Positions 1 through 64,000 of a stretch of 64,000 bases of DNA are shown here, piece after piece. A program made the translations under genes and the position numbers. Below the pieces are notes generated by a model. The model did no database searches. It was not told the DNA's origin and was given only the letters and a program-made list of their open reading frames with translations. The number at the start of each line of letters is the position of its first letter. Position 1 is the stretch's first letter. Source of the DNA: Rhodobacter capsulatus (GTDB taxonomy: Bacteria; Pseudomonadota; Alphaproteobacteria; Rhodobacterales; Rhodobacteraceae); assembly GCF_005144475.1 (NCBI RefSeq), contig NZ_SWJZ01000056.1:1-64000 (forward strand). Reading direction: 5' to 3'.

Positions 1-62
1 GGCGGGGCGGGCGCTGGCCGGGGGCCTTTGGGCCCCCGTCTGACAAGGAGAACCGTCTCGCA

Positions 63-86
63 GGGCGAAGGCGATAGCCTTCGCCC
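63..86. terminator. Hairpin just downstream of the MFS gene
   Basis: An inverted repeat, GGGCGAAGGC and GCCTTCGCCC around a 4-nt loop, lies immediately beyond the stop codon of the minus-strand transporter. It is probably its transcription terminator, although no long T tract follows. Confidence 0.45.
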
Positions 87-88
87 CC

Positions 89-1267
89 TCAATGAGGGCG
101 GGCGCGCGAAAACAGATAGACCGCCAGCCCCGCGACGACCGGGATCAGGAAGAACAGGAACAGCACCCGGTAAGCCGCCACCGGATCGCCCGCACTTGAG
201 GCGGCGGCAAAGACCGGACGCGACAGAAAGAGCCCGATCCCCGCCCCGGCGATGGAAAACAGGTTCAGAAGCGTCACCCCCCGCCCGACCAGATGCGGCG
301 GCAGAAAGGCCCGGCCATGCGCCATCAAGACCGGAAAGGAGGCGCCGAAAAACCCGACGGCCGCCAGAAGCGCCGTCGCCTGCCACAGCCCAGCATCGGG
401 CGCGAAAGCCAGCGCGGCAAGCGCCAGACAGAGCACCAGATTGCCCGCGATCGCCACCCGCTTGTGGCTGCCCAAAAGCCGATCCGCCGGACCATAGGCG
501 AAATTGCCCAGCACCATCGCCCCGCCCATCACCAGCGTGACCGAGCCGATCAGCGCCGCATCGGCGCCATGCAGCGCGCTCAGCCAGGGCCCCGCCCAAA
601 GGCCCCGGATCGCCGCGGCGGCCGTGTAATTGGCAAAGATCAAGGGCAGGATCAGCCAGAAGCCGGGCAGGCGCAGGATGTCGAAGACAGTGCCCTTTTG
701 GCCCTTTTGCACGATGCGCTCGGGGTCGCGGGTAAAGATCAGGATCGCCAGCGCCACCAGCAGCGTCACCGCGGTCAGCCCCCACAGCGTGCCGCGCCAG
801 CCAAAGGCGGCGATCGCCGCGGCCAGGGGCGCCGCGCCTGCCAGATTGCCCAGACTGCCGACCCCGATCACCGCCGCGGCCAAAGTGCCGAAGATCGCGG
901 GCGAGAAGCTGCGGGCGAAGATATAGTAAGACCCCATCAGCACCGGGGCGCAGCCGATGCCGATCAGCACCATCGCCAGATGGATGCCCCAGGGCCCGGT
1001 GGCCAGCGCGAAGGTGGCAGCGCCCCCGCCCCCGCCCAGCGCCAAAAGCCAGCCCACGGTATGGCGCGGCCCGATCCGGTCGAGCGCCTCGCCCACCGGG
1101 ATCTGCATCAGCGCGAAGGCCAGATACCAAAGCCCCAGCGACACGGCCAGATCCTCGGCCGTGGCGCCCAGTTCCGTCTTCAGAACCGGCGTCAGGACCG
1201 CAAGGCAGGCCCGATAGAACTGGCTGAGCACATAGCCCGCCACAAGAAACGCAATCGACAGACGCAT
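89..1267 (-). CDS. MFS transporter
   Basis: A major facilitator superfamily permease of 392 residues, the usual size, in the inner membrane. The protein is almost entirely hydrophobic helices, about 12, beginning with MRLSIAFLVAGYVLSQFYRA and ending with a short basic tail. A loop with the MFS pattern GEALDRIGPRHTVG follows helix 2. I chose the ATG at 1267 because GGGAGGG lies just upstream and the longer reading frame adds only low-complexity sequence. The substrate cannot be read from sequence. The gene is transcribed away from the tRNA-Ser gene and stands alone. Confidence 0.85.
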   Translation of the reverse strand: MRLSIAFLVAGYVLSQFYRACLAVLTPVLKTELGATAEDLAVSLGLWYLAFALMQIPVGEALDRIGPRHTVGWLLALGGGGGAATFALATGPWGIHLAMVLIGIGCAPVLMGSYYIFARSFSPAIFGTLAAAVIGVGSLGNLAGAAPLAAAIAAFGWRGTLWGLTAVTLLVALAILIFTRDPERIVQKGQKGTVFDILRLPGFWLILPLIFANYTAAAAIRGLWAGPWLSALHGADAALIGSVTLVMGGAMVLGNFAYGPADRLLGSHKRVAIAGNLVLCLALAALAFAPDAGLWQATALLAAVGFFGASFPVLMAHGRAFLPPHLVGRGVTLLNLFSIAGAGIGLFLSRPVFAAASSAGDPVAAYRVLFLFFLIPVVAGLAVYLFSRARPH

Positions 1268-1541
1268 GATCCCTCCCCGGAGCCGCGCCAAGCTGCCTTG
1301 GGCCGGGCGCAAACACAAGAGGGGCATGTCACGATCCCGATCGCGGGCCCCGCAAGCTGCGGGTCTCGGCCCGCCCGGGATGGCGGGGCGGCCGCCCGGG
1401 CAGATTGATCCCTGGACCGGCGGCATTCCGGCGCGTTCGGGACGGTTTACCGGGTTCGGCAACGCCGCCATTCGCCTGTGGCCACCTGCCGCACGGAAAA
1501 AGCTCTTGTTCTGCCCGCACGTGCCGCATATACGAGCAGGC

Positions 1542-1631
1542 GGAGCGGTGGCCGAGTGGTCGAAGGCACACCCCTGCTAAGGGTGCAGGCGGGGAACCGT
1601 CTCGAGGGTTCGAATCCCTTCCGCTCCGCCA
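1542..1631 (+). tRNA. tRNA-Ser (anticodon GCU)
   Basis: A 90-nt class II tRNA with acceptor stem GGAGCGG paired to the 3' end CCGCTCC, anticodon GCT in the loop CTGCTAA, a long variable arm and TTCGAATCC in the T loop. The CCA end is encoded. It decodes AGC and AGU. Confidence 0.96.
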
Positions 1632-2251
1632 CTTCCCCTCGGATGCAGATTGCGCTCGAAATCAACCTGTTGGCACCGGGCCCCTCGCCCCACACCTGCC
1701 CCCCGCACAGTGACGTTTTGCCGAAGCTCGCTCCTCGGCCCCCGAAGGGCGCCTGCGGGACCGCGGACCGGAGCCGAGGTCAAGGCGGTCAATACCCGTG
1801 ATCGGAACGTCACCAAGGCAAAGCCCGCCCGTCGGCGCGCGCCTCCGGAAACCGAGGTTGGGCCGGCGGCTCATCGCAGGGACCTCCGGCTCGGCGTCGC
1901 CCTTCTGACCGGCCGAACCGCTCTCGGGCGCGCCGTCATCAAGGCCGTGGGACAAGGCGTCGGGAAAAAGACGACGCGCGGCCATGCAACGAGTTTCACG
2001 CCAGAGCCTCGCGGGCCTGCCCGAGCCATCGCGCCAGCCCGGACCCGCCTGCCACGGAACACCTCCTGTTTCCTCCGTTTCGGCTCTCCGCCCTTCCCGG
2101 GCAGGTCGAAGCCAGCCCTTCCATGAGCAGGCCGTCGGAAGCGGCCGATTTTTACGCAAGAATTTGGCGATACCCTCTGGACAGTCCCTGCGCCCTCGTC
2201 TAGTAACCCCCCACCAACACCGGCTTGATGATCTTGTCGAGCAGGCCCGGT
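1632..2251. other. Gene-poor intergenic stretch between two tRNA genes
   Basis: The open frames here overlap on both strands, have no family I recognise and no convincing ribosome binding site. I see no RNA gene other than the flanking tRNAs. It presumably holds the tRNA-Phe promoter. Confidence 0.5.
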
Positions 2252-2327
2252 GCCCAGATAGCTCAGTTGGTAGAGCAGCGGATTGAAAATCCGCGTGTCG
2301 CTGGTTCGATTCCGGCTCTGGGCACCA
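2252..2327 (+). tRNA. tRNA-Phe (anticodon GAA)
   Basis: A 76-nt tRNA with acceptor stem GCCCAGA paired to TCTGGGC, D loop AGCTCAGTTGGTAGAGC, anticodon GAA in ATTGAAAATC, T loop GGTTCGATTCC and encoded CCA. Its 3' two thirds are the integration site of the 31-kb island: the same 52 bases recur at 33342. Integration leaves the tRNA gene intact. Confidence 0.97.
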
Positions 2328-2330
2328 CTT
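2279..2330 (+). repeat. Left attachment site (tRNA-Phe 3' end), attL
   Basis: Fifty-two bases, from the anticodon stem of tRNA-Phe to two bases past CCACT, are identical to 33342-33393 in direct orientation. This is the signature of site-specific integration by a tyrosine recombinase into a tRNA gene. Confidence 0.93.
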
Positions 2331-2407
2331 AAATATCTCTGCAAAAACAGCCACATATGCCGTAACCTGCTTGTTGGTTTGTGCTTGTTTGCGGGCACGT
2401 TTTCGAT

Positions 2408-2429
2408 CCCGTGGCACAACGGTGGCACA
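2408..2429 (+). repeat. Left copy of a 22-bp subterminal repeat
   Basis: The 22 bases contain GTGGCACAACGGTGGCAC, itself two GTGGCAC units separated by AACG. They recur identically at 33170-33191 in the same orientation. Both copies sit just inside the att repeats and next to recombinase genes, as expected for integrase arm or excisionase sites (inference). Confidence 0.7.
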
Positions 2430-2432
2430 AGA

Positions 2433-2756
2433 TCATGCTGCTGTCGAAGATTCACCTCCTTTGGCCATGCGGCTCTTCATCTCGATGACCGATGCCTGCG
2501 GCCCGTAGTTGGCATCGTTTTGGATATGCGCCTCGAGGCTGGCAACATAATCGGCCACCTGAGAGACCACGAAACGGGTGCTGCAGAATCCGGACCCGGG
2601 AACGCCCAACTTGACCTTGCCCGGAAAAGCCGGGTTTTCACGACACCAACGGTCGATCGTGGCGCGAGACACATCGAACAGACGCATCAGATCTTTGGTC
2701 GTGCAATAGTGGCGACTGGCAAGCCAATTCGGTAGGTATCTGGTCGTATTGCTCAT
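2433..2756 (-). CDS. AlpA-like excisionase / HTH protein
   Basis: A 107-residue small DNA-binding protein. Residues about 18-70 (CTTKDLMRLFDVSRATIDRW, then a basic turn) match the winged-helix pattern of AlpA and MerR-type excisionases. Its start codon overlaps the stop of the upstream recombinase gene by four bases, so it is the last gene of the four-gene recombinase operon. By analogy with AlpA and Xis proteins it would control direction or expression of island excision. The role is inferred from fold and position. Confidence 0.7.
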   Translation of the reverse strand: MSNTTRYLPNWLASRHYCTTKDLMRLFDVSRATIDRWCRENPAFPGKVKLGVPGSGFCSTRFVVSQVADYVASLEAHIQNDANYGPQASVIEMKSRMAKGGESSTAA

Positions 2757-4249
2757 TTGGCGTCTTCCATGCGCAAAGGGTCAGGTGAGATTTCATCTGA
2801 TGGGTCGCACTCCGCCCCATCAGGCAATGGCAGGGCGGCGACACCGCCATCGCCAAAATAAGCCTGCCATTCCGCGTCGAAGATGCCCGCTGTTATTCGG
2901 TTTTGAGCCTGCTCAAGAGCAAGCATTTCGAACGCGCGTGTGCGGTAGGCCTCGGCCGTGCGCTCTGAACGGTGATCGCACGCGGCCATCGCGAGTTCGA
3001 CACCACGTGTACCGAGGCGGCCGAAGCTGTCATGCAAATGTGTTCGGGCCGCATGGCATCCGGTCCCGAGATACTTGCTCCAAAGATATGAAGGATAGCG
3101 ATCATGCACGTCAGTATCGTCGTAATTCGTGAACAGCGCTCGGCCACGAGCGAAGCAATCTTCTCTCAGCCTTGTCAGATGCTCTGAAGCGGCACCCTGC
3201 AAGATCAGCTGATCGAGAAAAAATCCAAACACCGGGATGACCGGGGCATTGAACGGTCGGCGTGTCTTGGAAACGTGGAACCGCAACCAATACTCGCCAC
3301 CTTCCCAACGGATTTGATCTCCGAAACGGAGCTGCGTGTCCGCTACACGCAGCGGGAAGGGACACAAAAGAGTCAAGGCCACCGCCGCGTTGCGGAGATG
3401 CTGAGCGCGTCGCGGATGCGCCATGGCCGCTGCCCGACCTAGCAAATCGAGCGCCAAGCCGAAGATGTCGGAATATGTCGGCAACTTTGCAATCTTGGCC
3501 TCTTTTTGTGGGACGGATCGCAATGAGCGCGCATCGTGCAAACGTAAGCGTGCAGCCAGGTGCTCTTCGAGGTCAGGAGAGATCCCGATGTAGCGCGCGA
3601 AATCCCGGATTTGCCGCATGGAGGAAAGCACGGTCTTCGGGGAGAGGGGCTTTTCGCGAGTGGCCATCGATCTCTCGTAAGCGGTCACCGTCTCGACGCA
3701 CATCGACACCGAAAGACCGACGTCTTTCGCAGCTTTCGCGAGTTCGCAGACCTTTGTTCGCATGGTGATTATCATGGCCGGTACGGGAACGGTTCCATTG
3801 CCGCCGACCAAACCGGCTTCCATGTGGAGAAATGCAACCTGAAGAGCATCGGGCAACTCATGTAGATGCACGGACATTCGTCTCGCACGCGCGGGGTATG
3901 GGGCGCGGACGCCGCTGCCCGGGCTGCGCAGAGCGATCACTTTGTCGAGGCTTCTCAGCAGCGGATGTGCGTCAAACAAGCGCCACATCGTTTTGCGGGC
4001 GAGGGAGAGGTCAGAGACGGTCATTTCAAGCGTACCACTGCGCAATGCCGCCACATCGACTTCCTTGTGGCGCACTGCGACGGAGATGATCCGATCAAGC
4101 TTTTCCAGTCCCGCCACGCTAATATGGCCCAGAATGACCAAGCGATCGATATCATCGACGTTGATGATCCCCTCCCAGTGCGGGCGTGCTGAGATTTCCC
4201 GTATCGATTCTCGGCGACTGTCCGCGCGGCCAAAATTACTGGATGCCAT
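2753..4249 (-). CDS. Tyrosine recombinase (second of tandem pair)
   Basis: A divergent site-specific recombinase of 498 residues. The C-terminal catalytic domain shows PLRVADTQLRF (Arg I region), HAARTHLHDSF (H-x-x-R box), and DHRSERTAEAYRTRAF carrying the third conserved His and the nucleophilic Tyr. I set the start at the ATG at 4249, which overlaps the end of the preceding recombinase by 14 bases; the longer open frame runs inside that gene. A long C-terminal tail after the Tyr is unusual. Together with its partner it probably mobilises the island. Confidence 0.75.
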   Translation of the reverse strand: MASSNFGRADSRRESIREISARPHWEGIINVDDIDRLVILGHISVAGLEKLDRIISVAVRHKEVDVAALRSGTLEMTVSDLSLARKTMWRLFDAHPLLRSLDKVIALRSPGSGVRAPYPARARRMSVHLHELPDALQVAFLHMEAGLVGGNGTVPVPAMIITMRTKVCELAKAAKDVGLSVSMCVETVTAYERSMATREKPLSPKTVLSSMRQIRDFARYIGISPDLEEHLAARLRLHDARSLRSVPQKEAKIAKLPTYSDIFGLALDLLGRAAAMAHPRRAQHLRNAAVALTLLCPFPLRVADTQLRFGDQIRWEGGEYWLRFHVSKTRRPFNAPVIPVFGFFLDQLILQGAASEHLTRLREDCFARGRALFTNYDDTDVHDRYPSYLWSKYLGTGCHAARTHLHDSFGRLGTRGVELAMAACDHRSERTAEAYRTRAFEMLALEQAQNRITAGIFDAEWQAYFGDGGVAALPLPDGAECDPSDEISPDPLRMEDAK

Positions 4250-5999
4250 CAGTGACCCCCGCCATTTTTGCCACTTCCGATTGTACTTGGCGCAAAGCCG
4301 CCTCCTGGTCGATCCACGCATAGTGTAGGCGCACAGTATTCGGGGTAACGAAAAGCAATCTTGCGGCGCCGGAATAGTCGCCTGGGTGATCTCGCAAATA
4401 TAGCGTTGCCAGCCCGTGACGATAATTGTGGGGGTGCATGGGCATGCCAAAGTCTCGGCTGGAGTCAGCAAGCCAATTACGGATAACTTGGGCGCAGAGC
4501 ACCTCTCGCTCAAAACCTGGAAAGAGAAACTCCGAGCTTGCCGCATGGGGAAGCATTGGGCGGATCTCCCGTATGTACCACCACAGAACGTCAAGTGCGC
4601 GTGTTGGTCCGGAGTTCAGTTTTGCTCGAACTGGGCGTCGATTTTTGACGTCACCTGCATCGACCAAAACGTAAACGTCTCCACCTGCGCGACTAGGCAA
4701 AATCAGAGACGGGTTCGCGCCGTGAATGCGCAGACACCGCAGGTTCGAGATCCGCAGCGGGGTGCTCCACAGCGCGATAGCAGAATAGGCGGCCAGAACG
4801 CCCAGGGAGATGGCTTTGTGCCGCTTCTGTTCGAAATCTTTATCCGTGGCTTCTTTAAGAAAAGCCATTGATGCCTGTTGAAAACGCAGATGCAACGACA
4901 AAAATGTCAACTCGACGCGGCGATCACGCAATAGTCTGCGGCAAAAAATCTGTATCGCTTCCGGCATTTGCGTTGCGTCCTCTCGCCCTTTTTTAAGGTG
5001 CCGGTTATTTTTCAGGGCAGCATCGATATAATCGGATGCCAAGTTAATATGCGCCGAAATCTTTCGAATTTTTGCAGTGTAAGTGCGCATTGTTCTCGCA
5101 GATATCTTTCTGGATTTATCTGTTTCGGCCATCCAGGCTCGCATGACAGAGTTGAAGACATATCGATCTAGGAGGCGCGTCAGACAATTATCATTCGAAG
5201 GCACGGTGGCGACATTCAATGCCGTATCGACATATTTCCGTAGCGCTGCCTTATAGGAATTAATCGTCGCCTCGCTTTTCCCCCCAACGCGTTCGTCGAG
5301 AATTTCGTCATAGGTGCCGCCACAATAGTCGCGTACGACCTCGTCAATCTGCGCATCGATGTGCGCGGGGAAAATAGGAGCAGATTGGCGCCGCACGACC
5401 GCAATGTCGGGCAACTCAACCGGAAGCAATGCATCGACGAGCGGACATTGGGCACGTTCGTTGCGCAGCATTGAGATGGCTTTGACGATGCTCCGACGCC
5501 GCCCAACTCCAAGATCATCACACAATCGCAGGAGCCAATCGCGCTCCAGGTCTCGAGGAGTGAGGCCGGCCCTTCGCGCCTCATCCGCAAGGATTTTGAT
5601 CGACACGAGAGCCGGGCCTCGGACGGCCTGAGATGCCTGCATTGCCGTTATCAACGCTGTCCACTCATCTTGCATATTCTTGCGAACCAAATATTCATCC
5701 GCAACCCCATGAAATCTTTTGAGTATCGTGACAATTTTTTTGCGCCAGGCATCGTATGCGGCGGGGGTTCGGAAGTTGTCCGGGAACGCCCTGCGGGCAA
5801 ACCGCGCCTGAAATGCCGGGAGGTCGGCCAACACGTCGCAGAGACGATTTGCGTTGTAGATCTCCGGAACGCGCAAGACTTGCGCCGTGTAATCGCGCAG
5901 GGTTCCCGCGCTCCAGGGCTTAGATTCGGCCATCCAATCGAGCACCTCCTGCATCGTTGCGGCAGACGTATCAGTGTTTTCAACGTGGGTGCTTTTCAT
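4236..5999 (-). CDS. Tyrosine recombinase (first of tandem pair)
   Basis: A phage-integrase-family protein of 587 residues, longer than the usual 300-450. The N-terminal half looks like core-binding sequence. The catalytic domain starts near residue 400 with STPLRISNLRCLRI (Arg I). It continues with MHPHNYRHGLATLY (H-x-x-R) and VRLHYAWID with the candidate Tyr. The gene begins five bases after the preceding HTH gene and overlaps the following recombinase. Coupled recombinases of this type occur in alphaproteobacterial islands. Each probably acts as one subunit of a hetero-oligomeric recombinase (inference). Confidence 0.8.
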   Translation of the reverse strand: MKSTHVENTDTSAATMQEVLDWMAESKPWSAGTLRDYTAQVLRVPEIYNANRLCDVLADLPAFQARFARRAFPDNFRTPAAYDAWRKKIVTILKRFHGVADEYLVRKNMQDEWTALITAMQASQAVRGPALVSIKILADEARRAGLTPRDLERDWLLRLCDDLGVGRRRSIVKAISMLRNERAQCPLVDALLPVELPDIAVVRRQSAPIFPAHIDAQIDEVVRDYCGGTYDEILDERVGGKSEATINSYKAALRKYVDTALNVATVPSNDNCLTRLLDRYVFNSVMRAWMAETDKSRKISARTMRTYTAKIRKISAHINLASDYIDAALKNNRHLKKGREDATQMPEAIQIFCRRLLRDRRVELTFLSLHLRFQQASMAFLKEATDKDFEQKRHKAISLGVLAAYSAIALWSTPLRISNLRCLRIHGANPSLILPSRAGGDVYVLVDAGDVKNRRPVRAKLNSGPTRALDVLWWYIREIRPMLPHAASSEFLFPGFEREVLCAQVIRNWLADSSRDFGMPMHPHNYRHGLATLYLRDHPGDYSGAARLLFVTPNTVRLHYAWIDQEAALRQVQSEVAKMAGVTDGIQ

Positions 6000-6004
6000 T
6001 TCCG

Positions 6005-6607
6005 TTATTTCCGATTTGTTTCGCTATTTTTCGGCAGAATACGAAGGCCCGTGTTGTTACCGCTGCCGAAAGGATATGAGCCTTCGTCATATTTTTCGTT
6101 GCTTTTGCAGGCGTTCGCTGTCGAGTCATATTGACCCAGAAATTTCTGCCTTTCATGCCGCAAGGACAAGCCAAGTGGGCCCTTGGGGCCGTGTCGCTTT
6201 TCGAGCCATGTCGCCACGGGTCTACCGTTCATCCAGGCGGTGATGTGAAGGGGAAGATACCGGCGGATTCGAGGGCCGATATCGACATGTATTGGCAAGT
6301 TCCAGTCTGGGTTACGACTGTTTCCCGCATTCCTGATTGTGTGCGGAGTTACGTTGATCATCCTTGCGACATCATCGACAGACAGCAGTGGTGCTGACAT
6401 CGCCGTGATCATATCACTCGGCACCCTGTCGATCCCCCACATACGGCACCATAGGTCTGCCATGTCGACCCGGCCATTGGGCAACTTCGGGCAACCAAGA
6501 TGCTCTAAGTATGCTTGAGCGACGACCGGAGAAATCGCCAGATGGCGATATGCGACGGAGCGCATCGCGACATGACTGGTCGCGTATATTTTTTCGGCGT
6601 TGCTCAT
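6005..6607 (-). CDS. Unknown HTH-like protein, first gene of recombinase operon
   Basis: A 200-residue protein of no family I can name. Residues about 70-125 (APLLSVDDVARMINVTPHTI, then a short loop and wing-like segment) look like an AlpA or MerR-type helix-turn-helix. It leads the operon that continues with two tyrosine recombinases and an AlpA-like protein. Spacing to the next gene is five bases. AT-rich upstream DNA fits a promoter. It may be a directionality factor or target-binding subunit, but this is inference from position. Confidence 0.6.
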   Translation of the reverse strand: MSNAEKIYATSHVAMRSVAYRHLAISPVVAQAYLEHLGCPKLPNGRVDMADLWCRMWGIDRVPSDMITAMSAPLLSVDDVARMINVTPHTIRNAGNSRNPDWNLPIHVDIGPRIRRYLPLHITAWMNGRPVATWLEKRHGPKGPLGLSLRHERQKFLGQYDSTANACKSNEKYDEGSYPFGSGNNTGLRILPKNSETNRK

Positions 6608-7156
6608 GCCGTATTTTATAGAGAGACGCGTCAGAAATTTTCAAGGAAATATTCAGTCTTTTTTATCGTCGCCGGCAAAATAATGATATTTTCTTGGGTC
6701 AAAGTATTTCCTGAAGTGAATCCGGATGTTGAAAAAATTCAATGTTGATATTTTACTTCAATATTCAATTTCTACTCCGGCGCGCGATTTAGATGCCAAT
6801 GTCGTTAGTGTGCCGAAAAAAGTTCGAAATCCACAGTGAAGCTAAGTGATTCGGCATGTTTCCGGAGTGATTTTTCAACAGATCGCCGGATACCTCGGGA
6901 CCGAAGCGGCATCGGAGGCTGCGCTTCTGGCCAGCCATAGGCCGCCTTCGAGGTCGAAGGAGAACGCATCGCCCAAAACTGACTGCGGTCCGTGGTCGGC
7001 CCCGGGGCATTGTCCCGCAGGCAGTCCCCGCCGCGAGTAAGACGGCGAAGCACTGAGCCAAAGCCTCAGCGCGGCGCGCGTCATCCGGACCTCGAGCATA
7101 GCCTTGAAGGGGGGCGATCATTTCGGTCATAGTGCCCATCAACAAGCGAGGGCCGC
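6608..7156. promoter_or_regulatory. AT-rich divergent intergenic region
   Basis: The region lies between the leftward recombinase operon and rightward hsdM. Its left part, about 6610-6790, is strikingly AT-rich for this genome and should carry the promoter of the recombinase operon. The right part is GC-rich, with overlapping open frames on the minus strand that I do not accept as genes. The hsdM promoter must lie near its right end. Confidence 0.5.
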
Positions 7157-9592
7157 ATGGCGATTAAGAAAAGCGATATTTATCGATCTCTTTGGGACAG
7201 CTGCGATCAGCTGCGGGGCGGGATGGATGCCTCGCTCTACAAGGATTACATCCTCACGCTCTTGTTCGTGAAATACGTCTCCGACCGCGCCGGTCAGCCC
7301 GATGCCCTGATCGAGGTTCCTGCAGGCTGCGCCTTCGAGGACATCCGCAAGCTGCGCGGCACAAAGGACATCGGCGAAGGCATCGACACTGCGATCGCGG
7401 GGATCGCCGAGGCGAATGATCTGAAGAACGTCATCGACCGGGCCTATTTCAACGACACCGAAAAGTTCGGCAAGGGCCCGAAGATGGTGAACACGCTCAC
7501 CGCGCTGATCAACATCTTCAGCCGGGAGGAGCTGAACTTCAGCCGCAACCGGGCGGATGGCGATGACATTCTGGGCGACGCCTATGAATATCTGATGCGG
7601 AACTTCGCCACCGAATCCGGCAAGAGCAAGGGCCAGTTCTACACCCCGGCCGAGGTTTCGCGTGTCGTCGCTGCAGTTGCGGGCGTGAACCGGGCCACCA
7701 GCCCGCAGCAAACGGTCTACGATCCCACCTGCGGCTCGGGTTCACTGCTACTCAAGGCGGCCGATGCGGCCCCCGTTGCGCTGACGATCTACGGGCAGGA
7801 ATTCGACATCACCACCCGCGGCCTTGCGAAGATGAACATGATCATGCACGGCCGCGAGGATGCCGAAATCGCACAGGGCGATGTGATCGGCGAACCCCAG
7901 TTCAAAGCCTCGGAAACCGGAATCCAGACCTTCGATTTCGTCGTCGCCAACCCGCCGTTCTCGGCCAAGGCCTGGGGCACGGGCCTCACCAAAGACACCA
8001 CATTCGGCCGGTTCGACCTTGGCATGCCCCCCGAAAAGAACGGCGATTTCGCCTTCCTGCTCCATATCCTCGGCTCGATGAAACCCACGGGCTCGGGCGC
8101 GGTCATCTTGCCCCACGGCGTCCTGTTTCGCGGCAACAAGGAGGCCGAGCTGCGCGAAAAGATCCTCCGGCGCGGCTACATCAAGGCGATCATCGGCCTG
8201 CCCGCGAACCTTTTCTATGGCACCGGCATCCCGGCCTCGATCATCGTGCTTGACAAATCCGAGGCCCGCCCCGAACGCCCCGTCTTCATGATCGATGCCG
8301 CCCGCGGCTTCATCAAGGACGGCAACAAGAACCGCCTGCGCGAACGCGACATCCACAAGATCACCGACGCCTTCGCCCGGCAGGCCGACATCCCCGGCTA
8401 TTCCCGCCTTGTCCCCTGGGCCGAAATCACCGGCCACGACTTCAACCTGAACATCCCGCGCTACATCGACGGCTCCGACCCGGAAGACCTGCAAGACATC
8501 GAGGCGCATCTGAAGGGCGGCGTGCCCAACCGCGACATCGACGGGCTGGCCGAATTCTGGGCGGTCATGCCCGGCCTGCGCGCCACCTTGTTCGGGCCGA
8601 ACCCGCGCCCCGGCTATTCCGACCCGCTGGTCGAACCCGAGGCGGTCCGCGCCACCATCCGCAACCATCCCGAATTCGCCGCCTTCCGCGACCGGGTCCA
8701 TGCGATCCTTGACGGCTGGGCCGGGACGAATGCCGAGCTGATGGATGCCATCGCCCCGGGCGATCATCCCAAGGCGCTGATCCGCATCCTCGCCGAGGAC
8801 ATGCTGACCCGCTTCGACGACGCGCCCCTGATCGACAAATACGAGGCCTATCAGCGGCTCATGTCCTATTGGGCCGAGGTGATGCAGGACGATGTTTTCA
8901 TCATCACCGACGCCGGATGGGAGGCGGCGCGAGAGCTGCGCGAGGCGCGCAAGGAAACCGACAAGGACGGCAAGGTCAAATGGCTTGAGGAGGCCGATCT
9001 GACCGTGAACAAGGTCCGCCTTGTGGCCGATGTCATCCCGCCCCGGCTGATCGTCGCGCGGTTCTTTGCCGATCTGCAAAAGACGCTGGAGGAGGCGCAG
9101 GCCCGCGCCGAAGAGCTGGGCCGCGAGATCGAGGAGATCACCGAGGAACACGGGGCCGAGGGCGGGCTGTTGGCCGATGCCCTGACCGAGGCGGGCAAGC
9201 TGACCGCCGCCTCGCTCAAGGCGCGGGAAAAGTCGGGGCAGGCCGAGCCCGAGGAGCGCGTGCTGTTGAAACAGCTGGCCAAGCTGATGGCGGCCGAGGC
9301 CGAGGCGAAACGCGCCGCAAAAGCGGCCGAGGAGGCGCTGACCGAGGCCACGCTGAAGAAATACCCCGAGCTGAGCATGGACGAAATCCGGTCGCTGGTC
9401 GTCGATGACAAATGGCTGACCGACATCGCCGAGCGGATCGAGGCCGAGGTCGAGGCCCGGACCGAACAGCTGACTGCAAGGGTTCGGGTGCTGACGGAGC
9501 GGTATGGGCATACGTTGGGGGAGATGACGGAAGCATTTGCAAATCTTGCCAAGAAGGTTGCCGACCATCTTGCCTCGATGGGATTCAAGTGA
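7157..9592 (+). CDS. hsdM: Type I restriction-modification system, methyltransferase subunit
   Basis: An N6-adenine methyltransferase of 811 residues. Residues about 1-130 form the N-terminal helical domain. The SAM-binding and catalytic core then shows GQFYTPAEVSRVVAA, DPTCGSGSLLLKA (motif I) and VANPPFSAK (the NPPF catalytic motif IV). The last about 250 residues are charged, Ala- and Glu-rich heptad-like sequence forming a long coiled coil. This makes the protein much longer than the classical about 500-residue HsdM. It modifies the site recognised by HsdS and supports HsdR cleavage. Its stop overlaps the hsdS start (ATGA), indicating translational coupling. Confidence 0.95.
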   Translation: MAIKKSDIYRSLWDSCDQLRGGMDASLYKDYILTLLFVKYVSDRAGQPDALIEVPAGCAFEDIRKLRGTKDIGEGIDTAIAGIAEANDLKNVIDRAYFNDTEKFGKGPKMVNTLTALINIFSREELNFSRNRADGDDILGDAYEYLMRNFATESGKSKGQFYTPAEVSRVVAAVAGVNRATSPQQTVYDPTCGSGSLLLKAADAAPVALTIYGQEFDITTRGLAKMNMIMHGREDAEIAQGDVIGEPQFKASETGIQTFDFVVANPPFSAKAWGTGLTKDTTFGRFDLGMPPEKNGDFAFLLHILGSMKPTGSGAVILPHGVLFRGNKEAELREKILRRGYIKAIIGLPANLFYGTGIPASIIVLDKSEARPERPVFMIDAARGFIKDGNKNRLRERDIHKITDAFARQADIPGYSRLVPWAEITGHDFNLNIPRYIDGSDPEDLQDIEAHLKGGVPNRDIDGLAEFWAVMPGLRATLFGPNPRPGYSDPLVEPEAVRATIRNHPEFAAFRDRVHAILDGWAGTNAELMDAIAPGDHPKALIRILAEDMLTRFDDAPLIDKYEAYQRLMSYWAEVMQDDVFIITDAGWEAARELREARKETDKDGKVKWLEEADLTVNKVRLVADVIPPRLIVARFFADLQKTLEEAQARAEELGREIEEITEEHGAEGGLLADALTEAGKLTAASLKAREKSGQAEPEERVLLKQLAKLMAAEAEAKRAAKAAEEALTEATLKKYPELSMDEIRSLVVDDKWLTDIAERIEAEVEARTEQLTARVRVLTERYGHTLGEMTEAFANLAKKVADHLASMGFK

Positions 9593-10875
9593 TGCATGAG
9601 GCAGCACTTCGGGCGGACAAAATTCGTCGCGCTTGTATAGGTTTTGTCCCTGATGAATGGGATCTTATGTCCGTCGCGGAAATCGTCGAGCGGAAACCGA
9701 ACGCGATCGTCGGCGGCCCATTCGGTTCGGACCTAGTGTCTACCGATTACGTGCCATCGGGCATTCCCGTGATCCGAGGGACGAATATGTCCGCGGCGAT
9801 TGTATCTGGTGACTTTGTTTTTATTTCGCACGCAAAGGGCAAGGCCCTTGAAGCGAACATGGCGGTTCCGGGCGATATCATCTTCACCCAGCGAGGTACA
9901 CTTGGGCAGGTTGCTCTAGTTCCAGATGCTCCCTACGAAAAGTATCTGATCTCACAGAGCCAAATGAAACTCAGCGCTAATGGCGATTTCGTTCATAAGC
10001 CGTATCTTCTGCACTATTTCGCGAGTTTTGCGGGGCAGAAACAAATCTTGGACAGTGCCATCCAGACCGGCGTCCCCCACACGAATCTTGGCATTTTGCG
10101 CAACTATGTGCTTCCTCTCCCTCCCATGGCTGAACAGGAAGCCATCGCCGAGGCGCTTTCGGATGCGGATGCGCTGATCGAGGGGTTGGAGCGGCTGATC
10201 GCCAAGAAGCGGCTGATCAAGCAGGGCGCGATGCAGGACCTCCTGACCGCCAAGCGCCGCCTGCCGGGGTTCTCGGGGGAGTGGGTGAAAACAACCCTCC
10301 GCAAACTGCTAAAGAGCGCACCGTCTTATGGTATCAATTCTGCTGCTTGTCCTCTCGGTTCGGGAGGTTACGACTACTTGCGCATCACTGACATCAACGA
10401 GCATGGTCAATTGCGGCAAGAAGGGCGCGCGGAGGTTCTGCACCCGGCTGCCGTTCATTACTTTCTTCAACCCGATGAAATTGTCGTCGCGCGAACTGGA
10501 GCGAGCACAGGCAAGGCTCACCGTTATGTGGGACCGGCAGAGCGCACTGTGTTCGCCGGCTTCCTTATAAAGTTGACTCCTGCGGCCGACGAGGTGGCAT
10601 CCAGCTATCTTTTCCAGTTCATGCAGACGGATGCCTATTGGTCGTGGGTAGCGGAGAATTCGGCGCGCAGTGGCCAGCCAGGCATCAATGGGCAGCAGTT
10701 GTCCGGTATGACCTTGGTTCTCCCCCAAGACATTGGCGAACAGGAAGCCATTGCCGATGTCCTTGCCGATATGGACGCTGAAATCCAAGCCCTCGAAACC
10801 CGTCTCGAAAAAGCGCGGGCGGTGAAGGAGGGGATGATGCAAAACCTTTTGACCGGGCGGATCCGGCTGGTCTGA
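9592..10875 (+). CDS. hsdS: Type I restriction-modification system, specificity subunit
   Basis: A 427-residue DNA-recognition subunit with two [17 protein letters not shown] domains (about residues 15-170 and 225-375). Each is followed by a conserved helical repeat: PPMAEQEAIAEALSDADALI and the similar GEQEAIADVLADMDAEIQAL. I used the ATG at 9592, which overlaps the hsdM stop. The longer open frame extends inside hsdM. The recognition domains have lower GC than hsdM and hsdR, as usual for swappable specificity domains. Confidence 0.94.
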   Translation: MHEAALRADKIRRACIGFVPDEWDLMSVAEIVERKPNAIVGGPFGSDLVSTDYVPSGIPVIRGTNMSAAIVSGDFVFISHAKGKALEANMAVPGDIIFTQRGTLGQVALVPDAPYEKYLISQSQMKLSANGDFVHKPYLLHYFASFAGQKQILDSAIQTGVPHTNLGILRNYVLPLPPMAEQEAIAEALSDADALIEGLERLIAKKRLIKQGAMQDLLTAKRRLPGFSGEWVKTTLRKLLKSAPSYGINSAACPLGSGGYDYLRITDINEHGQLRQEGRAEVLHPAAVHYFLQPDEIVVARTGASTGKAHRYVGPAERTVFAGFLIKLTPAADEVASSYLFQFMQTDAYWSWVAENSARSGQPGINGQQLSGMTLVLPQDIGEQEAIADVLADMDAEIQALETRLEKARAVKEGMMQNLLTGRIRLV

Positions 10876-10914
10876 CGGTATTTTCAACCGGTTCTTCCGA
10901 AACGGAGGCAGGGC

Positions 10915-13900
10915 ATGAGCAAGATCGGCGAGGCGGAGCGCAAGGCGCAGGACCGGGTGATCGGCCTTTTGTGCGGCGGCACCTCGGGCACGGCGGGCGG
11001 CCTTGGCTGGCGTTATCTGGGCGATTGGCACGGCCGCGCGGGCAATGCCAACATCGAACCCGACCTGCTGCGCCCCTGGCTGGAAGCGCGCGGCTATCCG
11101 CCCGAGGTGGTGACGCAGGCGATCACCCGCCTGACCCGCGCGGCGCGGATCGAAGGCGAAAAGCTGTTCGATGCCAACCGGGGCTTTTACGATCTGCTGC
11201 GCTATGGCCTTGCCATCGCCCCCGGCCCGGGCGAGGCGCCGGTGACCGTCCGCTTCATCGACTGGCAAAACCCGGGGGCGAATGATCTGGGTCTGGCCGA
11301 GGAGGTCTCGGTCAAGGGCAAGGACGCGAAGGCCTGGACCAAGCGCCCGGATCTGGTGCTTTATGTGAACGGCATCGCCCTTGGCGTGATCGAGCTGAAG
11401 AAATCCACCGTGGGGGTGGGAGAGGGCATCCGTCAGACGCTCGACAACCAGCGCCCCGAGTTCATCCGGCATTTCTTCACCACGGTGCAGATCACCTTCG
11501 CCGGCAACGACAGCGAGGGGCTGCGCTATGCGCCCATCCAGACGCCGCAACCCTATTGGCTGGCGTGGAAGGAAGAGAGCGCGATCAAGGGGCTGCTTGA
11601 CCGCGACGTGACGCAGATGATGGCGCCCGCGCGGTTCCTTGAGCTGATCCACGATTTCACCCTGTTCGATGGCGGCCTCCGCAAGATTGCCCGCCCGAAC
11701 CAGTATTTTGCCGTGAAGGCCGCGCAAGAGCGGGTGGCGGCGCATCAGGGCGGGATCATCTGGCAGACCCAGGGCTCGGGCAAGAGCCTGATCATGGTGA
11801 TGCTGGCGCGCTGGATCCGCGAGGCCATGCCCGATGCCCGCATTCTGGTGGTGACCGACCGCAAGGAACTCGACCGGCAGATATCGGAAGAGGTGTTCGG
11901 CGGCACCGGCGACAAGGTGCGCCGGGCGCGGTCGGGCAATGACCTCATGGCGGCGCTGGCCGATCCGACCGACCGGGTGATCTGCTCGCTGGTCCACAAG
12001 TTCGGCAAGCGCGAAGAAAGCGAGTTGGCCGGGCTGATCTCGGAAATTCAGAGCGCCCGGATCGGCGCGCCGGTGGGGGATTTCTACGTCTTCATCGACG
12101 AAGCGCACCGGACGCAGTCGGGCAAGCTGGCAAAGGCGATGCGGCAGGTGCTGCCGCGCGCCATGTTCATCGGTTTCACCGGCACGCCGCTGTTGCGGTC
12201 GGACAAGGAGACCTCGCTGGAAACCTTTGGCCCCTATATCGGGCGGCCCTACCGGTTCGACGAGGCGGTCGAGGATCGGGTGGTGCTGGATCTGCGCTAC
12301 GAGGCGCGCGACATCGACCAGCGGATAAGCTCGCCCGCCAAGATCGACACCTGGTTCGAGGCCAAGACCAAGGGCCTGACCCCGGGGGCCAAGGCGACGC
12401 TGAAGCAGCGCTGGGGCACGTTGCAGCGGGTGCTGTCGAGCCGCGACCGGCTGGAGCAGATCGCCAGCGACATCATCATGGACATGGAGATGAAGCCGCG
12501 CCTGAAAGCGGGCATGGGCAACGCCATGCTGGTAGCGGGCTCGATCCCCGAGGCCTGCAAGTTCTTCGAGATCTTCCGGAAGTCGGGTTCGGTTCTGGCC
12601 GACAAATGTGCCATCGTGACGTCCTACAAACGCACGGCCTCCGAGATTACCGGTGAGGAAACCGGGATGGGCGAAACCGAACGGCAGTATGTTCACCGGG
12701 TTTACAGCGACCTGCTGGGCACGACCTCGGAAGAAGATTACGAAGAGGAGGCGCTGCGGCGGTTCAAGAAAGAGCCTGCGCAGATGAAGCTGTTGATCGT
12801 GGTCAGTCGCCTGCTGACCGGGTTCGACGCGCCGACGGCGACATACATCTACATCGACAAGCAGATGCGCGATCACGGCCTGTTTCAGGCGATTTGCCGG
12901 GTGAACCGGCTTGATGGCGACGACAAGGATTACGGCTATATCGTCGATTACAAGGATCTGTTTCGCAGCATCGAAAGCGCCGTGGACGATTACACCTCCG
13001 AGGCGTTCGACGCCTTTGACAAGGCGGATGTCGAGGGGTTGATCAACGACCGGGCGGAACAGGCGGACCGGGATCTGCGCATCGCCCGGGAGGCTTGGCT
13101 CGGGCTGATGGAGGCCGTCGAGCCGCCGAAGTCGGATGACGAGATCTTCGCCTATTTTTCCAGCCCGCAGGGGATCGACAAGGATCCGGATGCCGATGAA
13201 AAGGCGCGCCGTCGGCAGGCGCTTTACAAGATTTCGGGGCGATACGCGCGCGCCTTCGCCAATATCGCGGCCGAGCCCGAGGGATCGGACTTCAACGATC
13301 TGGAACTCGACGAGTGCAGGCGCGAGGTCGATCGGGCGATCGGCATCCGCGATGCCGTCCGGTTGCACAGCGGCGATGCCGTCGACATGAAACTCTATGA
13401 GCCGGCGATGCGGCACCTGATCGATACCTATATCCGGGCAGAGGACTCGCAGGTCATCTCGCATCTCGATGATATCAGCCTGATCGATCTGGTCGAAAGC
13501 AAGGGGGCCGCGGCGGCGGAGGCCTTGCTGCCCGCCTCGAAGCGCAAACGCGAAAATGTGGCCGAAGCGATCGAGAACAACGTCCGCAAGCTGATCATCG
13601 AGGAGACCCCGGTCAACCCGCGGTTCTATGAAAAGATGTCAGAGCTGTTGACCGATCTGATCCGTCAACGTCGGGATGACGCGATCGAATATGCGGAGTA
13701 TCTTGAGCGTATCGCAGCACTTGTTCGGGATGCGAAAGCTGGTCATGGGCAGACCTACCCCGAGGCGATGGACAGCCCCGGCCGCAAGGCTCTTTACGAC
13801 AACCTTGGTGGCGACGAGGCGATGGCGCTCCAGGTAGATCATGCCATACGGGAGACTGCCCCCTTTGGTTGGCGAGGGAATGCGATGAAGGAACGCCGGG

Positions 13901-13986
13901 TTCGACGCGGCCTCGAGCAGGTGCTGAATGACCCTGAAACCGTGGAGCGGATCTTCGAGATCCTGAAAAACCAGAGTGAATACTGA
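10915..13986 (+). CDS. hsdR: Type I restriction enzyme, restriction/translocase subunit
   Basis: A 1023-residue endonuclease and motor subunit. The N-terminal nuclease domain contains VLYVNGIALGVIELKKS, a PD-(D/E)xK core. The helicase domains carry Walker A QGSGKSLIMVMLARW at about residue 284, the DEAH box FIDEAHRTQSG and later superfamily 2 motifs. It cuts unmodified DNA after ATP-dependent translocation. It lies 39 bases after hsdS and overlaps the following metallopeptidase gene by 11 bases, so the four genes are probably one transcript. Confidence 0.95.
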   Translation: MSKIGEAERKAQDRVIGLLCGGTSGTAGGLGWRYLGDWHGRAGNANIEPDLLRPWLEARGYPPEVVTQAITRLTRAARIEGEKLFDANRGFYDLLRYGLAIAPGPGEAPVTVRFIDWQNPGANDLGLAEEVSVKGKDAKAWTKRPDLVLYVNGIALGVIELKKSTVGVGEGIRQTLDNQRPEFIRHFFTTVQITFAGNDSEGLRYAPIQTPQPYWLAWKEESAIKGLLDRDVTQMMAPARFLELIHDFTLFDGGLRKIARPNQYFAVKAAQERVAAHQGGIIWQTQGSGKSLIMVMLARWIREAMPDARILVVTDRKELDRQISEEVFGGTGDKVRRARSGNDLMAALADPTDRVICSLVHKFGKREESELAGLISEIQSARIGAPVGDFYVFIDEAHRTQSGKLAKAMRQVLPRAMFIGFTGTPLLRSDKETSLETFGPYIGRPYRFDEAVEDRVVLDLRYEARDIDQRISSPAKIDTWFEAKTKGLTPGAKATLKQRWGTLQRVLSSRDRLEQIASDIIMDMEMKPRLKAGMGNAMLVAGSIPEACKFFEIFRKSGSVLADKCAIVTSYKRTASEITGEETGMGETERQYVHRVYSDLLGTTSEEDYEEEALRRFKKEPAQMKLLIVVSRLLTGFDAPTATYIYIDKQMRDHGLFQAICRVNRLDGDDKDYGYIVDYKDLFRSIESAVDDYTSEAFDAFDKADVEGLINDRAEQADRDLRIAREAWLGLMEAVEPPKSDDEIFAYFSSPQGIDKDPDADEKARRRQALYKISGRYARAFANIAAEPEGSDFNDLELDECRREVDRAIGIRDAVRLHSGDAVDMKLYEPAMRHLIDTYIRAEDSQVISHLDDISLIDLVESKGAAAAEALLPASKRKRENVAEAIENNVRKLIIEETPVNPRFYEKMSELLTDLIRQRRDDAIEYAEYLERIAALVRDAKAGHGQTYPEAMDSPGRKALYDNLGGDEAMALQVDHAIRETAPFGWRGNAMKERRVRRGLEQVLNDPETVERIFEILKNQSEY

Positions 13987-14695
13987 AATTTCGCAGATCG
14001 GCGGCATCGACGTCGAGATCCTGCGCAAGAAGATCAAGAACCTGCATATCGGCTGTTATCCCCCGGAAGGTCGGGTCAGGGTTGCGGCCCCGCTACATGT
14101 GAGCAGCGATGCGATCCGGATCGCCGTCCTGAGCCGTCTGAGCTGGATCCGGCGGAAACAGGCACAATTTCAGCGTCAGGAGCGCCAGACACCGCGGCGT
14201 TACGTGTCTGGGGAGACGCATTTCCTGTTCGGCAGGCCGCTCCGGCTTGAGGTCGAAGTCTGGGAGAAAATGGTTCACCGAATTTCCCGCTCCGGGAATG
14301 ATCGGCTGCGGCTCCGGGTTCCAGTCGACAGCACGCCCGATCAGCTTGGGCGATGGCTTGATGTCTGGCTGAAGGCTGAGCTGCGAAAATTCGCTGCACC
14401 AAGGATGTCGCTGTGGAGCGATCGCCTGGGTGTGATGCCCGCCAAATGGGGGATCCGCCCGATGAAAACGAAGTGGGGCAGCTGCAATCCCGAAAAGGCG
14501 ATCATTTGGCTGAACTCCGAACTGGTGAAAAAACCAGAGCGGATGATCGACTACGTGATCGTCCACGAGCTCGCCCATCTCGTCTCGCCTGTCCATGATG
14601 ATCGGTTCACGGCCATCCTTGATCAATACCTGCCAAGGTGGCGACAGGTGCGTCAGGAGCTGAATTCCCTGCCGCTGGCGGCGTGGACAGACTGA
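13976..14695 (+). CDS. YgjP-like (DUF45, M48-type) metallopeptidase linked to R-M
   Basis: A 239-residue protein. The C-terminal part has TKWGSCNPEKAIIWLNSEL, followed by DYVIVHELAHLVSPVHDDRF, which contains the zinc motif HELAH and the downstream HxxxF. This is the YgjP/DUF45 pattern, a cytoplasmic zinc-metallopeptidase-like family. The start is GTG at 13976, inside the end of hsdR. DUF45 genes are often found directly after type I hsdR. The role there is not established; processing or control of HsdR is a reasonable guess. Confidence 0.8.
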   Translation: MNTEISQIGGIDVEILRKKIKNLHIGCYPPEGRVRVAAPLHVSSDAIRIAVLSRLSWIRRKQAQFQRQERQTPRRYVSGETHFLFGRPLRLEVEVWEKMVHRISRSGNDRLRLRVPVDSTPDQLGRWLDVWLKAELRKFAAPRMSLWSDRLGVMPAKWGIRPMKTKWGSCNPEKAIIWLNSELVKKPERMIDYVIVHELAHLVSPVHDDRFTAILDQYLPRWRQVRQELNSLPLAAWTD

Positions 14696-15437
14696 GGTCT
14701 TGTTCGATCTCCTTGTCGGAGCCTCTAACCGAAAAACTCAGCAATGGCGAAAGCATTCTGCGTCGCGCTCCATTGTTCGCAAGCATGCGCTTACGGGATG
14801 AAACCGGCCGGCATCTGAATTCAGGCTGCTCGTTTCATTTTTCGCATTTCTTTTATAATCAATGCGTTACACTTGACTTCACCCGATTCTGGGTCCATCA
14901 TATCCCCATGATATCGTTCCCCGAATCCTGCCAGGGTCCCTCGCTGCGCTGATCGCCATCGGTCGGTCACGGCCGGGTCACCCATCCGTAAATCCCTGAT
15001 CTTGCGAGGCCGCGCCCGGCTGTGGGCGGTTTTCGCACGCCCATGAACGCCAGCATGCCCCGACCGATCGTGGTCGGCCGAGGGCGCATGACCGGAGCAC
15101 ACCATGTCCACGCCAACGCCCTCCCACCTGTGGGCATGCCTCCGCATGTCTGCCGCACCGCCGAAGCCCGACCGGCCGTGCCGGGCGCAATTGCCGATAT
15201 TCGCAACGCCTCTCTCGGGCCGCGGAACGGTTTCGTCCCGTTATTCGCGCACGGCTCTGATCGCCCTTGGCCGCGCGCGTCTCGATTCCATGTCTGCCCT
15301 AGGCCTGAGCTTGCGGCAGCTGCAATCCTGGGTCGCGGCGGTGCGCGGCTATTCCGACCGTCCCCGTCATCATTGATCGCAACCCCGCGCGGCCAATCCG
15401 CGCAGAGCCCCCCACATTCTCGATCCCGGAGCCCCAC
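14696..15437. other. Gene-poor stretch inside the island
   Basis: There are several overlapping open frames, none with a family I recognise or a convincing ribosome binding site. AT-rich DNA near 14835-14905 contains TTGACT and could hold a promoter. I see no repeat or RNA gene. Confidence 0.4.
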
Positions 15438-15947
15438 ATGACCCCTGACGATATCTTCGATCCGCTGCGCCCGATGCTTTACGTCACCGACTGCCTCCGG
15501 ACCGGCAAGCTCACGGAGTTCGATCCCGGTATCGCTCCCCTGCTTCTGACGCAACGGCTGATAACAGGGGCCAACCCTTTCGCTGAAGTCCTGCGCCAGG
15601 ATCTCCGCGACCTTTGCGATCGCATCGACACTATTGCCGGGACGGTTCCGGAGCCGTCGACGCTTGCCGACGCCCCGCGCATCGACAGGTGGTGCGGCGC
15701 GATCGTGGATGAGTTGCCGGTACTCGTGGGGGTCGTCACTGGTCATCCCCGGCTGAGGCACGGTGCGCGTTGCATCACGTCGCCGCTGGTCCGCATCGAG
15801 CCTGATAAGGGGTGGGCGCGCACATTTTCGCGTTATTATCGCCTCGGCCGCCCCGACCGGTCTTGTCTGACCGATCTTCTGGCCGAAGGACGGCTGCGCC
15901 CGGATACCCGAGCCTTCGATATTCCTGCTTCGGGGGTCTGGAGCTGA
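15438..15947 (+). CDS. Hypothetical protein, possibly DUF6634-like
   Basis: A 169-residue, probably cytoplasmic protein with no catalytic motif that I can identify. The C-terminal stretch RCITSPLVRIEPDKGWARTF followed by SRYYRLG resembles a short conserved block of small Rhodobacterales proteins that I associate, from memory, with DUF6634. No signal peptide or membrane segment is visible. It is a lone gene between the restriction system and the CRISPR ancillary genes, so a role in the island is possible but unknown. Confidence 0.55.
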   Translation: MTPDDIFDPLRPMLYVTDCLRTGKLTEFDPGIAPLLLTQRLITGANPFAEVLRQDLRDLCDRIDTIAGTVPEPSTLADAPRIDRWCGAIVDELPVLVGVVTGHPRLRHGARCITSPLVRIEPDKGWARTFSRYYRLGRPDRSCLTDLLAEGRLRPDTRAFDIPASGVWS

Positions 15948-16305
15948 GCTGGAAGCCCGGGCCGAGCCACGAGGGGCTAAGGGCGGCCCGTAATGTTGCG
16001 ACATCGGATCCGAAGAACCCTCGTTCGCGGGTCCCACGGTGGATGGCGCACTGCGCACGAAACGGACGGGCGCCAGTCACTCATTGCGAAGGTGCCGACG
16101 TTGAGGGGGCTGCGACGAGATGGCAAATCCGAAAATGTTCCATATGGATGCCACAATGCGATTTCAGCACCTGAACGAAATGACATGTCGTTCTTGAAGC
16201 ATTGAAATAGTTGGCGTTAGGCTGTGATCTCCGCGCCGGACGTTACCGCCTGGACCGTGAGACAGACATTATGCCCGTTCCCCCTTCAGGATCTTATTCC
16301 CCGCC
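15948..16305. other. Intergenic stretch with no recognised feature
   Basis: Open frames here look like chance high-GC frames. The right end should hold the promoter and ribosome binding site of the DEDD nuclease gene, but I cannot point to clear elements. Confidence 0.4.
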
Positions 16306-16776
16306 ATGACCCCCGTCTTTCTCGACATCGAAGCCTCGAGCCTCACCGGTTGGCCCATCGAAATCGGCCTGTCCCGGCTCGGCCCGATCGGCATCGAGAC
16401 ATGGTCGTGCCTCATTCACCCTCGCCCGGGCTGGAGCGAGGCTGACTGGGATCCGCGCTCCGCAGAGATCCACGGCATCGCGCGAGAGCGGCTGCACACC
16501 GCCCCCGCCGCCGATCTCGTGGCCGAGGCGGTCGAGGCGCGGCTTGGGCCGCATGTCCTGTCAGACTGCCCCGAATTCGACGGCAAATGGCTGGCCCTGC
16601 TGCTGCGCCGCCCGGTGCAGCTTTGGCATTTCGACGATGCCGTCCGCGAGACCTTTGGTGCCAAGGCCCTGCCTCGGGCGCTCACCTTGCTCGACGCCCT
16701 GCCGCATCCGCATCGCGCGGGGCCGGATGCGGAAGCGATGGCGCAGGTCTGGCTTGAACTGGTGCAGGGCCGCTGA
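16306..16776 (+). CDS. DEDD-superfamily 3'-5' exonuclease-like protein
   Basis: A compact 156-residue RNase T/DnaQ-fold nuclease. Motif I is FLDIEASSL (DxE), motif II is in SDCPEFDGKWL, and motif III is HRAGPDAEAMAQ, giving a complete DEDDh active site. It is barely longer than the catalytic core, so it is a free-standing enzyme. It ends four bases before the convergent NYN gene and is part of a group with a CorA-like protein beside a type III CRISPR locus. DEDD or DHH-type phosphodiesterases accompany CorA in other type III loci. It may degrade the signal nucleotide rather than nucleic acid (inference). Confidence 0.8.
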   Translation: MTPVFLDIEASSLTGWPIEIGLSRLGPIGIETWSCLIHPRPGWSEADWDPRSAEIHGIARERLHTAPAADLVAEAVEARLGPHVLSDCPEFDGKWLALLLRRPVQLWHFDDAVRETFGAKALPRALTLLDALPHPHRAGPDAEAMAQVWLELVQGR

Positions 16777-16779
16777 GCC

Positions 16780-17424
16780 TCAGCCCTCGGGCGGGGCGTA
16801 TTCGTCGGGCCGCCGCGCCTTGCCAACCGTGGCGCCCATCACCGCGCGCTGCAGATGCCCGGCATTGAGCTTGATCTTGCCGCCCGAGGCATGGCGCAGG
16901 ATATGCACCGAAGGGTCGCGGCCGGGCGGCGCCACCGTCGTCAGCCGCTTTTCGGGGAAACGCCGCGCGAACATCGCCGCCGTCGCCGCCTGATCGGAAT
17001 CGGCCGTCAGCAGATAGGCATGGTCGAACACATCCTCGAACGCGTCATGCATCAGATGGATGGCGAGGTTGATATCCCCCGCCTTCTCGGTCGGCTTCTC
17101 CCAGCGATCGCCGCAATTGCGGCACATCATCCGCTCATGCACGTAATGGCCCAGCGCCACCTCCACCCCCTCGGCCCGCTGCGCCGCGATCACCTGCTCG
17201 TGCCGCCAGCGCTTGCCCGCCGAGCCGGGATAGAACGCCGTGCAATAGACCACCCGCACCAGCTTTTGCGTCTTTTGCGGCAAGATCACCTGGCCCAGCC
17301 GCCAATAGCTGAGCCATTTCAGATGCGGCTGCCCCAGCCGGTCGATCGCGTGATAAAGGTTGAACCCGTCGATATAAAGCGCCGCGCGCGCGACCTTCGT
17401 TTCCTGTTGATCTTTTTCACTCAA
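16780..17424 (-). CDS. NYN-domain (PIN-like) protein with zinc-ribbon insert
   Basis: A LabA/NYN-type PIN-fold nuclease of 214 residues. Acidic metal-binding sites are visible at ALYIDGFNLYHA, in EKAGDINLAIHLMHDAF, and in AYLLTADSDQAATA. A short CRNCGDRW pair may form half a zinc site. I chose TTG at 17424 because GCGAGGT lies six bases upstream and no ATG exists in frame near the conserved N-terminus; the longer frame reads into the CorA promoter region. It is divergent from the CorA-like gene and convergent with the DEDD gene. It may cleave RNA or work in CRISPR signalling (inference). Confidence 0.75.
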   Translation of the reverse strand: MSEKDQQETKVARAALYIDGFNLYHAIDRLGQPHLKWLSYWRLGQVILPQKTQKLVRVVYCTAFYPGSAGKRWRHEQVIAAQRAEGVEVALGHYVHERMMCRNCGDRWEKPTEKAGDINLAIHLMHDAFEDVFDHAYLLTADSDQAATAAMFARRFPEKRLTTVAPPGRDPSVHILRHASGGKIKLNAGHLQRAVMGATVGKARRPDEYAPPEG

Positions 17425-17664
17425 TCTGCTACCTCGCAAACATCCACGCGAAGCGGTACGCCGCCAGCAGGCCCTCGACCCCGGTCGGGGGTTTTTCTTT
17501 TTCACCCCTTTCCTGAGCGCATTTTGCCGCCCTCGCAATGAAATTTCTTCGAGAACGCGACGCCGTAACGCCGCAAGCCTCCGCTTCCACCTGGAGAGAA
17601 TTGGATTTCCCTTGCCCGGCGGGACTGCGCCGCCTAACCCTGTTCGGGATTTGAGCCCCGACCT

Positions 17665-19377
17665 GTGCGAGAGACAATGCTGCCTGCTGCTCATCTTCAG
17701 TCCGGACGATCGGCGCCAACCATCGCCGTGGCCGATTTTCGCCAGATATTTCACTGGCCCCTGTCCTTGCGCGACCCTTCTGATGCGCGCCGAAAGATCA
17801 AGGATCTCCGCGCAAGCCTCGGCGCCGAATGGGGTGAGCGGACCTCAAAGGACGACGGCATTGCCTATGAGGAAGCGGTTTATTTCCACGATTTCGTGCA
17901 GGAGTTCCTCTATACCCGGGCCGAAGATCAGGATGCCCGCGGGCATTGGCATTTCGATCGCTCCGATATCGAGGAACTTCGCGTTGCGCTTCCCGGAGAT
18001 CCCGTTGGCGACATCGAGATCGGCGGAACGGATTTTCGCATCGAACGTCTGGAACTCGACATCTTCGAATTCGGCGTCGCCATCATCACGCTCGAGGTCG
18101 TGGCGAAACAAAGGCAAGACCTGAACCTTGCCCGGGTCATGGACCTGATCGAATATGTGCGCCGCGCCTTTCCCGGTTTCTGGAAAACCGAAGACGGGAT
18201 CGAGCGCCCGGGCTATTGCCCGCAGGCCGTCATGCTGACACATCGTTCCGGCAAGATCCGCAATCGGATCCTGCGTCCGCAACCGTCCTCGGACGCCCGA
18301 AAGGCGCTGAACTCCAATCGCGTGCCGGAACTCTTTCCCTGGTGGGCCGAATTCGCCCGTGGACTGCGCTTCACAAGTCGCCGCAACGGCGCGCTGGAAT
18401 GGCGTCATGTGCTTGACGAACGCATCCCCGCCATGAGCTACATCCGGCTCGAGGATCATCCGGGCACGGCGGACCGCGCCGTTTTCGAACAGATTTCCGA
18501 GGCCGACTGGCACCGCATCGCCGAAGCCGACAGTTCCGGCAACTCGCTGAAAATGCCGTATAACGATCACTTCCTGCGCAACACCCTGCCCACCGCCTTT
18601 TACGACCGTCACGCCCCCGGCGACACCTTTTCAAGCACCACCCGCATCACCTATGCCGGGCATCATCACGCCTTTGTCGGCAACGGCTGGTTCTTCAAGA
18701 CCCACATCGTCAACCACTTCGAGGGCCACTATCGGCGCATGCATTTCATTGCCATCCTCGAATTCGCGGCGATGCTGACCTTTTCGCGCCGGATCACCGA
18801 CATCGTGCGCGCCGCCACCGACACCCGGGACCGGGGCGCGCAGGAGGCGCTGGCCGACCGCGTCCATGCCACCCGGCAGGATTTCCTGAACTTCATCCAC
18901 TGCTACCACTTCACCCATGTCTCGAACCACCTTCAGGCCCGCGAGATGAACGAGCGGCTGCGCGCCAGCATGGGGCTTGATGCGTTGCGCGCCGATGTCG
19001 AGACCGAATTGCAGAACGCCTCGGATTTCGTCGGCATGATCGAGCAGCGCCAGATGGCGCAATCGCAAAGCGATCTGACCGAATTCGCCACCCTGTTCCT
19101 GCCCGCAACCCTTGGCGCCGGGTTTGGCGGCATGAACTTTCTGGCCGGGCTCGATGTCAACGCGCAGGGTTCGGCCACCGCCATCACCGGCACGGCGGTG
19201 GCGCAGCTCTTCACCTGGGGGGGCATCGCCTATCTGCTGGCGGCGCTGGTGCTGGTCTGGTTGCCGCAGCGGGACGAGCGTCTGCCCGAGGCGCGGCGCA
19301 GGATTCTGGATCGTCTGCTGGGCGCGGCGGCGCTTTTGGGGCTGGCGGCTTTCGGGACATGGAAGCTGTTCGGATGA
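17665..19377 (+). CDS. CorA-like membrane protein, CRISPR type III ancillary effector
   Basis: A 570-residue protein with a large soluble N-terminal part (about 1-475) and a membrane C-terminus. The first helix ends in FGGMNF, matching the (Y/F)GMN signature of CorA divalent-cation channels. A second helix (FTWGGIAYLLAALVLVWL) and a short third follow. Helical sequence before the membrane part fits the long CorA stalk. In type III-B systems CorA proteins act as membrane effectors switched on by SAM-AMP made by Cas10. This one lies next to array 1 and the HD-less Cas10. The start may be GTG at 17665 or ATG at 17677; neither has a strong ribosome binding site. Confidence 0.78.
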   Translation: MRETMLPAAHLQSGRSAPTIAVADFRQIFHWPLSLRDPSDARRKIKDLRASLGAEWGERTSKDDGIAYEEAVYFHDFVQEFLYTRAEDQDARGHWHFDRSDIEELRVALPGDPVGDIEIGGTDFRIERLELDIFEFGVAIITLEVVAKQRQDLNLARVMDLIEYVRRAFPGFWKTEDGIERPGYCPQAVMLTHRSGKIRNRILRPQPSSDARKALNSNRVPELFPWWAEFARGLRFTSRRNGALEWRHVLDERIPAMSYIRLEDHPGTADRAVFEQISEADWHRIAEADSSGNSLKMPYNDHFLRNTLPTAFYDRHAPGDTFSSTTRITYAGHHHAFVGNGWFFKTHIVNHFEGHYRRMHFIAILEFAAMLTFSRRITDIVRAATDTRDRGAQEALADRVHATRQDFLNFIHCYHFTHVSNHLQAREMNERLRASMGLDALRADVETELQNASDFVGMIEQRQMAQSQSDLTEFATLFLPATLGAGFGGMNFLAGLDVNAQGSATAITGTAVAQLFTWGGIAYLLAALVLVWLPQRDERLPEARRRILDRLLGAAALLGLAAFGTWKLFG

Positions 19378-19551
19378 GCCCGGGCGCGCAAATCCCGGTT
19401 GGAAAAACGGCAACACCTTGGCCGGGAATGCATAATCGCGCCGGAAGTCGGAAAATTGTGGGTCCGGCCCCGGTTTTTGCGTCATTGGTCGGCTCATCGT
19501 TGGAAATATGGCTGCAAACTTTCTTCTTGACCAAGGGGCTCCAGAGGGCCA
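19378..19551 (+). promoter_or_regulatory. Leader of CRISPR array 1
   Basis: This lies between the CorA stop and the first intact repeat. Compared with the leaders of arrays 2 and 3 (read in the same sense) it keeps GTTGGAA, a TTCTTGA-like stretch, and CAGAGGG placed just before the first repeat. The degenerate repeat at the other end of the array confirms that this side is leader-proximal. Confidence 0.6.
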
Positions 19552-19933
19552 GTCTGAGGCCCATGCCCGCATGAATGCGGATTGAGACCCCATGACACAC
19601 ATGGTGTCCTCCTTAACAAGTCTAAGGCCCATGCCCGCATGAATGCGGATTGAGACTGGGGTAGGAACCTCCCTGCTTCTCATTGAGTCTGAGGCCCATG
19701 CCCGCATGAATGCGGATTGAGACCAGTGCAGCCGCTCGGCTGCTTCATCAAGCGTCTGAGCCCCATGCCCGCATGAATGCGGATTGAGACAGACCGAGCA
19801 TGACGTTGGACATGGTAGTGCTCCCTTCCGTCTGAGGCCCATGCCCGCATGAATGCGGATTGAGACCGGTGTTCGAGCGTCGCCGTCACCATTTCGCTCT
19901 GAGCCCCATGCCCGCAGGAATGCGGGGAAAGCG
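19552..19933 (+). CRISPR. CRISPR array 1 (6 repeats, 5 spacers)
   Basis: Repeats of 37 bp begin at 19552, 19620, 19687, 19754, 19830 and 19897. Spacers are 31, 30, 30, 39 and 30 bp. The repeat begins GTCTGAGGCCCATG, has the hairpin CCGCATGAATGCGG and ends in ATTGAGAC, an 8-nt crRNA 5' handle directly after the hairpin, so the array is read on the + strand. Repeat 2 has GTCTAAGG, repeat 4 GTCTGAGCC, and the last repeat is degenerate after the hairpin, marking the old end. All five spacers contain ATG in the strand complementary to the crRNA. Confidence 0.96.
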
Positions 19934-19944
19934 GCGAAAACACC

Positions 19945-19976
19945 AAGGCCGGGCGCGTCACCCAGCGCCCGGCCTT
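19945..19976. terminator. Hairpin between array 1 and cas6
   Basis: A perfect 12-bp inverted repeat, AAGGCCGGGCGC and GCGCCCGGCCTT, lies between the convergent array 1 and cas6. It could terminate transcription from both sides. Confidence 0.55.
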
Positions 19977-20000
19977 GCCATGTTCGGGGCAGGGGCGTGC

Positions 20001-20957
20001 TCAGCCCGGTTTGGCCAGCTGCAGGTCGTAGCGCCCCGCGCCCTTGCTTGTGTGCGAGCCGATATGGGTGGTGGCGCCGAAATGCAGCATCGACAGATCG
20101 AGCGGCGCCGGATCGGCCAGCACCAGCCGCCCCAGCACCCCGCCACCCGGCACCACCCGCCCCTGTCGCCGCGAGCCGCTGGCCCAGGGCGCCGGTTCGA
20201 CCGCCTGCCAGATCCCCTCGGGGCTGGTCTCGGGACGGATCAGGCAGGGGGTTGCGCCGTGCCACAGCGCCATCGCCGCGCTGCGCCGCCAGGCCGCCTC
20301 GATCACCGTGGCGGGCTCGGCGTGGCGGTGATCGCCCGCGCGCAGCGACAGCGGGGTCAGAAAGTCAAGCGCGGCCATCCGCACCGGCCCCTCATGCGCG
20401 GGCAGGCCCTCGGCGCGGCCAAGGCCGAGATCAAGGAGCGCAAGGCGCAGCTTGCGGTTGCCTGCCATGTCGAGGCCAAGCGCCAGCGCCGCCCGCAAGG
20501 CCTCGGCCGCTTCCTCGGCCCAGTCGCCCGCAAGGCCGAACAGATCGAGCGTCAGCCGATAGCCCTCGCGCTGCGGGTCGAGCGAAAAGACATAGGGTTT
20601 GGGCAGGTCCTGAAAGGCGCAGGGTGTGGTGTCGCGGTGAAAGAAATTGATCCGGCCCTGGGGGCGGAAGAACAGTTCCGCCGCCGTTGGCACCCCGGCT
20701 TGCGCCCCGCCCCGGTCGAGCCGTTCGGCCCCCAGCGCCGTGCCCCATGCGCCGCGCAGCCGCGGGATCGCCGACATCGGCTCGAGCGGTTGCGGGCTCC
20801 AGATCAGCGCCGAGATGCGGGTTATGCGCCAGATCCGGTGCAGCCCCGATAGATCGACCGGCGTTGCCGCAGCCTGTGCGAGCGCCTCGGCCAGCCGCGG
20901 ATGCGCTTCGGGCAGGGAGGAGCAAGCGACAAGGCGGTCTGAAAGGGGCACGGGCAC
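20001..20957 (-). CDS. cas6: Cas6-type pre-crRNA processing endoribonuclease
   Basis: A 318-residue RAMP-fold endoribonuclease. The C-terminus carries the Gly-rich loop THIGSHTSKGAGRYDL typical of Cas6 (GxGxxxxxG type). It would cut repeats at the base of the CCGCATGAATGCGG hairpin, leaving the 8-nt ATTGAGAC handle. I chose GTG at 20957, with AAGGA six bases upstream; the longer frame would overlap divergent cas10. One Cas6 presumably serves both repeat types, since they share hairpin and handle. Confidence 0.85.
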   Translation of the reverse strand: MPVPLSDRLVACSSLPEAHPRLAEALAQAAATPVDLSGLHRIWRITRISALIWSPQPLEPMSAIPRLRGAWGTALGAERLDRGGAQAGVPTAAELFFRPQGRINFFHRDTTPCAFQDLPKPYVFSLDPQREGYRLTLDLFGLAGDWAEEAAEALRAALALGLDMAGNRKLRLALLDLGLGRAEGLPAHEGPVRMAALDFLTPLSLRAGDHRHAEPATVIEAAWRRSAAMALWHGATPCLIRPETSPEGIWQAVEPAPWASGSRRQGRVVPGGGVLGRLVLADPAPLDLSMLHFGATTHIGSHTSKGAGRYDLQLAKPG

Positions 20958-21096
20958 CGGAAATCCTTTGTGACGGTGGCCAGAGTGGCAAATCTGTCGC
21001 GGCGCCACAAGCCGGGGCGGCCGAGGTTTTTCTTGCCAGCCCGCGACATTCCGTGCCTGATGGGGCGGTGATGGGTGATGTGGGCGGGCTCGACGC

Positions 21097-22524
21097 ATGG
21101 CGCAGAAGGTGCTTGTGGTCGAAGGCGTGAACTTCGATCAATGTCTTTATGATACCAACGATTTGTCGGTGATCCGCGGGGCGTCGCTGTTGCTGGACGG
21201 GGCCTTGCCGGTGATCTGCGGTGCGGTGACCAGGACGGGGGCGCGGATCGGTGCCAGTCTGGGCGGGGCCTCCAGTTATGAAATCGCCTTCGAGGGCGCC
21301 GAGCCGGCCGAGGTCGAGGCGGCTGTTCGTCGTGCGCTGGCGCAAGACCCGTGGCGGGCCTTGTCTTGGGTGGTTTCGGTGGCGGATACGGCGACCGCCG
21401 CGCGCGGGCGCAACCGGCGCCAGCAATTCCAGACCTGGACGGTCAAGCTCAGCGATGTTCCCGGCGCGGTATGCGAGGATGCGCTGGATCGGGTGCGCCC
21501 GGCCAGTCCGGGGCGGGACGATGCGATCAAGGGGCCACTCTCGCCCGAGACACGGATCCGGCTTGAACATGGGCGTCAGTTCCGGCGTCAGTTCTTTCGC
21601 AACGGCACGCGCAATCTGGTGGAAGACGACATCCTTTGCGCCTCGTTCGAGGAACTTGTCACCCCGCCGCCGAAAGGGCTGCGCGAGGGGATGAAGGGCA
21701 AGATCGCGGTGGTGCATTTCGACGGCGACCGGATGGGCGATCTGCGCCGTCTGGTTGGCGATGATGCGGAATTTTCGGCGCAGATGGGAAAGATGACCGA
21801 GGACATCCTGACCCGGCTGGTCGCAGGTGTCCGGAGGCGGCGTGCCCCCGAGGATCGGCGCTTCCGGATGGAGGTGCTGCTGTGGGGCGGCGACGACATC
21901 ACGCTGGTGGTGCCTGCCTGGGACGTGCTGCAGGTGATCGGTGATTTTCAGGCCGCGATTGCGGGGGTGAAGATCGCAAGCCTTCCCGTCAGTTTCACCG
22001 GGGCGGCGATCGTGGCAAACTACAAGGCGCCGGTGCGAAAGCTGGTGCATCTGGCCGAACGTGCCGTGAAAGTGTCGAAACAGGCGGAGGTGCGCGGGGC
22101 CGTGACCTTCGACATCTTCAAGATGTCGCCGCCGGAGAGACCGCTCGAGGCGCATCGGGCGCAGCTTTTCCCCGGTGCGACGGCGCGCGACATCGCTTTT
22201 TCGGGAGATGACTTCGGTGGCCTGATGGCCCTTCTCGCCGCACGCCGGGAAGCACAGGAAAGGGGGCAGTTCCTGTCACGTTCGCGCGCGCATGATCTTG
22301 TGCAAGCAACGCCGGAAGACCGTGACGATCTGCTGAAAAAGTATCATCTGCGGGTCTTGCAGGTTTCGGCCGCCGATCATCCGCAGGACGCCTTGGCAAA
22401 TCTTTATGCGTTGCCGCAAATGGAGGGGGTGGAGCGGGATCTCTCCCTTGACCTGATGCTCTGGCTCGATCTTGACGAGTTGTATTATGCACCGCCGCAA
22501 GACAGCGCGGAGGCCGCAGCATGA
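21097..22524 (+). CDS. cas10: Cas10-type large subunit, GGDD cyclase, no HD domain
   Basis: A 475-residue signature protein of type III CRISPR systems, shorter than the typical 700-900. It starts directly with the first palm domain (DTNDLSVIRGASLLLDGAL). The second palm domain has VHFDGDRMGDLRR and the cyclase motif LWGGDDITLVV with GGDD at residues 264-267. I find no HD phosphohydrolase motif, so single-strand DNA cleavage is not expected. The intact GGDD predicts synthesis of a nucleotide second messenger on target RNA binding. First gene of a four-gene operon; it overlaps the next by four bases. Confidence 0.88.
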   Translation: MAQKVLVVEGVNFDQCLYDTNDLSVIRGASLLLDGALPVICGAVTRTGARIGASLGGASSYEIAFEGAEPAEVEAAVRRALAQDPWRALSWVVSVADTATAARGRNRRQQFQTWTVKLSDVPGAVCEDALDRVRPASPGRDDAIKGPLSPETRIRLEHGRQFRRQFFRNGTRNLVEDDILCASFEELVTPPPKGLREGMKGKIAVVHFDGDRMGDLRRLVGDDAEFSAQMGKMTEDILTRLVAGVRRRRAPEDRRFRMEVLLWGGDDITLVVPAWDVLQVIGDFQAAIAGVKIASLPVSFTGAAIVANYKAPVRKLVHLAERAVKVSKQAEVRGAVTFDIFKMSPPERPLEAHRAQLFPGATARDIAFSGDDFGGLMALLAARREAQERGQFLSRSRAHDLVQATPEDRDDLLKKYHLRVLQVSAADHPQDALANLYALPQMEGVERDLSLDLMLWLDLDELYYAPPQDSAEAAA

Positions 22525-24152
22525 AGCGATTTCAGGCGCGACTGAGCGTGACCTTGCGCAGCCCGTTCATCTTTCCGGATTCCGAGGCGGTGATCCCGGG
22601 CATCGACATTGTCGCACACAGGAACCGCGCGGAATGTCCTCTGCTGCCACGCGATCAGTTGAAGGGCGTTTTTCGGGATGCCTTGGCCAAATCCCTGCGC
22701 GCCGGCGCGCCAGGGCCGACGGTCGAGGATATCTTCGGCGTGGCATCTGACGACGGTGGGATGCGCGGCGCCTATGAACCAAAGCCCGGGTTGGTGCTGT
22801 TTTCCGATGCGATCGCGGTTGAGGGGCAGGACTTGGGGCGCGTCATCTCGCACCGGGTCGAGATCGATGCCGAAACCGGGGCAGCAAAGGAAGCCCACCT
22901 GTTGTTCGTCGAACTTGTCGCTCCGCGCAGGCAGGCCGTGCGGTTCGAAGCCGATATTGTATGGTTCTGCCGGGATACTTCGGTTGGCGATGCGTTGCGA
23001 CGCGCGCAGAGCTGGATCTCCGCCATTGGTGCAATGAAGTCTTCAGGGTTCGGCGAAGTGCTCGACATCCGGATCGGCGACGAAACCGTGGTGGATTTGG
23101 CCGGGCTGACGCCTCAGGCTCCTCCCGCCGAGCGCACGTGCTACGTGTTCGGGTTCGATCGCCCCTATCTGGTCGACGCGAGGATCGCGGCCGACAACGT
23201 GCTGGTCGGGCAGGTTACCGTTCCCGGCGGTGTCATCAAAGGTGCATTGGCGCGCAAACTTGATCTGGCCGGGGTGCTGCCTGGCCATGCAAGGGCACTG
23301 ACGGATATGTCGATATCGCATGCGCGCCCCGAAGGCGCGCAAGAGGTCTTGCCCTTGTCGGTTGTGCGTAGCGCGGCCACGGGGGAGGCGTTCGATTTGT
23401 GGCAAAACCCCGATACCGATCTCGATGACATCCAGTTTCAGATCGACTGGAAACACGGTTTTGCCGATCAGGAGAACCGGGAAGTCAGGGTCCACACGGC
23501 CGTGACCGAGGAAACCGAGATCGCCGAGACGGGCAACCTGTTCGTGATCGATGCCGTCGATCCGGCAGACGGGCGATATCGAGTAGAGGTGGATTATCGC
23601 CGTGTGCAGCCTGAATCCCGTGATCTTCTTCATGCAATGCTGATGGACGGCTTGCACGGGATCGGGCGTACCGGCGCGATTGCGACGGTGCAGGCATGTT
23701 CCGCCGTCGAGCCAGTTGTGGACAAGCTGACCGGCACCGTGTTTGCGGTCAGCTTGATGACCGATGCAATTCTCGCATCGCCGGTGGACGAAACGGAGGC
23801 TGGCGCCGCATATCAGGCTTACTGGTCGAGAGTTCTCCATCCGCACCCGGTGGAACTCATCGAGTTTCTCGCTTCCCAGCGCGTTGTGGGCGGTTATCTT
23901 GCCAAGCGCTACCGTAGCGGTGCCGCGCAAAACTACCGTCCATGGTGCGTGAGCAACGCCGGTTCCACCTTCCTGCTGCGCGGCGAGACCCTCGGTGTTG
24001 CGCTTTCGGAGTTGCGCAAGGCACGTCTTCCGGCCCCTTTCTTCGACGGTTCGCCGATGACCTGGGACACCTGCCCATTCCAGCCCGAGAACGGGTTCGG
24101 GGAAATCAGTGTGACCGCCGTCGATCTGCGCGAGGACCCTCGCCATGGCTGA
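22521..24152 (+). CDS. Fused RAMP protein, candidate Cas7-Cas5-Cas11 of type III-Dv
   Basis: A 543-residue protein with at least two RAMP units. The first (about 1-200) starts LSVTLRSPFIFPDSEAVIPG, with CPLLPRDQLKGVFRDAL as the insertion/Gly-rich element. The second starts near 205 with CYVFGFDRPYLVDARIAADN, then VTVPGGVIKGALARKLD. A C-terminal part of about 120 residues could be the small-subunit-like piece. The position directly after cas10 and the following two genes match type III-Dv, where the second gene is a Cas7-Cas5-Cas11 fusion. The domain assignment is inference from order and motifs. It overlaps cas10 by four bases and the next gene by eight. Confidence 0.72.
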   Translation: MKRFQARLSVTLRSPFIFPDSEAVIPGIDIVAHRNRAECPLLPRDQLKGVFRDALAKSLRAGAPGPTVEDIFGVASDDGGMRGAYEPKPGLVLFSDAIAVEGQDLGRVISHRVEIDAETGAAKEAHLLFVELVAPRRQAVRFEADIVWFCRDTSVGDALRRAQSWISAIGAMKSSGFGEVLDIRIGDETVVDLAGLTPQAPPAERTCYVFGFDRPYLVDARIAADNVLVGQVTVPGGVIKGALARKLDLAGVLPGHARALTDMSISHARPEGAQEVLPLSVVRSAATGEAFDLWQNPDTDLDDIQFQIDWKHGFADQENREVRVHTAVTEETEIAETGNLFVIDAVDPADGRYRVEVDYRRVQPESRDLLHAMLMDGLHGIGRTGAIATVQACSAVEPVVDKLTGTVFAVSLMTDAILASPVDETEAGAAYQAYWSRVLHPHPVELIEFLASQRVVGGYLAKRYRSGAAQNYRPWCVSNAGSTFLLRGETLGVALSELRKARLPAPFFDGSPMTWDTCPFQPENGFGEISVTAVDLREDPRHG

Positions 24153-25386
24153 TTTTCGCATATCGGATTTTCGGTTCGAACTCGAAGTTGTATCGGATCT
24201 TCATATAGGCTCCGGGCAAAGTGAACTCATGCCGGCCTTCGCCAGGGCGCGCGCCAGCGACGAGGCCCCCGAGGTGGCCGAAATCGTCAGGGATTGCGAT
24301 CACTTGCCGGTCATTCCCGGGACCAGTCTGAAGGGCTGCCTGCGCAGCTTGCTGGAGGACGAGGCGCAGATTCTGCTGTTCGGCACTCCGAAGTCGAAAG
24401 CCGATGATGGTGGTGGCCGCATGGGGGTCTTGCGCGTGCGCGACGCCCATCATCTTGCCGCCCCCGAAGAGACGCAGCCGACCCCGATGCAGAACGGCAC
24501 CTTCGTCCTGATCAAGAATGCGATCGACACGGGGCGCGGTACGTCGAAGACGAATTTCCTGTTTGCCAAGTGGATGGTGCCGCAGGGAACGATCTTCTCT
24601 GGCTGTCTTCGACTCGAATTGTGGGGCGACTATCCGCTTCAACTTCGAGCAGCGGAAGCCTTGTTCCGCCTTTTCAAAAGTCTCGCGCAAGATGAGGGCG
24701 TGTCCTTGGGAAAGGACACCAACAGTGGCGACGGCCGTGTCCGGCTCCGGGGTGAGATCCGCGAAACCCAGTTCGTCGCTCAAGACGGTTCGCTCGTTCC
24801 CGGACCCGAACGGATCTTCGAAGTGCCGGGGGAACCAGACCTGCGCTTCACCAGTTTGCGCATGTCGCATCGCGGTCCGAGTTTCACCAGCGATTTCGCC
24901 TATGATCGCGAAAAGGAAAAAAAGCGAAATCCGAATGCGCCGCATCTTCGGGCATTGCGACGGAACGGTGTGCCGGTGATTTCGGGCTCGGCGGTTGCCG
25001 GAGTTCTGCGCGCCGATTTCGCCTTCCTGCTGCGCAGGCAGGGGCTGGAAGAAGCCGCAGTCACCGATCGGATCACCCGACTGTTCGGGGCGACGTCCCG
25101 CGCAGGTCGCCTTGTCGTTATTGCCGAGGACGTTTCCGCGACGGGGAGGCAAACGCTCATGTCGAACAAGATCGACCGTCTCTCGGGCGGCACCATCGAC
25201 AATGCCCTCTTTGCGATCGACGCCGATCATGGCGTGAAATTTACTCTGCGCTTGGGGCTTTCTGATCTGGCCGACGACGCCGACCGGGAGCTGCTCGGCG
25301 ATCTGGTCGCGATGGTGCGCAAGAACGGCGTCGAACTCGGTCATTCCGTCAACGCCGGGTTCGGCTGGTTCCGTGTCGAGGAGTAG
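24145..25386 (+). CDS. Tandem Cas7 fusion (Cas7-2x, Csm3-like)
   Basis: A 413-residue protein with two Csm3/Cas7-like RAMP domains. The first has VVSDLHIGSGQSE and LPVIPGTSLKGCLRSLLED, then LFG and KNAIDTGRGTSKTNFLF. The second (from about 225) has GVPVISGSAVAGVLRADFAF, LFG, and SNKIDRLSGGTIDNALFAID, a standard Cas7 block that includes the Asp-containing active loop, and ends HSVNAGFGWFRV. This is the arrangement of Cas7-2x in type III-Dv complexes. It would form two backbone subunits that bind crRNA and cut target RNA at 6-nt intervals. Confidence 0.82.
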   Translation: MADFRISDFRFELEVVSDLHIGSGQSELMPAFARARASDEAPEVAEIVRDCDHLPVIPGTSLKGCLRSLLEDEAQILLFGTPKSKADDGGGRMGVLRVRDAHHLAAPEETQPTPMQNGTFVLIKNAIDTGRGTSKTNFLFAKWMVPQGTIFSGCLRLELWGDYPLQLRAAEALFRLFKSLAQDEGVSLGKDTNSGDGRVRLRGEIRETQFVAQDGSLVPGPERIFEVPGEPDLRFTSLRMSHRGPSFTSDFAYDREKEKKRNPNAPHLRALRRNGVPVISGSAVAGVLRADFAFLLRRQGLEEAAVTDRITRLFGATSRAGRLVVIAEDVSATGRQTLMSNKIDRLSGGTIDNALFAIDADHGVKFTLRLGLSDLADDADRELLGDLVAMVRKNGVELGHSVNAGFGWFRVEE

Positions 25387-25389
25387 CAG

Positions 25390-27429
25390 ATGTCCACATC
25401 CGACAAGACCCGCGACAACGGCTTTCGGCACAAGCCCCGGCATGATGGGCCTTCGTCCGGGCCCGGCAAAGCCGGAAAACACCACAACGCTCCGATCTCC
25501 TTCGAAACACCCCCGGCCCCGTTCCGCTTCATTCCGCTTCCCGAAAAGGTTCATCTGGCCGAGCCCGCGGTGCGCGCGGCTTGGGAGGCTGGCACGCTCC
25601 ACTCGCATCCGCTGCCGGGCGGCTTTTCGGGCAGCTTGACGGTCGAAATCGCCTTCGACGGGCCGATGTTGGTGGGGGGGGCAGCCACCGGGCCTGCAGA
25701 TCAGGCGCAACAGGTGCGGCCCGTGTGCCTTGGCGCGGAATACGTCCTGCCCGGCTCCACCCTGCGAGGGCTTCTGCGCAGCGTCACCGAACTCGTCAGC
25801 GCCTCGCGCATCCGGCAGATGAACCTGCATCGCCGCTACGGCATCCGGGATTTCTCCCACCCGCTGTTCAAGGACACCGACCGCAAGCGCCCGCGCGCGG
25901 GATGGCTGACCCTCGTGAACGGCAAGGCTGTCCTGACGGAAACCGAATGGTACGAAATCCGCATCCGCGATCTCACCGAAGAGGCCAATTCGGGGCAATT
26001 CCATTACGACTGGCTGAACATGAATATCGCTGAGCGCTACGCGCATGTTGGGTGTGTCGCCGAGGGCAGCGGCAAGCGTTTCGTATTCGACCAACCGACC
26101 GCTTTCGCAAAAAAGGGCAATCAGGCGCATCTGGTTGTCCCGCGAGACGGCGGCGACGTTGATGGTATTTTCGTTTTTTCCAACGCCTCACCGACGCTGG
26201 AAGGCTTGAGCGTCGAAACCCTTGACGCGCAAGACCTCGTGAAGCGCAAGCGGCTGTTCAAGAAAACCGAGGCCGTCTTCGCGCATGAACCTTTCGGGGA
26301 GCCGCAGCCCATTCCCGATGATGTCTGGGAAACCTTCGAACTCAACAACTCTTCGCCCTCGCGCCACAAGCCCGAACGCGAGGGGAACTGGAAGGAACTC
26401 TGGCCGACCCTCAAGGCGGGCGGGCGCATTCCCGTTTTCTGGCTCTCCAACGCTGATCTGAAGCGCGAGCCGCACGACCAGGCGGTGGCCGACTTCGGCC
26501 TTGTCCGGGTGTTCAAGCGCGCGCATCTCTATTCGGTCAAGGACAAGCTCGATCTGACCGATGCGGGCGCGCATATGACGCTGCCGGGCAGCCCCGACTA
26601 TCAGCCGGACCTGACCGAGGCGCTGTTCGGCTATGTCCACGAACCCGAGAGCAAGACCGAAAACACCGCCGCCCTGCACAAGGACCGACATCTGGCCGGG
26701 CGGCTCGGCTTCGGGTTCGGCTATCTGAGCTCGAACGCAGATGTCCGCACGAGCGACACCTGGGAAACCGTGCAAAGTGCCCCGAAACCCTCCTTCGGTC
26801 CCTATTATCTGGCGCAGGGGCAGCATGACTGGTCAGACCCCGCCTCGACCCTCGCCGGGGTCAAGACCTATCCCGCGCGCGAGGCGAACGAGGCCGCGCT
26901 GAGATCCACGCTGCAAAGCTGGATCCCGACCAAGGGAAACGCCGCAAGGAACACGAAGATCCGCTCGAAACTGGTGTTCCTGCTGCCGCGCAACCGGGGC
27001 GACAGGATCACCTTCGCCGCCGAGATCCGTTTTCACAATGTCACCCCGGTCGAACTGGGGGCGCTTGTCTGGGCGATGACCTTTGGCGGCGCGCCGCAGT
27101 TGCGCCACATGATCGGTCGCGCCAAGGCCGCCGGGGCCGGGCAGGCGCGCCTGACCCCGGTTGCGGTGCAGCTGCGCCACGGCGACGAGGAGAGGCCCGA
27201 GGCCGAGGCCTTTTGCGCCGCACGGATGCGCGATTTCGAAACTTTCATGGGCGAGGGCTGGCGCGAGAGCGACACCGTCCGCGCGCTTCTGGCCCATGCC
27301 GATCCGGCCCGCGGCCGCGATCTCGATCGGGCCGGGCAGCTGAGCTATCTGCCGCTTCAGCTGCACCGCAAGCTGCGCGATCACGCCCGCACCTCGCCCA
27401 AACCCCGGATGCTCGGCCCGGACGGCTGA
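25390..27429 (+). CDS. Large Cas7 with insertion (TIGR03986-like RAMP protein)
   Basis: A 679-residue RAMP protein. After a basic, low-complexity N-terminus of about 75 residues come VEIAFDGPMLVGG and EYVLPGSTLRGLLRSVTELV, the pattern I associate with TIGR03986. A long middle insertion (about 150-520) precedes the closing RAMP part DRITFAAEIRFHNVTPVELG and a Gly-rich end (QLRHMIGRAKAAGAGQARL). In type III-Dv this is the Cas7-insertion subunit. Last gene of the cas10 operon, four bases after the previous gene and followed by a strong terminator hairpin. Confidence 0.82.
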   Translation: MSTSDKTRDNGFRHKPRHDGPSSGPGKAGKHHNAPISFETPPAPFRFIPLPEKVHLAEPAVRAAWEAGTLHSHPLPGGFSGSLTVEIAFDGPMLVGGAATGPADQAQQVRPVCLGAEYVLPGSTLRGLLRSVTELVSASRIRQMNLHRRYGIRDFSHPLFKDTDRKRPRAGWLTLVNGKAVLTETEWYEIRIRDLTEEANSGQFHYDWLNMNIAERYAHVGCVAEGSGKRFVFDQPTAFAKKGNQAHLVVPRDGGDVDGIFVFSNASPTLEGLSVETLDAQDLVKRKRLFKKTEAVFAHEPFGEPQPIPDDVWETFELNNSSPSRHKPEREGNWKELWPTLKAGGRIPVFWLSNADLKREPHDQAVADFGLVRVFKRAHLYSVKDKLDLTDAGAHMTLPGSPDYQPDLTEALFGYVHEPESKTENTAALHKDRHLAGRLGFGFGYLSSNADVRTSDTWETVQSAPKPSFGPYYLAQGQHDWSDPASTLAGVKTYPAREANEAALRSTLQSWIPTKGNAARNTKIRSKLVFLLPRNRGDRITFAAEIRFHNVTPVELGALVWAMTFGGAPQLRHMIGRAKAAGAGQARLTPVAVQLRHGDEERPEAEAFCAARMRDFETFMGEGWRESDTVRALLAHADPARGRDLDRAGQLSYLPLQLHRKLRDHARTSPKPRMLGPDG

Positions 27430-27451
27430 GCCAGGACCGGCCCTTGCCACC

Positions 27452-27495
27452 GAAACGCATCAGAGCCGGAGGCAACTCCGGCTCTGAAGCGTTTC
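27452..27495. terminator. Terminator of the cas10 operon
   Basis: A strong hairpin: CAGAGCCGGAG, loop GCAA, CTCCGGCTCTG, extended by GAAACGC and GCGTTTC. It lies between the last effector gene and the trailer end of array 2, and could stop both the operon on + and array 2 transcripts on -. Confidence 0.75.
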
Positions 27496-27512
27496 AACGC
27501 TCACATTTCTAG

Positions 27513-27952
27513 CGCCAAATCCGCATTCATGCGGGCGTGGTCGTGCCACCCAATCCGAACTACCCAGCCGCTGTGATGGCGGGTCTCAATCCGCATTCAT
27601 GCGGGCGTGGTCGTGCCACTCCGCTTCACCGCCCAAGGAGGGCGACACGTCTCAATCCGCATTCATGCGGGCGTGGTCGTGCCACGAAGAGGAGCCAGTA
27701 AATGGCCCATTCGAGTCTCAATCCGCATTCATGCGGGCGTGGTCGTGCCACACAGTAAATCAGCCGAGCGACCGGTTGCTAGTCTCAATCCGCATTCATG
27801 CGGGCGTGGTCGTGCCACGGAGGGGCTGTCGTTCGTTGTCGTCGCTGCGTCTCAATCCGCATTCATGCGGGCGTGGTCGTGCCACGTAAGAGCCGGCGCC
27901 TCCGTTGCTGGCAAGGTCTCAATCCGCATTCATGCGGGCGTGGTCGTGCCAC
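27513..27952 (-). CRISPR. CRISPR array 2 (7 repeats, 6 spacers)
   Basis: Repeats of 37 bp begin (+ coordinates) at 27513, 27583, 27649, 27715, 27782, 27849 and 27916. Spacers are 33, 29, 29, 30, 30 and 30 bp. On the minus strand the repeat begins GTGGCACGACCACG and ends CCGCATGAATGCGG plus ATTGAGAC. The handle and the degenerate repeat at the left end (27513) show that the array is read on the minus strand from a leader on the right. In the + strand, spacer 3 contains AGAGGAGCCAGTAAATG, a ribosome binding site with start codon. Confidence 0.97.
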
Positions 27953-28114
27953 ACACCCTCTGCAATCCGCGCCCGGAAATCAAGGAAAAAGTGGCACTTC
28001 CAACCATCCTCACCGCCGCAGGGGCAAAACGGCCCCGAAACCACCGATTTTCTGTTTCATGATCCGATTTTCTGTTACATTCCAGAGCGCTGCACATTTT
28101 CCAACGAGGTTTCC
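27953..28114. promoter_or_regulatory. Leader of array 2 and upstream region of RT-cas1
   Basis: This region has two jobs: leader of the leftward array and 5' region of rightward RT-cas1. The first about 65 bases are nearly identical to the same segment after array 3 (30265 on), and both end with TTTTCCAACGAGG before the start codon. A 13-bp tandem repeat, CCGATTTTCTGTT, occurs at 28044 and 28064, exactly 20 bp apart, as in a binding site repeated on one face of the helix. Confidence 0.65.
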
Positions 28115-30025
28115 CTGTCTGACACCCTGTTCGAGCGGATCACCACCTGGGAGGCCCTCGATCGGGCCTGGGCCAAGGTGCGCGCCAATGGCGGCGGTGC
28201 CGGGGGCGACGGTGTCACGCTCGACGATTTCGCGCAAGCCGCTGCGGCGCGGCTGTCGGCCCTTTCGGCGGCCTTGCGGGCCGGGATCTACCACCCCGCG
28301 CCGCTGCGCCGCCTCGACATCGCCAAACCCGACGGCGGCAGCCGACCGCTGGCGATTCCCGCCATCCTCGATCGCATCGCGCAAACCGCCGTCGCGCAGG
28401 CGCTCTCGCCGATCTTCGAGCGCGAATTTTCCGACGCCAGCTTTGGCTATCGCCCGAACCGCTCGGTCCGCATGGCGGTCGAGCGCATCGCGATGCTGCG
28501 CCGACGCGGCTTTACCCATGTCGTCGAAGGCGACATCGTGCGCTATTTCGAGAATGTCCCCCATGATCCGCTGCTGACGCTGCTCGAGACGCAGCTGCCC
28601 GATGAGCCGCGCCTGTGTGCGTTGATCGGGCTATGGCTGGAACATGGCGGGCAGATGCTGGGCACCCCGGGGCGCGGGCTGGCGCAGGGCTCGCCGCTGT
28701 CGCCGCTGCTCTCGAACCTCTATCTTGACAGCTTCGACGACACCTTGACCGCCGAGGCGGCGCTGGTGCGCTTTGCCGATGATTTCATCCTGTTGACCCG
28801 CAAGGAGGCCGATGCCCATGCGGCGCTGGCGCGGGCGGCCGAGGAACTGGCGGCCCGCGGTCTTGCCGTTGATGCGGCAGGCTCCAAAGTCACGGATTTC
28901 GACGCGGGCTTCGCCTTTCTCGGGCATCTGTTCCTGCGCTCGCTGGTGCTCAAGTCCGAAGGGGCCGATCCCGTTCCCGCGCCCGCATCCGGGGCCGAAA
29001 CCGAAACCGATGCGGGATATGACCCCGGTCCCCGGGTGTTGCGCCTGTTCGAGCCGGGGCGCCGGCTTGGGCTGGGCAACGACAGTTTCCGGGTGCTTGC
29101 CCCCGATGGCGCGGTGCTGGTGCAACTGGCGCAACACCGCGTCGGGCGTATCGAGATCGGGCCTTGTGCCGGCATCGACGATGACGCGCTGCGCCAGGCG
29201 CTCGGTGCGGGGATCGAGATCGCCCATCTGGATGGGCTGGGTCAGGTTCTGGGCACCACCATGCCGGCGGCGGGCGATCATGGCGCGTTGCATCTTGCGC
29301 AGGCGCGGGTGGTGCTTGATCCGGCACTTCGGTTGGCGTTGGCGCTTCAGCTGGTGTCGGGGCGGATCCGCAACCAGCGCGCCCGGCTGCAGGTGCTCAA
29401 CCGCCGCGCCGAAACCGCCAAGGCGGTCAAGGCTGCGCAGGAGCTGGGCATCTGCCTGCGGCGCCTGCGCGGGGTCAAGACGCTCGAGGCGCTGCGCGGC
29501 GTCGAGGGGCTGGCCGCCGCAGTCTATTGGCCCGCGCTGGCGTCGCTCTGCGCGGGGGCGCCGAAACGCTTCACCCGGCAACGCCCGGCGCGCGATGCGT
29601 TGAACGCGGTGCTCAACTACCTCTGTGCTCTGCTGGAACGCGACATCCGCGCCGCGATCCTGTCGGCGGGGCTGCATCCGGGTTTCGGCGTCCTGCACGC
29701 CAGCACCGATCGCGGCGAGGGGTGCGTCTACGATCTGATGGAGGGGTTCCGCGCCCTTCTGACCGAGGGGGTGGCGGTGACGCTGTTCAACCGCAAGGTC
29801 CTGCGCCCCGAGCATTTCACCGAAGATGGTGCGCGCATTTCCCCGGCCGGGCAACGCGCGATCATCGAGGGGTATGAGGCCGCGCTTGACCGGGTCGTGC
29901 GCTCGAACCACAGCGGCGCGCGGCACAAGCTGCGCGTGGTCATGCGCGAAGAGGCCCGCGCCTTTGCCCGCCATTGCCGCGCCCCCGACCAGGGCAGCTT
30001 CGAGCCGCAGGTTCAGGACTACTGA
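28115..30025 (+). CDS. cas1: Reverse transcriptase-Cas1 fusion
   Basis: An adaptation integrase fused to a group-II-intron-like reverse transcriptase, 636 residues. The RT part (1 to about 290) has GDIVRYFENVPHD, GLAQGSPLSPLLSNLYLD and the catalytic FADD at residues 220-223. The Cas1 part has the conserved VEGLAAAVYW (Glu), GFGVLHAS (His) and CVYDLMEGF (Asp). No Cas6 domain is fused. It should add spacers from RNA as well as DNA. The start is probably CTG at 28115: GAGG lies five bases upstream, and the site aligns with the cas2 ATG in a duplicated upstream block. The open frame further upstream runs through the array. Confidence 0.93.
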   Translation: MSDTLFERITTWEALDRAWAKVRANGGGAGGDGVTLDDFAQAAAARLSALSAALRAGIYHPAPLRRLDIAKPDGGSRPLAIPAILDRIAQTAVAQALSPIFEREFSDASFGYRPNRSVRMAVERIAMLRRRGFTHVVEGDIVRYFENVPHDPLLTLLETQLPDEPRLCALIGLWLEHGGQMLGTPGRGLAQGSPLSPLLSNLYLDSFDDTLTAEAALVRFADDFILLTRKEADAHAALARAAEELAARGLAVDAAGSKVTDFDAGFAFLGHLFLRSLVLKSEGADPVPAPASGAETETDAGYDPGPRVLRLFEPGRRLGLGNDSFRVLAPDGAVLVQLAQHRVGRIEIGPCAGIDDDALRQALGAGIEIAHLDGLGQVLGTTMPAAGDHGALHLAQARVVLDPALRLALALQLVSGRIRNQRARLQVLNRRAETAKAVKAAQELGICLRRLRGVKTLEALRGVEGLAAAVYWPALASLCAGAPKRFTRQRPARDALNAVLNYLCALLERDIRAAILSAGLHPGFGVLHASTDRGEGCVYDLMEGFRALLTEGVAVTLFNRKVLRPEHFTEDGARISPAGQRAIIEGYEAALDRVVRSNHSGARHKLRVVMREEARAFARHCRAPDQGSFEPQVQDY

Positions 30026-30090
30026 GCCACGCCCTCCCACCCCGCCGCCCGCAGGAGCACGGCAGCCGGATCCCTTTGGCGGAGATCATG

Positions 30091-30264
30091 GCTCCGATCC
30101 GCATTCATGCGGGCGTGGTCGTGCCACCTATGAAATTCTCGATGTTCCTGAACGCCACGTCTCAATCCGCATTCATGCGGGCGTGGTCGTGCCACTTAGA
30201 TACAGAAGGAGGCCAAAATGGCCCAAGGTCTCAATCCGCATTCATGCGGGCGTGGTCGTGCCAC
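30091..30264 (-). CRISPR. CRISPR array 3 (3 repeats, 2 spacers)
   Basis: Repeats begin at 30091 (degenerate first six bases), 30159 and 30228; spacers are 31 and 32 bp. The repeat is the same as in array 2 and read on the minus strand, with its leader on the right. In the + strand, spacer 1 begins CTATGAAATTCTCG, an ATG with open frame, and spacer 2 contains GAAGGAGGCCAAAATG, a ribosome binding site with start codon. Confidence 0.95.
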
Positions 30265-30426
30265 TCACCCTCTGCAATCCGCGCGCGGAAATCAAGGAAA
30301 AACTGGCTTTTCCAACCCTCGGCACCGCCAAGACCGACGGAACCCGCAAAACCTTCGGATTTCTTGCGTTGCGAGCGGATTTCCATAATAATCGCGGCCT
30401 GTTAGCGGTTTTCCAACGAGGATTGC
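30265..30426. promoter_or_regulatory. Leader of array 3 and upstream region of cas2
   Basis: A duplicate of the array 2 leader. The 65 bases next to the array differ from those at 27953 by only a few changes, and the block again ends in TTTTCCAACGAGG just before the start codon of cas2. It should drive array 3 leftward and cas2 rightward. Confidence 0.65.
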
Positions 30427-30717
30427 ATGGCCAGGGGCGAAATGCTGACCGTCTTTTCCTACGACATCGGCGCCAATCGCAAAAGACGAAAAGCCGCAGC
30501 CATCCTTGAGGAGGCGGCCAGCCGGGTGCAGAAATCGGTCTTTGAAACCCGGATGTCGCGCAACCGCGCCCAGGCGGTGGCGCAGCGCGTGGCGGCGCTG
30601 CTCGACCCGGGCGACAGCCTGCGGGTCTATGTTCTGGGCGCCGACGGCGAGACCAGCAGCCGGGTCTATGGCGATGCCGTGCCGCTGGAGCCCGAAGGCG
30701 ACCACTGGCTGTTCTGA
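30427..30717 (+). CDS. cas2: Cas2, CRISPR adaptation protein
   Basis: A 96-residue protein of normal Cas2 size with ferredoxin-like fold. The N-terminus MLTVFSYDIGANRKRRKAA, followed by ASRVQKSVFETRM, is the Cas2 pattern, with the conserved Asp after FSY. It bridges Cas1 dimers in the spacer-integration complex. It sits downstream of RT-cas1, separated by array 3 and its leader. Start ATG at 30427 follows ACGAGG. Confidence 0.94.
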   Translation: MARGEMLTVFSYDIGANRKRRKAAAILEEAASRVQKSVFETRMSRNRAQAVAQRVAALLDPGDSLRVYVLGADGETSSRVYGDAVPLEPEGDHWLF

Positions 30718-30849
30718 GCCGCGACACGGCCCGCTGGCTCTGGCCCTTTGTGCGGAAAGCTGACAGGATCGGTCGTGCGGCCTTTCGGGGCAAGGACATT
30801 TCAACGAACCCGATCGGGGGCCGTCGCGGTCCCGTTTGCAAGGTGTTTC

Positions 30850-31713
30850 ATGGCGACGACGATTTACGATGCCTTCAATCAGTTCAGATCGAACCTGGAA
30901 ATCACCAGCCTGCAGGAAAGCACGACCTCCACGCGTCAGCAAAACGTGCGCGAGGCAGTCGAGGCCGATTTTTCGGTGCAGGAGTCGTTTCTGGCGGGGT
31001 CTTACCGGCGTCACACGATGATCGCGCCACTGAACGCGGCGGATATCGATGTGTTTGTGGTGCTGCATCCGAAATACCATGCTCCGCTGGGACAACGCGA
31101 TCTTTTGTCGGCGCTCATGACGACGCTGAAGAAAAAGTATCCAAGGACGCCAAAGATCAAACCCGACGGGCAGGCGGTGACGATCACCTTCACCGATTTC
31201 GAAGTCGACGTGGTGCCCGGGTTTTACCAAGTAGGTGGCGGGTTTCTTATTCCCGACGCCGGACTGAATCGCTGGATTGCCACGGACCCGAAACGCCACG
31301 TGGAAATGTGGTCGATAGTGAACAAGGGCCACAACGGGATGATGGTTCCCCTGATCAAGATGATGAAATGCTGGAACCGGCAGCAGAGGTATCCGCTGCG
31401 GTCGTTTCACCTTGAAGTGATGGTCATGCATGTTCTCCAAGGTATCGTCATCACGGACTATCCCAGCGGTGTTCGCTGGGCCTTTGACAAGATGCGAGGC
31501 GCGATCCGGGCGAGGATCGCCGATCCTGCGGGATACAGCGATGACATTGCGCCGGGGCTTTCGCCCATGGACAGGGAAAGGCTTGCACGCCGGTTGGATG
31601 CCGCGTTCAACACCGCGATGCAAGCCGAGAGCAATGCTCAATACGGGAATGTAAAGACCTCCATGGATTTCTGGAGAAGCCTGTTCGGAGATTTCTTTCC
31701 GGCGTACGGCTAG
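30850..31713 (+). CDS. CD-NTase (SMODS) nucleotidyltransferase, orphan
   Basis: A 287-residue cGAS/DncV-like nucleotidyltransferase. It has the GS motif in FLAGSYRRHTMIAPL, the first two catalytic Asp in NAADIDVFVVL and the third in DFEVDVVPGF. The C-terminal helical region fits the usual domain. Such enzymes make cyclic oligonucleotides in CBASS defence. No effector or ancillary CBASS gene is next to it: cas2 is upstream and the integrase is convergent downstream. I chose ATG at 30850 because the upstream extension has no match to the family. It could be a CBASS remnant or feed a CRISPR effector (inference). Confidence 0.85.
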   Translation: MATTIYDAFNQFRSNLEITSLQESTTSTRQQNVREAVEADFSVQESFLAGSYRRHTMIAPLNAADIDVFVVLHPKYHAPLGQRDLLSALMTTLKKKYPRTPKIKPDGQAVTITFTDFEVDVVPGFYQVGGGFLIPDAGLNRWIATDPKRHVEMWSIVNKGHNGMMVPLIKMMKCWNRQQRYPLRSFHLEVMVMHVLQGIVITDYPSGVRWAFDKMRGAIRARIADPAGYSDDIAPGLSPMDRERLARRLDAAFNTAMQAESNAQYGNVKTSMDFWRSLFGDFFPAYG

Positions 31714-31725
31714 CGATTGGGGCCC

Positions 31726-33129
31726 TCAGCGATCTTTGCCAGAACGCTTTCCGGACCGCCGTTCTTTGGGTTCCTTCAAACTCGGCGCGTTCGTTTCGAT
31801 GTAATCAAGCGCGGCGGCCAGTTGATTCAACGCCGATTTCTGGGGGTCTTCGATATGGTCCAAGAGATGCCCAGAGGCGAAGTAATGTTCCAAAGACCGG
31901 GTCGTCCCCTCGTCCGTTGAGGGCGCGTTATGGGCGAGGATTTCATCGATCACGCGCGGCGAGACCTGCAACGCTTTGAGAATTGTCGCTCCTGTTCGCC
32001 GCAGGTCATGCCGATGCCAATTGTGGGTTCCGCTCTCCCTGTGTATGGCGCGTGTCATTCGGTCCCAATTGCCCAGACGGCCTCCCGTGGCATTCTGAAA
32101 GACATAGTCGTCGGGCCGACGGTTCTGATAGGTCGGCAGCGACCGCAGCAAGGCAATCGCCGCATCTGACAGCGGCAGGTTTTGTTGCCGCACCGGCCCC
32201 TGGATCGTCTTGACCCGCGGCTTGTGCCAGATGCCAAGGTTGTCACGGAAATCTCGCCAGCGCATCGCTTCGAGTTCACCGCGACGCGCCAAGGTCAGCA
32301 GCAAGAAACGACAGGCAAGGGGGCGGATGTCGTCGATCGGCGCCACACGCATCCCAAGCCGCGTAGGTGCGGGCCATTTCAACAGTTGCAGCACGGCTCC
32401 AAGCTCGGTGTGGTTCAGGGCCCGATCGCGCCGCCCGGTAATTACCGGATCGCTCGATGCCGGATCAGCCGTCTTGCGCAGATCCACGACATCCAGACTT
32501 ACCGGACGCCCGAGCCCCTCTTTTTCGAACGGGGCACGATGTGCGCACCAATCCAGAACGGGCAGGAGATACGCCCGCGCTCTCGAAACCTGTCCGTTCG
32601 CCGACGCGCGACCGGATTTCGGGATGTAATTCCGCATCGCCTGTGCGAAGTCTCGTGCGGTCAGTTCCGTAACATGCGCCGACAGAAGAGAGGCGAACAC
32701 GCCCTCGATCCGCCGTCGGGCGTCACCCGGTCGGCCAGTTTTGGTTCGCTCCCAGATGCCACGACTTGGCGCCATCTCCCTCTCGTATTCTTCTATGATA
32801 GCGGCAAGGGTCGGGATCGCCTCACCGTCCTGCGCCTGAGAGGCCGCGATGGATTTTTGCGCTTTCGCAGTTATGTCATCGCCATTGCGTACACGGATAC
32901 GATATTCGGCGGCCAAGGCGCGGGCATCAGCGAGACCGAGGTCAGGGTAATGACCTAGGACAGCGCCCTGCAACCGCCCAATTGGGTCACGCAGTCGAAA
33001 CGCGAACGTAATTTTGCCGCTGGGGTATGCCCTCACCAACAGCCCTGTTTCCCGCGTATCGGATATTTCTGTCCGTGCCTCGACTTTCAGCCCGCGCAGG
33101 TATGCAACAGTGAGTTCGCGCTGTGCCAT
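31726..33129 (-). CDS. P4-type tyrosine integrase of the island
   Basis: A 467-residue integrase. It has an N-terminal arm-binding domain of the DUF4102 type (LTVAYLRGLKVEARTEISDT to about residue 90), a core-binding domain, then the catalytic domain. This contains LARRGELEAMRW (Arg I), WHRHDLRRTGATI (H-x-L-R), ILAHNAPST and SLEHYFASG with the Tyr nucleophile. I chose ATG at 33129 because AAGGAG lies upstream at 33139-33144. It is transcribed inward from the attR end and is the most likely integrase for the tRNA-Phe site, although it lies at the end away from the intact tRNA gene. Confidence 0.93.
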   Translation of the reverse strand: MAQRELTVAYLRGLKVEARTEISDTRETGLLVRAYPSGKITFAFRLRDPIGRLQGAVLGHYPDLGLADARALAAEYRIRVRNGDDITAKAQKSIAASQAQDGEAIPTLAAIIEEYEREMAPSRGIWERTKTGRPGDARRRIEGVFASLLSAHVTELTARDFAQAMRNYIPKSGRASANGQVSRARAYLLPVLDWCAHRAPFEKEGLGRPVSLDVVDLRKTADPASSDPVITGRRDRALNHTELGAVLQLLKWPAPTRLGMRVAPIDDIRPLACRFLLLTLARRGELEAMRWRDFRDNLGIWHKPRVKTIQGPVRQQNLPLSDAAIALLRSLPTYQNRRPDDYVFQNATGGRLGNWDRMTRAIHRESGTHNWHRHDLRRTGATILKALQVSPRVIDEILAHNAPSTDEGTTRSLEHYFASGHLLDHIEDPQKSALNQLAAALDYIETNAPSLKEPKERRSGKRSGKDR

Positions 33130-33169
33130 CGGCTTTGTCTCCTTGATGCCGATTGATCGCATATCTCGG

Positions 33170-33191
33170 CCCGTGGCACAACGGTGGCACA
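33170..33191 (+). repeat. Right copy of the 22-bp subterminal repeat
   Basis: Identical to 2408-2429, with GTGGCACAACGGTGGCAC at its core. It lies 41 bases upstream of the integrase start and 150 bases inside attR, so it could be an integrase arm site or the operator of the integrase gene (inference). Confidence 0.7.
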
Positions 33192-33341
33192 GAATGCGCG
33201 CGGTATGGCGATGTCACAAGAAGAGAGTTGATCGACTGTTGGAAATATTTTATGTCATCAATACAATGATCTAAGCGGAAAAACTATTTCCAGGATTGCC
33301 TCATGTCGGCTCATCGAAGGCTAAGATTTAATGCCCTTGCA

Positions 33342-33393
33342 CGGATTGAAAATCCGCGTGTCGCTGGTTCGATTCCGGCTCTGGGCACCACTT
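33342..33393 (+). repeat. Right attachment site, attR
   Basis: An exact 52-bp copy of the tRNA-Phe 3' part at 2279-2330. The sequence before it does not complete a tRNA, so only a 3' fragment is present, as expected at the distal end of an island. Confidence 0.93.
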
Positions 33394-33540
33394 CAAACAC
33401 CTGATAACAAAAACCACCTAATTTCGACTTGTGCCGGTCGCGTCATTTAGCTCGCGTTCAGGGCACCATTGCCCGCTCGTCAGGGGCTTTTGCGCAGCTC
33501 ACGCCTGAGGCATGAGCCCCCCCCCCTTTCCGCTTCGGGA

Positions 33541-33955
33541 TCAGGCCATACGGACGATCTCGGCCGTCCCGAGGGCCGAGAAGCGGCAGATGACCGAGCG
33601 GCAAGTGCCATTGGGTCAAATCCCGCCGCGAAGGATGCGGAACTGGATTTCGGCGGTCTTGGCGATCATTCAGCGATACGTGCCCCGAAGTCCCTGAGCC
33701 GCGCAGGTGAGGGCAGCTTCGCTTCGATCCGGCTTCGGACATGGTATCCGATCCAGCGTTTCCAGAACGCCCGTCCGTGGCGGCGCATGACGCGGAGGGT
33801 TTCGTTTCGGGCGATTGCGGCAAGGCCGTCCTCTTTCCACGGGTGCCCGGTCTTGCGGATCGGGATGATCGCGGCACCGCCGTCGGCGGCCACGGTGCCG
33901 ATCCGCGCGCCTTCCGGGATCTGGTTGAGCCCCCCCGGCGGCATCGGGCTGTCGC
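33541..33955 (-). pseudogene. IS5-family transposase remnant
   Basis: Fragments of an IS5-type transposase are readable in several frames on the minus strand: IPEGARIGTVAADGG, AAIIPIRKTGHPWKED, GRAFWKRWIGYHVRSRIEAK, then after a frameshift AKTAEIQFRI, and finally RFSALGTAEIVRMA with a stop. The order matches the C-terminal half of these transposases, but with internal deletions, frameshifts and no N-terminal half. It lies just outside attR and is not functional. Confidence 0.78.
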
Positions 33956-34322
33956 CGTCGCCGCCGGAAGATGGCTTGCTGCTGCAAAACCGCCAACTAC
34001 ATGAATTCAAACAGGGACTCCTCAACAGCCAAAGCTGTGCGACACCCGCTCGGAGAATATAATTCTATAAACACGACAAACTAAGGCGCGATTATTTCCT
34101 TGCTAATCCCGACTAACTCGGTGGATATTATTTACATCACGCCGATCACCCGCCGGAAAGGAGATGCCGATGATCCGCCATGTTCAGACCGCTCCCGCCG
34201 CATGCCTGCGCGCGCCGATGCGGGAGATGACTTGCCTCGGCCCGCGCCATCCGGGCCCCCACGCTCCGGGTCCGGTTCCGTCCCGCCCGCTTCCGCCCCT
34301 CTTTTCCTGATCGAGAGACACC

Positions 34323-35438
34323 ATGCTCACCACGATTTCGCTGTCCCGCCACATCACCGCCCAGGGCCACAAGACCGCAGACCATGCCGACGGCCGCGTC
34401 ACCATCGCCGATGGTGCCCGTCGCCTGACCGGCTGGCCGATCGCCCGGATCGCCCGCACCACCACCGCGCTGGTGGCGCTGCTGCTGGCGGGCCTCGTCG
34501 CCACGCCGCAGCTGCAGGCCGAAACCCTGCTCAACGTCAGCTACGACCCGACGCGCGAACTTTACCGCGAGGTCAATGCCGCCTTCACCGACTGGTGGAC
34601 CGCGCAGGGCCATGACGCGCCGCAGATCGAGACCTCGCATGGCGGCTCGGGGGCGCAGGCCCGCGCGGTGATCGAGGGGCTGAACGCCCAGGTCGTCACG
34701 CTCGCGCTGGCCTCCGACATCGACAAGATCGCCAAGGCGGGCAAGCTGCCCAAGGACTGGCAGGGCAAGCTGCCGCACAATTCCTCGCCCTATACCTCGA
34801 CCATCGTCTTCCTGGTGCGCGAGGGCAACCCGAAGGGGATCAAGGATTGGGGCGATCTGGTCAAGGAGGGGGTCGAGGTGATCACGCCGAACCCGAAAAC
34901 CTCGGGCGGGGCGCGGTGGAACTATCTGGCCGCCTGGGCCTGGGCGGAAAAGAACGGTCAGGATCCGAAGGCCTTCCTGCATGACCTGTTCGCCCATGTG
35001 CCGGTGCTGGACAGCGGCGCGCGCGGGGCGACGACGACCTTTGCCCAGCGCGGCATCGGCGATGTGCTGCTGGCCTGGGAAAACGAGGCGTACCTGTCGC
35101 TGAAGGAGCTGGGCGACGATCAGTTCGACATCGTCGTGCCCTCGGTCTCGGTTCTGGCCGAGCCGCCCGTCGCGCTGGTCGAGGGCAACATCGCCAATGA
35201 CGATCAGAAGGAGCTGGCGACGGCCTATCTGAGCTTCCTTTACAGCCCCGAGGGCCAGGCGATCGCCTACAAGAACTTCTATCGCGCCTGGGATGCCTCG
35301 AAGGCCGATCCGGCCGATGTGGCGCGGTTCCCGAAGCTTGACCTTGTGGACATCGCGCATTTCGGCGGCTGGGGCAAAGCGCAGCCCGAGCATTTCGGCG
35401 ACGGCGGCATCTTCGACCAGATCTACACCGCGAAATAA
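34323..35438 (+). CDS. sbp: Sulfate/thiosulfate ABC transporter substrate-binding protein
   Basis: A periplasmic binding protein of 371 residues in the sulfate family. The mature part starts near [20 protein letters not shown] and has the family blocks [29 protein letters not shown] and [16 protein letters not shown], the last for oxyanion binding. The signal sequence [20 protein letters not shown] is preceded by an unusually long 45-residue polar stretch, so a later start could be the true one; I kept ATG at 34323, preceded by GAGAG. No permease or ATPase gene is nearby, so it must work with components encoded elsewhere. A terminator follows. Confidence 0.88.
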
Positions 35439-35471
35439 GCCCGGCCCCGGCCCGGCCCCGACCCAGCTTGC

Positions 35472-35500
35472 GGCGCCCCTTCGGGGGCGCCTTTCGTTTT
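35472..35500 (+). terminator. Rho-independent terminator of sbp
   Basis: GGCGCCCC, loop TTC and GGGGGCGCC are followed by TTTCGTTTT, 33 bases after the sbp stop. Confidence 0.8.
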
Positions 35501-35635
35501 GCCGCAACGGCATCGGGGCTTGCGCGCATCAACGCTTCCTTGTCGGTTTTCCTGCCCTATGATCGCGCGAACGTTCGGCAAGAGCGTCCCGAATCAATCC
35601 GTCCGACGCCCGGAACCGCGACAAAGGGAGAGACG

Positions 35636-36715
35636 ATGCGCAAGACGGCGTGGCAAGGCCCCGCCCTTCCGGCCCTTGTGCTGGCAGGCCTGATCCCCTT
35701 CGCCCCTCCCCTGTCCGCCGAAACGCCGCTGGCGGTGGAGGTCGTGACCGCCCATACCGCGCCGGTCTTCGTGCATTTCGAGCTGTCGGGCAGCATCGAG
35801 GCGGCCGAAGCGGTGCCCGTGGGCTTTCGCGCCGGCGGGCGGATCGTCGCGCTGAAGGTGCAGGTGGGCGATCAGGTGCAGGCAGGCCAGGTGCTGGCCG
35901 AGCTGGACCCGACCCAGGCCGCCGCCGCGCTGCGCGGCGCCAAGGCGCAGGCCGATGCGGCGGCGGCGATGCTGACGCAGGCGGAACAGGCGCGGACCCG
36001 GGCGGCAGAGCTGACCCAGCGCGGCGCGGCGACGCAGGCGGCGCTGGATGCCGCGACCGAGGCGGCGCTGTCCGCCCGCTCGGCCCAGGATCAGGCCCAG
36101 GCGGCGCTGGCCAAGGCCCGGCAGACGCTGGCCGATTGCACCCTGACCGCGCCCGCCGCGGGGATCGTCACCGCCCGCTCGGCCGAACCCGGCCAGATCG
36201 TCGGCGCGGCGCAGACGGTGCTGACGCTGGCCCGCGACGGCGCCCGCGAAGCCGTGCTGTACGTCCCCGATTTCCCCGCGCTCGACCGCTTTCGCGACCG
36301 CCGCGTGACGCTGCGCCCGGTCGAGGGGACCGGCCCCGTCATGGACGCGGTGGTGACCGAGATCGCCCCCCTTGTCGCGGGCGCCACCGGCACCGTGCGG
36401 GTCAAGGGCAAGCTGCGCGAAGACGCCCCCGCCCCGGGGCTGGGCACGGCGATCGTCGCCGTGCTGGATCTGCCGCTCGGCTCGGCGATGGGGCTGCCCT
36501 GGACCGCGCTGGTGACCAAGGACGGCGGCCCGGCAGTCTGGACGGTCGATCCGAAAACCCTGCGCGCCACGCTGCGCCCGGTGCGGGTGTCACGCTACAC
36601 CGACCGCGGCATCGATGTCGCCGAGGGCCTCTCCGAAGGCGCGCTGGTTGTCGCCCGCGGCGCACATCTGCTTTACCCCGGCCGCGCCGTCCGGCCGACG
36701 GAGACGACGCCATGA
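35636..36715 (+). CDS. RND efflux periplasmic adaptor subunit (first)
   Basis: A membrane fusion protein of 359 residues with an N-terminal signal sequence (ALPALVLAGLIPFAPPLSAE). The biotinyl-lipoyl half-motif GFRAGGRIVALKVQVGDQVQ is followed by an Ala- and Gln-rich coiled-coil hairpin (about 110-170), the second lipoyl half (CTLTAPAAGIVTARSAEPGQ) and a beta-barrel. I chose ATG at 35636, preceded by AGGGAG. The gene overlaps a second adaptor gene (ATGA) and then the RND pump, so the three form one operon. Confidence 0.9.
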   Translation: MRKTAWQGPALPALVLAGLIPFAPPLSAETPLAVEVVTAHTAPVFVHFELSGSIEAAEAVPVGFRAGGRIVALKVQVGDQVQAGQVLAELDPTQAAAALRGAKAQADAAAAMLTQAEQARTRAAELTQRGAATQAALDAATEAALSARSAQDQAQAALAKARQTLADCTLTAPAAGIVTARSAEPGQIVGAAQTVLTLARDGAREAVLYVPDFPALDRFRDRRVTLRPVEGTGPVMDAVVTEIAPLVAGATGTVRVKGKLREDAPAPGLGTAIVAVLDLPLGSAMGLPWTALVTKDGGPAVWTVDPKTLRATLRPVRVSRYTDRGIDVAEGLSEGALVVARGAHLLYPGRAVRPTETTP

Positions 36716-37758
36716 TCCGCCCGGTCCTGCTTCTCCTGCTGGCGCTTGCCCCTGCCTCCGCGCGTGCCGAGGCGCCGGCCCGCCCGGTGGTGTCGGAAAT
36801 CGTCACCGGCTCGGCGATCGCCACGCGCGATTTTCCCGGCGTGATCGCGGCCGAGGTGGAAACCACGCTCGGCTTTCAGACCGCGGGCCGGATCGAGACC
36901 CGGCCGGTCAATCTGGGCGATGCGGTCACCGCCGGGCAGGTGCTGGCGACGCTCGATCAGGTGACGCTGGCCGAGGATGTCGCCGCCGCCGAGGCCGGTC
37001 TGCGCGCGGCCCGGGCCGAGGCGGATTTCGCCCGGCAAAGCCTTGAGAGGGCACAGGAATTGCAACGCCGCGGGGTGGCTCCGCTGGCCACGCTCGAAGC
37101 CGCCGCGGCCAAATCCGCCGCCGCCCGCGCCGCGGTCGACCGCGCCCGCGCCGATCTGAGCCGGGCCCGCGATGCCGAACGCTTCGGCCGCCTGAGCGCG
37201 CCTTCGGCGGGCGTCGTCAGCCAGATCCTGGCCGAACCCGGCGCCGTCGTCACCCCGGGCACGCCGGTTTTGCGTCTGGCCACCGCCGCCGGGCGCGAAG
37301 CGGTGATCGACGTGCCCGACGACATGCTGGCGGTGCTGCCGAAAGACGCCCGCTTCACCATCGAGACCCGCGGCGACGGCCCGCAGACCCTGCCCGGGCG
37401 GCTGCGGCTGATCGAACCCGTCGCCGATGCCTCGACCCGGGCGCATCGGCTGCGGATCTCGCTGGCCGACGGCGGCCATGCCTTTCGTCTTGGCACGCTG
37501 GTCACCGCGCGGCTCGATCTGCCCGAGGCGCCGCTTCTGACCCTGCCCATGGCCGCGATCCGCCCCGACACCGAGCCGCCGCAGGTCTGGCGCCTCGGCC
37601 CCGACCGGCGCGCCGAGGCGGTGGCGGTGACGCTCGGCCAACGCCTTGACGACCGCGTCGTGATCAGCTCGGGCCTGACCGCGGGCGACGAGGTGGTGAT
37701 CCGCGGCATCCGCTCGATCACGCCGGGCCAGCAGCTTGGACCAAGGGTATCGCCATGA
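36712..37758 (+). CDS. RND efflux periplasmic adaptor subunit (second)
   Basis: A membrane fusion protein of 348 residues with signal sequence IRPVLLLLLALAPASARAEA. It has a lipoyl half-motif near TAGRIETRPVNLGDAVTAGQ, a coiled-coil hairpin rich in Ala, Arg and Glu, and a second half (GRLSAPSAGVVSQILAEPGA). It starts inside the stop of the first adaptor and its stop overlaps the pump start. Two different adaptors with one pump suggest a heteromeric adaptor ring, as in some RND systems. No outer-membrane TolC-type gene is present here. Confidence 0.9.
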   Translation: MIRPVLLLLLALAPASARAEAPARPVVSEIVTGSAIATRDFPGVIAAEVETTLGFQTAGRIETRPVNLGDAVTAGQVLATLDQVTLAEDVAAAEAGLRAARAEADFARQSLERAQELQRRGVAPLATLEAAAAKSAAARAAVDRARADLSRARDAERFGRLSAPSAGVVSQILAEPGAVVTPGTPVLRLATAAGREAVIDVPDDMLAVLPKDARFTIETRGDGPQTLPGRLRLIEPVADASTRAHRLRISLADGGHAFRLGTLVTARLDLPEAPLLTLPMAAIRPDTEPPQVWRLGPDRRAEAVAVTLGQRLDDRVVISSGLTAGDEVVIRGIRSITPGQQLGPRVSP

Positions 37759-40700
37759 ATTTCAATCTGTCCGACTGGGCTTTGCGGCATCGCTCGATGG
37801 TCTGGTATCTGATCCTCGTCTCGCTTGTGGCGGGGGTTCTGGCCTATCGCAACCTCGGCCGCGAGGAAGACCCCTCCTTCACCATCAAGATCATGATCGT
37901 CACCGCGATCCTGCCCGGCGCCACCGCCGAGGAGACGCGCGAACAGGTCACCGACCGGATCGAGAAGAAGCTGCAGGAACTGCCGAACCTGAAGTTCACC
38001 CGCTCGGAAACCTTTCCCGGCCGCGCCGTCGTGCAGCTGGAGCTGACCCCCGAAACCCGGGGCGAGGCGGTGACCCGGACCTGGCAGAAGGTCCGCAACA
38101 TGATGGCCGACATCCGCCCCGATTTCCCGGCGGAATTCGCGGGGTTCTATTTCAACGACAGCTTCGGCGATGTCTATGGCTCGATCTATGCCTTTACCGC
38201 CGACGGGTTTTCCCCGCAGGAGGTGAAGACCCGGGTGGAAAAGGTCCGCTCCGCGGTGCTGACCCTGAAGGCGGCGGGCAAGGTCGAGCTGATCGGCACG
38301 CAAGACCCTGTTGTCCATGTCGAATTTTCCGCCCGCAAGCTCGCCGCGCTGGGGCTGGATCAGGCGCAGGTGCTGGGCACGCTGGCGGCGCAGAACGCCA
38401 TCGTGCCCTCGGGCGTGATCCGCACCGCGGACGAGCTGATCGCCGTGCGGATGTCGGGGCGCTTTGCCGATGCCGCCGAACTGGCCGCGGCGCCGCTGCG
38501 GGTGGGCGAGATCTTCTTTCGGCTCTCCGATGTGGCGACCGTGCGCGCGGGCTTTGCCGACCCGCCCGACACCCTCTTTCGCTACAAAGGTCAGCCCGCG
38601 GTGGGGCTGATCATCGGCATGAAACAGGGCGCCAACATCCTTGAGTTCGGCGCCGAGCTGACCGCGGTGATGGACCGGGTGGCGGCCGAATTGCCGGTCG
38701 GCATCACCCTGCACAAGGTCGCCGATCAGCCGCAGGTGGTCGAGCAATCGGTGAACCACTTCCTGCGCGCGCTGGCCGAGGCGGTGGCGATCGTGCTTCT
38801 GGTCTCGTTCGTGTCGCTGGGCTGGCGGGCGGGGCTTGTCGTGACGATGTCGATCCCGCTGGTGCTGGCGCTGACCTTCGTCATTCTGGATGCGATGGGG
38901 GTGACGTTGCAGCGGATTTCGCTGGGCGCGCTGATCATCGCGCTGGGGCTTCTGGTCGATGATGCGATGATCGCCATCGAAACGATGATCGCGCGGCTGG
39001 AGGCCGGGGACACGATCGCCAAGGCCGCCTCGCATGCCTGGACCTCGATCGCCTTTCCGATGCTCTCGGGCACGCTGGTCACCGTCGCGGGCTTCATTCC
39101 GATCGGGCTCAATTCCAGCCAGGCCGGGGAATATACGCTGTCGCTGTTTTACGTGATCGCGATTTCGCTGATGCTGAGCTGGGTTGTCGCGGTGCTGTTT
39201 GCGCCCTTGATCGGCGCCAGTTTCCTGCCGAAGACGATGCCGCATCACGACGCCACCCCGGGCCGGCTGCGGCGCGGCTTTCACGCGCTGTTGCGGGCCG
39301 CGATGCGGGCGCGCTGGCTGACCATCGTGCTGACGGTCGCGCTCTTTGGCGCCTCGCTTTACGGCATGCGTCAGATCGAGCAGCAGTTCTTCCCCGCCTC
39401 GGACCGGCCGGAACTTCTGATCGACGTGACGATGCGGCAGAATTCGGCGATTGCGGCGACCGACGGCGCGATGGCGGAGCTTGACCGCTGGCTCGCCACC
39501 CGCCCCGAGGCCGCCTATTGGACGACCTATGTCGGCCGCTCCGCGCCGCGGTTCCTGCTCTCGCTCGATGCGCCGACGCCGGTGCCCTTCATCGGGCAGA
39601 TCGTGGTGATGACGACCGGGCTCGCGGAGCGCAACGCGCTGCGCCAGGCCTTGGCGGAGCATGCGGCGAAACTGCCCGGGGTCGATGTGTTCTCGAAGCT
39701 GATCGAGCTGGGGCCGCCGGTCGGCAAGCCGGTGCAATACCGGCTGATGGGCCCCGACCGCGGCCTGTTGCTGACCGAGGCGCGGCGGCTTGCCGAACGG
39801 CTGGCGCAGGATCCGCGGCTGTCGAACATCACGCTCGACGAGGGCGAGCCGGTGCGGGTCGCCCGCGTCGTGCTGGATCAGGAGCGGCTGCGCCAGCTTG
39901 GCCTGACGCAAAAGGACGTGGCGCAGGCGCTGCAGACGCTGTTCGAGGGCGTCACCATCACCGAATTGCGCGACGGTCAGACGCTGGTCGATGTGCTCGC
40001 CCGCGGCGCCGAGGCGGACCGCTCGCGGGTGGGCTCGCTCGCCTCGCTGCAGCTGCCCTCGCCCTCGGGGGTGCCGGTGCCGCTGCTCAGCTTCGCGACG
40101 CTCGATTGGCAGATGGAGGCGCCGGTGCTGCATGCCCGCAACCGGGTGCCGACGATCACCGTCAAGGCCGCGGTGGTGGGGGCGAACCAGCCCGCCACCG
40201 TCACCCGCGATCTGGCCCCGGCGATTGCCGAGCAGATGGCGCGGCTGCCCGCCGGAACCACGATCGAGCCCGGCGGCGTGGCCGAAAGCAGCGGCGAAAG
40301 CCAGGCGCCGATCGTCGCCGTCGTGCCCTTGATGGTGCTGATCATCCTGACCCTTGTGATGGTGCAGATGCAAAGCTTCCGGCTGATGTTCATCGTTCTG
40401 GCGGTGGCGCCGCTCGGCCTGATCGGTGTCGTCGCGGCCATGCTGCCCTCGGGACAACCGCTTGGGTTCGTGGCGATTCTGGGCGTGCTGGCACTGGTCG
40501 GCATCCTGATCCGCAATTCGCTGATCCTGATGGCCGAGGTCGAGGTGCTGATCGGCGCCGGGAAAAGCCGCTGGGACGCGGTCTTCGAGGCCTCGGACAG
40601 CCGGGCGCGGCCGATCCTGCTGACCGCCGCCGCCGCCTCGCTGGCGCTGATCCCGATCTCGCGCGAGGTGTTCTGGGCGCCGATGGCCTTTGCGATGATG

Positions 40701-40838
40701 GGGGGGATCATCGCCGGCACGCTGATCACGCTGGTCTTCGCCCCCGCGCTTTATTGTGCCGTGTTCCGGGTGCCCGCGCCGCCGCGGCCGCCCCGCCCGC
40801 CGCGCCCCGAACCCGAGGCGCTGCCCGGAAGGCCTTAA
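37755..40838 (+). CDS. RND-family efflux pump, inner-membrane transporter
   Basis: A 1027-residue AcrB/MexB-type proton-driven pump of normal length with 12 membrane helices and two large periplasmic loops. The N-terminus (NLSDWALRHRSMVWYLILVS) is the usual entry to helix 1. ALGLLVDDAMIAIETMIARL matches the helix 4 region with paired Asp of the proton relay, and the second half repeats the pattern. The C-terminus is Pro- and Arg-rich. The substrate is not predictable from sequence; the sequence is closer to multidrug than to heavy-metal types. Confidence 0.93.
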   Translation: MNFNLSDWALRHRSMVWYLILVSLVAGVLAYRNLGREEDPSFTIKIMIVTAILPGATAEETREQVTDRIEKKLQELPNLKFTRSETFPGRAVVQLELTPETRGEAVTRTWQKVRNMMADIRPDFPAEFAGFYFNDSFGDVYGSIYAFTADGFSPQEVKTRVEKVRSAVLTLKAAGKVELIGTQDPVVHVEFSARKLAALGLDQAQVLGTLAAQNAIVPSGVIRTADELIAVRMSGRFADAAELAAAPLRVGEIFFRLSDVATVRAGFADPPDTLFRYKGQPAVGLIIGMKQGANILEFGAELTAVMDRVAAELPVGITLHKVADQPQVVEQSVNHFLRALAEAVAIVLLVSFVSLGWRAGLVVTMSIPLVLALTFVILDAMGVTLQRISLGALIIALGLLVDDAMIAIETMIARLEAGDTIAKAASHAWTSIAFPMLSGTLVTVAGFIPIGLNSSQAGEYTLSLFYVIAISLMLSWVVAVLFAPLIGASFLPKTMPHHDATPGRLRRGFHALLRAAMRARWLTIVLTVALFGASLYGMRQIEQQFFPASDRPELLIDVTMRQNSAIAATDGAMAELDRWLATRPEAAYWTTYVGRSAPRFLLSLDAPTPVPFIGQIVVMTTGLAERNALRQALAEHAAKLPGVDVFSKLIELGPPVGKPVQYRLMGPDRGLLLTEARRLAERLAQDPRLSNITLDEGEPVRVARVVLDQERLRQLGLTQKDVAQALQTLFEGVTITELRDGQTLVDVLARGAEADRSRVGSLASLQLPSPSGVPVPLLSFATLDWQMEAPVLHARNRVPTITVKAAVVGANQPATVTRDLAPAIAEQMARLPAGTTIEPGGVAESSGESQAPIVAVVPLMVLIILTLVMVQMQSFRLMFIVLAVAPLGLIGVVAAMLPSGQPLGFVAILGVLALVGILIRNSLILMAEVEVLIGAGKSRWDAVFEASDSRARPILLTAAAASLALIPISREVFWAPMAFAMMGGIIAGTLITLVFAPALYCAVFRVPAPPRPPRPPRPEPEALPGRP

Positions 40839-40895
40839 CCTTCCGTTCACCAAACCCTGTCATCCTCGGGCATCGTCGTTGTCCGAGGCCTGCAC

Positions 40896-41612
40896 ATGCT
40901 GACGCCCCTGCCTTCGCCTGCCCTCCCCAGCCCGCTGCCTGCGGGCACGCAGTCCCTGCCGCTGCCGCACGGGGCCCAGACCGTCCGACAGGGGCCGATC
41001 CCCCTGCCCGATCTGCCGGACCTGCCCGATGCGGCCCCGACGCCCCAGCCCCGCCCCGGCCCCGCGGCCGAGATGCCGCTGCCGGGCGCCACAGCCGACC
41101 GCGCGGCCCCCCTGATGGCGCGGGCCACCGCGCTCTCGGCCGAGGCGCTGGCCAGAGCCACCGCGGCGCCGCAGGGCAGTGCCGCCACGCCGATGTCGCT
41201 GGTGACGGCGCAGATGCTGGTCGACCCCACGGCGCTGCAGGCGGTTCTGGCGCAGCAGGCGGCCACCCGCGCCCTGCCCGGCGCGCATCACCGCCGCGCG
41301 CCCCATTCCGACGATCCGCCCGCGCCGCTGCTGGCCGCCGCGGACGACAGTTTCGATCCCCATGCCCCGCATCCGCCGCCGGTCCCGCCCGGCGCGCAGG
41401 GCACCCGGGCCCCGCCCGACACCGACGGGCCCGACACCACCGCCCCGCCGACCGGGCGCAAGCGCCAGCAGGATCCGGCGCCGCTCCCGGCGCATCGTCC
41501 CGATCTTGCCCTGCCGCCGCTCCTTGGTGATCTGAGCGCGCGCCCGACCCTCTGGGGGCTGGCCGGGGCGGTCTTCACCGGCGTCTTTGTGCTGGCGCTG
41601 CTCTTGATCTGA
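40896..41612 (+). CDS. Hypothetical Pro/Ala-rich protein with C-terminal membrane anchor
   Basis: A 238-residue protein of no family I recognise. It is low-complexity, rich in Pro and Ala, and ends with a single hydrophobic helix (LWGLAGAVFTGVFVLALLLI). It could be a tail-anchored protein with the disordered part in the cytoplasm. The gene follows the RND operon by 57 bases and converges on rpmG. The coding assignment rests on frame length and the clean C-terminal helix, and carries moderate doubt. Confidence 0.5.
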   Translation: MLTPLPSPALPSPLPAGTQSLPLPHGAQTVRQGPIPLPDLPDLPDAAPTPQPRPGPAAEMPLPGATADRAAPLMARATALSAEALARATAAPQGSAATPMSLVTAQMLVDPTALQAVLAQQAATRALPGAHHRRAPHSDDPPAPLLAAADDSFDPHAPHPPPVPPGAQGTRAPPDTDGPDTTAPPTGRKRQQDPAPLPAHRPDLALPPLLGDLSARPTLWGLAGAVFTGVFVLALLLI

Positions 41613-41621
41613 CCGCCGCGC

Positions 41622-41653
41622 GGCAAAGCAAAAGGCCGCCCCGAAGGACGGCC
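41622..41653 (-). terminator. Rho-independent terminator of rpmG
   Basis: On the minus strand GGCCGTCC, loop TTCG and GGGCGGCC are followed by TTTTGCTTT, 25 bases beyond the rpmG stop. Confidence 0.82.
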
Positions 41654-41678
41654 CTGAACCCGTGCGGTCCGCAAGATC

Positions 41679-41846
41679 TTACTTGATCTTGCCTTCCTTG
41701 TATTCGACGTGCTTGCGCACGACCGGGTCGTATTTGTTCACCGTCATTTTCTCGGTCATGGTGCGGGCATTCTTCTTGGTCACATAGAAGTGCCCGGTGC
41801 CCGCCGTCGAGTTCAGACGGATCTTGATCGTCGTCGGCTTCGCCAT
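41679..41846 (-). CDS. rpmG: 50S ribosomal protein L33
   Basis: A 55-residue basic protein of the large ribosomal subunit. It starts [20 protein letters not shown] and continues with [14 protein letters not shown] and [17 protein letters not shown], the bacterial L33 pattern of the cysteine-free type, as expected in alphaproteobacteria. The gene stands alone on the minus strand with its own terminator. Confidence 0.96.
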
Positions 41847-41976
41847 TCTCAGTCTCCCAGAGTCGGATGCGCCTGCATCCGCGAAATCCTTGAAGCCTGC
41901 CTTTTAGTCAGCCGCCGCGCGGAGTCAACCGCAAAGGCGCGCGACGGCGCGTTTTTTCGCAGCATCCCGGGCCGGA

Positions 41977-42687
41977 TCACGCCGCGGGCTTGCCCATGCC
42001 CAGATGCACCTGCGCCACGGTCTCGGGATCCAGCGCCAAAGCCGCCGCAAGATTGCGCAGATAGGTCTTTTCCGCCTCGGTATCGACGGTGATCGCCATC
42101 AGCGCGGCGGAATAGACCTGCACCCGCGCCGCCTCGTGGACATCGGCCGCCAGCCCGGCAATGTCGATCGGCGCATCCAGCTCGGCCTGCACGAAGGCCA
42201 CTTCCTCCGCGCTCGCCTCGCCCAGATGCGCGAGGATCTGCGCCCGTTCCGCCGCATCGATCGTGCCATCGGCCTTGGCGGCCTGAATCATCGCGCGGAT
42301 CATCAGCTTGGCATGGTCCTCGGCGCCCGCCGCCACCGCCGGATCGGCCAAAGCCGTGCTCAGCATGTCACCCAGGCCCTTCGCCCCGGTCCCCGCCGCC
42401 GCGCTCATCGAGCCCAGCATCGTGCCGATATTCGTCTGCGCCGTCTCGGTCGCCGCCGCGGCCTGGGTGCCGAAATTGGCCAGCATCCGGCTGACCGTCT
42501 CCTTGCCGCCCGGAACGCCCATCCGGGCCGCCCAGTCGCCCATCTGCTCGGCCATGCCGCCAGGCTTGCCCGCATCGCGCAGCGCGCCCTTCATCGCGTC
42601 GATCCCGCCCGCCTGCTGGAATTTCTGCACGCCCTTGGCGGCGGCGAAGCCCACCGCCAGCGTGGCCAATGTCTTGACGAAACTCAT
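41977..42687 (-). CDS. TerB-like (DUF533-type) protein
   Basis: A 236-residue protein. The N-terminal part is Gly- and Ala-rich (VKTLATLAVGFAAAKGVQKF) with weakly hydrophobic sequence. The C-terminal half (from about 115) is a helical TerB-type domain: HAKLMIRAMIQAAKADGTID, AERAQILAHLGEAS, and YLRNLAAALALDPETVAQVH. Proteins of this kind are often membrane-associated and their function is not known. ATG at 42687 has GGGAGGAACGGG upstream. A second, shorter TerB-like gene lies at 61983. Confidence 0.78.
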   Translation of the reverse strand: MSFVKTLATLAVGFAAAKGVQKFQQAGGIDAMKGALRDAGKPGGMAEQMGDWAARMGVPGGKETVSRMLANFGTQAAAATETAQTNIGTMLGSMSAAAGTGAKGLGDMLSTALADPAVAAGAEDHAKLMIRAMIQAAKADGTIDAAERAQILAHLGEASAEEVAFVQAELDAPIDIAGLAADVHEAARVQVYSAALMAITVDTEAEKTYLRNLAAALALDPETVAQVHLGMGKPAA

Positions 42688-42913
42688 CCCGTTCCTCCCG
42701 GTTTGGTGGTGTCGACCCGGCCCGGAGCGCGCCCGGACCGGTCCTCGGCGCGGCAGGGATCGTCCGGAGGCGACCGATCGCGTCTCCCCGCTGCCCCTTG
42801 CCTTCGTTTCCCAATCTCGGGGCACACCCGCCCCGGTTCAAGAGGAATCACGTCAAAGCGAAGAGCCCCGAACGCCGCAGGCCGCCGCCGCCCCGAAAGG
42901 AGGCAGGCGCGCG

Positions 42914-43330
42914 GAAGACCTGTAAGCCGGATTTTGTCCGGGGTTGCCCCCTGGATGACCATTCCTCTGGGTCTGCGGTCACCCGCAGCCTCAAGCCGCC
43001 AACCCGGACACCTCGGGGCGAAGCTCCCCTGCCGTCCCCCGTTTCCGGTTGCGGCGCGGCATCCCTATTCGGCGTTGCTCCCGGTGGGGCTTGCCGTGCC
43101 GGTCCTGTTGCCAGTCCCGCGGTGGGCTCTTACCCCACCGTTTCACCCTGACCCCGCAAGCGGGGCGGTCTGTTCTCTGTGGCGCTTTCCCTGGGGTTGC
43201 CCCCGCCGGGCGTTACCCGGCACCGTTGCTTCATGGAGTCCGGACTTTCCTCGGCCGCCCAGCTATCCGCAGGAACGGAGCTATGGGCCGCCGCGGTCAT
43301 CCGGTCTTCCGCGCCCGGCCCTGATACGCC
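42914..43330 (-). ncRNA. rnpB: RNase P RNA (class A)
   Basis: Read on the minus strand, the region contains the conserved 5' block GAGGAAAGTCCGGACTCCAT, later GGTAACGCCCGGC, the P4-forming ACAGAGAACAGACCG, and the 3' block ATCCGGCTTACAGGTCTT. Length and order fit bacterial type A RNase P RNA, the catalytic RNA that trims tRNA 5' ends. The 5' boundary is approximate. Confidence 0.94.
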
Positions 43331-43351
43331 GCGCCTAGGCCAAAGGTCAAT

Positions 43352-43471
43352 GGGGGCTCTGCCCCCATACCCCCGGGATATTTGGAGCAAGATAAACAAG
43401 GATCCCCATTTCGGCTTTTATCTTGCCACAAATATCCCGGGGGGAGGCGCAGCCGGGGGGCAGAGCCCCCC
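43352..43471. repeat. Intergenic palindromic repeat, copy A
   Basis: The outer arms GGGGGCTCTGCCCCC and GGGGGGCAGAGCCCCCC flank an inner hairpin whose arms are CCCCCGGGATATTTG and CAAATATCCCGGGGG, with GCAAGATAAA and its complement further in. A second element of the same design lies at 53128-53275. It probably acts as a terminator after the minus-strand amidase gene. Confidence 0.75.
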
Positions 43472-43474
43472 GCC

Positions 43475-44164
43475 TCAGCTGGACCGCCAGGCGCCGCCGT
43501 CCGAGCCGAAGCGCAGCGCCAGATCGTTGATCATCGCGATGTCGGTGGCATCAAGCGGCCCTTCGTGGCGCGGCCGGAACCGCAGCCGGAAGACCGAAAG
43601 CAGCACCTCGACCGGCGCCTCGGGATAGCCGAAGGTTTCCGCCAGCGCGAGGAAGGCATCGGGCGTGACGGGCGGCAGGCGCCCCGCGGGCGCGGGCCAG
43701 ATCGCCAGATCCTGCCGGGCGAGCCGCGCCCAGTCGAAGCGCGGGCCGGGGTCGATCTTGCGCCCGGGCGCACAGTCGGAATGGGCGATCACCGCCTCGG
43801 GGCCAAGGCCCCAGCGCGCCATGATCTCCGGCAAGAGCCGTTCCAGCGCCGCCATCTGCGGTTCCGGGAAGGGCGCATCGCCCGGATTGGCCAGTTCGAT
43901 CCCGATCGAGCGGGAATTGACGTCGCCCTGCCCCATCCAGCCGCCCGCCCCGGCATGCCAGGCGCGACAGCGTTCCGGAACAAGGGCTTCGACCCGGCCA
44001 TCCTCGGCGATCAGCCAATGCGCCGAGACCTCGGCCGCCGGATCGCAGAGCCGGTCGCGGGCCGCGGCACAGCTCGCCATGCCGGTGTAATGCAAAACGA
44101 TCAGCTCGGGCTGCGCGCCGCCGCGCCGCTCTCCGAAATTCGGAGAGACGGGCGTTCCGGTCAC
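43475..44164 (-). CDS. N-acetylmuramoyl-L-alanine amidase (AmpD/AmiD type)
   Basis: A 229-residue zinc amidase that releases peptides from muramic acid in cell-wall recycling. The family core is clear: ELIVLHYTGMASCAAARDRL (first zinc His), VSAHWLIAEDGRV, RAWHAGAGGWMGQGDVNSRS, SIGIELANPGDAPFPEPQM and AVIAHSDCAPGRKIDPGPRF (second His and Asp region). No signal peptide is evident, suggesting a cytoplasmic AmpD-like role. I chose GTG at 44164, overlapping the stop of the upstream lipoprotein gene by four bases. Confidence 0.88.
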   Translation of the reverse strand: MTGTPVSPNFGERRGGAQPELIVLHYTGMASCAAARDRLCDPAAEVSAHWLIAEDGRVEALVPERCRAWHAGAGGWMGQGDVNSRSIGIELANPGDAPFPEPQMAALERLLPEIMARWGLGPEAVIAHSDCAPGRKIDPGPRFDWARLARQDLAIWPAPAGRLPPVTPDAFLALAETFGYPEAPVEVLLSVFRLRFRPRHEGPLDATDIAMINDLALRFGSDGGAWRSS

Positions 44165-44838
44165 GGGCGTGCCGCCTGGAAGGGCCGCGGATCCCAAGCG
44201 CAGGCGAAGCCGTCGCCGTCGGGATCAAGGTTGCCCGGATCCTTGACCGGGCCGCCCTTTTCCAGAAACGCCCGCTGCGCCAGATCGGAGGAGACGAATT
44301 TCGCGCAGGCCTTCTCGGTCGAGGTCATCTTGAAGCCGTTGCGCTCATAGACCTTCTGGCCCGGCGTGTTGGTCGCGGCCAGGGCATAGGCGGCCAGGTT
44401 CGGCCCCGCCGCGCCCTGCGTCGTCATGTCGGTGACCGGCGCCGGTTTCGTGCCGTCGTAATGCGACATCGCATCCATCGGCAGGCCGGGGGCGCGCGGC
44501 TGGCCGTTCACCCCCACATATTCGCCGGTCGCCGGATTGACCGGGGCCGGGCCGGGGCCGGAGGGCGCGGTGGCGCGCAGCGCGGCGATCGCATCGGCGC
44601 CGATCGTGCCCTGCGTCGTCTTTGCCGCCGCCGCATCGAGCGCCGCGGTCGAGCTTGCGGGTGCCCCGGGCGCGGGCAGGGTGGTGGCGCTCAGCGGCGC
44701 CCCCTGCAGGGCGGCTTCGCGCTGCTGCTGATAGCTTTGATAGTCGCCAAAGCCCACGCCCGCCGCCGAATTCGGCACCGAGGGCTCGCAAGCCGCCAGC
44801 GCCAGCCCCATCAGAACGAACCCGCCTGCCCTGCGCAT
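44161..44838 (-). CDS. Putative lipoprotein with excalibur-like C-terminus
   Basis: A 225-residue exported protein. The N-terminal signal GFVLMGLALAAC ends in a lipobox Cys. The middle is Ala-, Pro- and Gly-rich linker. The C-terminus has two Cys and DPDGDGFACAWDP, an EF-hand-like acidic loop as in excalibur domains. It is probably anchored in a periplasmic membrane leaflet and binds calcium (inference). It is translationally coupled to the amidase gene, suggesting a cell-envelope role. Confidence 0.65.
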   Translation of the reverse strand: MRRAGGFVLMGLALAACEPSVPNSAAGVGFGDYQSYQQQREAALQGAPLSATTLPAPGAPASSTAALDAAAAKTTQGTIGADAIAALRATAPSGPGPAPVNPATGEYVGVNGQPRAPGLPMDAMSHYDGTKPAPVTDMTTQGAAGPNLAAYALAATNTPGQKVYERNGFKMTSTEKACAKFVSSDLAQRAFLEKGGPVKDPGNLDPDGDGFACAWDPRPFQAARP

Positions 44839-44850
44839 CGCCTTATCTCC

Positions 44851-46329
44851 TTACCACCATTTCGCCGGTTTCGCGGCAAAGCCCGCGGCCGTTTCCAGCA
44901 CCAGCGCCTGATTGAGCAGATCGCCCTCTTCCCAGGGCCGACCGATCAGCTGCAGCCCCATCGGCAGGCCCTTGGCATCAAGACCCACCGGCACCGAAAT
45001 GCCGGGCAGACCGGCCAGGTTGACCGTGACGGTGAAGACGTCGTTGAGATACATCTCGACCGGGTCGGCGTCCTTCATCTCGCCCAGCCCAAAGGCGGAC
45101 GACGGCGTCGCGGGCGTCAGGATCGAATCGATCCCGGCGGCGAAGGCCTGGTCGAAATCCTGCTTGATCAGCGCCCGCACCCGGCGCGCGCGGTTGTAAT
45201 AGGCGTCGTAGAAGCCCGCGGACAGCACATAGGTGCCGATCATCACGCGGCGCTGCACCTCGGGGCCGAAGCCCTCGGCGCGGGTCTTTTCATACATGTC
45301 GACGATGCCCTCGCCCGCCGACAGCTTCGCGCGGTGGCCGTAGCGCACGCCATCATAGCGCGCGAGGTTCGACGACGCTTCGGCGGGGGCGATGACGTAA
45401 TAGGCGGGCAGCGCGTATTTCGTATGCGGCAGCGAGATTTCCACGATTTCCGCGCCCGCATCGCGCAGCATCGCCGCGCCGTCGGCCCAGAGCTTTTCGA
45501 TCTCGGCGGGCATGCCCTCCATGCGATATTCGCGCGGAATGCCGATCTTCTTGCCGCGGATGTCGCCCGTCAGCGCCGCTTCGAAATCCGGCACCGGAAT
45601 ATCGGCACAGGTCGAATCCTTGGCGTCGTTCGAGGCCATAGTGGAAAGCATGATCGCCGCATCGCGCACCGATTTCGTCATCGGACCGGCTTGATCCAGC
45701 GAGGAAGCAAAGGCGACGACGCCCCAGCGCGAGACCCGGCCATAGGTCGGCTTGATGCCGACGATGCCGGTGAAGGCGGCGGGCTGGCGGATCGAGCCGC
45801 CGGTGTCGGTGCCGGTCGCGGCCAAGCACAGATCGGCGGCGACGGCGGCGGCCGAGCCCCCCGAAGACCCGCCCGGCGTCAGCTGCCGGTCATCGACCTT
45901 CCACGGACTGACGACGGGACCATAGCAGGCGGTCTCGTTGCTCGACCCCATGGCGAATTCGTCCATGGACAGCTTGCCCAGCATCACCGCGCCCGCATCC
46001 CAGAGGTTCTGCGTCACAGTCGATTCATATTCCGGCTTGAAGCCCTCAAGGATGCGCGAGGCGGCCTGCGACGCCACCCCCTTGGTGCAGAACAAGTCCT
46101 TGATCCCCAGCGGAATCCCGCACATCGCGGGGGCATCGCCTGCCTTGATCCGGGCATCCGCGGCCTTCGCCTGCGCCAAAGCGATCTCGGGGGTTTTCGC
46201 GCAGAACGCATTCAGCGCGCCCGCGGCGTCGATCTCGGCCAGACAGGCCTCGGTGATCTCGACCGAGGTCACTTCGCCCGCCTTCAGCGCATCGCGGGCG
46301 GCGGCGATCGTCAGTTTGTTCAGGCTCAT
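44851..46329 (-). CDS. gatA: Asp/Glu-tRNA amidotransferase subunit A
   Basis: A 492-residue amidase-signature enzyme that supplies ammonia from Gln to convert Glu-tRNA(Gln) (and Asp-tRNA(Asn)) to the amide form. The Ser-cisSer-Lys triad is visible: [14 protein letters not shown] (Lys), [16 protein letters not shown] (both Ser). Further blocks are [20 protein letters not shown] and [18 protein letters not shown]. It overlaps the stop of gatC by four bases. gatB is not in the window. Confidence 0.95.
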
Positions 46330-46613
46330 TCGACCACCTTCGGCACGGCAAAGAAACCCTCGCGGGCATCGGGGGCGTTTTTCAGCACGGCTTCGGGATA
46401 GTTGCCGTCCGTCACCACATCGGCGCGCCGTTTCAGCCGCATCGGCGTGACCGAGGTCATCGGCTCGATGCCGTCGACGTTCACTTCGTTGAGCTGTTCC
46501 ATGAAGGTGAGGATGCCCGAGAGCTGCTCGGCCAGTTTCGGCAGGTCGGTTTCGGGCACGCGGATCCGCGCCAGATGCGCCACCTTGCGGGCGGTGTCGA
46601 TGTCGATGGACAT
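46326..46613 (-). CDS. gatC: Asp/Glu-tRNA amidotransferase subunit C
   Basis: A 95-residue protein, the usual GatC length, starting [19 protein letters not shown] with the core [19 protein letters not shown], then [13 protein letters not shown] and a [12 protein letters not shown] end. GatC wraps around GatA and GatB and stabilises the complex. I chose ATG at 46613; the much longer open frame upstream is antisense to the next gene. Coupled to gatA through an ATGA overlap. Confidence 0.95.
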
Positions 46614-46727
46614 GGGTTGCTCCGGTTGACTTGGGCCGGGTTTAGCGTCCGGGGGCGGGTGATTCAAGCGCCGCTTCCCTTTGGGCGCGCCTGCGCTAGA
46701 CTTTGCGCGGAAAATGGGAGGAGCGGC

Positions 46728-47420
46728 ATGAAACTGACATGGTTCGGGCATTCCGGGTTCCGGCTGGACATCGAGGGCGCGATGATCCTGATCGACCCCT
46801 GGCTGAGCGGCAATCCGATGTTCCCGATGGCGCGGCGGGCCGAGGCGCTGGCGGGGGCGACGCATATTCTTTTGACGCATGGCCACGGCGATCATTCCGC
46901 CGACACTTTGGCGCTGGCGCGGGAACTCAAGGTGCCGGTTGTGGGCATCTATGACACGATCAGCCATTGGGAAGCGGCCGAGGGGATCGCGGGGCTGGGC
47001 TTCAACAAGGGCGGCACCGTCGATCTGGGGGGCGCCAAGGTGACGATGGTGCCCGCCTCGCATTCGTCCTCGATGAGCGGGCCAAGCGGTCCGGTCTATG
47101 CGGGGACCGAGTCGGGCTACATGATCGCGGGGGAAGGTCGGATGATCTATGTCTCGGGCGACACCGGGATTTCGGCGGACATGGGCTGGATGGGCGAATA
47201 CTTCCGCCCCGACATCGGGATCCTGTCCTGTGGCGGGCATTTCACCATGGACATGAAGGCCGCCGCCTGGGCCGCGAAGAAATACTTCGATTTCAAGGTG
47301 GTGGTGCCGTGTCACTACCGCACCTTCCCGCTTCTGGAGCAATCCGCCAAGGGGCTGGCCGAGGGTCTGCCCGGCGTGCAGGTGATCGAGCCCGAGGTGC
47401 TGGTGCCGATCGCGCTTTGA
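46728..47420 (+). CDS. UPF0173-type metallo-beta-lactamase-fold hydrolase
   Basis: A 230-residue metal-dependent hydrolase. It shows LTWFGHSGFRLDIEGAMILI, the zinc-binding LLTHGHGDHSADT (HxHxDH), VPASHSSSM, YVSGDTGISADM and VVPCHYRTFP. This is the UlaG/YtkL-like UPF0173 pattern with a complete set of metal ligands. The natural substrate is not known. It is divergent from gatC; ATG at 46728 has GGGAGGAG upstream. Confidence 0.9.
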   Translation: MKLTWFGHSGFRLDIEGAMILIDPWLSGNPMFPMARRAEALAGATHILLTHGHGDHSADTLALARELKVPVVGIYDTISHWEAAEGIAGLGFNKGGTVDLGGAKVTMVPASHSSSMSGPSGPVYAGTESGYMIAGEGRMIYVSGDTGISADMGWMGEYFRPDIGILSCGGHFTMDMKAAAWAAKKYFDFKVVVPCHYRTFPLLEQSAKGLAEGLPGVQVIEPEVLVPIAL

Positions 47421-47504
47421 GCGGGAAGATTTGACCGAGGCCATCGCCGAGGTCACGCGCCACATTTGCCCCCTGACCGCCGGGGGCCCAAAGGCCCTCG
47501 GCCT

Positions 47505-47640
47505 GCGCCCGCCCCGCCATCGGCGGGCGCATTCGCGCCGCCGGGGCAGGCGCCGGCCTCTCGCGTGCTTGGGGAAACGGTCTTGCAACGACCGCCGCGC
47601 ACCGGGCGGGGAAAAGCGGTGCTTTTCCTGATCCGCCCGA
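47505..47640 (+). repeat. Dispersed intergenic repeat, copy 1
   Basis: The order CGGCGGGCGC, GCCGCCGGGGCAGGCGC, GGCCTCT, GGGGAAACGGTC, GGGCGGGGAAA and CCGCCCGAAA is shared with the reverse strand of 55725-55861. The two copies differ by small insertions and substitutions. It lies between the hydrolase gene and the SRP RNA gene. Function unknown. Confidence 0.72.
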
Positions 47641-47703
47641 AACAGCGACGAACAGGGACGCACAGCCCGCTTGCAAGCCATCGCATCCGCCCTTATATGA
47701 GCC

Positions 47704-47803
47704 CCTGAGAGGTTGGCGCGGGCGAGCGCCTCGCCAACCCGGTCAGGTCCGGAAGGAAGCAGCCGCAACGAGCCCCGCTTGGGTCGATGTCCAGCCTCTC
47801 ACC
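47704..47803 (+). ncRNA. ffs: Signal recognition particle RNA (4.5S)
   Basis: Conserved SRP core: GGTCAGGTCCGGAAGGAAGC and AGCCGCAACGAG. The closing helix pairs GAGAGGTTGG at 47707 with CCAGCCTCTC at 47791. Size about 100 nt fits the small bacterial form. It partners with Ffh in co-translational targeting. Confidence 0.95.
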
Positions 47804-47846
47804 CTTCCCCCCCCCTTTCGTAGACGGCCCATCGCCTTGGGCAAGA

Positions 47847-48971
47847 TCACTGGTAGCTCTGCCGGATCCGGCACAGCACCTCGGCCACCTTGAACGGATC
47901 CGCTGAAAGATCGGCCGTGGAAATCCCGAAACCGGCCGCATGAGCCGACAATTTCGCCAGCTCCTCCTCGCTGAAGCAGAGCAGATCCGCCTCGCTCCGA
48001 ATCCCGGTCCCGGCTTTGACCTCCGGTTCGGGGAAGGGACGGCCCAGCCGCGCCTCGGCCCAGCCGAAGATGTGGCTGTTCACCGCACGCGCCCTGTCGC
48101 GCAGCTCCGGATGCAGCTCGAAGGGCACATCCGGCAGACACCCCAGATCTTCGGCAAACTTGTGCTCAACCCTCCGCGGCCCGCGGTTGGCAAAGGGACA
48201 GGCGCCAAGGCGGCGATAGGTGTAAAGCAGCTTGACCGCCAGCTGCGACATGCCTTCGTTACTGTCGATCCGCGCAAGCGCGCCCGGATCGACCCCCAGC
48301 ACCGAAAGGAAATGCCGGACCACGCTGCCCTCGGGAAAGCTTGCCCGGTCATAGATGAAGACCTGCACCCGCTCCCGCCCGACGCGGCGATCCAGCGTCT
48401 CGACGATGGCGTGATGGGTCAAGGGCAGCACGGTCGCGTCGGCGGGCGCGAAGACCGGATTCGGCGGCATCCTGAGCTTGAGAATTTCCTGAAAGCTGGA
48501 GCGCAGATAGGTCACCGGCTCGCGGATATAGCCGATGAACTCCGGCTCGACCGGCAAATCCTGAAAGAAGGCGAGCATCATGTCGACCTCTTCCGGCGCG
48601 AAGGAAGAGATGGATTCCGCCGACAGGATCAACGGCCCCTCGGGACAGGCCGCGATCCCCTCGAGGATGATCCGGCGCAAATGCCTCCGCGCCCCGTCGC
48701 GCATCGCGGGCAGGTCCCCCCGGGTCGCTTCGCTTGCCCGGATCGAGAGCAGCTTCTCCGGAAGCAGGAAAGCGTTCTGCATCAGGGCAGAGCTGTTCGG
48801 ATGCGTGACGAAAAGGAAAAGAAAGCCGTTTTTCGGGTCGTTGCGCGCGTGCAGCGTCTCCTGAATCGACGAACTGCCGGTCTTGTGGCCGCCAAAATGC
48901 ACCACAAGCCGGGGGCGGCGATCGGACGGCGCGCGGCTCTCGCACAGCCCGAAGCTCGTGGTTTCCGTCAT
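47847..48971 (-). CDS. Sulfotransferase-like P-loop protein
   Basis: A 374-residue protein. Its N-terminus (RLVVHFGGHKTGSSSIQETL) fits the PAPS-binding P-loop pattern HKTGTT/S of sulfotransferase-like proteins. FIGYIREPVTYLRSSFQEIL resembles the 3'-phosphate-binding REP..RL segment, and VQVFIYDRASFPEGSVVRHF fits the fold. Substrate unknown; these proteins often decorate surface polysaccharides. I chose ATG at 48971, just before the conserved part. Confidence 0.7.
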   Translation of the reverse strand: MTETTSFGLCESRAPSDRRPRLVVHFGGHKTGSSSIQETLHARNDPKNGFLFLFVTHPNSSALMQNAFLLPEKLLSIRASEATRGDLPAMRDGARRHLRRIILEGIAACPEGPLILSAESISSFAPEEVDMMLAFFQDLPVEPEFIGYIREPVTYLRSSFQEILKLRMPPNPVFAPADATVLPLTHHAIVETLDRRVGRERVQVFIYDRASFPEGSVVRHFLSVLGVDPGALARIDSNEGMSQLAVKLLYTYRRLGACPFANRGPRRVEHKFAEDLGCLPDVPFELHPELRDRARAVNSHIFGWAEARLGRPFPEPEVKAGTGIRSEADLLCFSEEELAKLSAHAAGFGISTADLSADPFKVAEVLCRIRQSYQ

Positions 48972-49213
48972 GCCAAAAGCTCCCCGCTCACAGACGCCGA
49001 GGCCGATGTCGCCTTCCCCGAAAGGTCGATCCCGTGGCGCCAATCCCGTCCCGGGCGGAAGACATCGCCCTGAGGCGGGAGTCTTGAGGAAGTGGCAGCC
49101 CGTTTCAAGCGCGATCTGGTCTTGCGCGCCCGCAGGGCTTAAGGGGCCATGGCGGGGATCGGTTTGACTTGCGCGCCCCCGCGGGTAGAGTGACGCCGAA
49201 CCGAGGAGACCCC

Positions 49214-50983
49214 ATGACCGACGCCGCAAGCCCCGCCGAGACCTCCCCGGGCTATCAGGTTCTTGCCCGAAAATACCGCCCCGCCACCTTCGCCGACCTG
49301 ATCGGACAGGAGGCGATGGTCCGCACGCTGAAAAACGCCTTTGCAGCCAGCCGCATCGCGCAGGCCTTCATCATGACCGGCATCCGCGGCACCGGCAAGA
49401 CCACGACCGCACGGATCATCGCCAAGGGGCTGAACTGCATCGGCCCCGACGGCACCGGCCAGCCCACGACCGAGCCTTGCGGGGTGTGCGAACATTGCCG
49501 CGCCATCGCCGAGGGGCGCCATGTCGACGTGCTGGAGATGGACGCCGCGTCCCGCACCGGGGTCGGCGACATCCGCGAGATCATCGAAAGCGTGAACTAC
49601 CGCGCCGCCTCGGCCCGCTATAAAGTCTATATCATCGACGAAGTGCACATGCTGTCCACCAGCGCCTTCAACGCGCTGCTCAAAACGCTCGAAGAACCGC
49701 CCGCGCATGTGAAATTCATCTTCGCCACCACCGAAATCCGCAAGGTGCCGGTGACGGTTCTGTCCCGCTGCCAGCGGTTTGACCTGCGCCGGATCGAGCC
49801 CGAGGTGATGATCAACCACCTCTCCAAAGTCGCGACGCAGGAAAACGCCCAGATCGCACATGACGCGCTGGCGCTGATCACGCGGGCCGCCGAGGGCTCC
49901 GTCCGCGATGCGATGTCGCTGCTCGATCAGGCGATTTCGCACGGCGCGGGGGAAACCACCGCCGATCAGGTCCGCGCCATGCTGGGGCTGGCCGACCGCG
50001 CCCGGGTGCTGGATCTTTTCGACATGATCCTCAAGGGCGACGCGGCGGGGGCATTGACCGAACTGGGCGCGCAATACAGTGACGGCGCCGATCCGATGGC
50101 GGTTCTGCGCGATCTGGCCGAGATCACCCATTGGGTGTCCGTCATCAAGATCACCCCCGAGGCCGCCGAGGACCCTACCGTTCCGCCCGAGGAACGCACC
50201 CGCGGGCAGGCGATGGCGCTGGCGATCCCGATGCGGGTGCTGTCGCGGCTGTGGCAGATGCTTTTGAAGGCGATCGAGGAGGTGTCTTCCGCGCCGAATG
50301 CGATGATGGCGGCGGAAATGGCGCTCATTCGGCTGACCCATGTCGCCGATCTGCCCGATCCGGAAACACTGATGCGCAAGGTGATGGCGGGCCCCGGCGG
50401 CGCGGGCGGGCATGGCCCGTCGCAGGGCGGCGGCGGCGGTGGCGGCACAAGGGCCGAGGCGACGACGCGGCACCTGCTGGGCGGACGGCCGCTTTCCACG
50501 CAGGGGTCTGCGGCGCTGGCGCTCTCGCCCGCGGCCTCGGCTTTGGCGAAATACGCGCGCTTTGAGGATGTGGTGGCGCTGATCGGCCGGATGCGCGACG
50601 TGAAACTGCTGGTCGAGGTCGAAAAGGGCGTGCGGCTGGTGCATTACGCGCCGGGCCGGATCGAATTCGAACCCGCCCCCGGGGCGCCGCGCGATCTGGC
50701 GCAGACTTTGGCGCAACGGCTGCAGGGCTGGACCGGCGCGCGCTGGGGGGTCTCGGTCGTCTCCGAGGGCGGCGCCGCCACGATCGACGAGACCCGCAAT
50801 GCCGCGACCCTTGCCGCCGAGGCGGAGGCGCGGGCGGAAAACCGGGTCGTGCAGGCGATCTTCGCCGCTTTCCCGCAGGCGAAATTCGAAGAGATCGTGC
50901 TGTCCGACGCGCTCGAGGCCGAACAGGCCGCCGAGGCCCTGCCCGAGGTCGAGGACGAATGGGACCCGTTCGAGGACGGCTGA
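49214..50983 (+). CDS. dnaX: DNA polymerase III subunits gamma and tau
   Basis: A 589-residue AAA+ clamp-loader subunit. It has [20 protein letters not shown], Walker [14 protein letters not shown], a zinc module (Cys in GLNCIGP and EPCGVCEHC), Walker [10 protein letters not shown] and sensor 1 [20 protein letters not shown]. The C-terminal tau part includes a Gly-rich linker and ends acidic. First gene of dnaX-ebfC-recR, a common bacterial order. Confidence 0.96.
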
Positions 50984-51072
50984 CCCCCTGCCCCACCCTG
51001 CGGCGCCGACTGCCTTGCCGCGGCAGCACGCGATGCTTATCTGTGACCCGCGAAACCGATCGGAGGACCACG

Positions 51073-51417
51073 ATGTTCAAGGGACTGGGACAGCTTGGCG
51101 ACATGGCCAAGATGATGAAGGCGGCCAAGGAAATGCAGGAGCGGATGCTGACCCTGCAGGAAGATCTGGGCCGGATGATCGTCATCGGCGAGGCCGGCGG
51201 CGGTCTGGTCAAGGCGCGCGTCACCGCCAAGGGCGAGCTGACGGGGCTGGATATCGACCCGACGATTCTGGTCGCCTCGGAAAAGGAAGTGGTCGAGGAC
51301 CTGATCGTCGCCGCGGTCAAGGATGCGCAGGCGCGCGCGCAGGACAAGGCGGGCGAGGAACAGCGCAAGCTGATGACCGAGCTTGGTCTGCCCGCCGACA
51401 TGGGCCTGCCCGGCTGA
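51073..51417 (+). CDS. ebfC: YbaB/EbfC nucleoid-associated protein
   Basis: A 114-residue DNA-binding protein of the YbaB/EbfC family. It starts [20 protein letters not shown], followed by [11 protein letters not shown] and [20 protein letters not shown], typical of the tweezer-like dimer. ATG at 51073 follows GGAGGACC. It lies between dnaX and recR, the canonical position. Confidence 0.95.
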
Positions 51418-51431
51418 GAGGGCGGGGTGAG

Positions 51432-52031
51432 ATGAGCGGCCCCCGCGACGAGATCGAGGCGCTGATCGCGCTGATGGCGCGATTGCCGGGGCTTGGGCCC
51501 CGCTCGGCCCGGCGCGCGGTGCTGCATCTGCTGCGCAAGCGCGAGGGGCAGATGGCGCCCCTTGCGGCGGCTTTGGCGCGGGTGGCGGAAGCGGCCCGCG
51601 ACTGCCCGGTTTGCGGCAATATCGCGGTCGGCGCCACCTGCGAGATCTGCGACAGCCCCGCCCGGGCCACCGGCGAAATCTGCGTGGTCGAGGACGTCGC
51701 CGATCTTTGGGCGATGGAACGCGGCGGCGCCTTCAAGGGCCGCTATCACGTGCTGGGCGGCACGCTTTCGGCGCTGGACGCCATCGGCCCCGAGGAATTG
51801 CGCCTCCCGCAGCTGATCGCCCGTGTCCGTGACGAGGCGGTCAGCGAAGTGATTCTGGCGCTGAACGCCACGGTCGAGGGGCAGACGACGGCGCATTACA
51901 TCGCCGAAGCGCTGGAGGGCACGGGCACCCGGGTCACCTCGCTGGCGCAGGGCGTGCCGATCGGCGGCGAGCTGGATTATCTCGACGACGGCACGATCTC
52001 GGCGGCGCTGCGGGCGCGGCGGGCGCTGTGA
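51432..52031 (+). CDS. recR: Recombination protein RecR
   Basis: A 199-residue recombination mediator. It has an N-terminal HhH ([20 protein letters not shown]), a four-Cys zinc finger ([16 protein letters not shown]), a Toprim domain ([20 protein letters not shown]) and a C-terminal Walker-like end ([20 protein letters not shown]). It acts with RecF/RecO to load RecA on gapped DNA. It follows ebfC by 14 bases. Confidence 0.96.
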
Positions 52032-52378
52032 TGGCAACCCGCCCGGAAACGGTTGAATTCTTTCTGGAACAGCTCGACGGCCGCGGCGTCAGCGCGCGCA
52101 AGATGTTCGGCGAATACGGCGTCTATGCGGGGGGCAGGATGGTGGCGCTGATCTGCGATGACGCGCTGTTCGTGCGTCCGATCCCCGAGGCCGCCGCCTA
52201 TCTGGGCACTCCGGTCGAGGGCCTGCCCTACCCCGGCGCGAAACCGCATTTCCGCATCGCGCCCGACCTTTGGGAAGAGGCCGACTGGCTTTGGGGCCTG
52301 ATCGCGCTGATGGCGCGCGGCCTGCCCGAGCCGCAGCCAAAGACGCGTAAACCCGCCAAACCAAAGGGGAATGGTTAA
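52031..52378 (+). CDS. TfoX N-terminal domain protein
   Basis: A 115-residue protein with the TfoX-N fold pattern: SARKMFGEYGVYAGGRMVAL, CDDALFVRP, and PYPGAKPHFRI. The C-terminus is a basic Lys- and Pro-rich tail. In gammaproteobacteria TfoX regulates competence, but this domain alone has no proven role here. Its ATG overlaps the recR stop. Confidence 0.82.
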   Translation: MATRPETVEFFLEQLDGRGVSARKMFGEYGVYAGGRMVALICDDALFVRPIPEAAAYLGTPVEGLPYPGAKPHFRIAPDLWEEADWLWGLIALMARGLPEPQPKTRKPAKPKGNG

Positions 52379-52452
52379 CACCATCGCAAGAAGCATTGAT
52401 CCCACCCCCCGCCGGGTCTATCAGGGGGAAAAGCTTGCAGCGGGTGTTGCCG

Positions 52453-53118
52453 ATGAACCGCCTCTATCACGTTGCTCTGTCGCCCTTTTGCCGCAAGGTG
52501 CGGTTGACGCTCGCCGAAAAACGCATCGAGGTCGAGCTGGTCGAAGAGCGCTACTGGGAAAAAAGCACCGACTTCCTGCGCCGCAACCCGGCCGGGAAAG
52601 TGCCGGTGCTGCGCTATGACAACCGGCTGTTTTCGGAAAGTCAGGCGATCTGCGAATATATCGACGAGGTGGTGCCCGGCCCGCCGCTGATGCCGCGCGA
52701 CGCCGATGCGCGCTACGAGGTCCGCCGCCTCTGCACCTGGTTCGACGACAAGTTCAACACCGAGGTCACCGCCAAGGTGATGGGCGAACGGGTCTGGAAG
52801 AAGGTGCAGAAAAAGGGCTATCCGGACAGCAAGACGGTCAAGGAAGGCCTGGGGGCGATCAAGTATCACATTGATTACATGGCCTGGCTTCTGGACAGCC
52901 GCCGCTGGCTGGCGGGCGACGTGATGACCTTGGCCGATTTCGCCGCCGCCGCGCATCTGAGCTGCCTCGACTATATCTCGGACGTCGACTGGCACCGGTC
53001 CGAAGCGGTGAAGGAATGGTATGCGAAGATCAAGTCGCGCCCGGCCTTCCGCTCGCTGCTGGCCGATCAGCTTCCGGGCGTGCCGCCCTCGCCGCAATAT
53101 GCGGAGCTGGATTTCTGA
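52453..53118 (+). CDS. Glutathione S-transferase family protein
   Basis: A 221-residue protein. The thioredoxin-like N-terminal domain starts LYHVALSPFCRKVRLTLAEK (SPFCRK active-site region), with GKVPVLRYDNRLFSESQAIC as the glutathione-binding loop. The alpha-helical C-terminal domain includes WLAGDVMTLADFAAAAHLSC. Cytoplasmic enzyme of unknown substrate. ATG at 52453 is preceded by a GCAGCGGG region rather than a strong Shine-Dalgarno. Confidence 0.88.
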   Translation: MNRLYHVALSPFCRKVRLTLAEKRIEVELVEERYWEKSTDFLRRNPAGKVPVLRYDNRLFSESQAICEYIDEVVPGPPLMPRDADARYEVRRLCTWFDDKFNTEVTAKVMGERVWKKVQKKGYPDSKTVKEGLGAIKYHIDYMAWLLDSRRWLAGDVMTLADFAAAAHLSCLDYISDVDWHRSEAVKEWYAKIKSRPAFRSLLADQLPGVPPSPQYAELDF

Positions 53119-53127
53119 GACCGGAGA

Positions 53128-53275
53128 GGGGGGCTCTGCCCCCCGTCCGCAAGCGGACTCCCCCCGGGATATTTGCGCCAAGGTGAAAGGCAATCCGGTT
53201 GCTGTTTCACCTTGGGACAAATATCCCGGGGGTGAATTTGCCGTCAGGCAAAGAGGGGGCGGCGCCCCCTGCCCC
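53128..53275. repeat. Intergenic palindromic repeat, copy B
   Basis: The same design as 43352-43471. GGGGGCTCTGCCCCCC starts it, then CCCCCGGGATATTTG and CAAATATCCCGGGGG bracket an inner inverted repeat (CAAGGTGAAA and TTTCACCTTG) that differs from copy A. It ends with GGGGGCGGCGCCCCC. The conserved outer arms with a variable inner stem are notable. It lies after the GST gene. Confidence 0.75.
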
Positions 53276-53301
53276 GGCTGAGGGAGGCGGAACTGGAAAC
53301 G

Positions 53302-54318
53302 TTGAAGAGCCGCCTGATCGAGGAAGCCCTTGCGGTCGGCTTCGCGAAGGCGCGGATCACCCGCCCTGACGCCTGTCCCGACCTGCCCGACCGGCTTTCG
53401 GCCTTTGTCGCGGCCGGGCATCACGGCCAGATGTCCTGGATGGCCGAGCGGATGGAGTGGCGGGGCAATCCGGCCGCGCTTTGGCCCGAGGCGCGTTCGG
53501 TCATCCTGCTCGCCGAAAGCTACACGCCCGAGGTCGATCCGCGGGAGGCGACGCGCCTGCCCGGGCACGGCGCGATTTCGGTTTACGCGCAGGGCAAGGA
53601 TTACCACGATCTGGTGAAGCGGCGGCTGAAGCGGCTCGGGCGCTGGCTGATCGAGAATTCCGCTTGCGAGATCAAGGTCTTCGTCGATACCGCCCCGGTG
53701 ATGGAAAAGCCGCTTTCGCAGGCGGCGGGGCTGGGCTGGCAGGGCAAGCACACCAATCTTCTGGCGCGGGATCTGGGCAATTGGGTGTTTCTGGGCGCGA
53801 TCTTCACCACGCTCGAGCTGCCGCCCGATACGCCCGAGATCAGCCATTGCGGCAGCTGCACCGCCTGTCTCGACGCCTGTCCGACCGGGGCCTTTGTGGC
53901 GCCTTATCAAATGGATGCGCGGCGCTGCATTTCCTATCTGACGATCGAGCACCGCGGGCCGGTCGATCCCGCGCTGCGCCCGGGGCTGGGCAACCGCATC
54001 TATGGCTGCGACGACTGCTTGGCCGCCTGCCCCTGGAACAAATTCGCCGCCACCGCGCGCGACATCGGTTACACGGCAAAACAGGGCACACCGGCGCTGA
54101 CCGAGATCCTTTCGCTCGACGATGCCGCCTTTCGCGCGCGTTTCGCGGGCAGCCCCGTCAAGCGCATCGGCCGCGACCGGATGATCCGCAACGCGCTTTA
54201 CGCGCTGGGAAATTCCGCCCGCCCCGAGCTGGCCGCGGCCGCCCGCCCGCATCTGGACGACCCCGATCCCGCCGTGGCCGAGGCCGCCGCCTGGGCGCTG
54301 GCGCGGCTTGGCCTTTGA
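53302..54318 (+). CDS. queG: Epoxyqueuosine reductase
   Basis: A 338-residue cobalamin-dependent iron-sulfur enzyme for the last step of queuosine synthesis in tRNA. It has [16 protein letters not shown], two ferredoxin-type clusters ([27 protein letters not shown]), and a C-terminal HEAT-like piece. No ATG is near the conserved start. TTG at 53302 is listed, but CTG at 53293 lies five bases after AGGGAGG and would add METLK-like residues, so it is a serious alternative. Confidence 0.93.
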
Positions 54319-54355
54319 CCCTTTCCTTCGGCCCGCAAAGGCGTAAGCTGGCCGC

Positions 54356-55306
54356 ATGTCTGCCCCCTCCGCCGCCGCCAGCCTGACCCCCAACCCGGTC
54401 ACCGGGATCACTTTGAAGATCCTCTCGGTGCTGGTCTTCATCGCCATGTCGACAGTGATCAAGGTTCTGGCCCCGCATGTCCCGCCGGGCGAGACGGTGT
54501 TCTTCCGCTCGCTTTTCGCCATTCCGGTCATTCTGGCCTGGCTTTTGTGGCGGCGCGAACTTTCGGTTGGGCTGAAGGTGCGCCAACCCATGGGCCATGT
54601 CTGGCGCGGCGTCGCGGGCACCTCGGCGATGGGGCTGGGCTTCGCGGGGCTTGCCTTCCTGCCCCTGCCCGAGGTCACGGCGCTGGGCTATGCCGCGCCG
54701 CTGCTCACCGTGATCTTCGCCGCGATGTTTCTGGGCGAGGAGGTGCGGGCCTTTCGTCTGACGGCCGTCACCCTCGGGCTGATCGGCGTCCTGATCGTGC
54801 TTTGGCCGCGGCTGGGCGATTTCGAGGGCCGCGACCCCGCCGCGACGCTTGGCGCGATGCTGGTGATCATGGGGGCGACATTCGCCGCGCTGGCGCAGGT
54901 CTTCATCCGCAAGATGGTGGCGACCGAGCGCACCTCGGCCATCGTGTTCTGGTTTTCCGTCACCTCGACGGCGCTGTCGCTGATCTCGGTGCCCTTCGGT
55001 TGGGTCATGCCCGCGCCCCATGAGGCCACGCTCTTGATTTCCTGCGGAATTCTAGGCGGGATCGGGCAGATCCTGCTGACGTCGTCCTATCGCTTCGCCG
55101 ATGCCTCGATCGTGGCGCCGTTCGAATATGTCTCGATGCTGTTCGCGCTCGGCATCGGCTACTGGATGTTTGCCGAGGTGCCGACGGTCTGGATGCTGGG
55201 GGGCGCGGGGCTGATCATCCTGGCGGGGGTGATGATCATCTGGCGCGAACGGCGGCTGGGGCTGGAACGGCAGCGGGCGCGCAAGGCGGTGACGCCGCAG
55301 GGGTGA
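54356..55306 (+). CDS. EamA/DMT-superfamily transporter
   Basis: A 316-residue inner-membrane protein with ten predicted helices in two EamA repeats: ILSVLVFIAMSTVIKVLAPH and PPGETVFFRSLFAIPVILAW in the first, TLGAMLVIMGATFAALAQVF starting the second. The conserved end has VAPFEYVSMLFALGIGYWMF and GAGLIILAGVMIIWRERR. The substrate is not known; such carriers export metabolites. It follows queG by 37 bases. Confidence 0.9.
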   Translation: MSAPSAAASLTPNPVTGITLKILSVLVFIAMSTVIKVLAPHVPPGETVFFRSLFAIPVILAWLLWRRELSVGLKVRQPMGHVWRGVAGTSAMGLGFAGLAFLPLPEVTALGYAAPLLTVIFAAMFLGEEVRAFRLTAVTLGLIGVLIVLWPRLGDFEGRDPAATLGAMLVIMGATFAALAQVFIRKMVATERTSAIVFWFSVTSTALSLISVPFGWVMPAPHEATLLISCGILGGIGQILLTSSYRFADASIVAPFEYVSMLFALGIGYWMFAEVPTVWMLGGAGLIILAGVMIIWRERRLGLERQRARKAVTPQG

Positions 55307-55388
55307 ATTTCGCCCGAAATGATCCTGAGCAAAGACAGGCCGGTGATTCTGTGCTAGTCTTTCCTCAGATGAAGCGAAGGAGGCACCC

Positions 55389-55583
55389 ATGACCCGTTCC
55401 ATCATCGACCATGCCGAACAAGCGGCCGAAGGCGCGCGGATGCGGCAATTCCTCGAAATCGACCGGCGTGGCGGCATGCATCCGGCTGTGGATGCGCTGG
55501 TGCGGCGTCCCGCGGAACGCTCGGAAGCTAAGGTCCGGGAATTCCTGCGGATCGATCGCGAGGAAGCCCGGAGGGACGAGTGA
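55389..55583 (+). CDS. Small protein with an internal duplicated motif
   Basis: A 64-residue, very charged protein with no family I recognise. The ribosome binding site GAAGGAGGCACCC before ATG is excellent. Two similar segments, ARMRQFLEIDRRG and AKVREFLRIDREE, suggest a duplicated helical unit. No membrane segment. It lies between the transporter and a terminator hairpin; a regulatory role is only a guess. Confidence 0.65.
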   Translation: MTRSIIDHAEQAAEGARMRQFLEIDRRGGMHPAVDALVRRPAERSEAKVREFLRIDREEARRDE

Positions 55584-55659
55584 ACCGGATCCCCTGAAAC
55601 CCGGGGGCCGCGGCGGTGACGGGCATGTCTCCGGCGTGCCACCGTAGCGGCGGGATGAA

Positions 55660-55703
55660 AAAGACCAAGGCGGGCCGTGAGCAGACGGCCCGCCTTGGTC
55701 TTT
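55660..55703. terminator. Perfect 19-bp hairpin, likely bidirectional terminator
   Basis: AAAGACCAAGGCGGGCCGT pairs perfectly with its complement across a 6-base loop. The T-rich end on each strand and the position between convergent genes fit a terminator working in both directions. Confidence 0.78.
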
Positions 55704-55724
55704 CTGTCCTTCGGGCTGTCATTT

Positions 55725-55861
55725 CGGGCGGAACAGGAAACGCGACCCGCGTTTCCCCGCCCGTTGTGCAGCGCCCGCGACAGGACCGTTTCCCTCAAGC
55801 GCAACAGAGGCCAGCGCCTGCCCCGGCGGGCGAGAAGCGCCCGCCGGGGCAGGCGCTGGCC
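55725..55861 (-). repeat. Dispersed intergenic repeat, copy 2, with 24-bp hairpin
   Basis: On the minus strand it shares the ordered blocks of 47505-47640 (GCCGGGGCAGGCGC, GGCCTCT, GGGAAACGGTC, GGGCGGGGAAA, CCGCCCGAAA). Its distal end is a perfect 24-bp hairpin (55809-55832 with 55838-55861), followed by a 7-bp hairpin, CGAGTGC with GCACTCG. Function unknown; a structured RNA or mobile-like repeat is possible. Confidence 0.72.
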
Positions 55862-55935
55862 GAGTGCTTTGGGCACTCGGCAGTCATCGCACAGATGTCG
55901 CGCATGGCCGCGTCAGCGCCGCGGCCAAGACAGGG

Positions 55936-56805
55936 TCAGGCCCGCACCAGCTTTTCGTAGCTTTCCGCCACGTCGCGGGTCAGCGCGCCGACCTCGAAGT
56001 GGAAATCGCCGATCTGCCCCACCGGGGTCACCTCGGCCGCGGTGCCGGTCAGCCAGCATTGCTCGAAGCCCGCCAGTTCGACCGGCTCGATGTGGCGCTC
56101 ATGCACGGCGATGCCCTTGCCCTTCAGCATCTCGATCACCGTCTGCCGGGTCAGCCCGTTCAGGAAGCAATCCGGCAGCGGCGTATGCACTTCGCCGTCC
56201 TTGACGAAGAACACGTTCGCGCCGGTCGCCTCGGCCACATAGCCGCGGTAATCCATCATCAGCGCATCCGAGCAGCCCTTGGCCTCGGCGGCGTGTTTCG
56301 ACATCGTGCAGATCATGTAAAGACCGGCGGCCTTGGCGGCAGACGGAATGGTCTTCGGATCCGGGCGGCGCCATTTCGAGATGTCGAGCTTCGCCCCCTT
56401 CATCTTCGCATCGCCGTAATAATTGCCCCATTCCCAACCGGCGATCGCCAGCCGCACCGGGTTGCGACGGGCCGAGACCCCCATGTCGTCGCCCGCACCG
56501 CGCCAGGCGATGGCGCGCACATAGGCATTCGTCCAGCCGTTCGCGGCCAGCATCGCATATTTCGCCGCCTCGATCTCTTCGACGCTGTAGGGGATCTCGA
56601 AATCCAGCAGTTCCGCCGATTTGCGCAGCCGGATCGAATGCTCCACGCCCTTGAAGATCTTGCCGTCATAGCAGCGCTCGCCCTCGAAGACGGAGGAGGC
56701 ATAGTGCAGCGCGTGGGTCAGGATATGGACCTTGGCATCGCGCCATTCGACCAGTTTCCCGTCCATCCAGATCTTGCCGTCACGATCGTCGTAAGCCCCG
56801 GCCAT
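55936..56805 (-). CDS. ilvE: Branched-chain amino acid aminotransferase
   Basis: A 289-residue fold-type IV PLP enzyme. VHILTHALHYASSVFEGERC is the family N-terminal block. YVRAIAWRGAGDDMGVSA and the Lys-containing ISKWRRPDPKTIPSAAKAAG follow; DYRGYVAEATGANVFFVKDG and WLTGTAAEVTPVGQIGDFHF close the site. It transfers amino groups to and from Leu, Ile and Val. I chose ATG at 56805, with GGAGGG upstream; the longer frame adds 45 residues with no family match. Divergent from petP. Confidence 0.93.
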   Translation of the reverse strand: MAGAYDDRDGKIWMDGKLVEWRDAKVHILTHALHYASSVFEGERCYDGKIFKGVEHSIRLRKSAELLDFEIPYSVEEIEAAKYAMLAANGWTNAYVRAIAWRGAGDDMGVSARRNPVRLAIAGWEWGNYYGDAKMKGAKLDISKWRRPDPKTIPSAAKAAGLYMICTMSKHAAEAKGCSDALMMDYRGYVAEATGANVFFVKDGEVHTPLPDCFLNGLTRQTVIEMLKGKGIAVHERHIEPVELAGFEQCWLTGTAAEVTPVGQIGDFHFEVGALTRDVAESYEKLVRA

Positions 56806-56871
56806 CACGCCCTCCTTGGCTGCTTCGTTTTCACAAATTGCGCCATCTAGGTCCGTCCCGGACATAATATT

Positions 56872-56886
56872 GCGCAAAATCTGCGC
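56872..56886. promoter_or_regulatory. Palindrome between ilvE and petP
   Basis: GCGCA, five bases, TGCGC lies in the AT-rich divergent region. A related GCGCAAAAGCG lies at 56935-56945, close to the petP start. These could be operators for the MarR-type PetP, which usually binds near its own promoter. Inference only. Confidence 0.3.
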
Positions 56887-56953
56887 TTCGGTAACAATTG
56901 ATTCTTGGAAAGTCAACAAGGCTGACATAAAGTCGCGCAAAAGCGAGGATCAC

Positions 56954-57454
56954 ATGGCCGATACCGGAGCCCCCGGGGGCGAAACGCTCCTGTTTCTGAC
57001 CGACGAACAGCTGCGCAAGGGCATCGAGGCGATGTTCTTCGCCTATCGCGGCTTCACCGCCGATCCGGACCGGATCCTGGATCAGCACGATTATGGCCGG
57101 GCGCATCACCGCGCCATCCACTTCATCAACCGCGAGCCGGGGCTGACGGTGACGACGCTGATCTCGGTTCTGGGGGTGACGAAGCAAAGCCTGAACCGGG
57201 TCTTGCGCACGCTCATTGACGACGGTCTGGTCGAAAGCCGCGTCGGGCGGCGCGACAAGCGCGAGCGGCATCTGCATCTGACCGAAAAGGGCGCGGTGCT
57301 GGAACGCGAATTGTCCGAGGCGCAGCGGGTGCGGATGCGCGCCGCCTATCGCGCGGCGGGGCCGCAGGCGGTGGCGGGCTTCCGGCAAGTGCTGGAAGCG
57401 ATGATGGATCCGGCGATGCGGCGCCATTACCAGATGCTGAAGGATGCCGAATGA
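56954..57454 (+). CDS. petP: MarR-family transcriptional regulator PetP
   Basis: A 166-residue winged-helix regulator. VTTLISVLGVTKQSLNRVLR is the recognition-helix region and DGLVESRVGRRDKRERHLHL the wing. It lies directly upstream of and overlaps petR by four bases, in the arrangement known from R. capsulatus upstream of the cytochrome bc1 operon. Probable role: regulation linked to PetR. The ligand is not known. Confidence 0.9.
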   Translation: MADTGAPGGETLLFLTDEQLRKGIEAMFFAYRGFTADPDRILDQHDYGRAHHRAIHFINREPGLTVTTLISVLGVTKQSLNRVLRTLIDDGLVESRVGRRDKRERHLHLTEKGAVLERELSEAQRVRMRAAYRAAGPQAVAGFRQVLEAMMDPAMRRHYQMLKDAE

Positions 57455-58164
57455 TGTCGGCCTCGCCCCCGCATCTTCTGATCGTCGATGACGACGAACG
57501 GATTCGTGGACTTCTGCAGAAGTTCCTGATCCGCAACGGCTTTCTGGTCACCGCCGGACGCGACGCGGCGCATGCCCGCCGCCTGCTCTCGGGGCTCGAG
57601 TTCAACCTGATCGTGCTCGACGTGATGATGCCGGGCGAGGACGGGCTTTCGCTCACCCGCGATCTGCGCACCAAGATGGCGACGCCGATCCTGCTTCTGA
57701 CCGCCCGCGGCGAGACCCGCGAGCGGATCGAGGGGCTTGAAGCCGGGGCCGATGACTACCTGCCCAAGCCGTTCGAGCCCAAGGAACTTTTGCTGCGCAT
57801 CAATGCGATCTTGCGGCGCGTGCCCGAGGCGGTGACGGCGGGGCCGAAATATCTGTCGCTCGGTCCGCTGCGCTATGACCTCGACCGCGGAGAGCTGAGC
57901 CAGGGCGATCAGCCGGTGCGCCTCACCGCGACCGAGGCCGCGCTGATGCGAATCTTCGCCGCCCATGCGGGCGAGGTGATCGGTCGCACCGAACTGATCG
58001 AGGAGCTGGGCCGGGACCGTTCCGCCAGCGCCGAGGATGCCGCGGGCGACCGGGCCGTCGACGTGCAGATCACCCGTCTGCGCCGCAAGATCGAGCCCGA
58101 CCCGCGCGAGCCGCGCTACCTGCAGACGGTGCGCGGACTTGGCTACATGCTTGCACCCGATTGA
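57451..58164 (+). CDS. petR: OmpR-type response regulator PetR
   Basis: A 237-residue two-component response regulator. The receiver domain has the acidic pocket [10 protein letters not shown], phospho-acceptor Asp in [13 protein letters not shown], Thr in LLTARGE and Lys in [10 protein letters not shown]. The C-terminal winged helix ([20 protein letters not shown] to [20 protein letters not shown]) binds DNA. No sensor kinase gene is adjacent. In R. capsulatus petR was described as needed for photosynthetic and respiratory growth. Confidence 0.95.
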
Positions 58165-58358
58165 GGCCTGCAAGCGCCTGCCCCAGCGACAAAAAAGCGC
58201 GAATCGGGCTGTGCCGCGGCTTTTCGCCTCACCCTCTTGTGAATGTATGCTGGACTGTGGGTTTCCCGGACGCTAAACGGGCACTGTCCGGCCGCATTCT
58301 GTGTGGCCCGCAAAGGCGCATCGACTTGAATTTCAAGTTCGGGGAAGGGAGAAGACAC

Positions 58359-58934
58359 GTGTCCCACGCAGAAGACAACGCAGGCACTCGGAGGGATTTC
58401 CTCTATCATGCCACCGCCGCCACCGGGGTGGTGGTGACCGGCGCGGCCGTCTGGCCGTTGATCAACCAAATGAACGCTTCGGCCGACGTCAAGGCGATGG
58501 CATCGATCTTCGTCGATGTCTCGGCGGTCGAGGTGGGCACCCAGCTGACCGTGAAATGGCGCGGCAAGCCGGTGTTCATCCGGCGTCGCGACGAAAAGGA
58601 CATCGAGCTGGCCCGCTCGGTGCCGCTTGGGGCGCTGCGCGACACCTCGGCGGAGAACGCGAACAAGCCGGGCGCCGAGGCGACCGACGAAAACCGCACG
58701 CTTCCGGCCTTTGACGGCACCAACACCGGCGAATGGCTGGTGATGCTTGGCGTGTGCACCCACCTCGGCTGTGTGCCGATGGGCGACAAGTCGGGTGATT
58801 TCGGCGGCTGGTTCTGCCCCTGCCACGGCTCGCACTACGATTCGGCAGGCCGCATCCGCAAGGGCCCCGCGCCGCGCAACCTCGACATTCCGGTCGCGGC
58901 CTTCGTCGACGCAACCACGATCAAGCTGGGCTGA
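58359..58934 (+). CDS. petA: Ubiquinol-cytochrome c reductase Rieske iron-sulfur subunit
   Basis: A 191-residue membrane-anchored Rieske protein of the bc1 complex. The N-terminus has an RRDFL twin-arginine-like motif and one helix ([18 protein letters not shown]). CTHLGCVP and CPCHGSHYD carry the two Cys and two His cluster ligands plus the disulfide pair. The start is GTG at 58359 with GGGAGAAG upstream, which gives the known 191-residue length. It transfers electrons from quinol at the Qo site to cytochrome c1. Confidence 0.97.
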
Positions 58935-58946
58935 GGGGAAAGACAC

Positions 58947-60260
58947 ATGTCCGGAATTCCGCACGACCATTACGAGCCCAAGACGGGCATCGAGAAGTGG
59001 CTGCACGACCGCCTGCCGATCGTCGGCCTTGTCTATGACACCATCATGATCCCGACCCCGAAGAACCTGAACTGGTGGTGGATCTGGGGGATCGTCCTTG
59101 CCTTCACGCTGGTGCTGCAGATCGTCACCGGCATCGTGCTGGCGATGCACTACACGCCGCATGTCGACCTGGCCTTCGCCTCGGTCGAGCACATCATGCG
59201 CGACGTGAACGGCGGCTGGGCGATGCGCTACATCCACGCCAACGGCGCTTCGCTGTTCTTCCTCGCCGTCTACATCCACATCTTCCGCGGTCTCTACTAC
59301 GGCTCGTACAAGGCCCCGCGCGAGATCACCTGGATCGTCGGCATGGTCATCTACCTGCTGATGATGGGCACCGCCTTCATGGGCTACGTGCTGCCGTGGG
59401 GCCAGATGTCGTTCTGGGGCGCCACCGTGATCACCGGCCTCTTCGGGGCGATCCCGGGCATCGGGCCGAGCATCCAGGCCTGGCTTCTGGGCGGACCGGC
59501 GGTCGACAACGCGACGCTGAACCGCTTCTTCTCGCTGCACTATCTGCTGCCCTTCGTGATCGCGGCGCTGGTCGCCATCCACATCTGGGCCTTCCACACC
59601 ACCGGCAACAACAACCCGACCGGGGTTGAAGTCCGCCGCACCTCGAAAGCCGATGCCGAGAAGGACACCCTGCCCTTCTGGCCGTATTTCGTGATCAAGG
59701 ACCTGTTCGCGCTGGCCCTCGTGCTGCTCGGCTTCTTCGCCGTCGTCGCCTACATGCCGAACTATCTGGGCCACCCGGACAACTACGTCCAGGCCAACCC
59801 GCTCTCGACCCCGGCGCATATCGTTCCGGAATGGTACTTCCTGCCGTTCTACGCGATCCTGCGCGCCTTCGCCGCCGACGTCTGGGTGGTGATCCTGGTC
59901 GACGGTCTGACCTTCGGCGTGGTCGATGCGAAGTTCTTCGGCGTGATCGCGATGTTCGGCGCCATCGCCGTGATGGCTCTGGCTCCGTGGCTTGACACCT
60001 CGAAGGTCCGTTCGGGCGCCTATCGTCCGAAGTTCCGGATGTGGTTCTGGTTCCTCGTGGTCGACTTCGTCGTGCTGACCTGGGTGGGCGCGATGCCGAC
60101 CGAGTATCCCTATGACTGGATCTCGCTCATCGCTTCGACCTACTGGTTCGCCTACTTCCTCGTGATCCTGCCGCTTCTGGGCGCGACCGAGAAGCCGGAA
60201 CCGATCCCGGCCTCGATCGAGGAAGACTTCAACAGCCACTACGGCAATCCGGCCGAGTGA
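58947..60260 (+). CDS. petB: Cytochrome b subunit of the bc1 complex
   Basis: A 437-residue integral membrane diheme protein with eight helices. The heme His pairs lie in the helix with [20 protein letters not shown] and in [20 protein letters not shown]. The Qo-site motif VPEWYFLPF is present. It carries electrons from the Qo to the Qi site across the membrane. It lies 12 bases after petA. The length equals the known R. capsulatus protein. Confidence 0.98.
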
Positions 60261-60277
60261 GGAAAGGAACCGACATC

Positions 60278-61117
60278 ATGAAAAAACTTCTGATCTCTGC
60301 GGTTTCGGCCCTGGTGCTCGGCTCTGGCGCGGCCTTTGCGAACTCCAACGTTCCGGATCACGCCTTCAGCTTCGAAGGGATCTTCGGCAAGTACGATCAG
60401 GCGCAGCTGCGCCGCGGCTTCCAAGTCTACAGCGAAGTCTGCTCGGCCTGCCACGGCATGAAGTTCGTCCCGATCCGCACGCTGTCGGATGACGGCGGCC
60501 CGCAACTCGACCCGACCTTCGTGCGGGAATATGCGGCCGGCCTCGACACGGTGATCGACAAGGACACCGGCGAAGAGCGCGACCGCAAGGAAACCGACAT
60601 GTTCCCGACCCGCGTCGGCGACGGCATGGGCCCGGACCTGTCGGTGATGGCGAAGGCGCGGGCGGGCTTCTCGGGCCCGGCCGGTTCCGGCATGAACCAG
60701 CTCTTCAAGGGCATGGGCGGGCCGGAATATCTCTACAACTACGTCATCGGTTTCGAAGAGAACCCGGAATGCGCCCCGGAGGGGATCGATGGCTACTACT
60801 ACAACAAGACCTTCCAGGTCGGCGGCGTGCCGGACACCTGCAAGGACGCCGCGGGCGTGAAGATCACCCACGGCAGCTGGGCGCGCATGCCCCCGCCGCT
60901 CGTGGATGATCAGGTCACCTACGAAGATGGCACCCCGGCCACCGTCGATCAGATGGCCCAGGACGTCTCGGCCTTCCTGATGTGGGCCGCGGAACCGAAA
61001 CTGGTTGCGCGCAAGCAGATGGGTCTGGTCGCGATGGTCATGCTCGGCCTGCTGAGCGTGATGCTTTACCTGACCAACAAGCGTCTTTGGGCGCCCTTCA
61101 AGGGCCACAAGGCCTGA
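60278..61117 (+). CDS. petC: Cytochrome c1
   Basis: A 279-residue precursor. It has a signal peptide (LLISAVSALVLGSGAAFA), heme-binding CSACHGMK, and a single C-terminal membrane anchor (LVAMVMLGLLSVMLYLTN). The region between contains the axial Met ligand; two extra Cys around residues 165-188 may form the disulfide known in Rhodobacter c1. It passes electrons from the Rieske protein to soluble or membrane cytochromes c. Confidence 0.97.
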   Translation: MKKLLISAVSALVLGSGAAFANSNVPDHAFSFEGIFGKYDQAQLRRGFQVYSEVCSACHGMKFVPIRTLSDDGGPQLDPTFVREYAAGLDTVIDKDTGEERDRKETDMFPTRVGDGMGPDLSVMAKARAGFSGPAGSGMNQLFKGMGGPEYLYNYVIGFEENPECAPEGIDGYYYNKTFQVGGVPDTCKDAAGVKITHGSWARMPPPLVDDQVTYEDGTPATVDQMAQDVSAFLMWAAEPKLVARKQMGLVAMVMLGLLSVMLYLTNKRLWAPFKGHKA

Positions 61118-61142
61118 GGACCGCCGGACACCTGAAACCGAA

Positions 61143-61171
61143 ACGCGCCCCACGGGGCGCGTTTTGCTTTT
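61143..61171 (+). terminator. Terminator of the petABC operon
   Basis: ACGCGCCCC, loop ACG, GGGCGCGT and a T-rich tail (TTTTGCTTTT), 25 bases after petC. Confidence 0.85.
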
Positions 61172-61218
61172 CGGCAAGGGGAAAGACGACCGGCCGCCCC
61201 GGGGGGCGCCCTGCCCGC

Positions 61219-61845
61219 TCAGCCGCGGGCGCCGTAGCGGGCGAGGAACATCTCGATCGCGCCCTCGATCACCCGGGCGCGCCGGTCGGGCGGATAGTCC
61301 GAAGTCACGCCGCAAATGAAGCCGTGATAGGCATCGACCTTGCACAGCTCGACGAACTGATCGGCGGCCAGGTCGAAATCCGCGATCACCAGCTCGCCGC
61401 GCGCGACGGCCTTGTGCAGGTAATCTGCCATGCGCGCGCGCACCAGCAGCGGCCCCGAGGCGTAGAACTGCTGGCCGAGCGCCGGAAACCGGTCCGTCTC
61501 GGCGACGCAAAGCCGGTAGGTCTGCAACCCCAGCGGCGAGATGATGTAGTCGATCAGCTTGTTGCCCGCATAGCGCAGCACCTCGCGCACCGGCCTGTCG
61601 CCCTCGTTGATGAACTCCAGCGCCTCATCGGCCTGGCGTTGGCACTCGCCCGTCGCGATCGCCATGAACAACAGCCGCTTGTCCGGGAAATAGCTGTAAA
61701 GCGTCGCCTTGGACACGCCCGCCTCGCGCGCGATGTCATCGACCGAGGCGCCTTCGAACCCGTCGCGCAGAAACACTTTTCGCGCGCCGTCCAGAACCTG
61801 GTCGAACTTGCGCCCCTTCTTGATACCGACTTGAACCTGCGTCAT
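61219..61845 (-). CDS. TetR/AcrR-family transcriptional regulator
   Basis: A 208-residue repressor-type protein. N-terminal helix-turn-helix: ARKVFLRDGFEGASVDDIAR and EAGVSKATLYSYFPDKRLLF. The C-terminal ligand domain has the AefR-like pattern (YRLCVAETDRFPALGQQFYA). It stands alone, convergent with petC. Ligand and targets unknown. Confidence 0.9.
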   Translation of the reverse strand: MTQVQVGIKKGRKFDQVLDGARKVFLRDGFEGASVDDIAREAGVSKATLYSYFPDKRLLFMAIATGECQRQADEALEFINEGDRPVREVLRYAGNKLIDYIISPLGLQTYRLCVAETDRFPALGQQFYASGPLLVRARMADYLHKAVARGELVIADFDLAADQFVELCKVDAYHGFICGVTSDYPPDRRARVIEGAIEMFLARYGARG

Positions 61846-61982
61846 GACAAGCCCGCCTCCACGGGCGTCTTACCTTAGACCCTGGGCGGAATCCGGGCAA
61901 GCCGCGCCGGATCGCCGCCCCGGTTTCGGCTCCGGATCCATCGCGCCCTTGCCCCCGGCCCCGGGCGCGCTAGACTGACGCC

Positions 61983-62426
61983 ATGTTCAAGTTCCTGACG
62001 GGCCTGCTGGCCGATCCGCATCCGAAACCGCTGACCGCGGATGACGCCGACCTTGCGCTGGCGGCGCTTCTGGTGCGGCTGGCGCGGTCGGATGAACGCT
62101 ATGACGAGGACGAGCGTTTTCACATCGATCAGGTGCTCGCCGCGCGCTCCGGCCTGTCGCAGGCCGAGGCGGCCGCGTTGCGCGCCCGCGCCGAGGCCGC
62201 CGAGGCCGAGGCCCCCGACACCGTCCGCTTCACCCGCGCGCTGAAGGACAAGATCGCCTACGAGGACCGGATCGGCGTCATCGAGGCGCTCTGGCAGGTG
62301 GCCTTGGCCGATGACGCGCGCACCCCCGAGGAAGACGCGCTGATCCGGCTCGCCGCCCGGTTGCTGGGCGTTTCCGACCGCGATTCGGGTCTGGCGCGGC
62401 AAAGGGTGGCGGCCGGGCAGCGCTAG
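61983..62426 (+). CDS. TerB-family protein
   Basis: A 147-residue helical protein with the tellurite resistance TerB pattern: LALAALLVRLARSDERYDED, then FHIDQVLAARSGL, and a second unit IEALWQVALADDARTPEEDA. Two acidic helical repeats probably bind metal ions. The cellular role is not known outside ter operons, and no ter genes are nearby. Confidence 0.83.
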   Translation: MFKFLTGLLADPHPKPLTADDADLALAALLVRLARSDERYDEDERFHIDQVLAARSGLSQAEAAALRARAEAAEAEAPDTVRFTRALKDKIAYEDRIGVIEALWQVALADDARTPEEDALIRLAARLLGVSDRDSGLARQRVAAGQR

Positions 62427-62559
62427 GCGCAGGCAGTGCCCAATCCCGCGCCATCTGCCGGTACTTTTGGCGCTTGCCCCGTGACAGACGCAACTCGCCC
62501 GTTGCATTTGCCCCCGAAATCGCGCCAACTTGACCGACCGGACAAAGAGAAGCCGAACC

Positions 62560-63369
62560 GTGACCAACAGCCCGACTGCCCCGATCCCCGCCGCCCCCGT
62601 CGCCGCACCCGTCATCGAAATCAGGGATCTGCACAAAAGCTACGGCGCCCTTGAAGTGCTCAAGGGCGTGTCGATCCGTGCCGAACGGGGCTCGGTGGTG
62701 TCGCTGATCGGCTCCTCGGGCTCGGGCAAATCCACGCTTCTGCGCTGCTGCAACCTGCTCGAGGACAGCCAGTCCGGCGAGGTGATCTTTTCCGGCGAGG
62801 CGGTGACATGGCAAGGCACCGGCCTTGCACGCCGCCCCGCCGACCGCGCACAGGTGACGCGGTTTCGCACCAACCTGTCGATGGTGTTCCAGCAGTTCAA
62901 CCTCTGGAGCCACATGACGATCTTGCAAAACGTCATGGAGGCGCCGGTGACGGTGCTGGGCCGCGATCCGAAACAGGTCGAGCCGCTCGCCCGCAGCCTG
63001 CTGGCCAAGGTCGGCATCGGCGACAAGGCCGACGCCTGGCCCGCGCAGCTCTCGGGCGGCCAGCAGCAACGCGCCGCCATCGCCCGCGCGCTCTGCATGC
63101 AGCCGCAGGCGCTTTTGTTCGACGAGCCGACCTCGGCGCTGGACCCCGAACTGCAGCAGGAAGTGGTCAGGGTGATCAAGGATCTGGCCGCCGAACACCG
63201 CACGATGATCTTGGTGACGCATGACATGCGGCTGGCGGCGGATGTCTCCGATCACGTCGTCTTCCTGCATCAGGGCCGGATCGAGGAAGAGGGCCCGCCC
63301 GAGACCCTGTTCGGCGCGCCGAAATCGGAACGGCTGCAACAATTCCTGTCGGCGACGCTGCCGGCGTAA
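62560..63369 (+). CDS. Amino-acid ABC transporter ATP-binding protein
   Basis: A 269-residue ATPase. It has Walker A IGSSGSGKSTLLR, Q-loop MVFQQFNLW, signature AQLSGGQQQRAAIARAL, Walker B LLFDEPTSALDP and switch His in VTHDMRLAADV. This is the polar amino-acid transporter (HisP/GlnQ) type. I prefer GTG at 62560, with AGAGAAG upstream, over TTG at 62530, which has no visible binding site. The next gene encodes the matching binding protein. Confidence 0.93.
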   Translation: MTNSPTAPIPAAPVAAPVIEIRDLHKSYGALEVLKGVSIRAERGSVVSLIGSSGSGKSTLLRCCNLLEDSQSGEVIFSGEAVTWQGTGLARRPADRAQVTRFRTNLSMVFQQFNLWSHMTILQNVMEAPVTVLGRDPKQVEPLARSLLAKVGIGDKADAWPAQLSGGQQQRAAIARALCMQPQALLFDEPTSALDPELQQEVVRVIKDLAAEHRTMILVTHDMRLAADVSDHVVFLHQGRIEEEGPPETLFGAPKSERLQQFLSATLPA

Positions 63370-63404
63370 AGAAGAACAACAAGACCCCAACCGTGGAGAG
63401 AGCC

Positions 63405-64000
63405 ATGAAGAAGCTGATCCTGACCGCCGCCGCGCTGGCGCTGAGCGCAGGCACCGCCCTTGCGGGCGATGTCGTACGCATGGGCACCGAGGGCGCCTAT
63501 CCGCCCTACAACTTCATCAACGACAAGGGCGAAGTGGACGGGTTCGAACGCGAACTGGGCGACACGCTCTGTACCAAGGCCGCGCTGAAATGCGAATGGG
63601 TGACGAATGAATGGGACAGCATCATTCCGAACCTGCTGTCCGGCAACTATGACACGATCATCGCGGGCATGAGCATCACCGACGAGCGCAAGCAGACGAT
63701 CGACTTCAGCGACAATTACAACCCGCCCGCGGCCTCGGCCTATGTGGCGACCAAGGCGGATGCCGATCTCAAGGGCGTCGTCGCGGCGCAAGTCGGCACG
63801 ATCCAGGCCGATTACGTGGCGAAATCGGGCGCGACGCTTCTGGAATTCCCGACGCTGGATGACACGATCGCCGCGGTGAAGAACGGCGAGGCCGATGCGG
63901 TCTTTGCCGACAAGGACGCGCTCAAGCCCTTCGTCACCGAGGGCGGCGAGATCATGTGGACCGGGTCCGACGTGCCGCTGGGCGGCGGCATCGGCATCGG
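63405..64000 (+). CDS. Amino-acid ABC transporter substrate-binding protein (cut by window end)
   Basis: The first 198 residues are present; the gene runs off the end. Signal peptide LILTAAALALSAGTALA, then VVRMGTEGAYPPYNFINDKG, GFERELGDTLCTKAALKCEW, NLLSGNYDTIIAGMSITDER and DFSDNYNPPAASAYVATK, the family 3 periplasmic binding protein pattern for Arg/Lys/His or other polar amino acids. It follows the ATPase by 35 bases; permease genes are expected next. Confidence 0.93.
   Translation, partial: MKKLILTAAALALSAGTALAGDVVRMGTEGAYPPYNFINDKGEVDGFERELGDTLCTKAALKCEWVTNEWDSIIPNLLSGNYDTIIAGMSITDERKQTIDFSDNYNPPAASAYVATKADADLKGVVAAQVGTIQADYVAKSGATLLEFPTLDDTIAAVKNGEADAVFADKDALKPFVTEGGEIMWTGSDVPLGGGIGI

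What the first reader, a model, noticed from the sequence alone, without database searches (positions are those of the whole stretch)
19552..30264. Spacers are enriched for translation-start regions of mRNAs
In the strand complementary to the predicted crRNA, four of 13 spacers contain a Shine-Dalgarno sequence followed by ATG: array 1 spacer 1 (AAGGAGGACACCATG), array 1 spacer 4 (GGAAGGGAGCACTACCATG), array 2 spacer 3 (AGAGGAGCCAGTAAATG) and array 3 spacer 2 (GAAGGAGGCCAAAATG). Four more begin within about five bases of an ATG with an open frame: array 1 spacers 2, 3 and 5, and array 3 spacer 1 (CTATGAAATTC). Array 2 spacers 2 and 5 contain AAGGAGG or GGAGGGG without ATG. With an RT-Cas1 present, this suggests selective capture of mRNA 5' regions, inserted so that the crRNA is antisense to ribosome binding sites. 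That would give interference and perhaps translational silencing.
Basis: partly seen in the sequence, partly recalled or inferred. Interest (0 to 1): 0.88.

Follow-up and report, generated by a model that had tools for sequence, protein, structure and literature searches.

The report
CRISPR spacers antisense to mRNA starts
A bacterial RNA-targeting CRISPR locus has four of thirteen memory sequences that look like the start of a gene's message, but comparison with hundreds of memories from similar systems suggests mostly an ordinary preference for the message strand plus small numbers, not a proven special mechanism.

Summary
The motifs are in the sequence. The locus is a III-D-like type III CRISPR system with RT-Cas1, Cas2, Cas6, Cas10 and CorA, and three arrays with 13 spacers. 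Antisense to the predicted crRNA, 4 of 13 spacers carry a Shine-Dalgarno-like tetramer followed by ATG; the other strand has none. This exceeds own flanking DNA (0.38 expected) and the coding strand of GC-near phages (0.51, P about 0.001, post hoc). The second class, an ATG near the spacer end, is weak here and absent elsewhere.

Replication is ambiguous. In 515 spacers from 25 other loci 38 have the motif (10 on the opposite strand), about twice the unmatched coding-strand expectation. But the reversed order (ATG before the tetramer) is common too (23); the ratio, 1.65, lies within the range of five phage coding strands (1.09-1.68). GC-matched fragments remove the excess in the first set. RT-less arrays gave 7 of 172 (Fisher P 0.09; 0.04 after moving one truncated-RT system). 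The four loci nearest by RT-Cas1 show no excess (4 of 80 against 3.8).

Robust: spacers are antisense to coding strands, as type III needs. Selective capture of mRNA starts is not shown, nor excluded. No protospacer was found, with part of the spacers searched.

The parts
17665..19377 (+). CorA-like membrane protein, 570 aa
   Evidence: PADLOC CorA E 1.4e-77; no Pfam or NCBIfam hit at E 0.001
19552..19933 (+). Array 1: 6 repeats (last degenerate), 5 spacers; crRNA on + strand, leader on the left
19589..19619 (-). Array 1 spacer 1, target strand TTGTTAAGGAGGACACCATG...: SD (8-nt match) + ATG
19657..19686 (-). Array 1 spacer 2, target strand has an early ATG; start reading not favoured
19724..19753 (-). 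Array 1 spacer 3, early ATG; also reads as internal LDEAAERLH; the viral matches found with a pattern built on it lie inside long ORFs
19791..19829 (-). Array 1 spacer 4 (39 nt), GGAAGGGAGCACTACCATG: short SD + ATG
19867..19896 (-). Array 1 spacer 5, early ATG in an open frame
20001..21098 (-). Cas6
   Evidence: Pfam CRISPR_Cas6 E 2e-6, PADLOC E 4e-17
21097..22524 (+). Cas10, 475 aa, GGDD at residue 264
   Evidence: Pfam Cas10-Cmr2_palm2 E 1.6e-9; PADLOC; motif
22521..24152 (+). Cas7/Csm3-like RAMP protein, 543 aa
   Evidence: PADLOC Csm3 E 3e-59; Pfam RAMPs
24145..25386 (+). Cas7 III-D-like RAMP protein, 413 aa
   Evidence: Pfam RAMPs E 6e-28; PADLOC Cas7_IIId E 2e-22
25390..27429 (+). Large Cas7 III-D-like RAMP protein, 679 aa
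   Evidence: PADLOC Csm3 E 1e-53 and Cas7_IIId E 8e-53; TIGR03986 above its cut-off
27513..27952 (-). Array 2: 7 repeats (leftmost degenerate), 6 spacers; crRNA on - strand, leader on the right
27686..27714 (+). Array 2 spacer, target strand GAAGAGGAGCCAGTAAATGGCC: SD + ATG; start reading strongly favoured over internal
28115..30025 (+). RT-Cas1 fusion; start probably CTG at 28115 (no ATG/GTG/TTG nearby in frame)
   Evidence: Pfam RVT_1 E 1.7e-26 and Cas_Cas1 E 8e-55 (run on the ORF from 27905); start (inference)
30091..30264 (-). Array 3: 3 repeats (leftmost degenerate), 2 spacers; leader on the right, 57 of 66 identical to that of array 2
30128..30158 (+). Array 3 spacer with CTATGAAATTC; also reads as internal YEILDVPERH
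30196..30227 (+). Array 3 spacer, AGAAGGAGGCCAAAATGGCC: SD + ATG; start reading most strongly favoured
30427..30717 (+). Cas2, 96 aa
   Evidence: Pfam CRISPR_Cas2 E 4e-16

Best explanation
This is an ordinary RT-Cas1-bearing type III (III-D-like) CRISPR system. Its spacers come from transcribed genes of unidentified elements and are kept in the orientation that makes the crRNA antisense to mRNA, because type III effectors act only on complementary transcripts (established knowledge; passages). In the complementary strand one then sees the coding strand of dense, SD-rich genes, in which purine-rich tetramers before an ATG are common, some of them true gene starts. The high share in this locus (4 of 13) is mostly small-number fluctuation picked out by eye, on top of a modest bias that AT- and purine-rich composition can largely produce. 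Shown: the orientation, the motifs, the strand asymmetry in other RT loci, the failure of the 'early ATG' class to replicate. Inferred: that the source is mRNA rather than DNA, and that selection makes the asymmetry.
For: Strand asymmetry is general: SD-ATG 38 target against 10 opposite in 515 spacers of 25 other loci, and 7 against 0 in 172 spacers of RT-less arrays. Reversed-order control: ATG before SD is in 23 of 515; forward:reverse is 1.65, against 1.46 on average (1.09 to 1.68) on the coding strands of five phages. GC-matched phage coding fragments predict 19.4 of 237 against 21 seen. The early-ATG class is 26 against 29.4 expected of 237. The four nearest loci by RT-Cas1 (at least 50% identity) give 4 of 80 against 3.8; one of them, the host's own second system, 0 of 19, though its RT is truncated. 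Given the pooled RT rate, P for the window times 26 loci is 0.15 (5-mer) to 0.32 (4-mer). Nine of the 25 other loci have no SD-ATG spacer at all. Spacers are AT-richer than their flanks in 15 of 16 loci of the first set, window included.
Against: Against coding-strand nulls not matched for GC, the excess outside the window is about twofold in both sets: 21 of 237 against 11.1, P 0.003; 17 of 278 against 8.8, P 0.008; together 38 against 19.9, P 0.0002. Against genes of two alphaproteobacterial plasmids the first set is 21 against 7.1, P 1e-5. Restricted to alphaproteobacterial loci GC-matching leaves 19 of 199 against 13.9, P 0.10. A start score is shifted upward in the 237 spacers (P 0.002), not on the opposite strand (P 0.45) or in 107 RT-less spacers (P 0.33). 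RT-less arrays stand at 3 of 107 against 4.9 in the first control set; RT against RT-less is Fisher P 0.086, or 0.037 with the truncated-RT system counted as RT-less. More distant alphaproteobacterial loci gave 15 of 119 against 5.0, P 0.0002. Dinucleotide shuffles of the 515 spacers average 21.3 against 38 seen, highest of 60 rounds 29, so composition alone does not explain everything.
Confidence: 0.72

Rival explanations
1. RT-Cas1 captures mRNA fragments with a real, perhaps lineage-dependent, preference for translation-start regions (transcript 5' ends, unstructured AT-rich leaders, or fragments protected by an initiating ribosome, which are of about spacer length), and the crRNAs bind across ribosome sites.
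For: Window 4 of 13 against 0.51, none on the other strand. Two of the four fit a start far better than internal coding (log-likelihood differences 9.9 and 14.9). About twofold excess in two independent sets, and RT above RT-less at P 0.04-0.09. The 5-mer test is 8 against 3.8 in the second set, P 0.04. Several small loci have shares like the window's (L121, L048, L035, L041, L037: 22-30%), one of them a Cas13a locus with RT-Cas1 (L035).
Against: The reversed-order control is nearly as high relative to phages; GC-matching removes the excess in the first set; the closest RT-Cas1 relatives show none; the 5-mer test is not significant in the first set (7 against 5.4). L035, L041 and L043 owe their orientation to a hairpin rule that I applied after seeing SD on the other strand of L035; without them alphaproteobacterial loci give 14 of 176 against 7.8, P 0.025.
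Confidence: 0.14
2. The enrichment comes from selection after acquisition: crRNAs against early, highly transcribed, ribosome-accessible start regions protect better, so survivors carry them, whatever the acquisition step does.
For: In T. thermophilus the strand and position bias of type III spacers came from selection of resistant clones (passages). RT-less arrays show the same strand asymmetry, 7 against 0 of 172, and the second RT-less set (Thermus, Synechocystis) has 4 of 65 against 2.0 from both-strand flanks, much like the RT loci.
Against: The first RT-less set shows no start excess over the coding-strand expectation (3 of 107 against 4.9). Nothing here tests protection.
Confidence: 0.1
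3. Spacers come from single-stranded RNA phages, whose genomes are all coding strand.
For: Some spacers are hairpin-prone (window mean folding z -0.71, P 0.09), and no DNA-phage protospacer was found for the spacers searched.
Against: The structure bias over 250 spacers is weak (P 0.017). Few genes per genome would not give 30% starts. No RNA-virus collection was searched.
Confidence: 0.04

Closest known systems
RT-Cas1 type III systems able to acquire spacers from RNA (Marinomonas mediterranea III-B; Vibrio vulnificus III-D by recall)
   Same: RT-Cas1 fusion with Cas2 beside type III effector genes; arrays next to the adaptation genes; spacers with few or no matches, as PMC5513706 reports (passages)
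   Different: Acquisition from RNA was not tested here. In M. mediterranea new RNA-derived spacers are only moderately biased to the antisense orientation (passages of PMC5576922).
Start-codon-proximal acquisition by the RT-less type III-A system of Streptococcus thermophilus (Zhang et al. 2021, as described in PMC9048733 section 11, read)
   Same: Enrichment near gene starts on one strand
   Different: There it lay roughly 10-50 bp downstream of start codons of host genes, without an RT, and was linked to structures formed by displaced single-stranded DNA; here the spacers are natural and span SD and ATG
Type VI-A systems with RT-Cas1 (Toro et al. 2019, PMC6753606, passages)
   Same: L035 (Cas13a) has an RT-Cas1 43% identical to this one and 2 of 7 SD-ATG spacers in the target strand
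   Different: Single-protein effector; not a type III locus

Membership tests
Type III CRISPR-Cas with RT-Cas1 fusion (III-D-like) | Reverse transcriptase domain fused to Cas1, beside cas2 | tested here: met
   RVT_1 and Cas_Cas1 in one ORF; Cas2; FADD motif
Type III CRISPR-Cas with RT-Cas1 fusion (III-D-like) | Cas10 with an intact palm GGDD and several Cas7-type RAMP proteins | tested here: met
Type III CRISPR-Cas with RT-Cas1 fusion (III-D-like) | Subtype III-D proper (III-D Cas7 set, Cas5/Csx10, Cas11/Csx19; list from recall) | tested here: inconclusive
   Best PADLOC matches are Cas7_IIId and Csm3, with a Csm4 model labelled III-D on 22521-24152; no separate Cas5/Csx10 or Csx19 was identified, and NCBIfam names only TIGR03986 above its cut-off among the effector genes
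Type III CRISPR-Cas with RT-Cas1 fusion (III-D-like) | Repeat hairpin with an 8-nt 5' handle of the crRNA | tested here: met
   5-bp stem followed by ATTGAGAC
RNA-acquiring adaptation module | Spacers taken from RNA in an RT-dependent way | not testable with these tools
   needs an acquisition assay
Start-region-selective acquisition (proposed) | Spacers of this and related RT loci enriched for SD-ATG over coding-strand and reversed-order controls | tested here: inconclusive
   met in the window; about twofold over unmatched coding strands elsewhere; not over GC-matched or reversed-order controls

The most novel reading that the evidence does not exclude
Some RT-Cas1 lineages, this one included, preferentially bank translation-initiation regions of invader mRNAs, perhaps as initiating-ribosome footprints or short 5'-terminal fragments, so that their crRNAs cover ribosome binding sites and can block translation as well as trigger the type III response; the bias would be lineage-specific and so diluted in pooled RT loci.
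Probability: 0.13. Interest if true: 0.8.

Novelty: new member of a known kind. Interest (0 to 1): 0.33.

Why it matters
[quoted passage not shown] A start-region bias would say something about the RNA substrate without any protospacer. This work gives controls that separate such a bias from the ordinary antisense orientation (opposite strand, reversed motif order, GC-matched coding fragments, RT-less arrays), and shows that a striking 13-spacer pattern weakens under them, leaving at most about a twofold effect worth testing in a larger set.

Tried and rejected
Phage collection: 9 of 13 spacers searched one by one (with E up to 10; 123-127 with E up to 1); only weak, chance-like matches, the best at E 0.02, over a gene start of an Aeromonas phage. 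A tenth (29 nt) was too short for the tool; three were not searched. IMG/VR: 6 of 13 spacers by exact or degenerate patterns; one 20-nt SD-ATG match that does not extend, and degenerate matches inside ORFs. Own genome and 60 other genomes: one spacer only, up to 3 mismatches, only itself. All 13 against 1.64 Mb of loci fetched here: short partial matches only. So the claim cannot be settled by mapping.

Rejected: secondary structure as the driver (weak); a first null with flattened GC bins ('unmatched' column) overstates the expectation and is replaced; the log-likelihood classifier is too permissive: elsewhere it of 237 against 33.5 expected but also 52 on the opposite strand.

Rows dropped before counts: RT-bearing loci in which no array was found within the stretch fetched (L039, L045/L046, L072-L074, L095-L102); L049 and L094, identical to L041 and L013 where they overlap; overlapping shorter loci (L022, L024, L025, L027); a one-spacer continuation of an array in L032; short I-E-like arrays in L041/L049; a three-repeat array in L075; spacers over 46 nt; duplicate spacers in set 2; a two-repeat candidate in L127. 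L028 is counted among the 15 'RT' loci although its RT is truncated; the recount without it is. The RT of the other loci was taken from the search hits, not checked motif by motif; in L124-L126 RT and Cas1 are separate genes, and in L047 the RT is a separate gene and Cas1 was not looked for.


Full report
What is there. The window holds a type III CRISPR locus: CorA-like protein, array 1, Cas6, Cas10 (GGDD), three Cas7-type RAMP proteins, array 2, RT-Cas1, array 3, Cas2, then a SMODS-type nucleotidyltransferase and an integrase. The best library matches are to III-D and III-A Cas7/Csm3 models, so I call it III-D-like; NCBIfam gave no hit for Cas10. The 24-nt end of the repeat occurs 13 times in the host assembly (up to 3 mismatches allowed, all 13 exact), all in this window.

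Orientation. The repeat of arrays 2 and 3 ends in a 5-bp stem followed by the 8-nt ATTGAGAC, and array 1 shares that end. Degenerate repeats lie at the distal end of each array. Arrays 2 and 3 share a leader on the other side (57 of 66).

The motifs. The quoted sequences are present in the strand complementary to the crRNA. With a 4-nt SD core, 3-10 nt and ATG, 4 of 13 spacers score on the target strand and none on the other; with a 5-nt SD core and 2-10 nt, 3 and none. Two of the four (27686-27714 and 30196-30227) fit a gene start much better than internal codons (differences 9.9 and 14.9); the other two are moderate (3.1 and 4.6). Of the 'early ATG' spacers two have protein-like internal readings, although the classifier prefers the start reading by 3.2 and 3.7; viral matches of one of these lie inside long ORFs, but they were found with a pattern built on that spacer.

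Nulls for the window. Own flanking DNA on both strands expects 0.38 (4-mer) and 0.07 (5-mer). Since functional type III spacers must be antisense to transcripts, a fairer null is the coding strand. I used six annotated phages, two of them roseophages and one a Rhodobacter phage, for each locus the two nearest in GC: expected 0.51 and 0.25, P 0.0013 and 0.0018. GC-matched fragments of four of them expect 0.70, P 0.004. Genes of two alphaproteobacterial plasmids with 30 nt upstream expect 0.39, P 0.0005. Thus 4 of 13 is unusual under each, but the hypothesis came from these same spacers. On phage coding strands such a hit is a true start in 41% (4-mer) or 59% (5-mer) of cases.

Replication set 1. 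RT-Cas1 relatives were sought in 394 family, 385 class and 398 phylum genomes (8, 5 and 4 positive, own genome included, at different E limits), in the genome contig collection (3 loci) and in plasmids (3), with small follow-ups. Fifteen loci with arrays gave 237 spacers. SD-ATG: 21 target, 3 opposite; expected 6.4 from both-strand flanks, 7.1 from the two plasmids' genes, 11.1 on the coding strand of GC-near phages, P 0.003; the 5-mer version 7 against 5.4, P 0.29; early open ATG 26 against 29.4. With GC-matched phage fragments the expectation is 19.4, and 13.9 against 19 seen (P 0.10) without the one cyanobacterial locus L050; matching AT-rich spacers to rare AT-rich pieces of GC-rich phages probably overcorrects. 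Four loci with RT-Cas1 at least 50% identical (L028, L029, L031, L033) give 4 of 80 against 3.8; the rest of the alphaproteobacterial loci give 15 of 119 against 5.0, P 0.0002. A start score is shifted upward in the 237 (P 0.002) but not in 107 RT-less spacers (P 0.33).

Replication set 2. Ten further loci, nine cyanobacterial plasmid stretches and one of a Rhodococcus plasmid, picked from the 176 records because an RT lies with cas1, gave 278 spacers. SD-ATG: 17 target, 7 opposite; expected 7.9 from both-strand flanks and 8.8 from annotated genes of three of the loci with 30 nt upstream, P 0.008; the 5-mer version 8 against 3.8, P 0.04.

Controls. RT-less arrays (a III-A locus L077, L078, L081, an array in L029 that I take for type I-E by its repeat, Thermus L128, Synechocystis L129) gave 7 target and 0 opposite of 172: 3 of 107 against 4.9 in the first four, 4 of 65 against 2.0 from both-strand flanks in the last two. 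I checked the absence of an RT only in ten ORFs of L077, take it for L128 and L129 from the annotation shown, and did not check L078 and L081. RT against RT-less: Fisher P 0.086. The host's second system has only the C-terminal part of the RT domain and no SD-ATG in 19 spacers; counting it as RT-less changes P to 0.037, a choice made after seeing the data.

The telling control. If start regions were captured, SD before ATG should rise but ATG before SD should not. In 515 spacers the numbers are 38 and 23; in five phages' coding strands the rates are 0.038-0.053 and 0.023-0.035, ratios of 1.09-1.68, 1.46 on average. The RT ratio, 1.65, lies at the upper edge of that range. Much of the excess is therefore purine- and AUG-rich composition; dinucleotide shuffles of the spacers account for 21 of the 38, never more than 29 in 60 rounds. 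A real start excess of one or two spacers in a hundred is not excluded.

Spread over loci. Shares of SD-ATG run from 0 (9 of the 25 other loci) to 3 of 10 (L121), with L048 and L035 at 2 of 7, L041 at 3 of 12 and L037 at 2 of 9; the window has 4 of 13. This could be chance in small arrays or a lineage effect.

What is robust. Spacers of these systems are antisense to coding strands: SD-ATG 38 against 10, and the target strand more coding-like in 150 of 237 where random phage coding fragments reach 81%; the III-A control gives 34 of 59, the I-E-like array 16 of 37. This is what type III interference requires. Passages that I read ascribe it to selection in T. thermophilus (PMC7515739) and describe a moderate, RT-dependent acquisition bias in M. 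mediterranea (PMC5576922). Spacers are AT-richer than their surroundings in 15 of 16 loci of set 1 with the window.

Prior work. A review section (PMC9048733, section 11, read) reports that an RT-less S. thermophilus III-A system acquires host spacers preferentially about 10-50 bp downstream of start codons. Four searches for papers linking RT-Cas1 or type III spacers with start codons, ribosome binding sites or Shine-Dalgarno sequences listed, by title and start of abstract, none on start-region capture by RT-Cas1; I did not read most of those papers, and the library lacks most subscription papers, including the RT-Cas1 recording paper of 2018, which I know only by recall and by citation.

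Verdict. As a property of RT-Cas1 systems, start-region capture is not shown; a bias of up to about twofold remains open.

Noticed in passing
window 28115-30025: RT-Cas1 has no ATG/GTG/TTG in frame near its conserved start; a CTG at 28115 follows TTTTCCAACGAGG, the same string that precedes the cas2 ATG at 30427, so a CTG start is likely.
   Followed up: partly
L028 9845-13204 and L087 1930-2312 (host contig C29): A second CRISPR system in the same genome, with related repeats and a Cas1 that keeps only the C-terminal part of the RT domain; four arrays, 19 spacers, none with SD-ATG.
   Followed up: partly
L035 8732-15796: A Cas13a effector (1409 aa) with its own RT-Cas1 in a genome of the host's family; read in the orientation given by the hairpin rule, 2 of 7 spacers carry SD-ATG.
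   Followed up: partly
window 30748-31713: A SMODS (CD-NTase-like) nucleotidyltransferase directly downstream of cas2, next to an integrase at 31726-33162; possibly a separate defence gene on a mobile island.
   Followed up: no
window arrays 1 versus 2 and 3: Array 1 has a repeat that differs in its 5' half from that of arrays 2 and 3 but shares the stem and handle, and its leader is different apart from a CAGAGGG next to the repeat.
   Followed up: partly
L047 9907-12465: A III-D-like locus with a separate RT gene whose 37 spacers are rich in SD-like sequences in the target strand (SD 5-mer in 10, opposite strand 4).
   Followed up: partly
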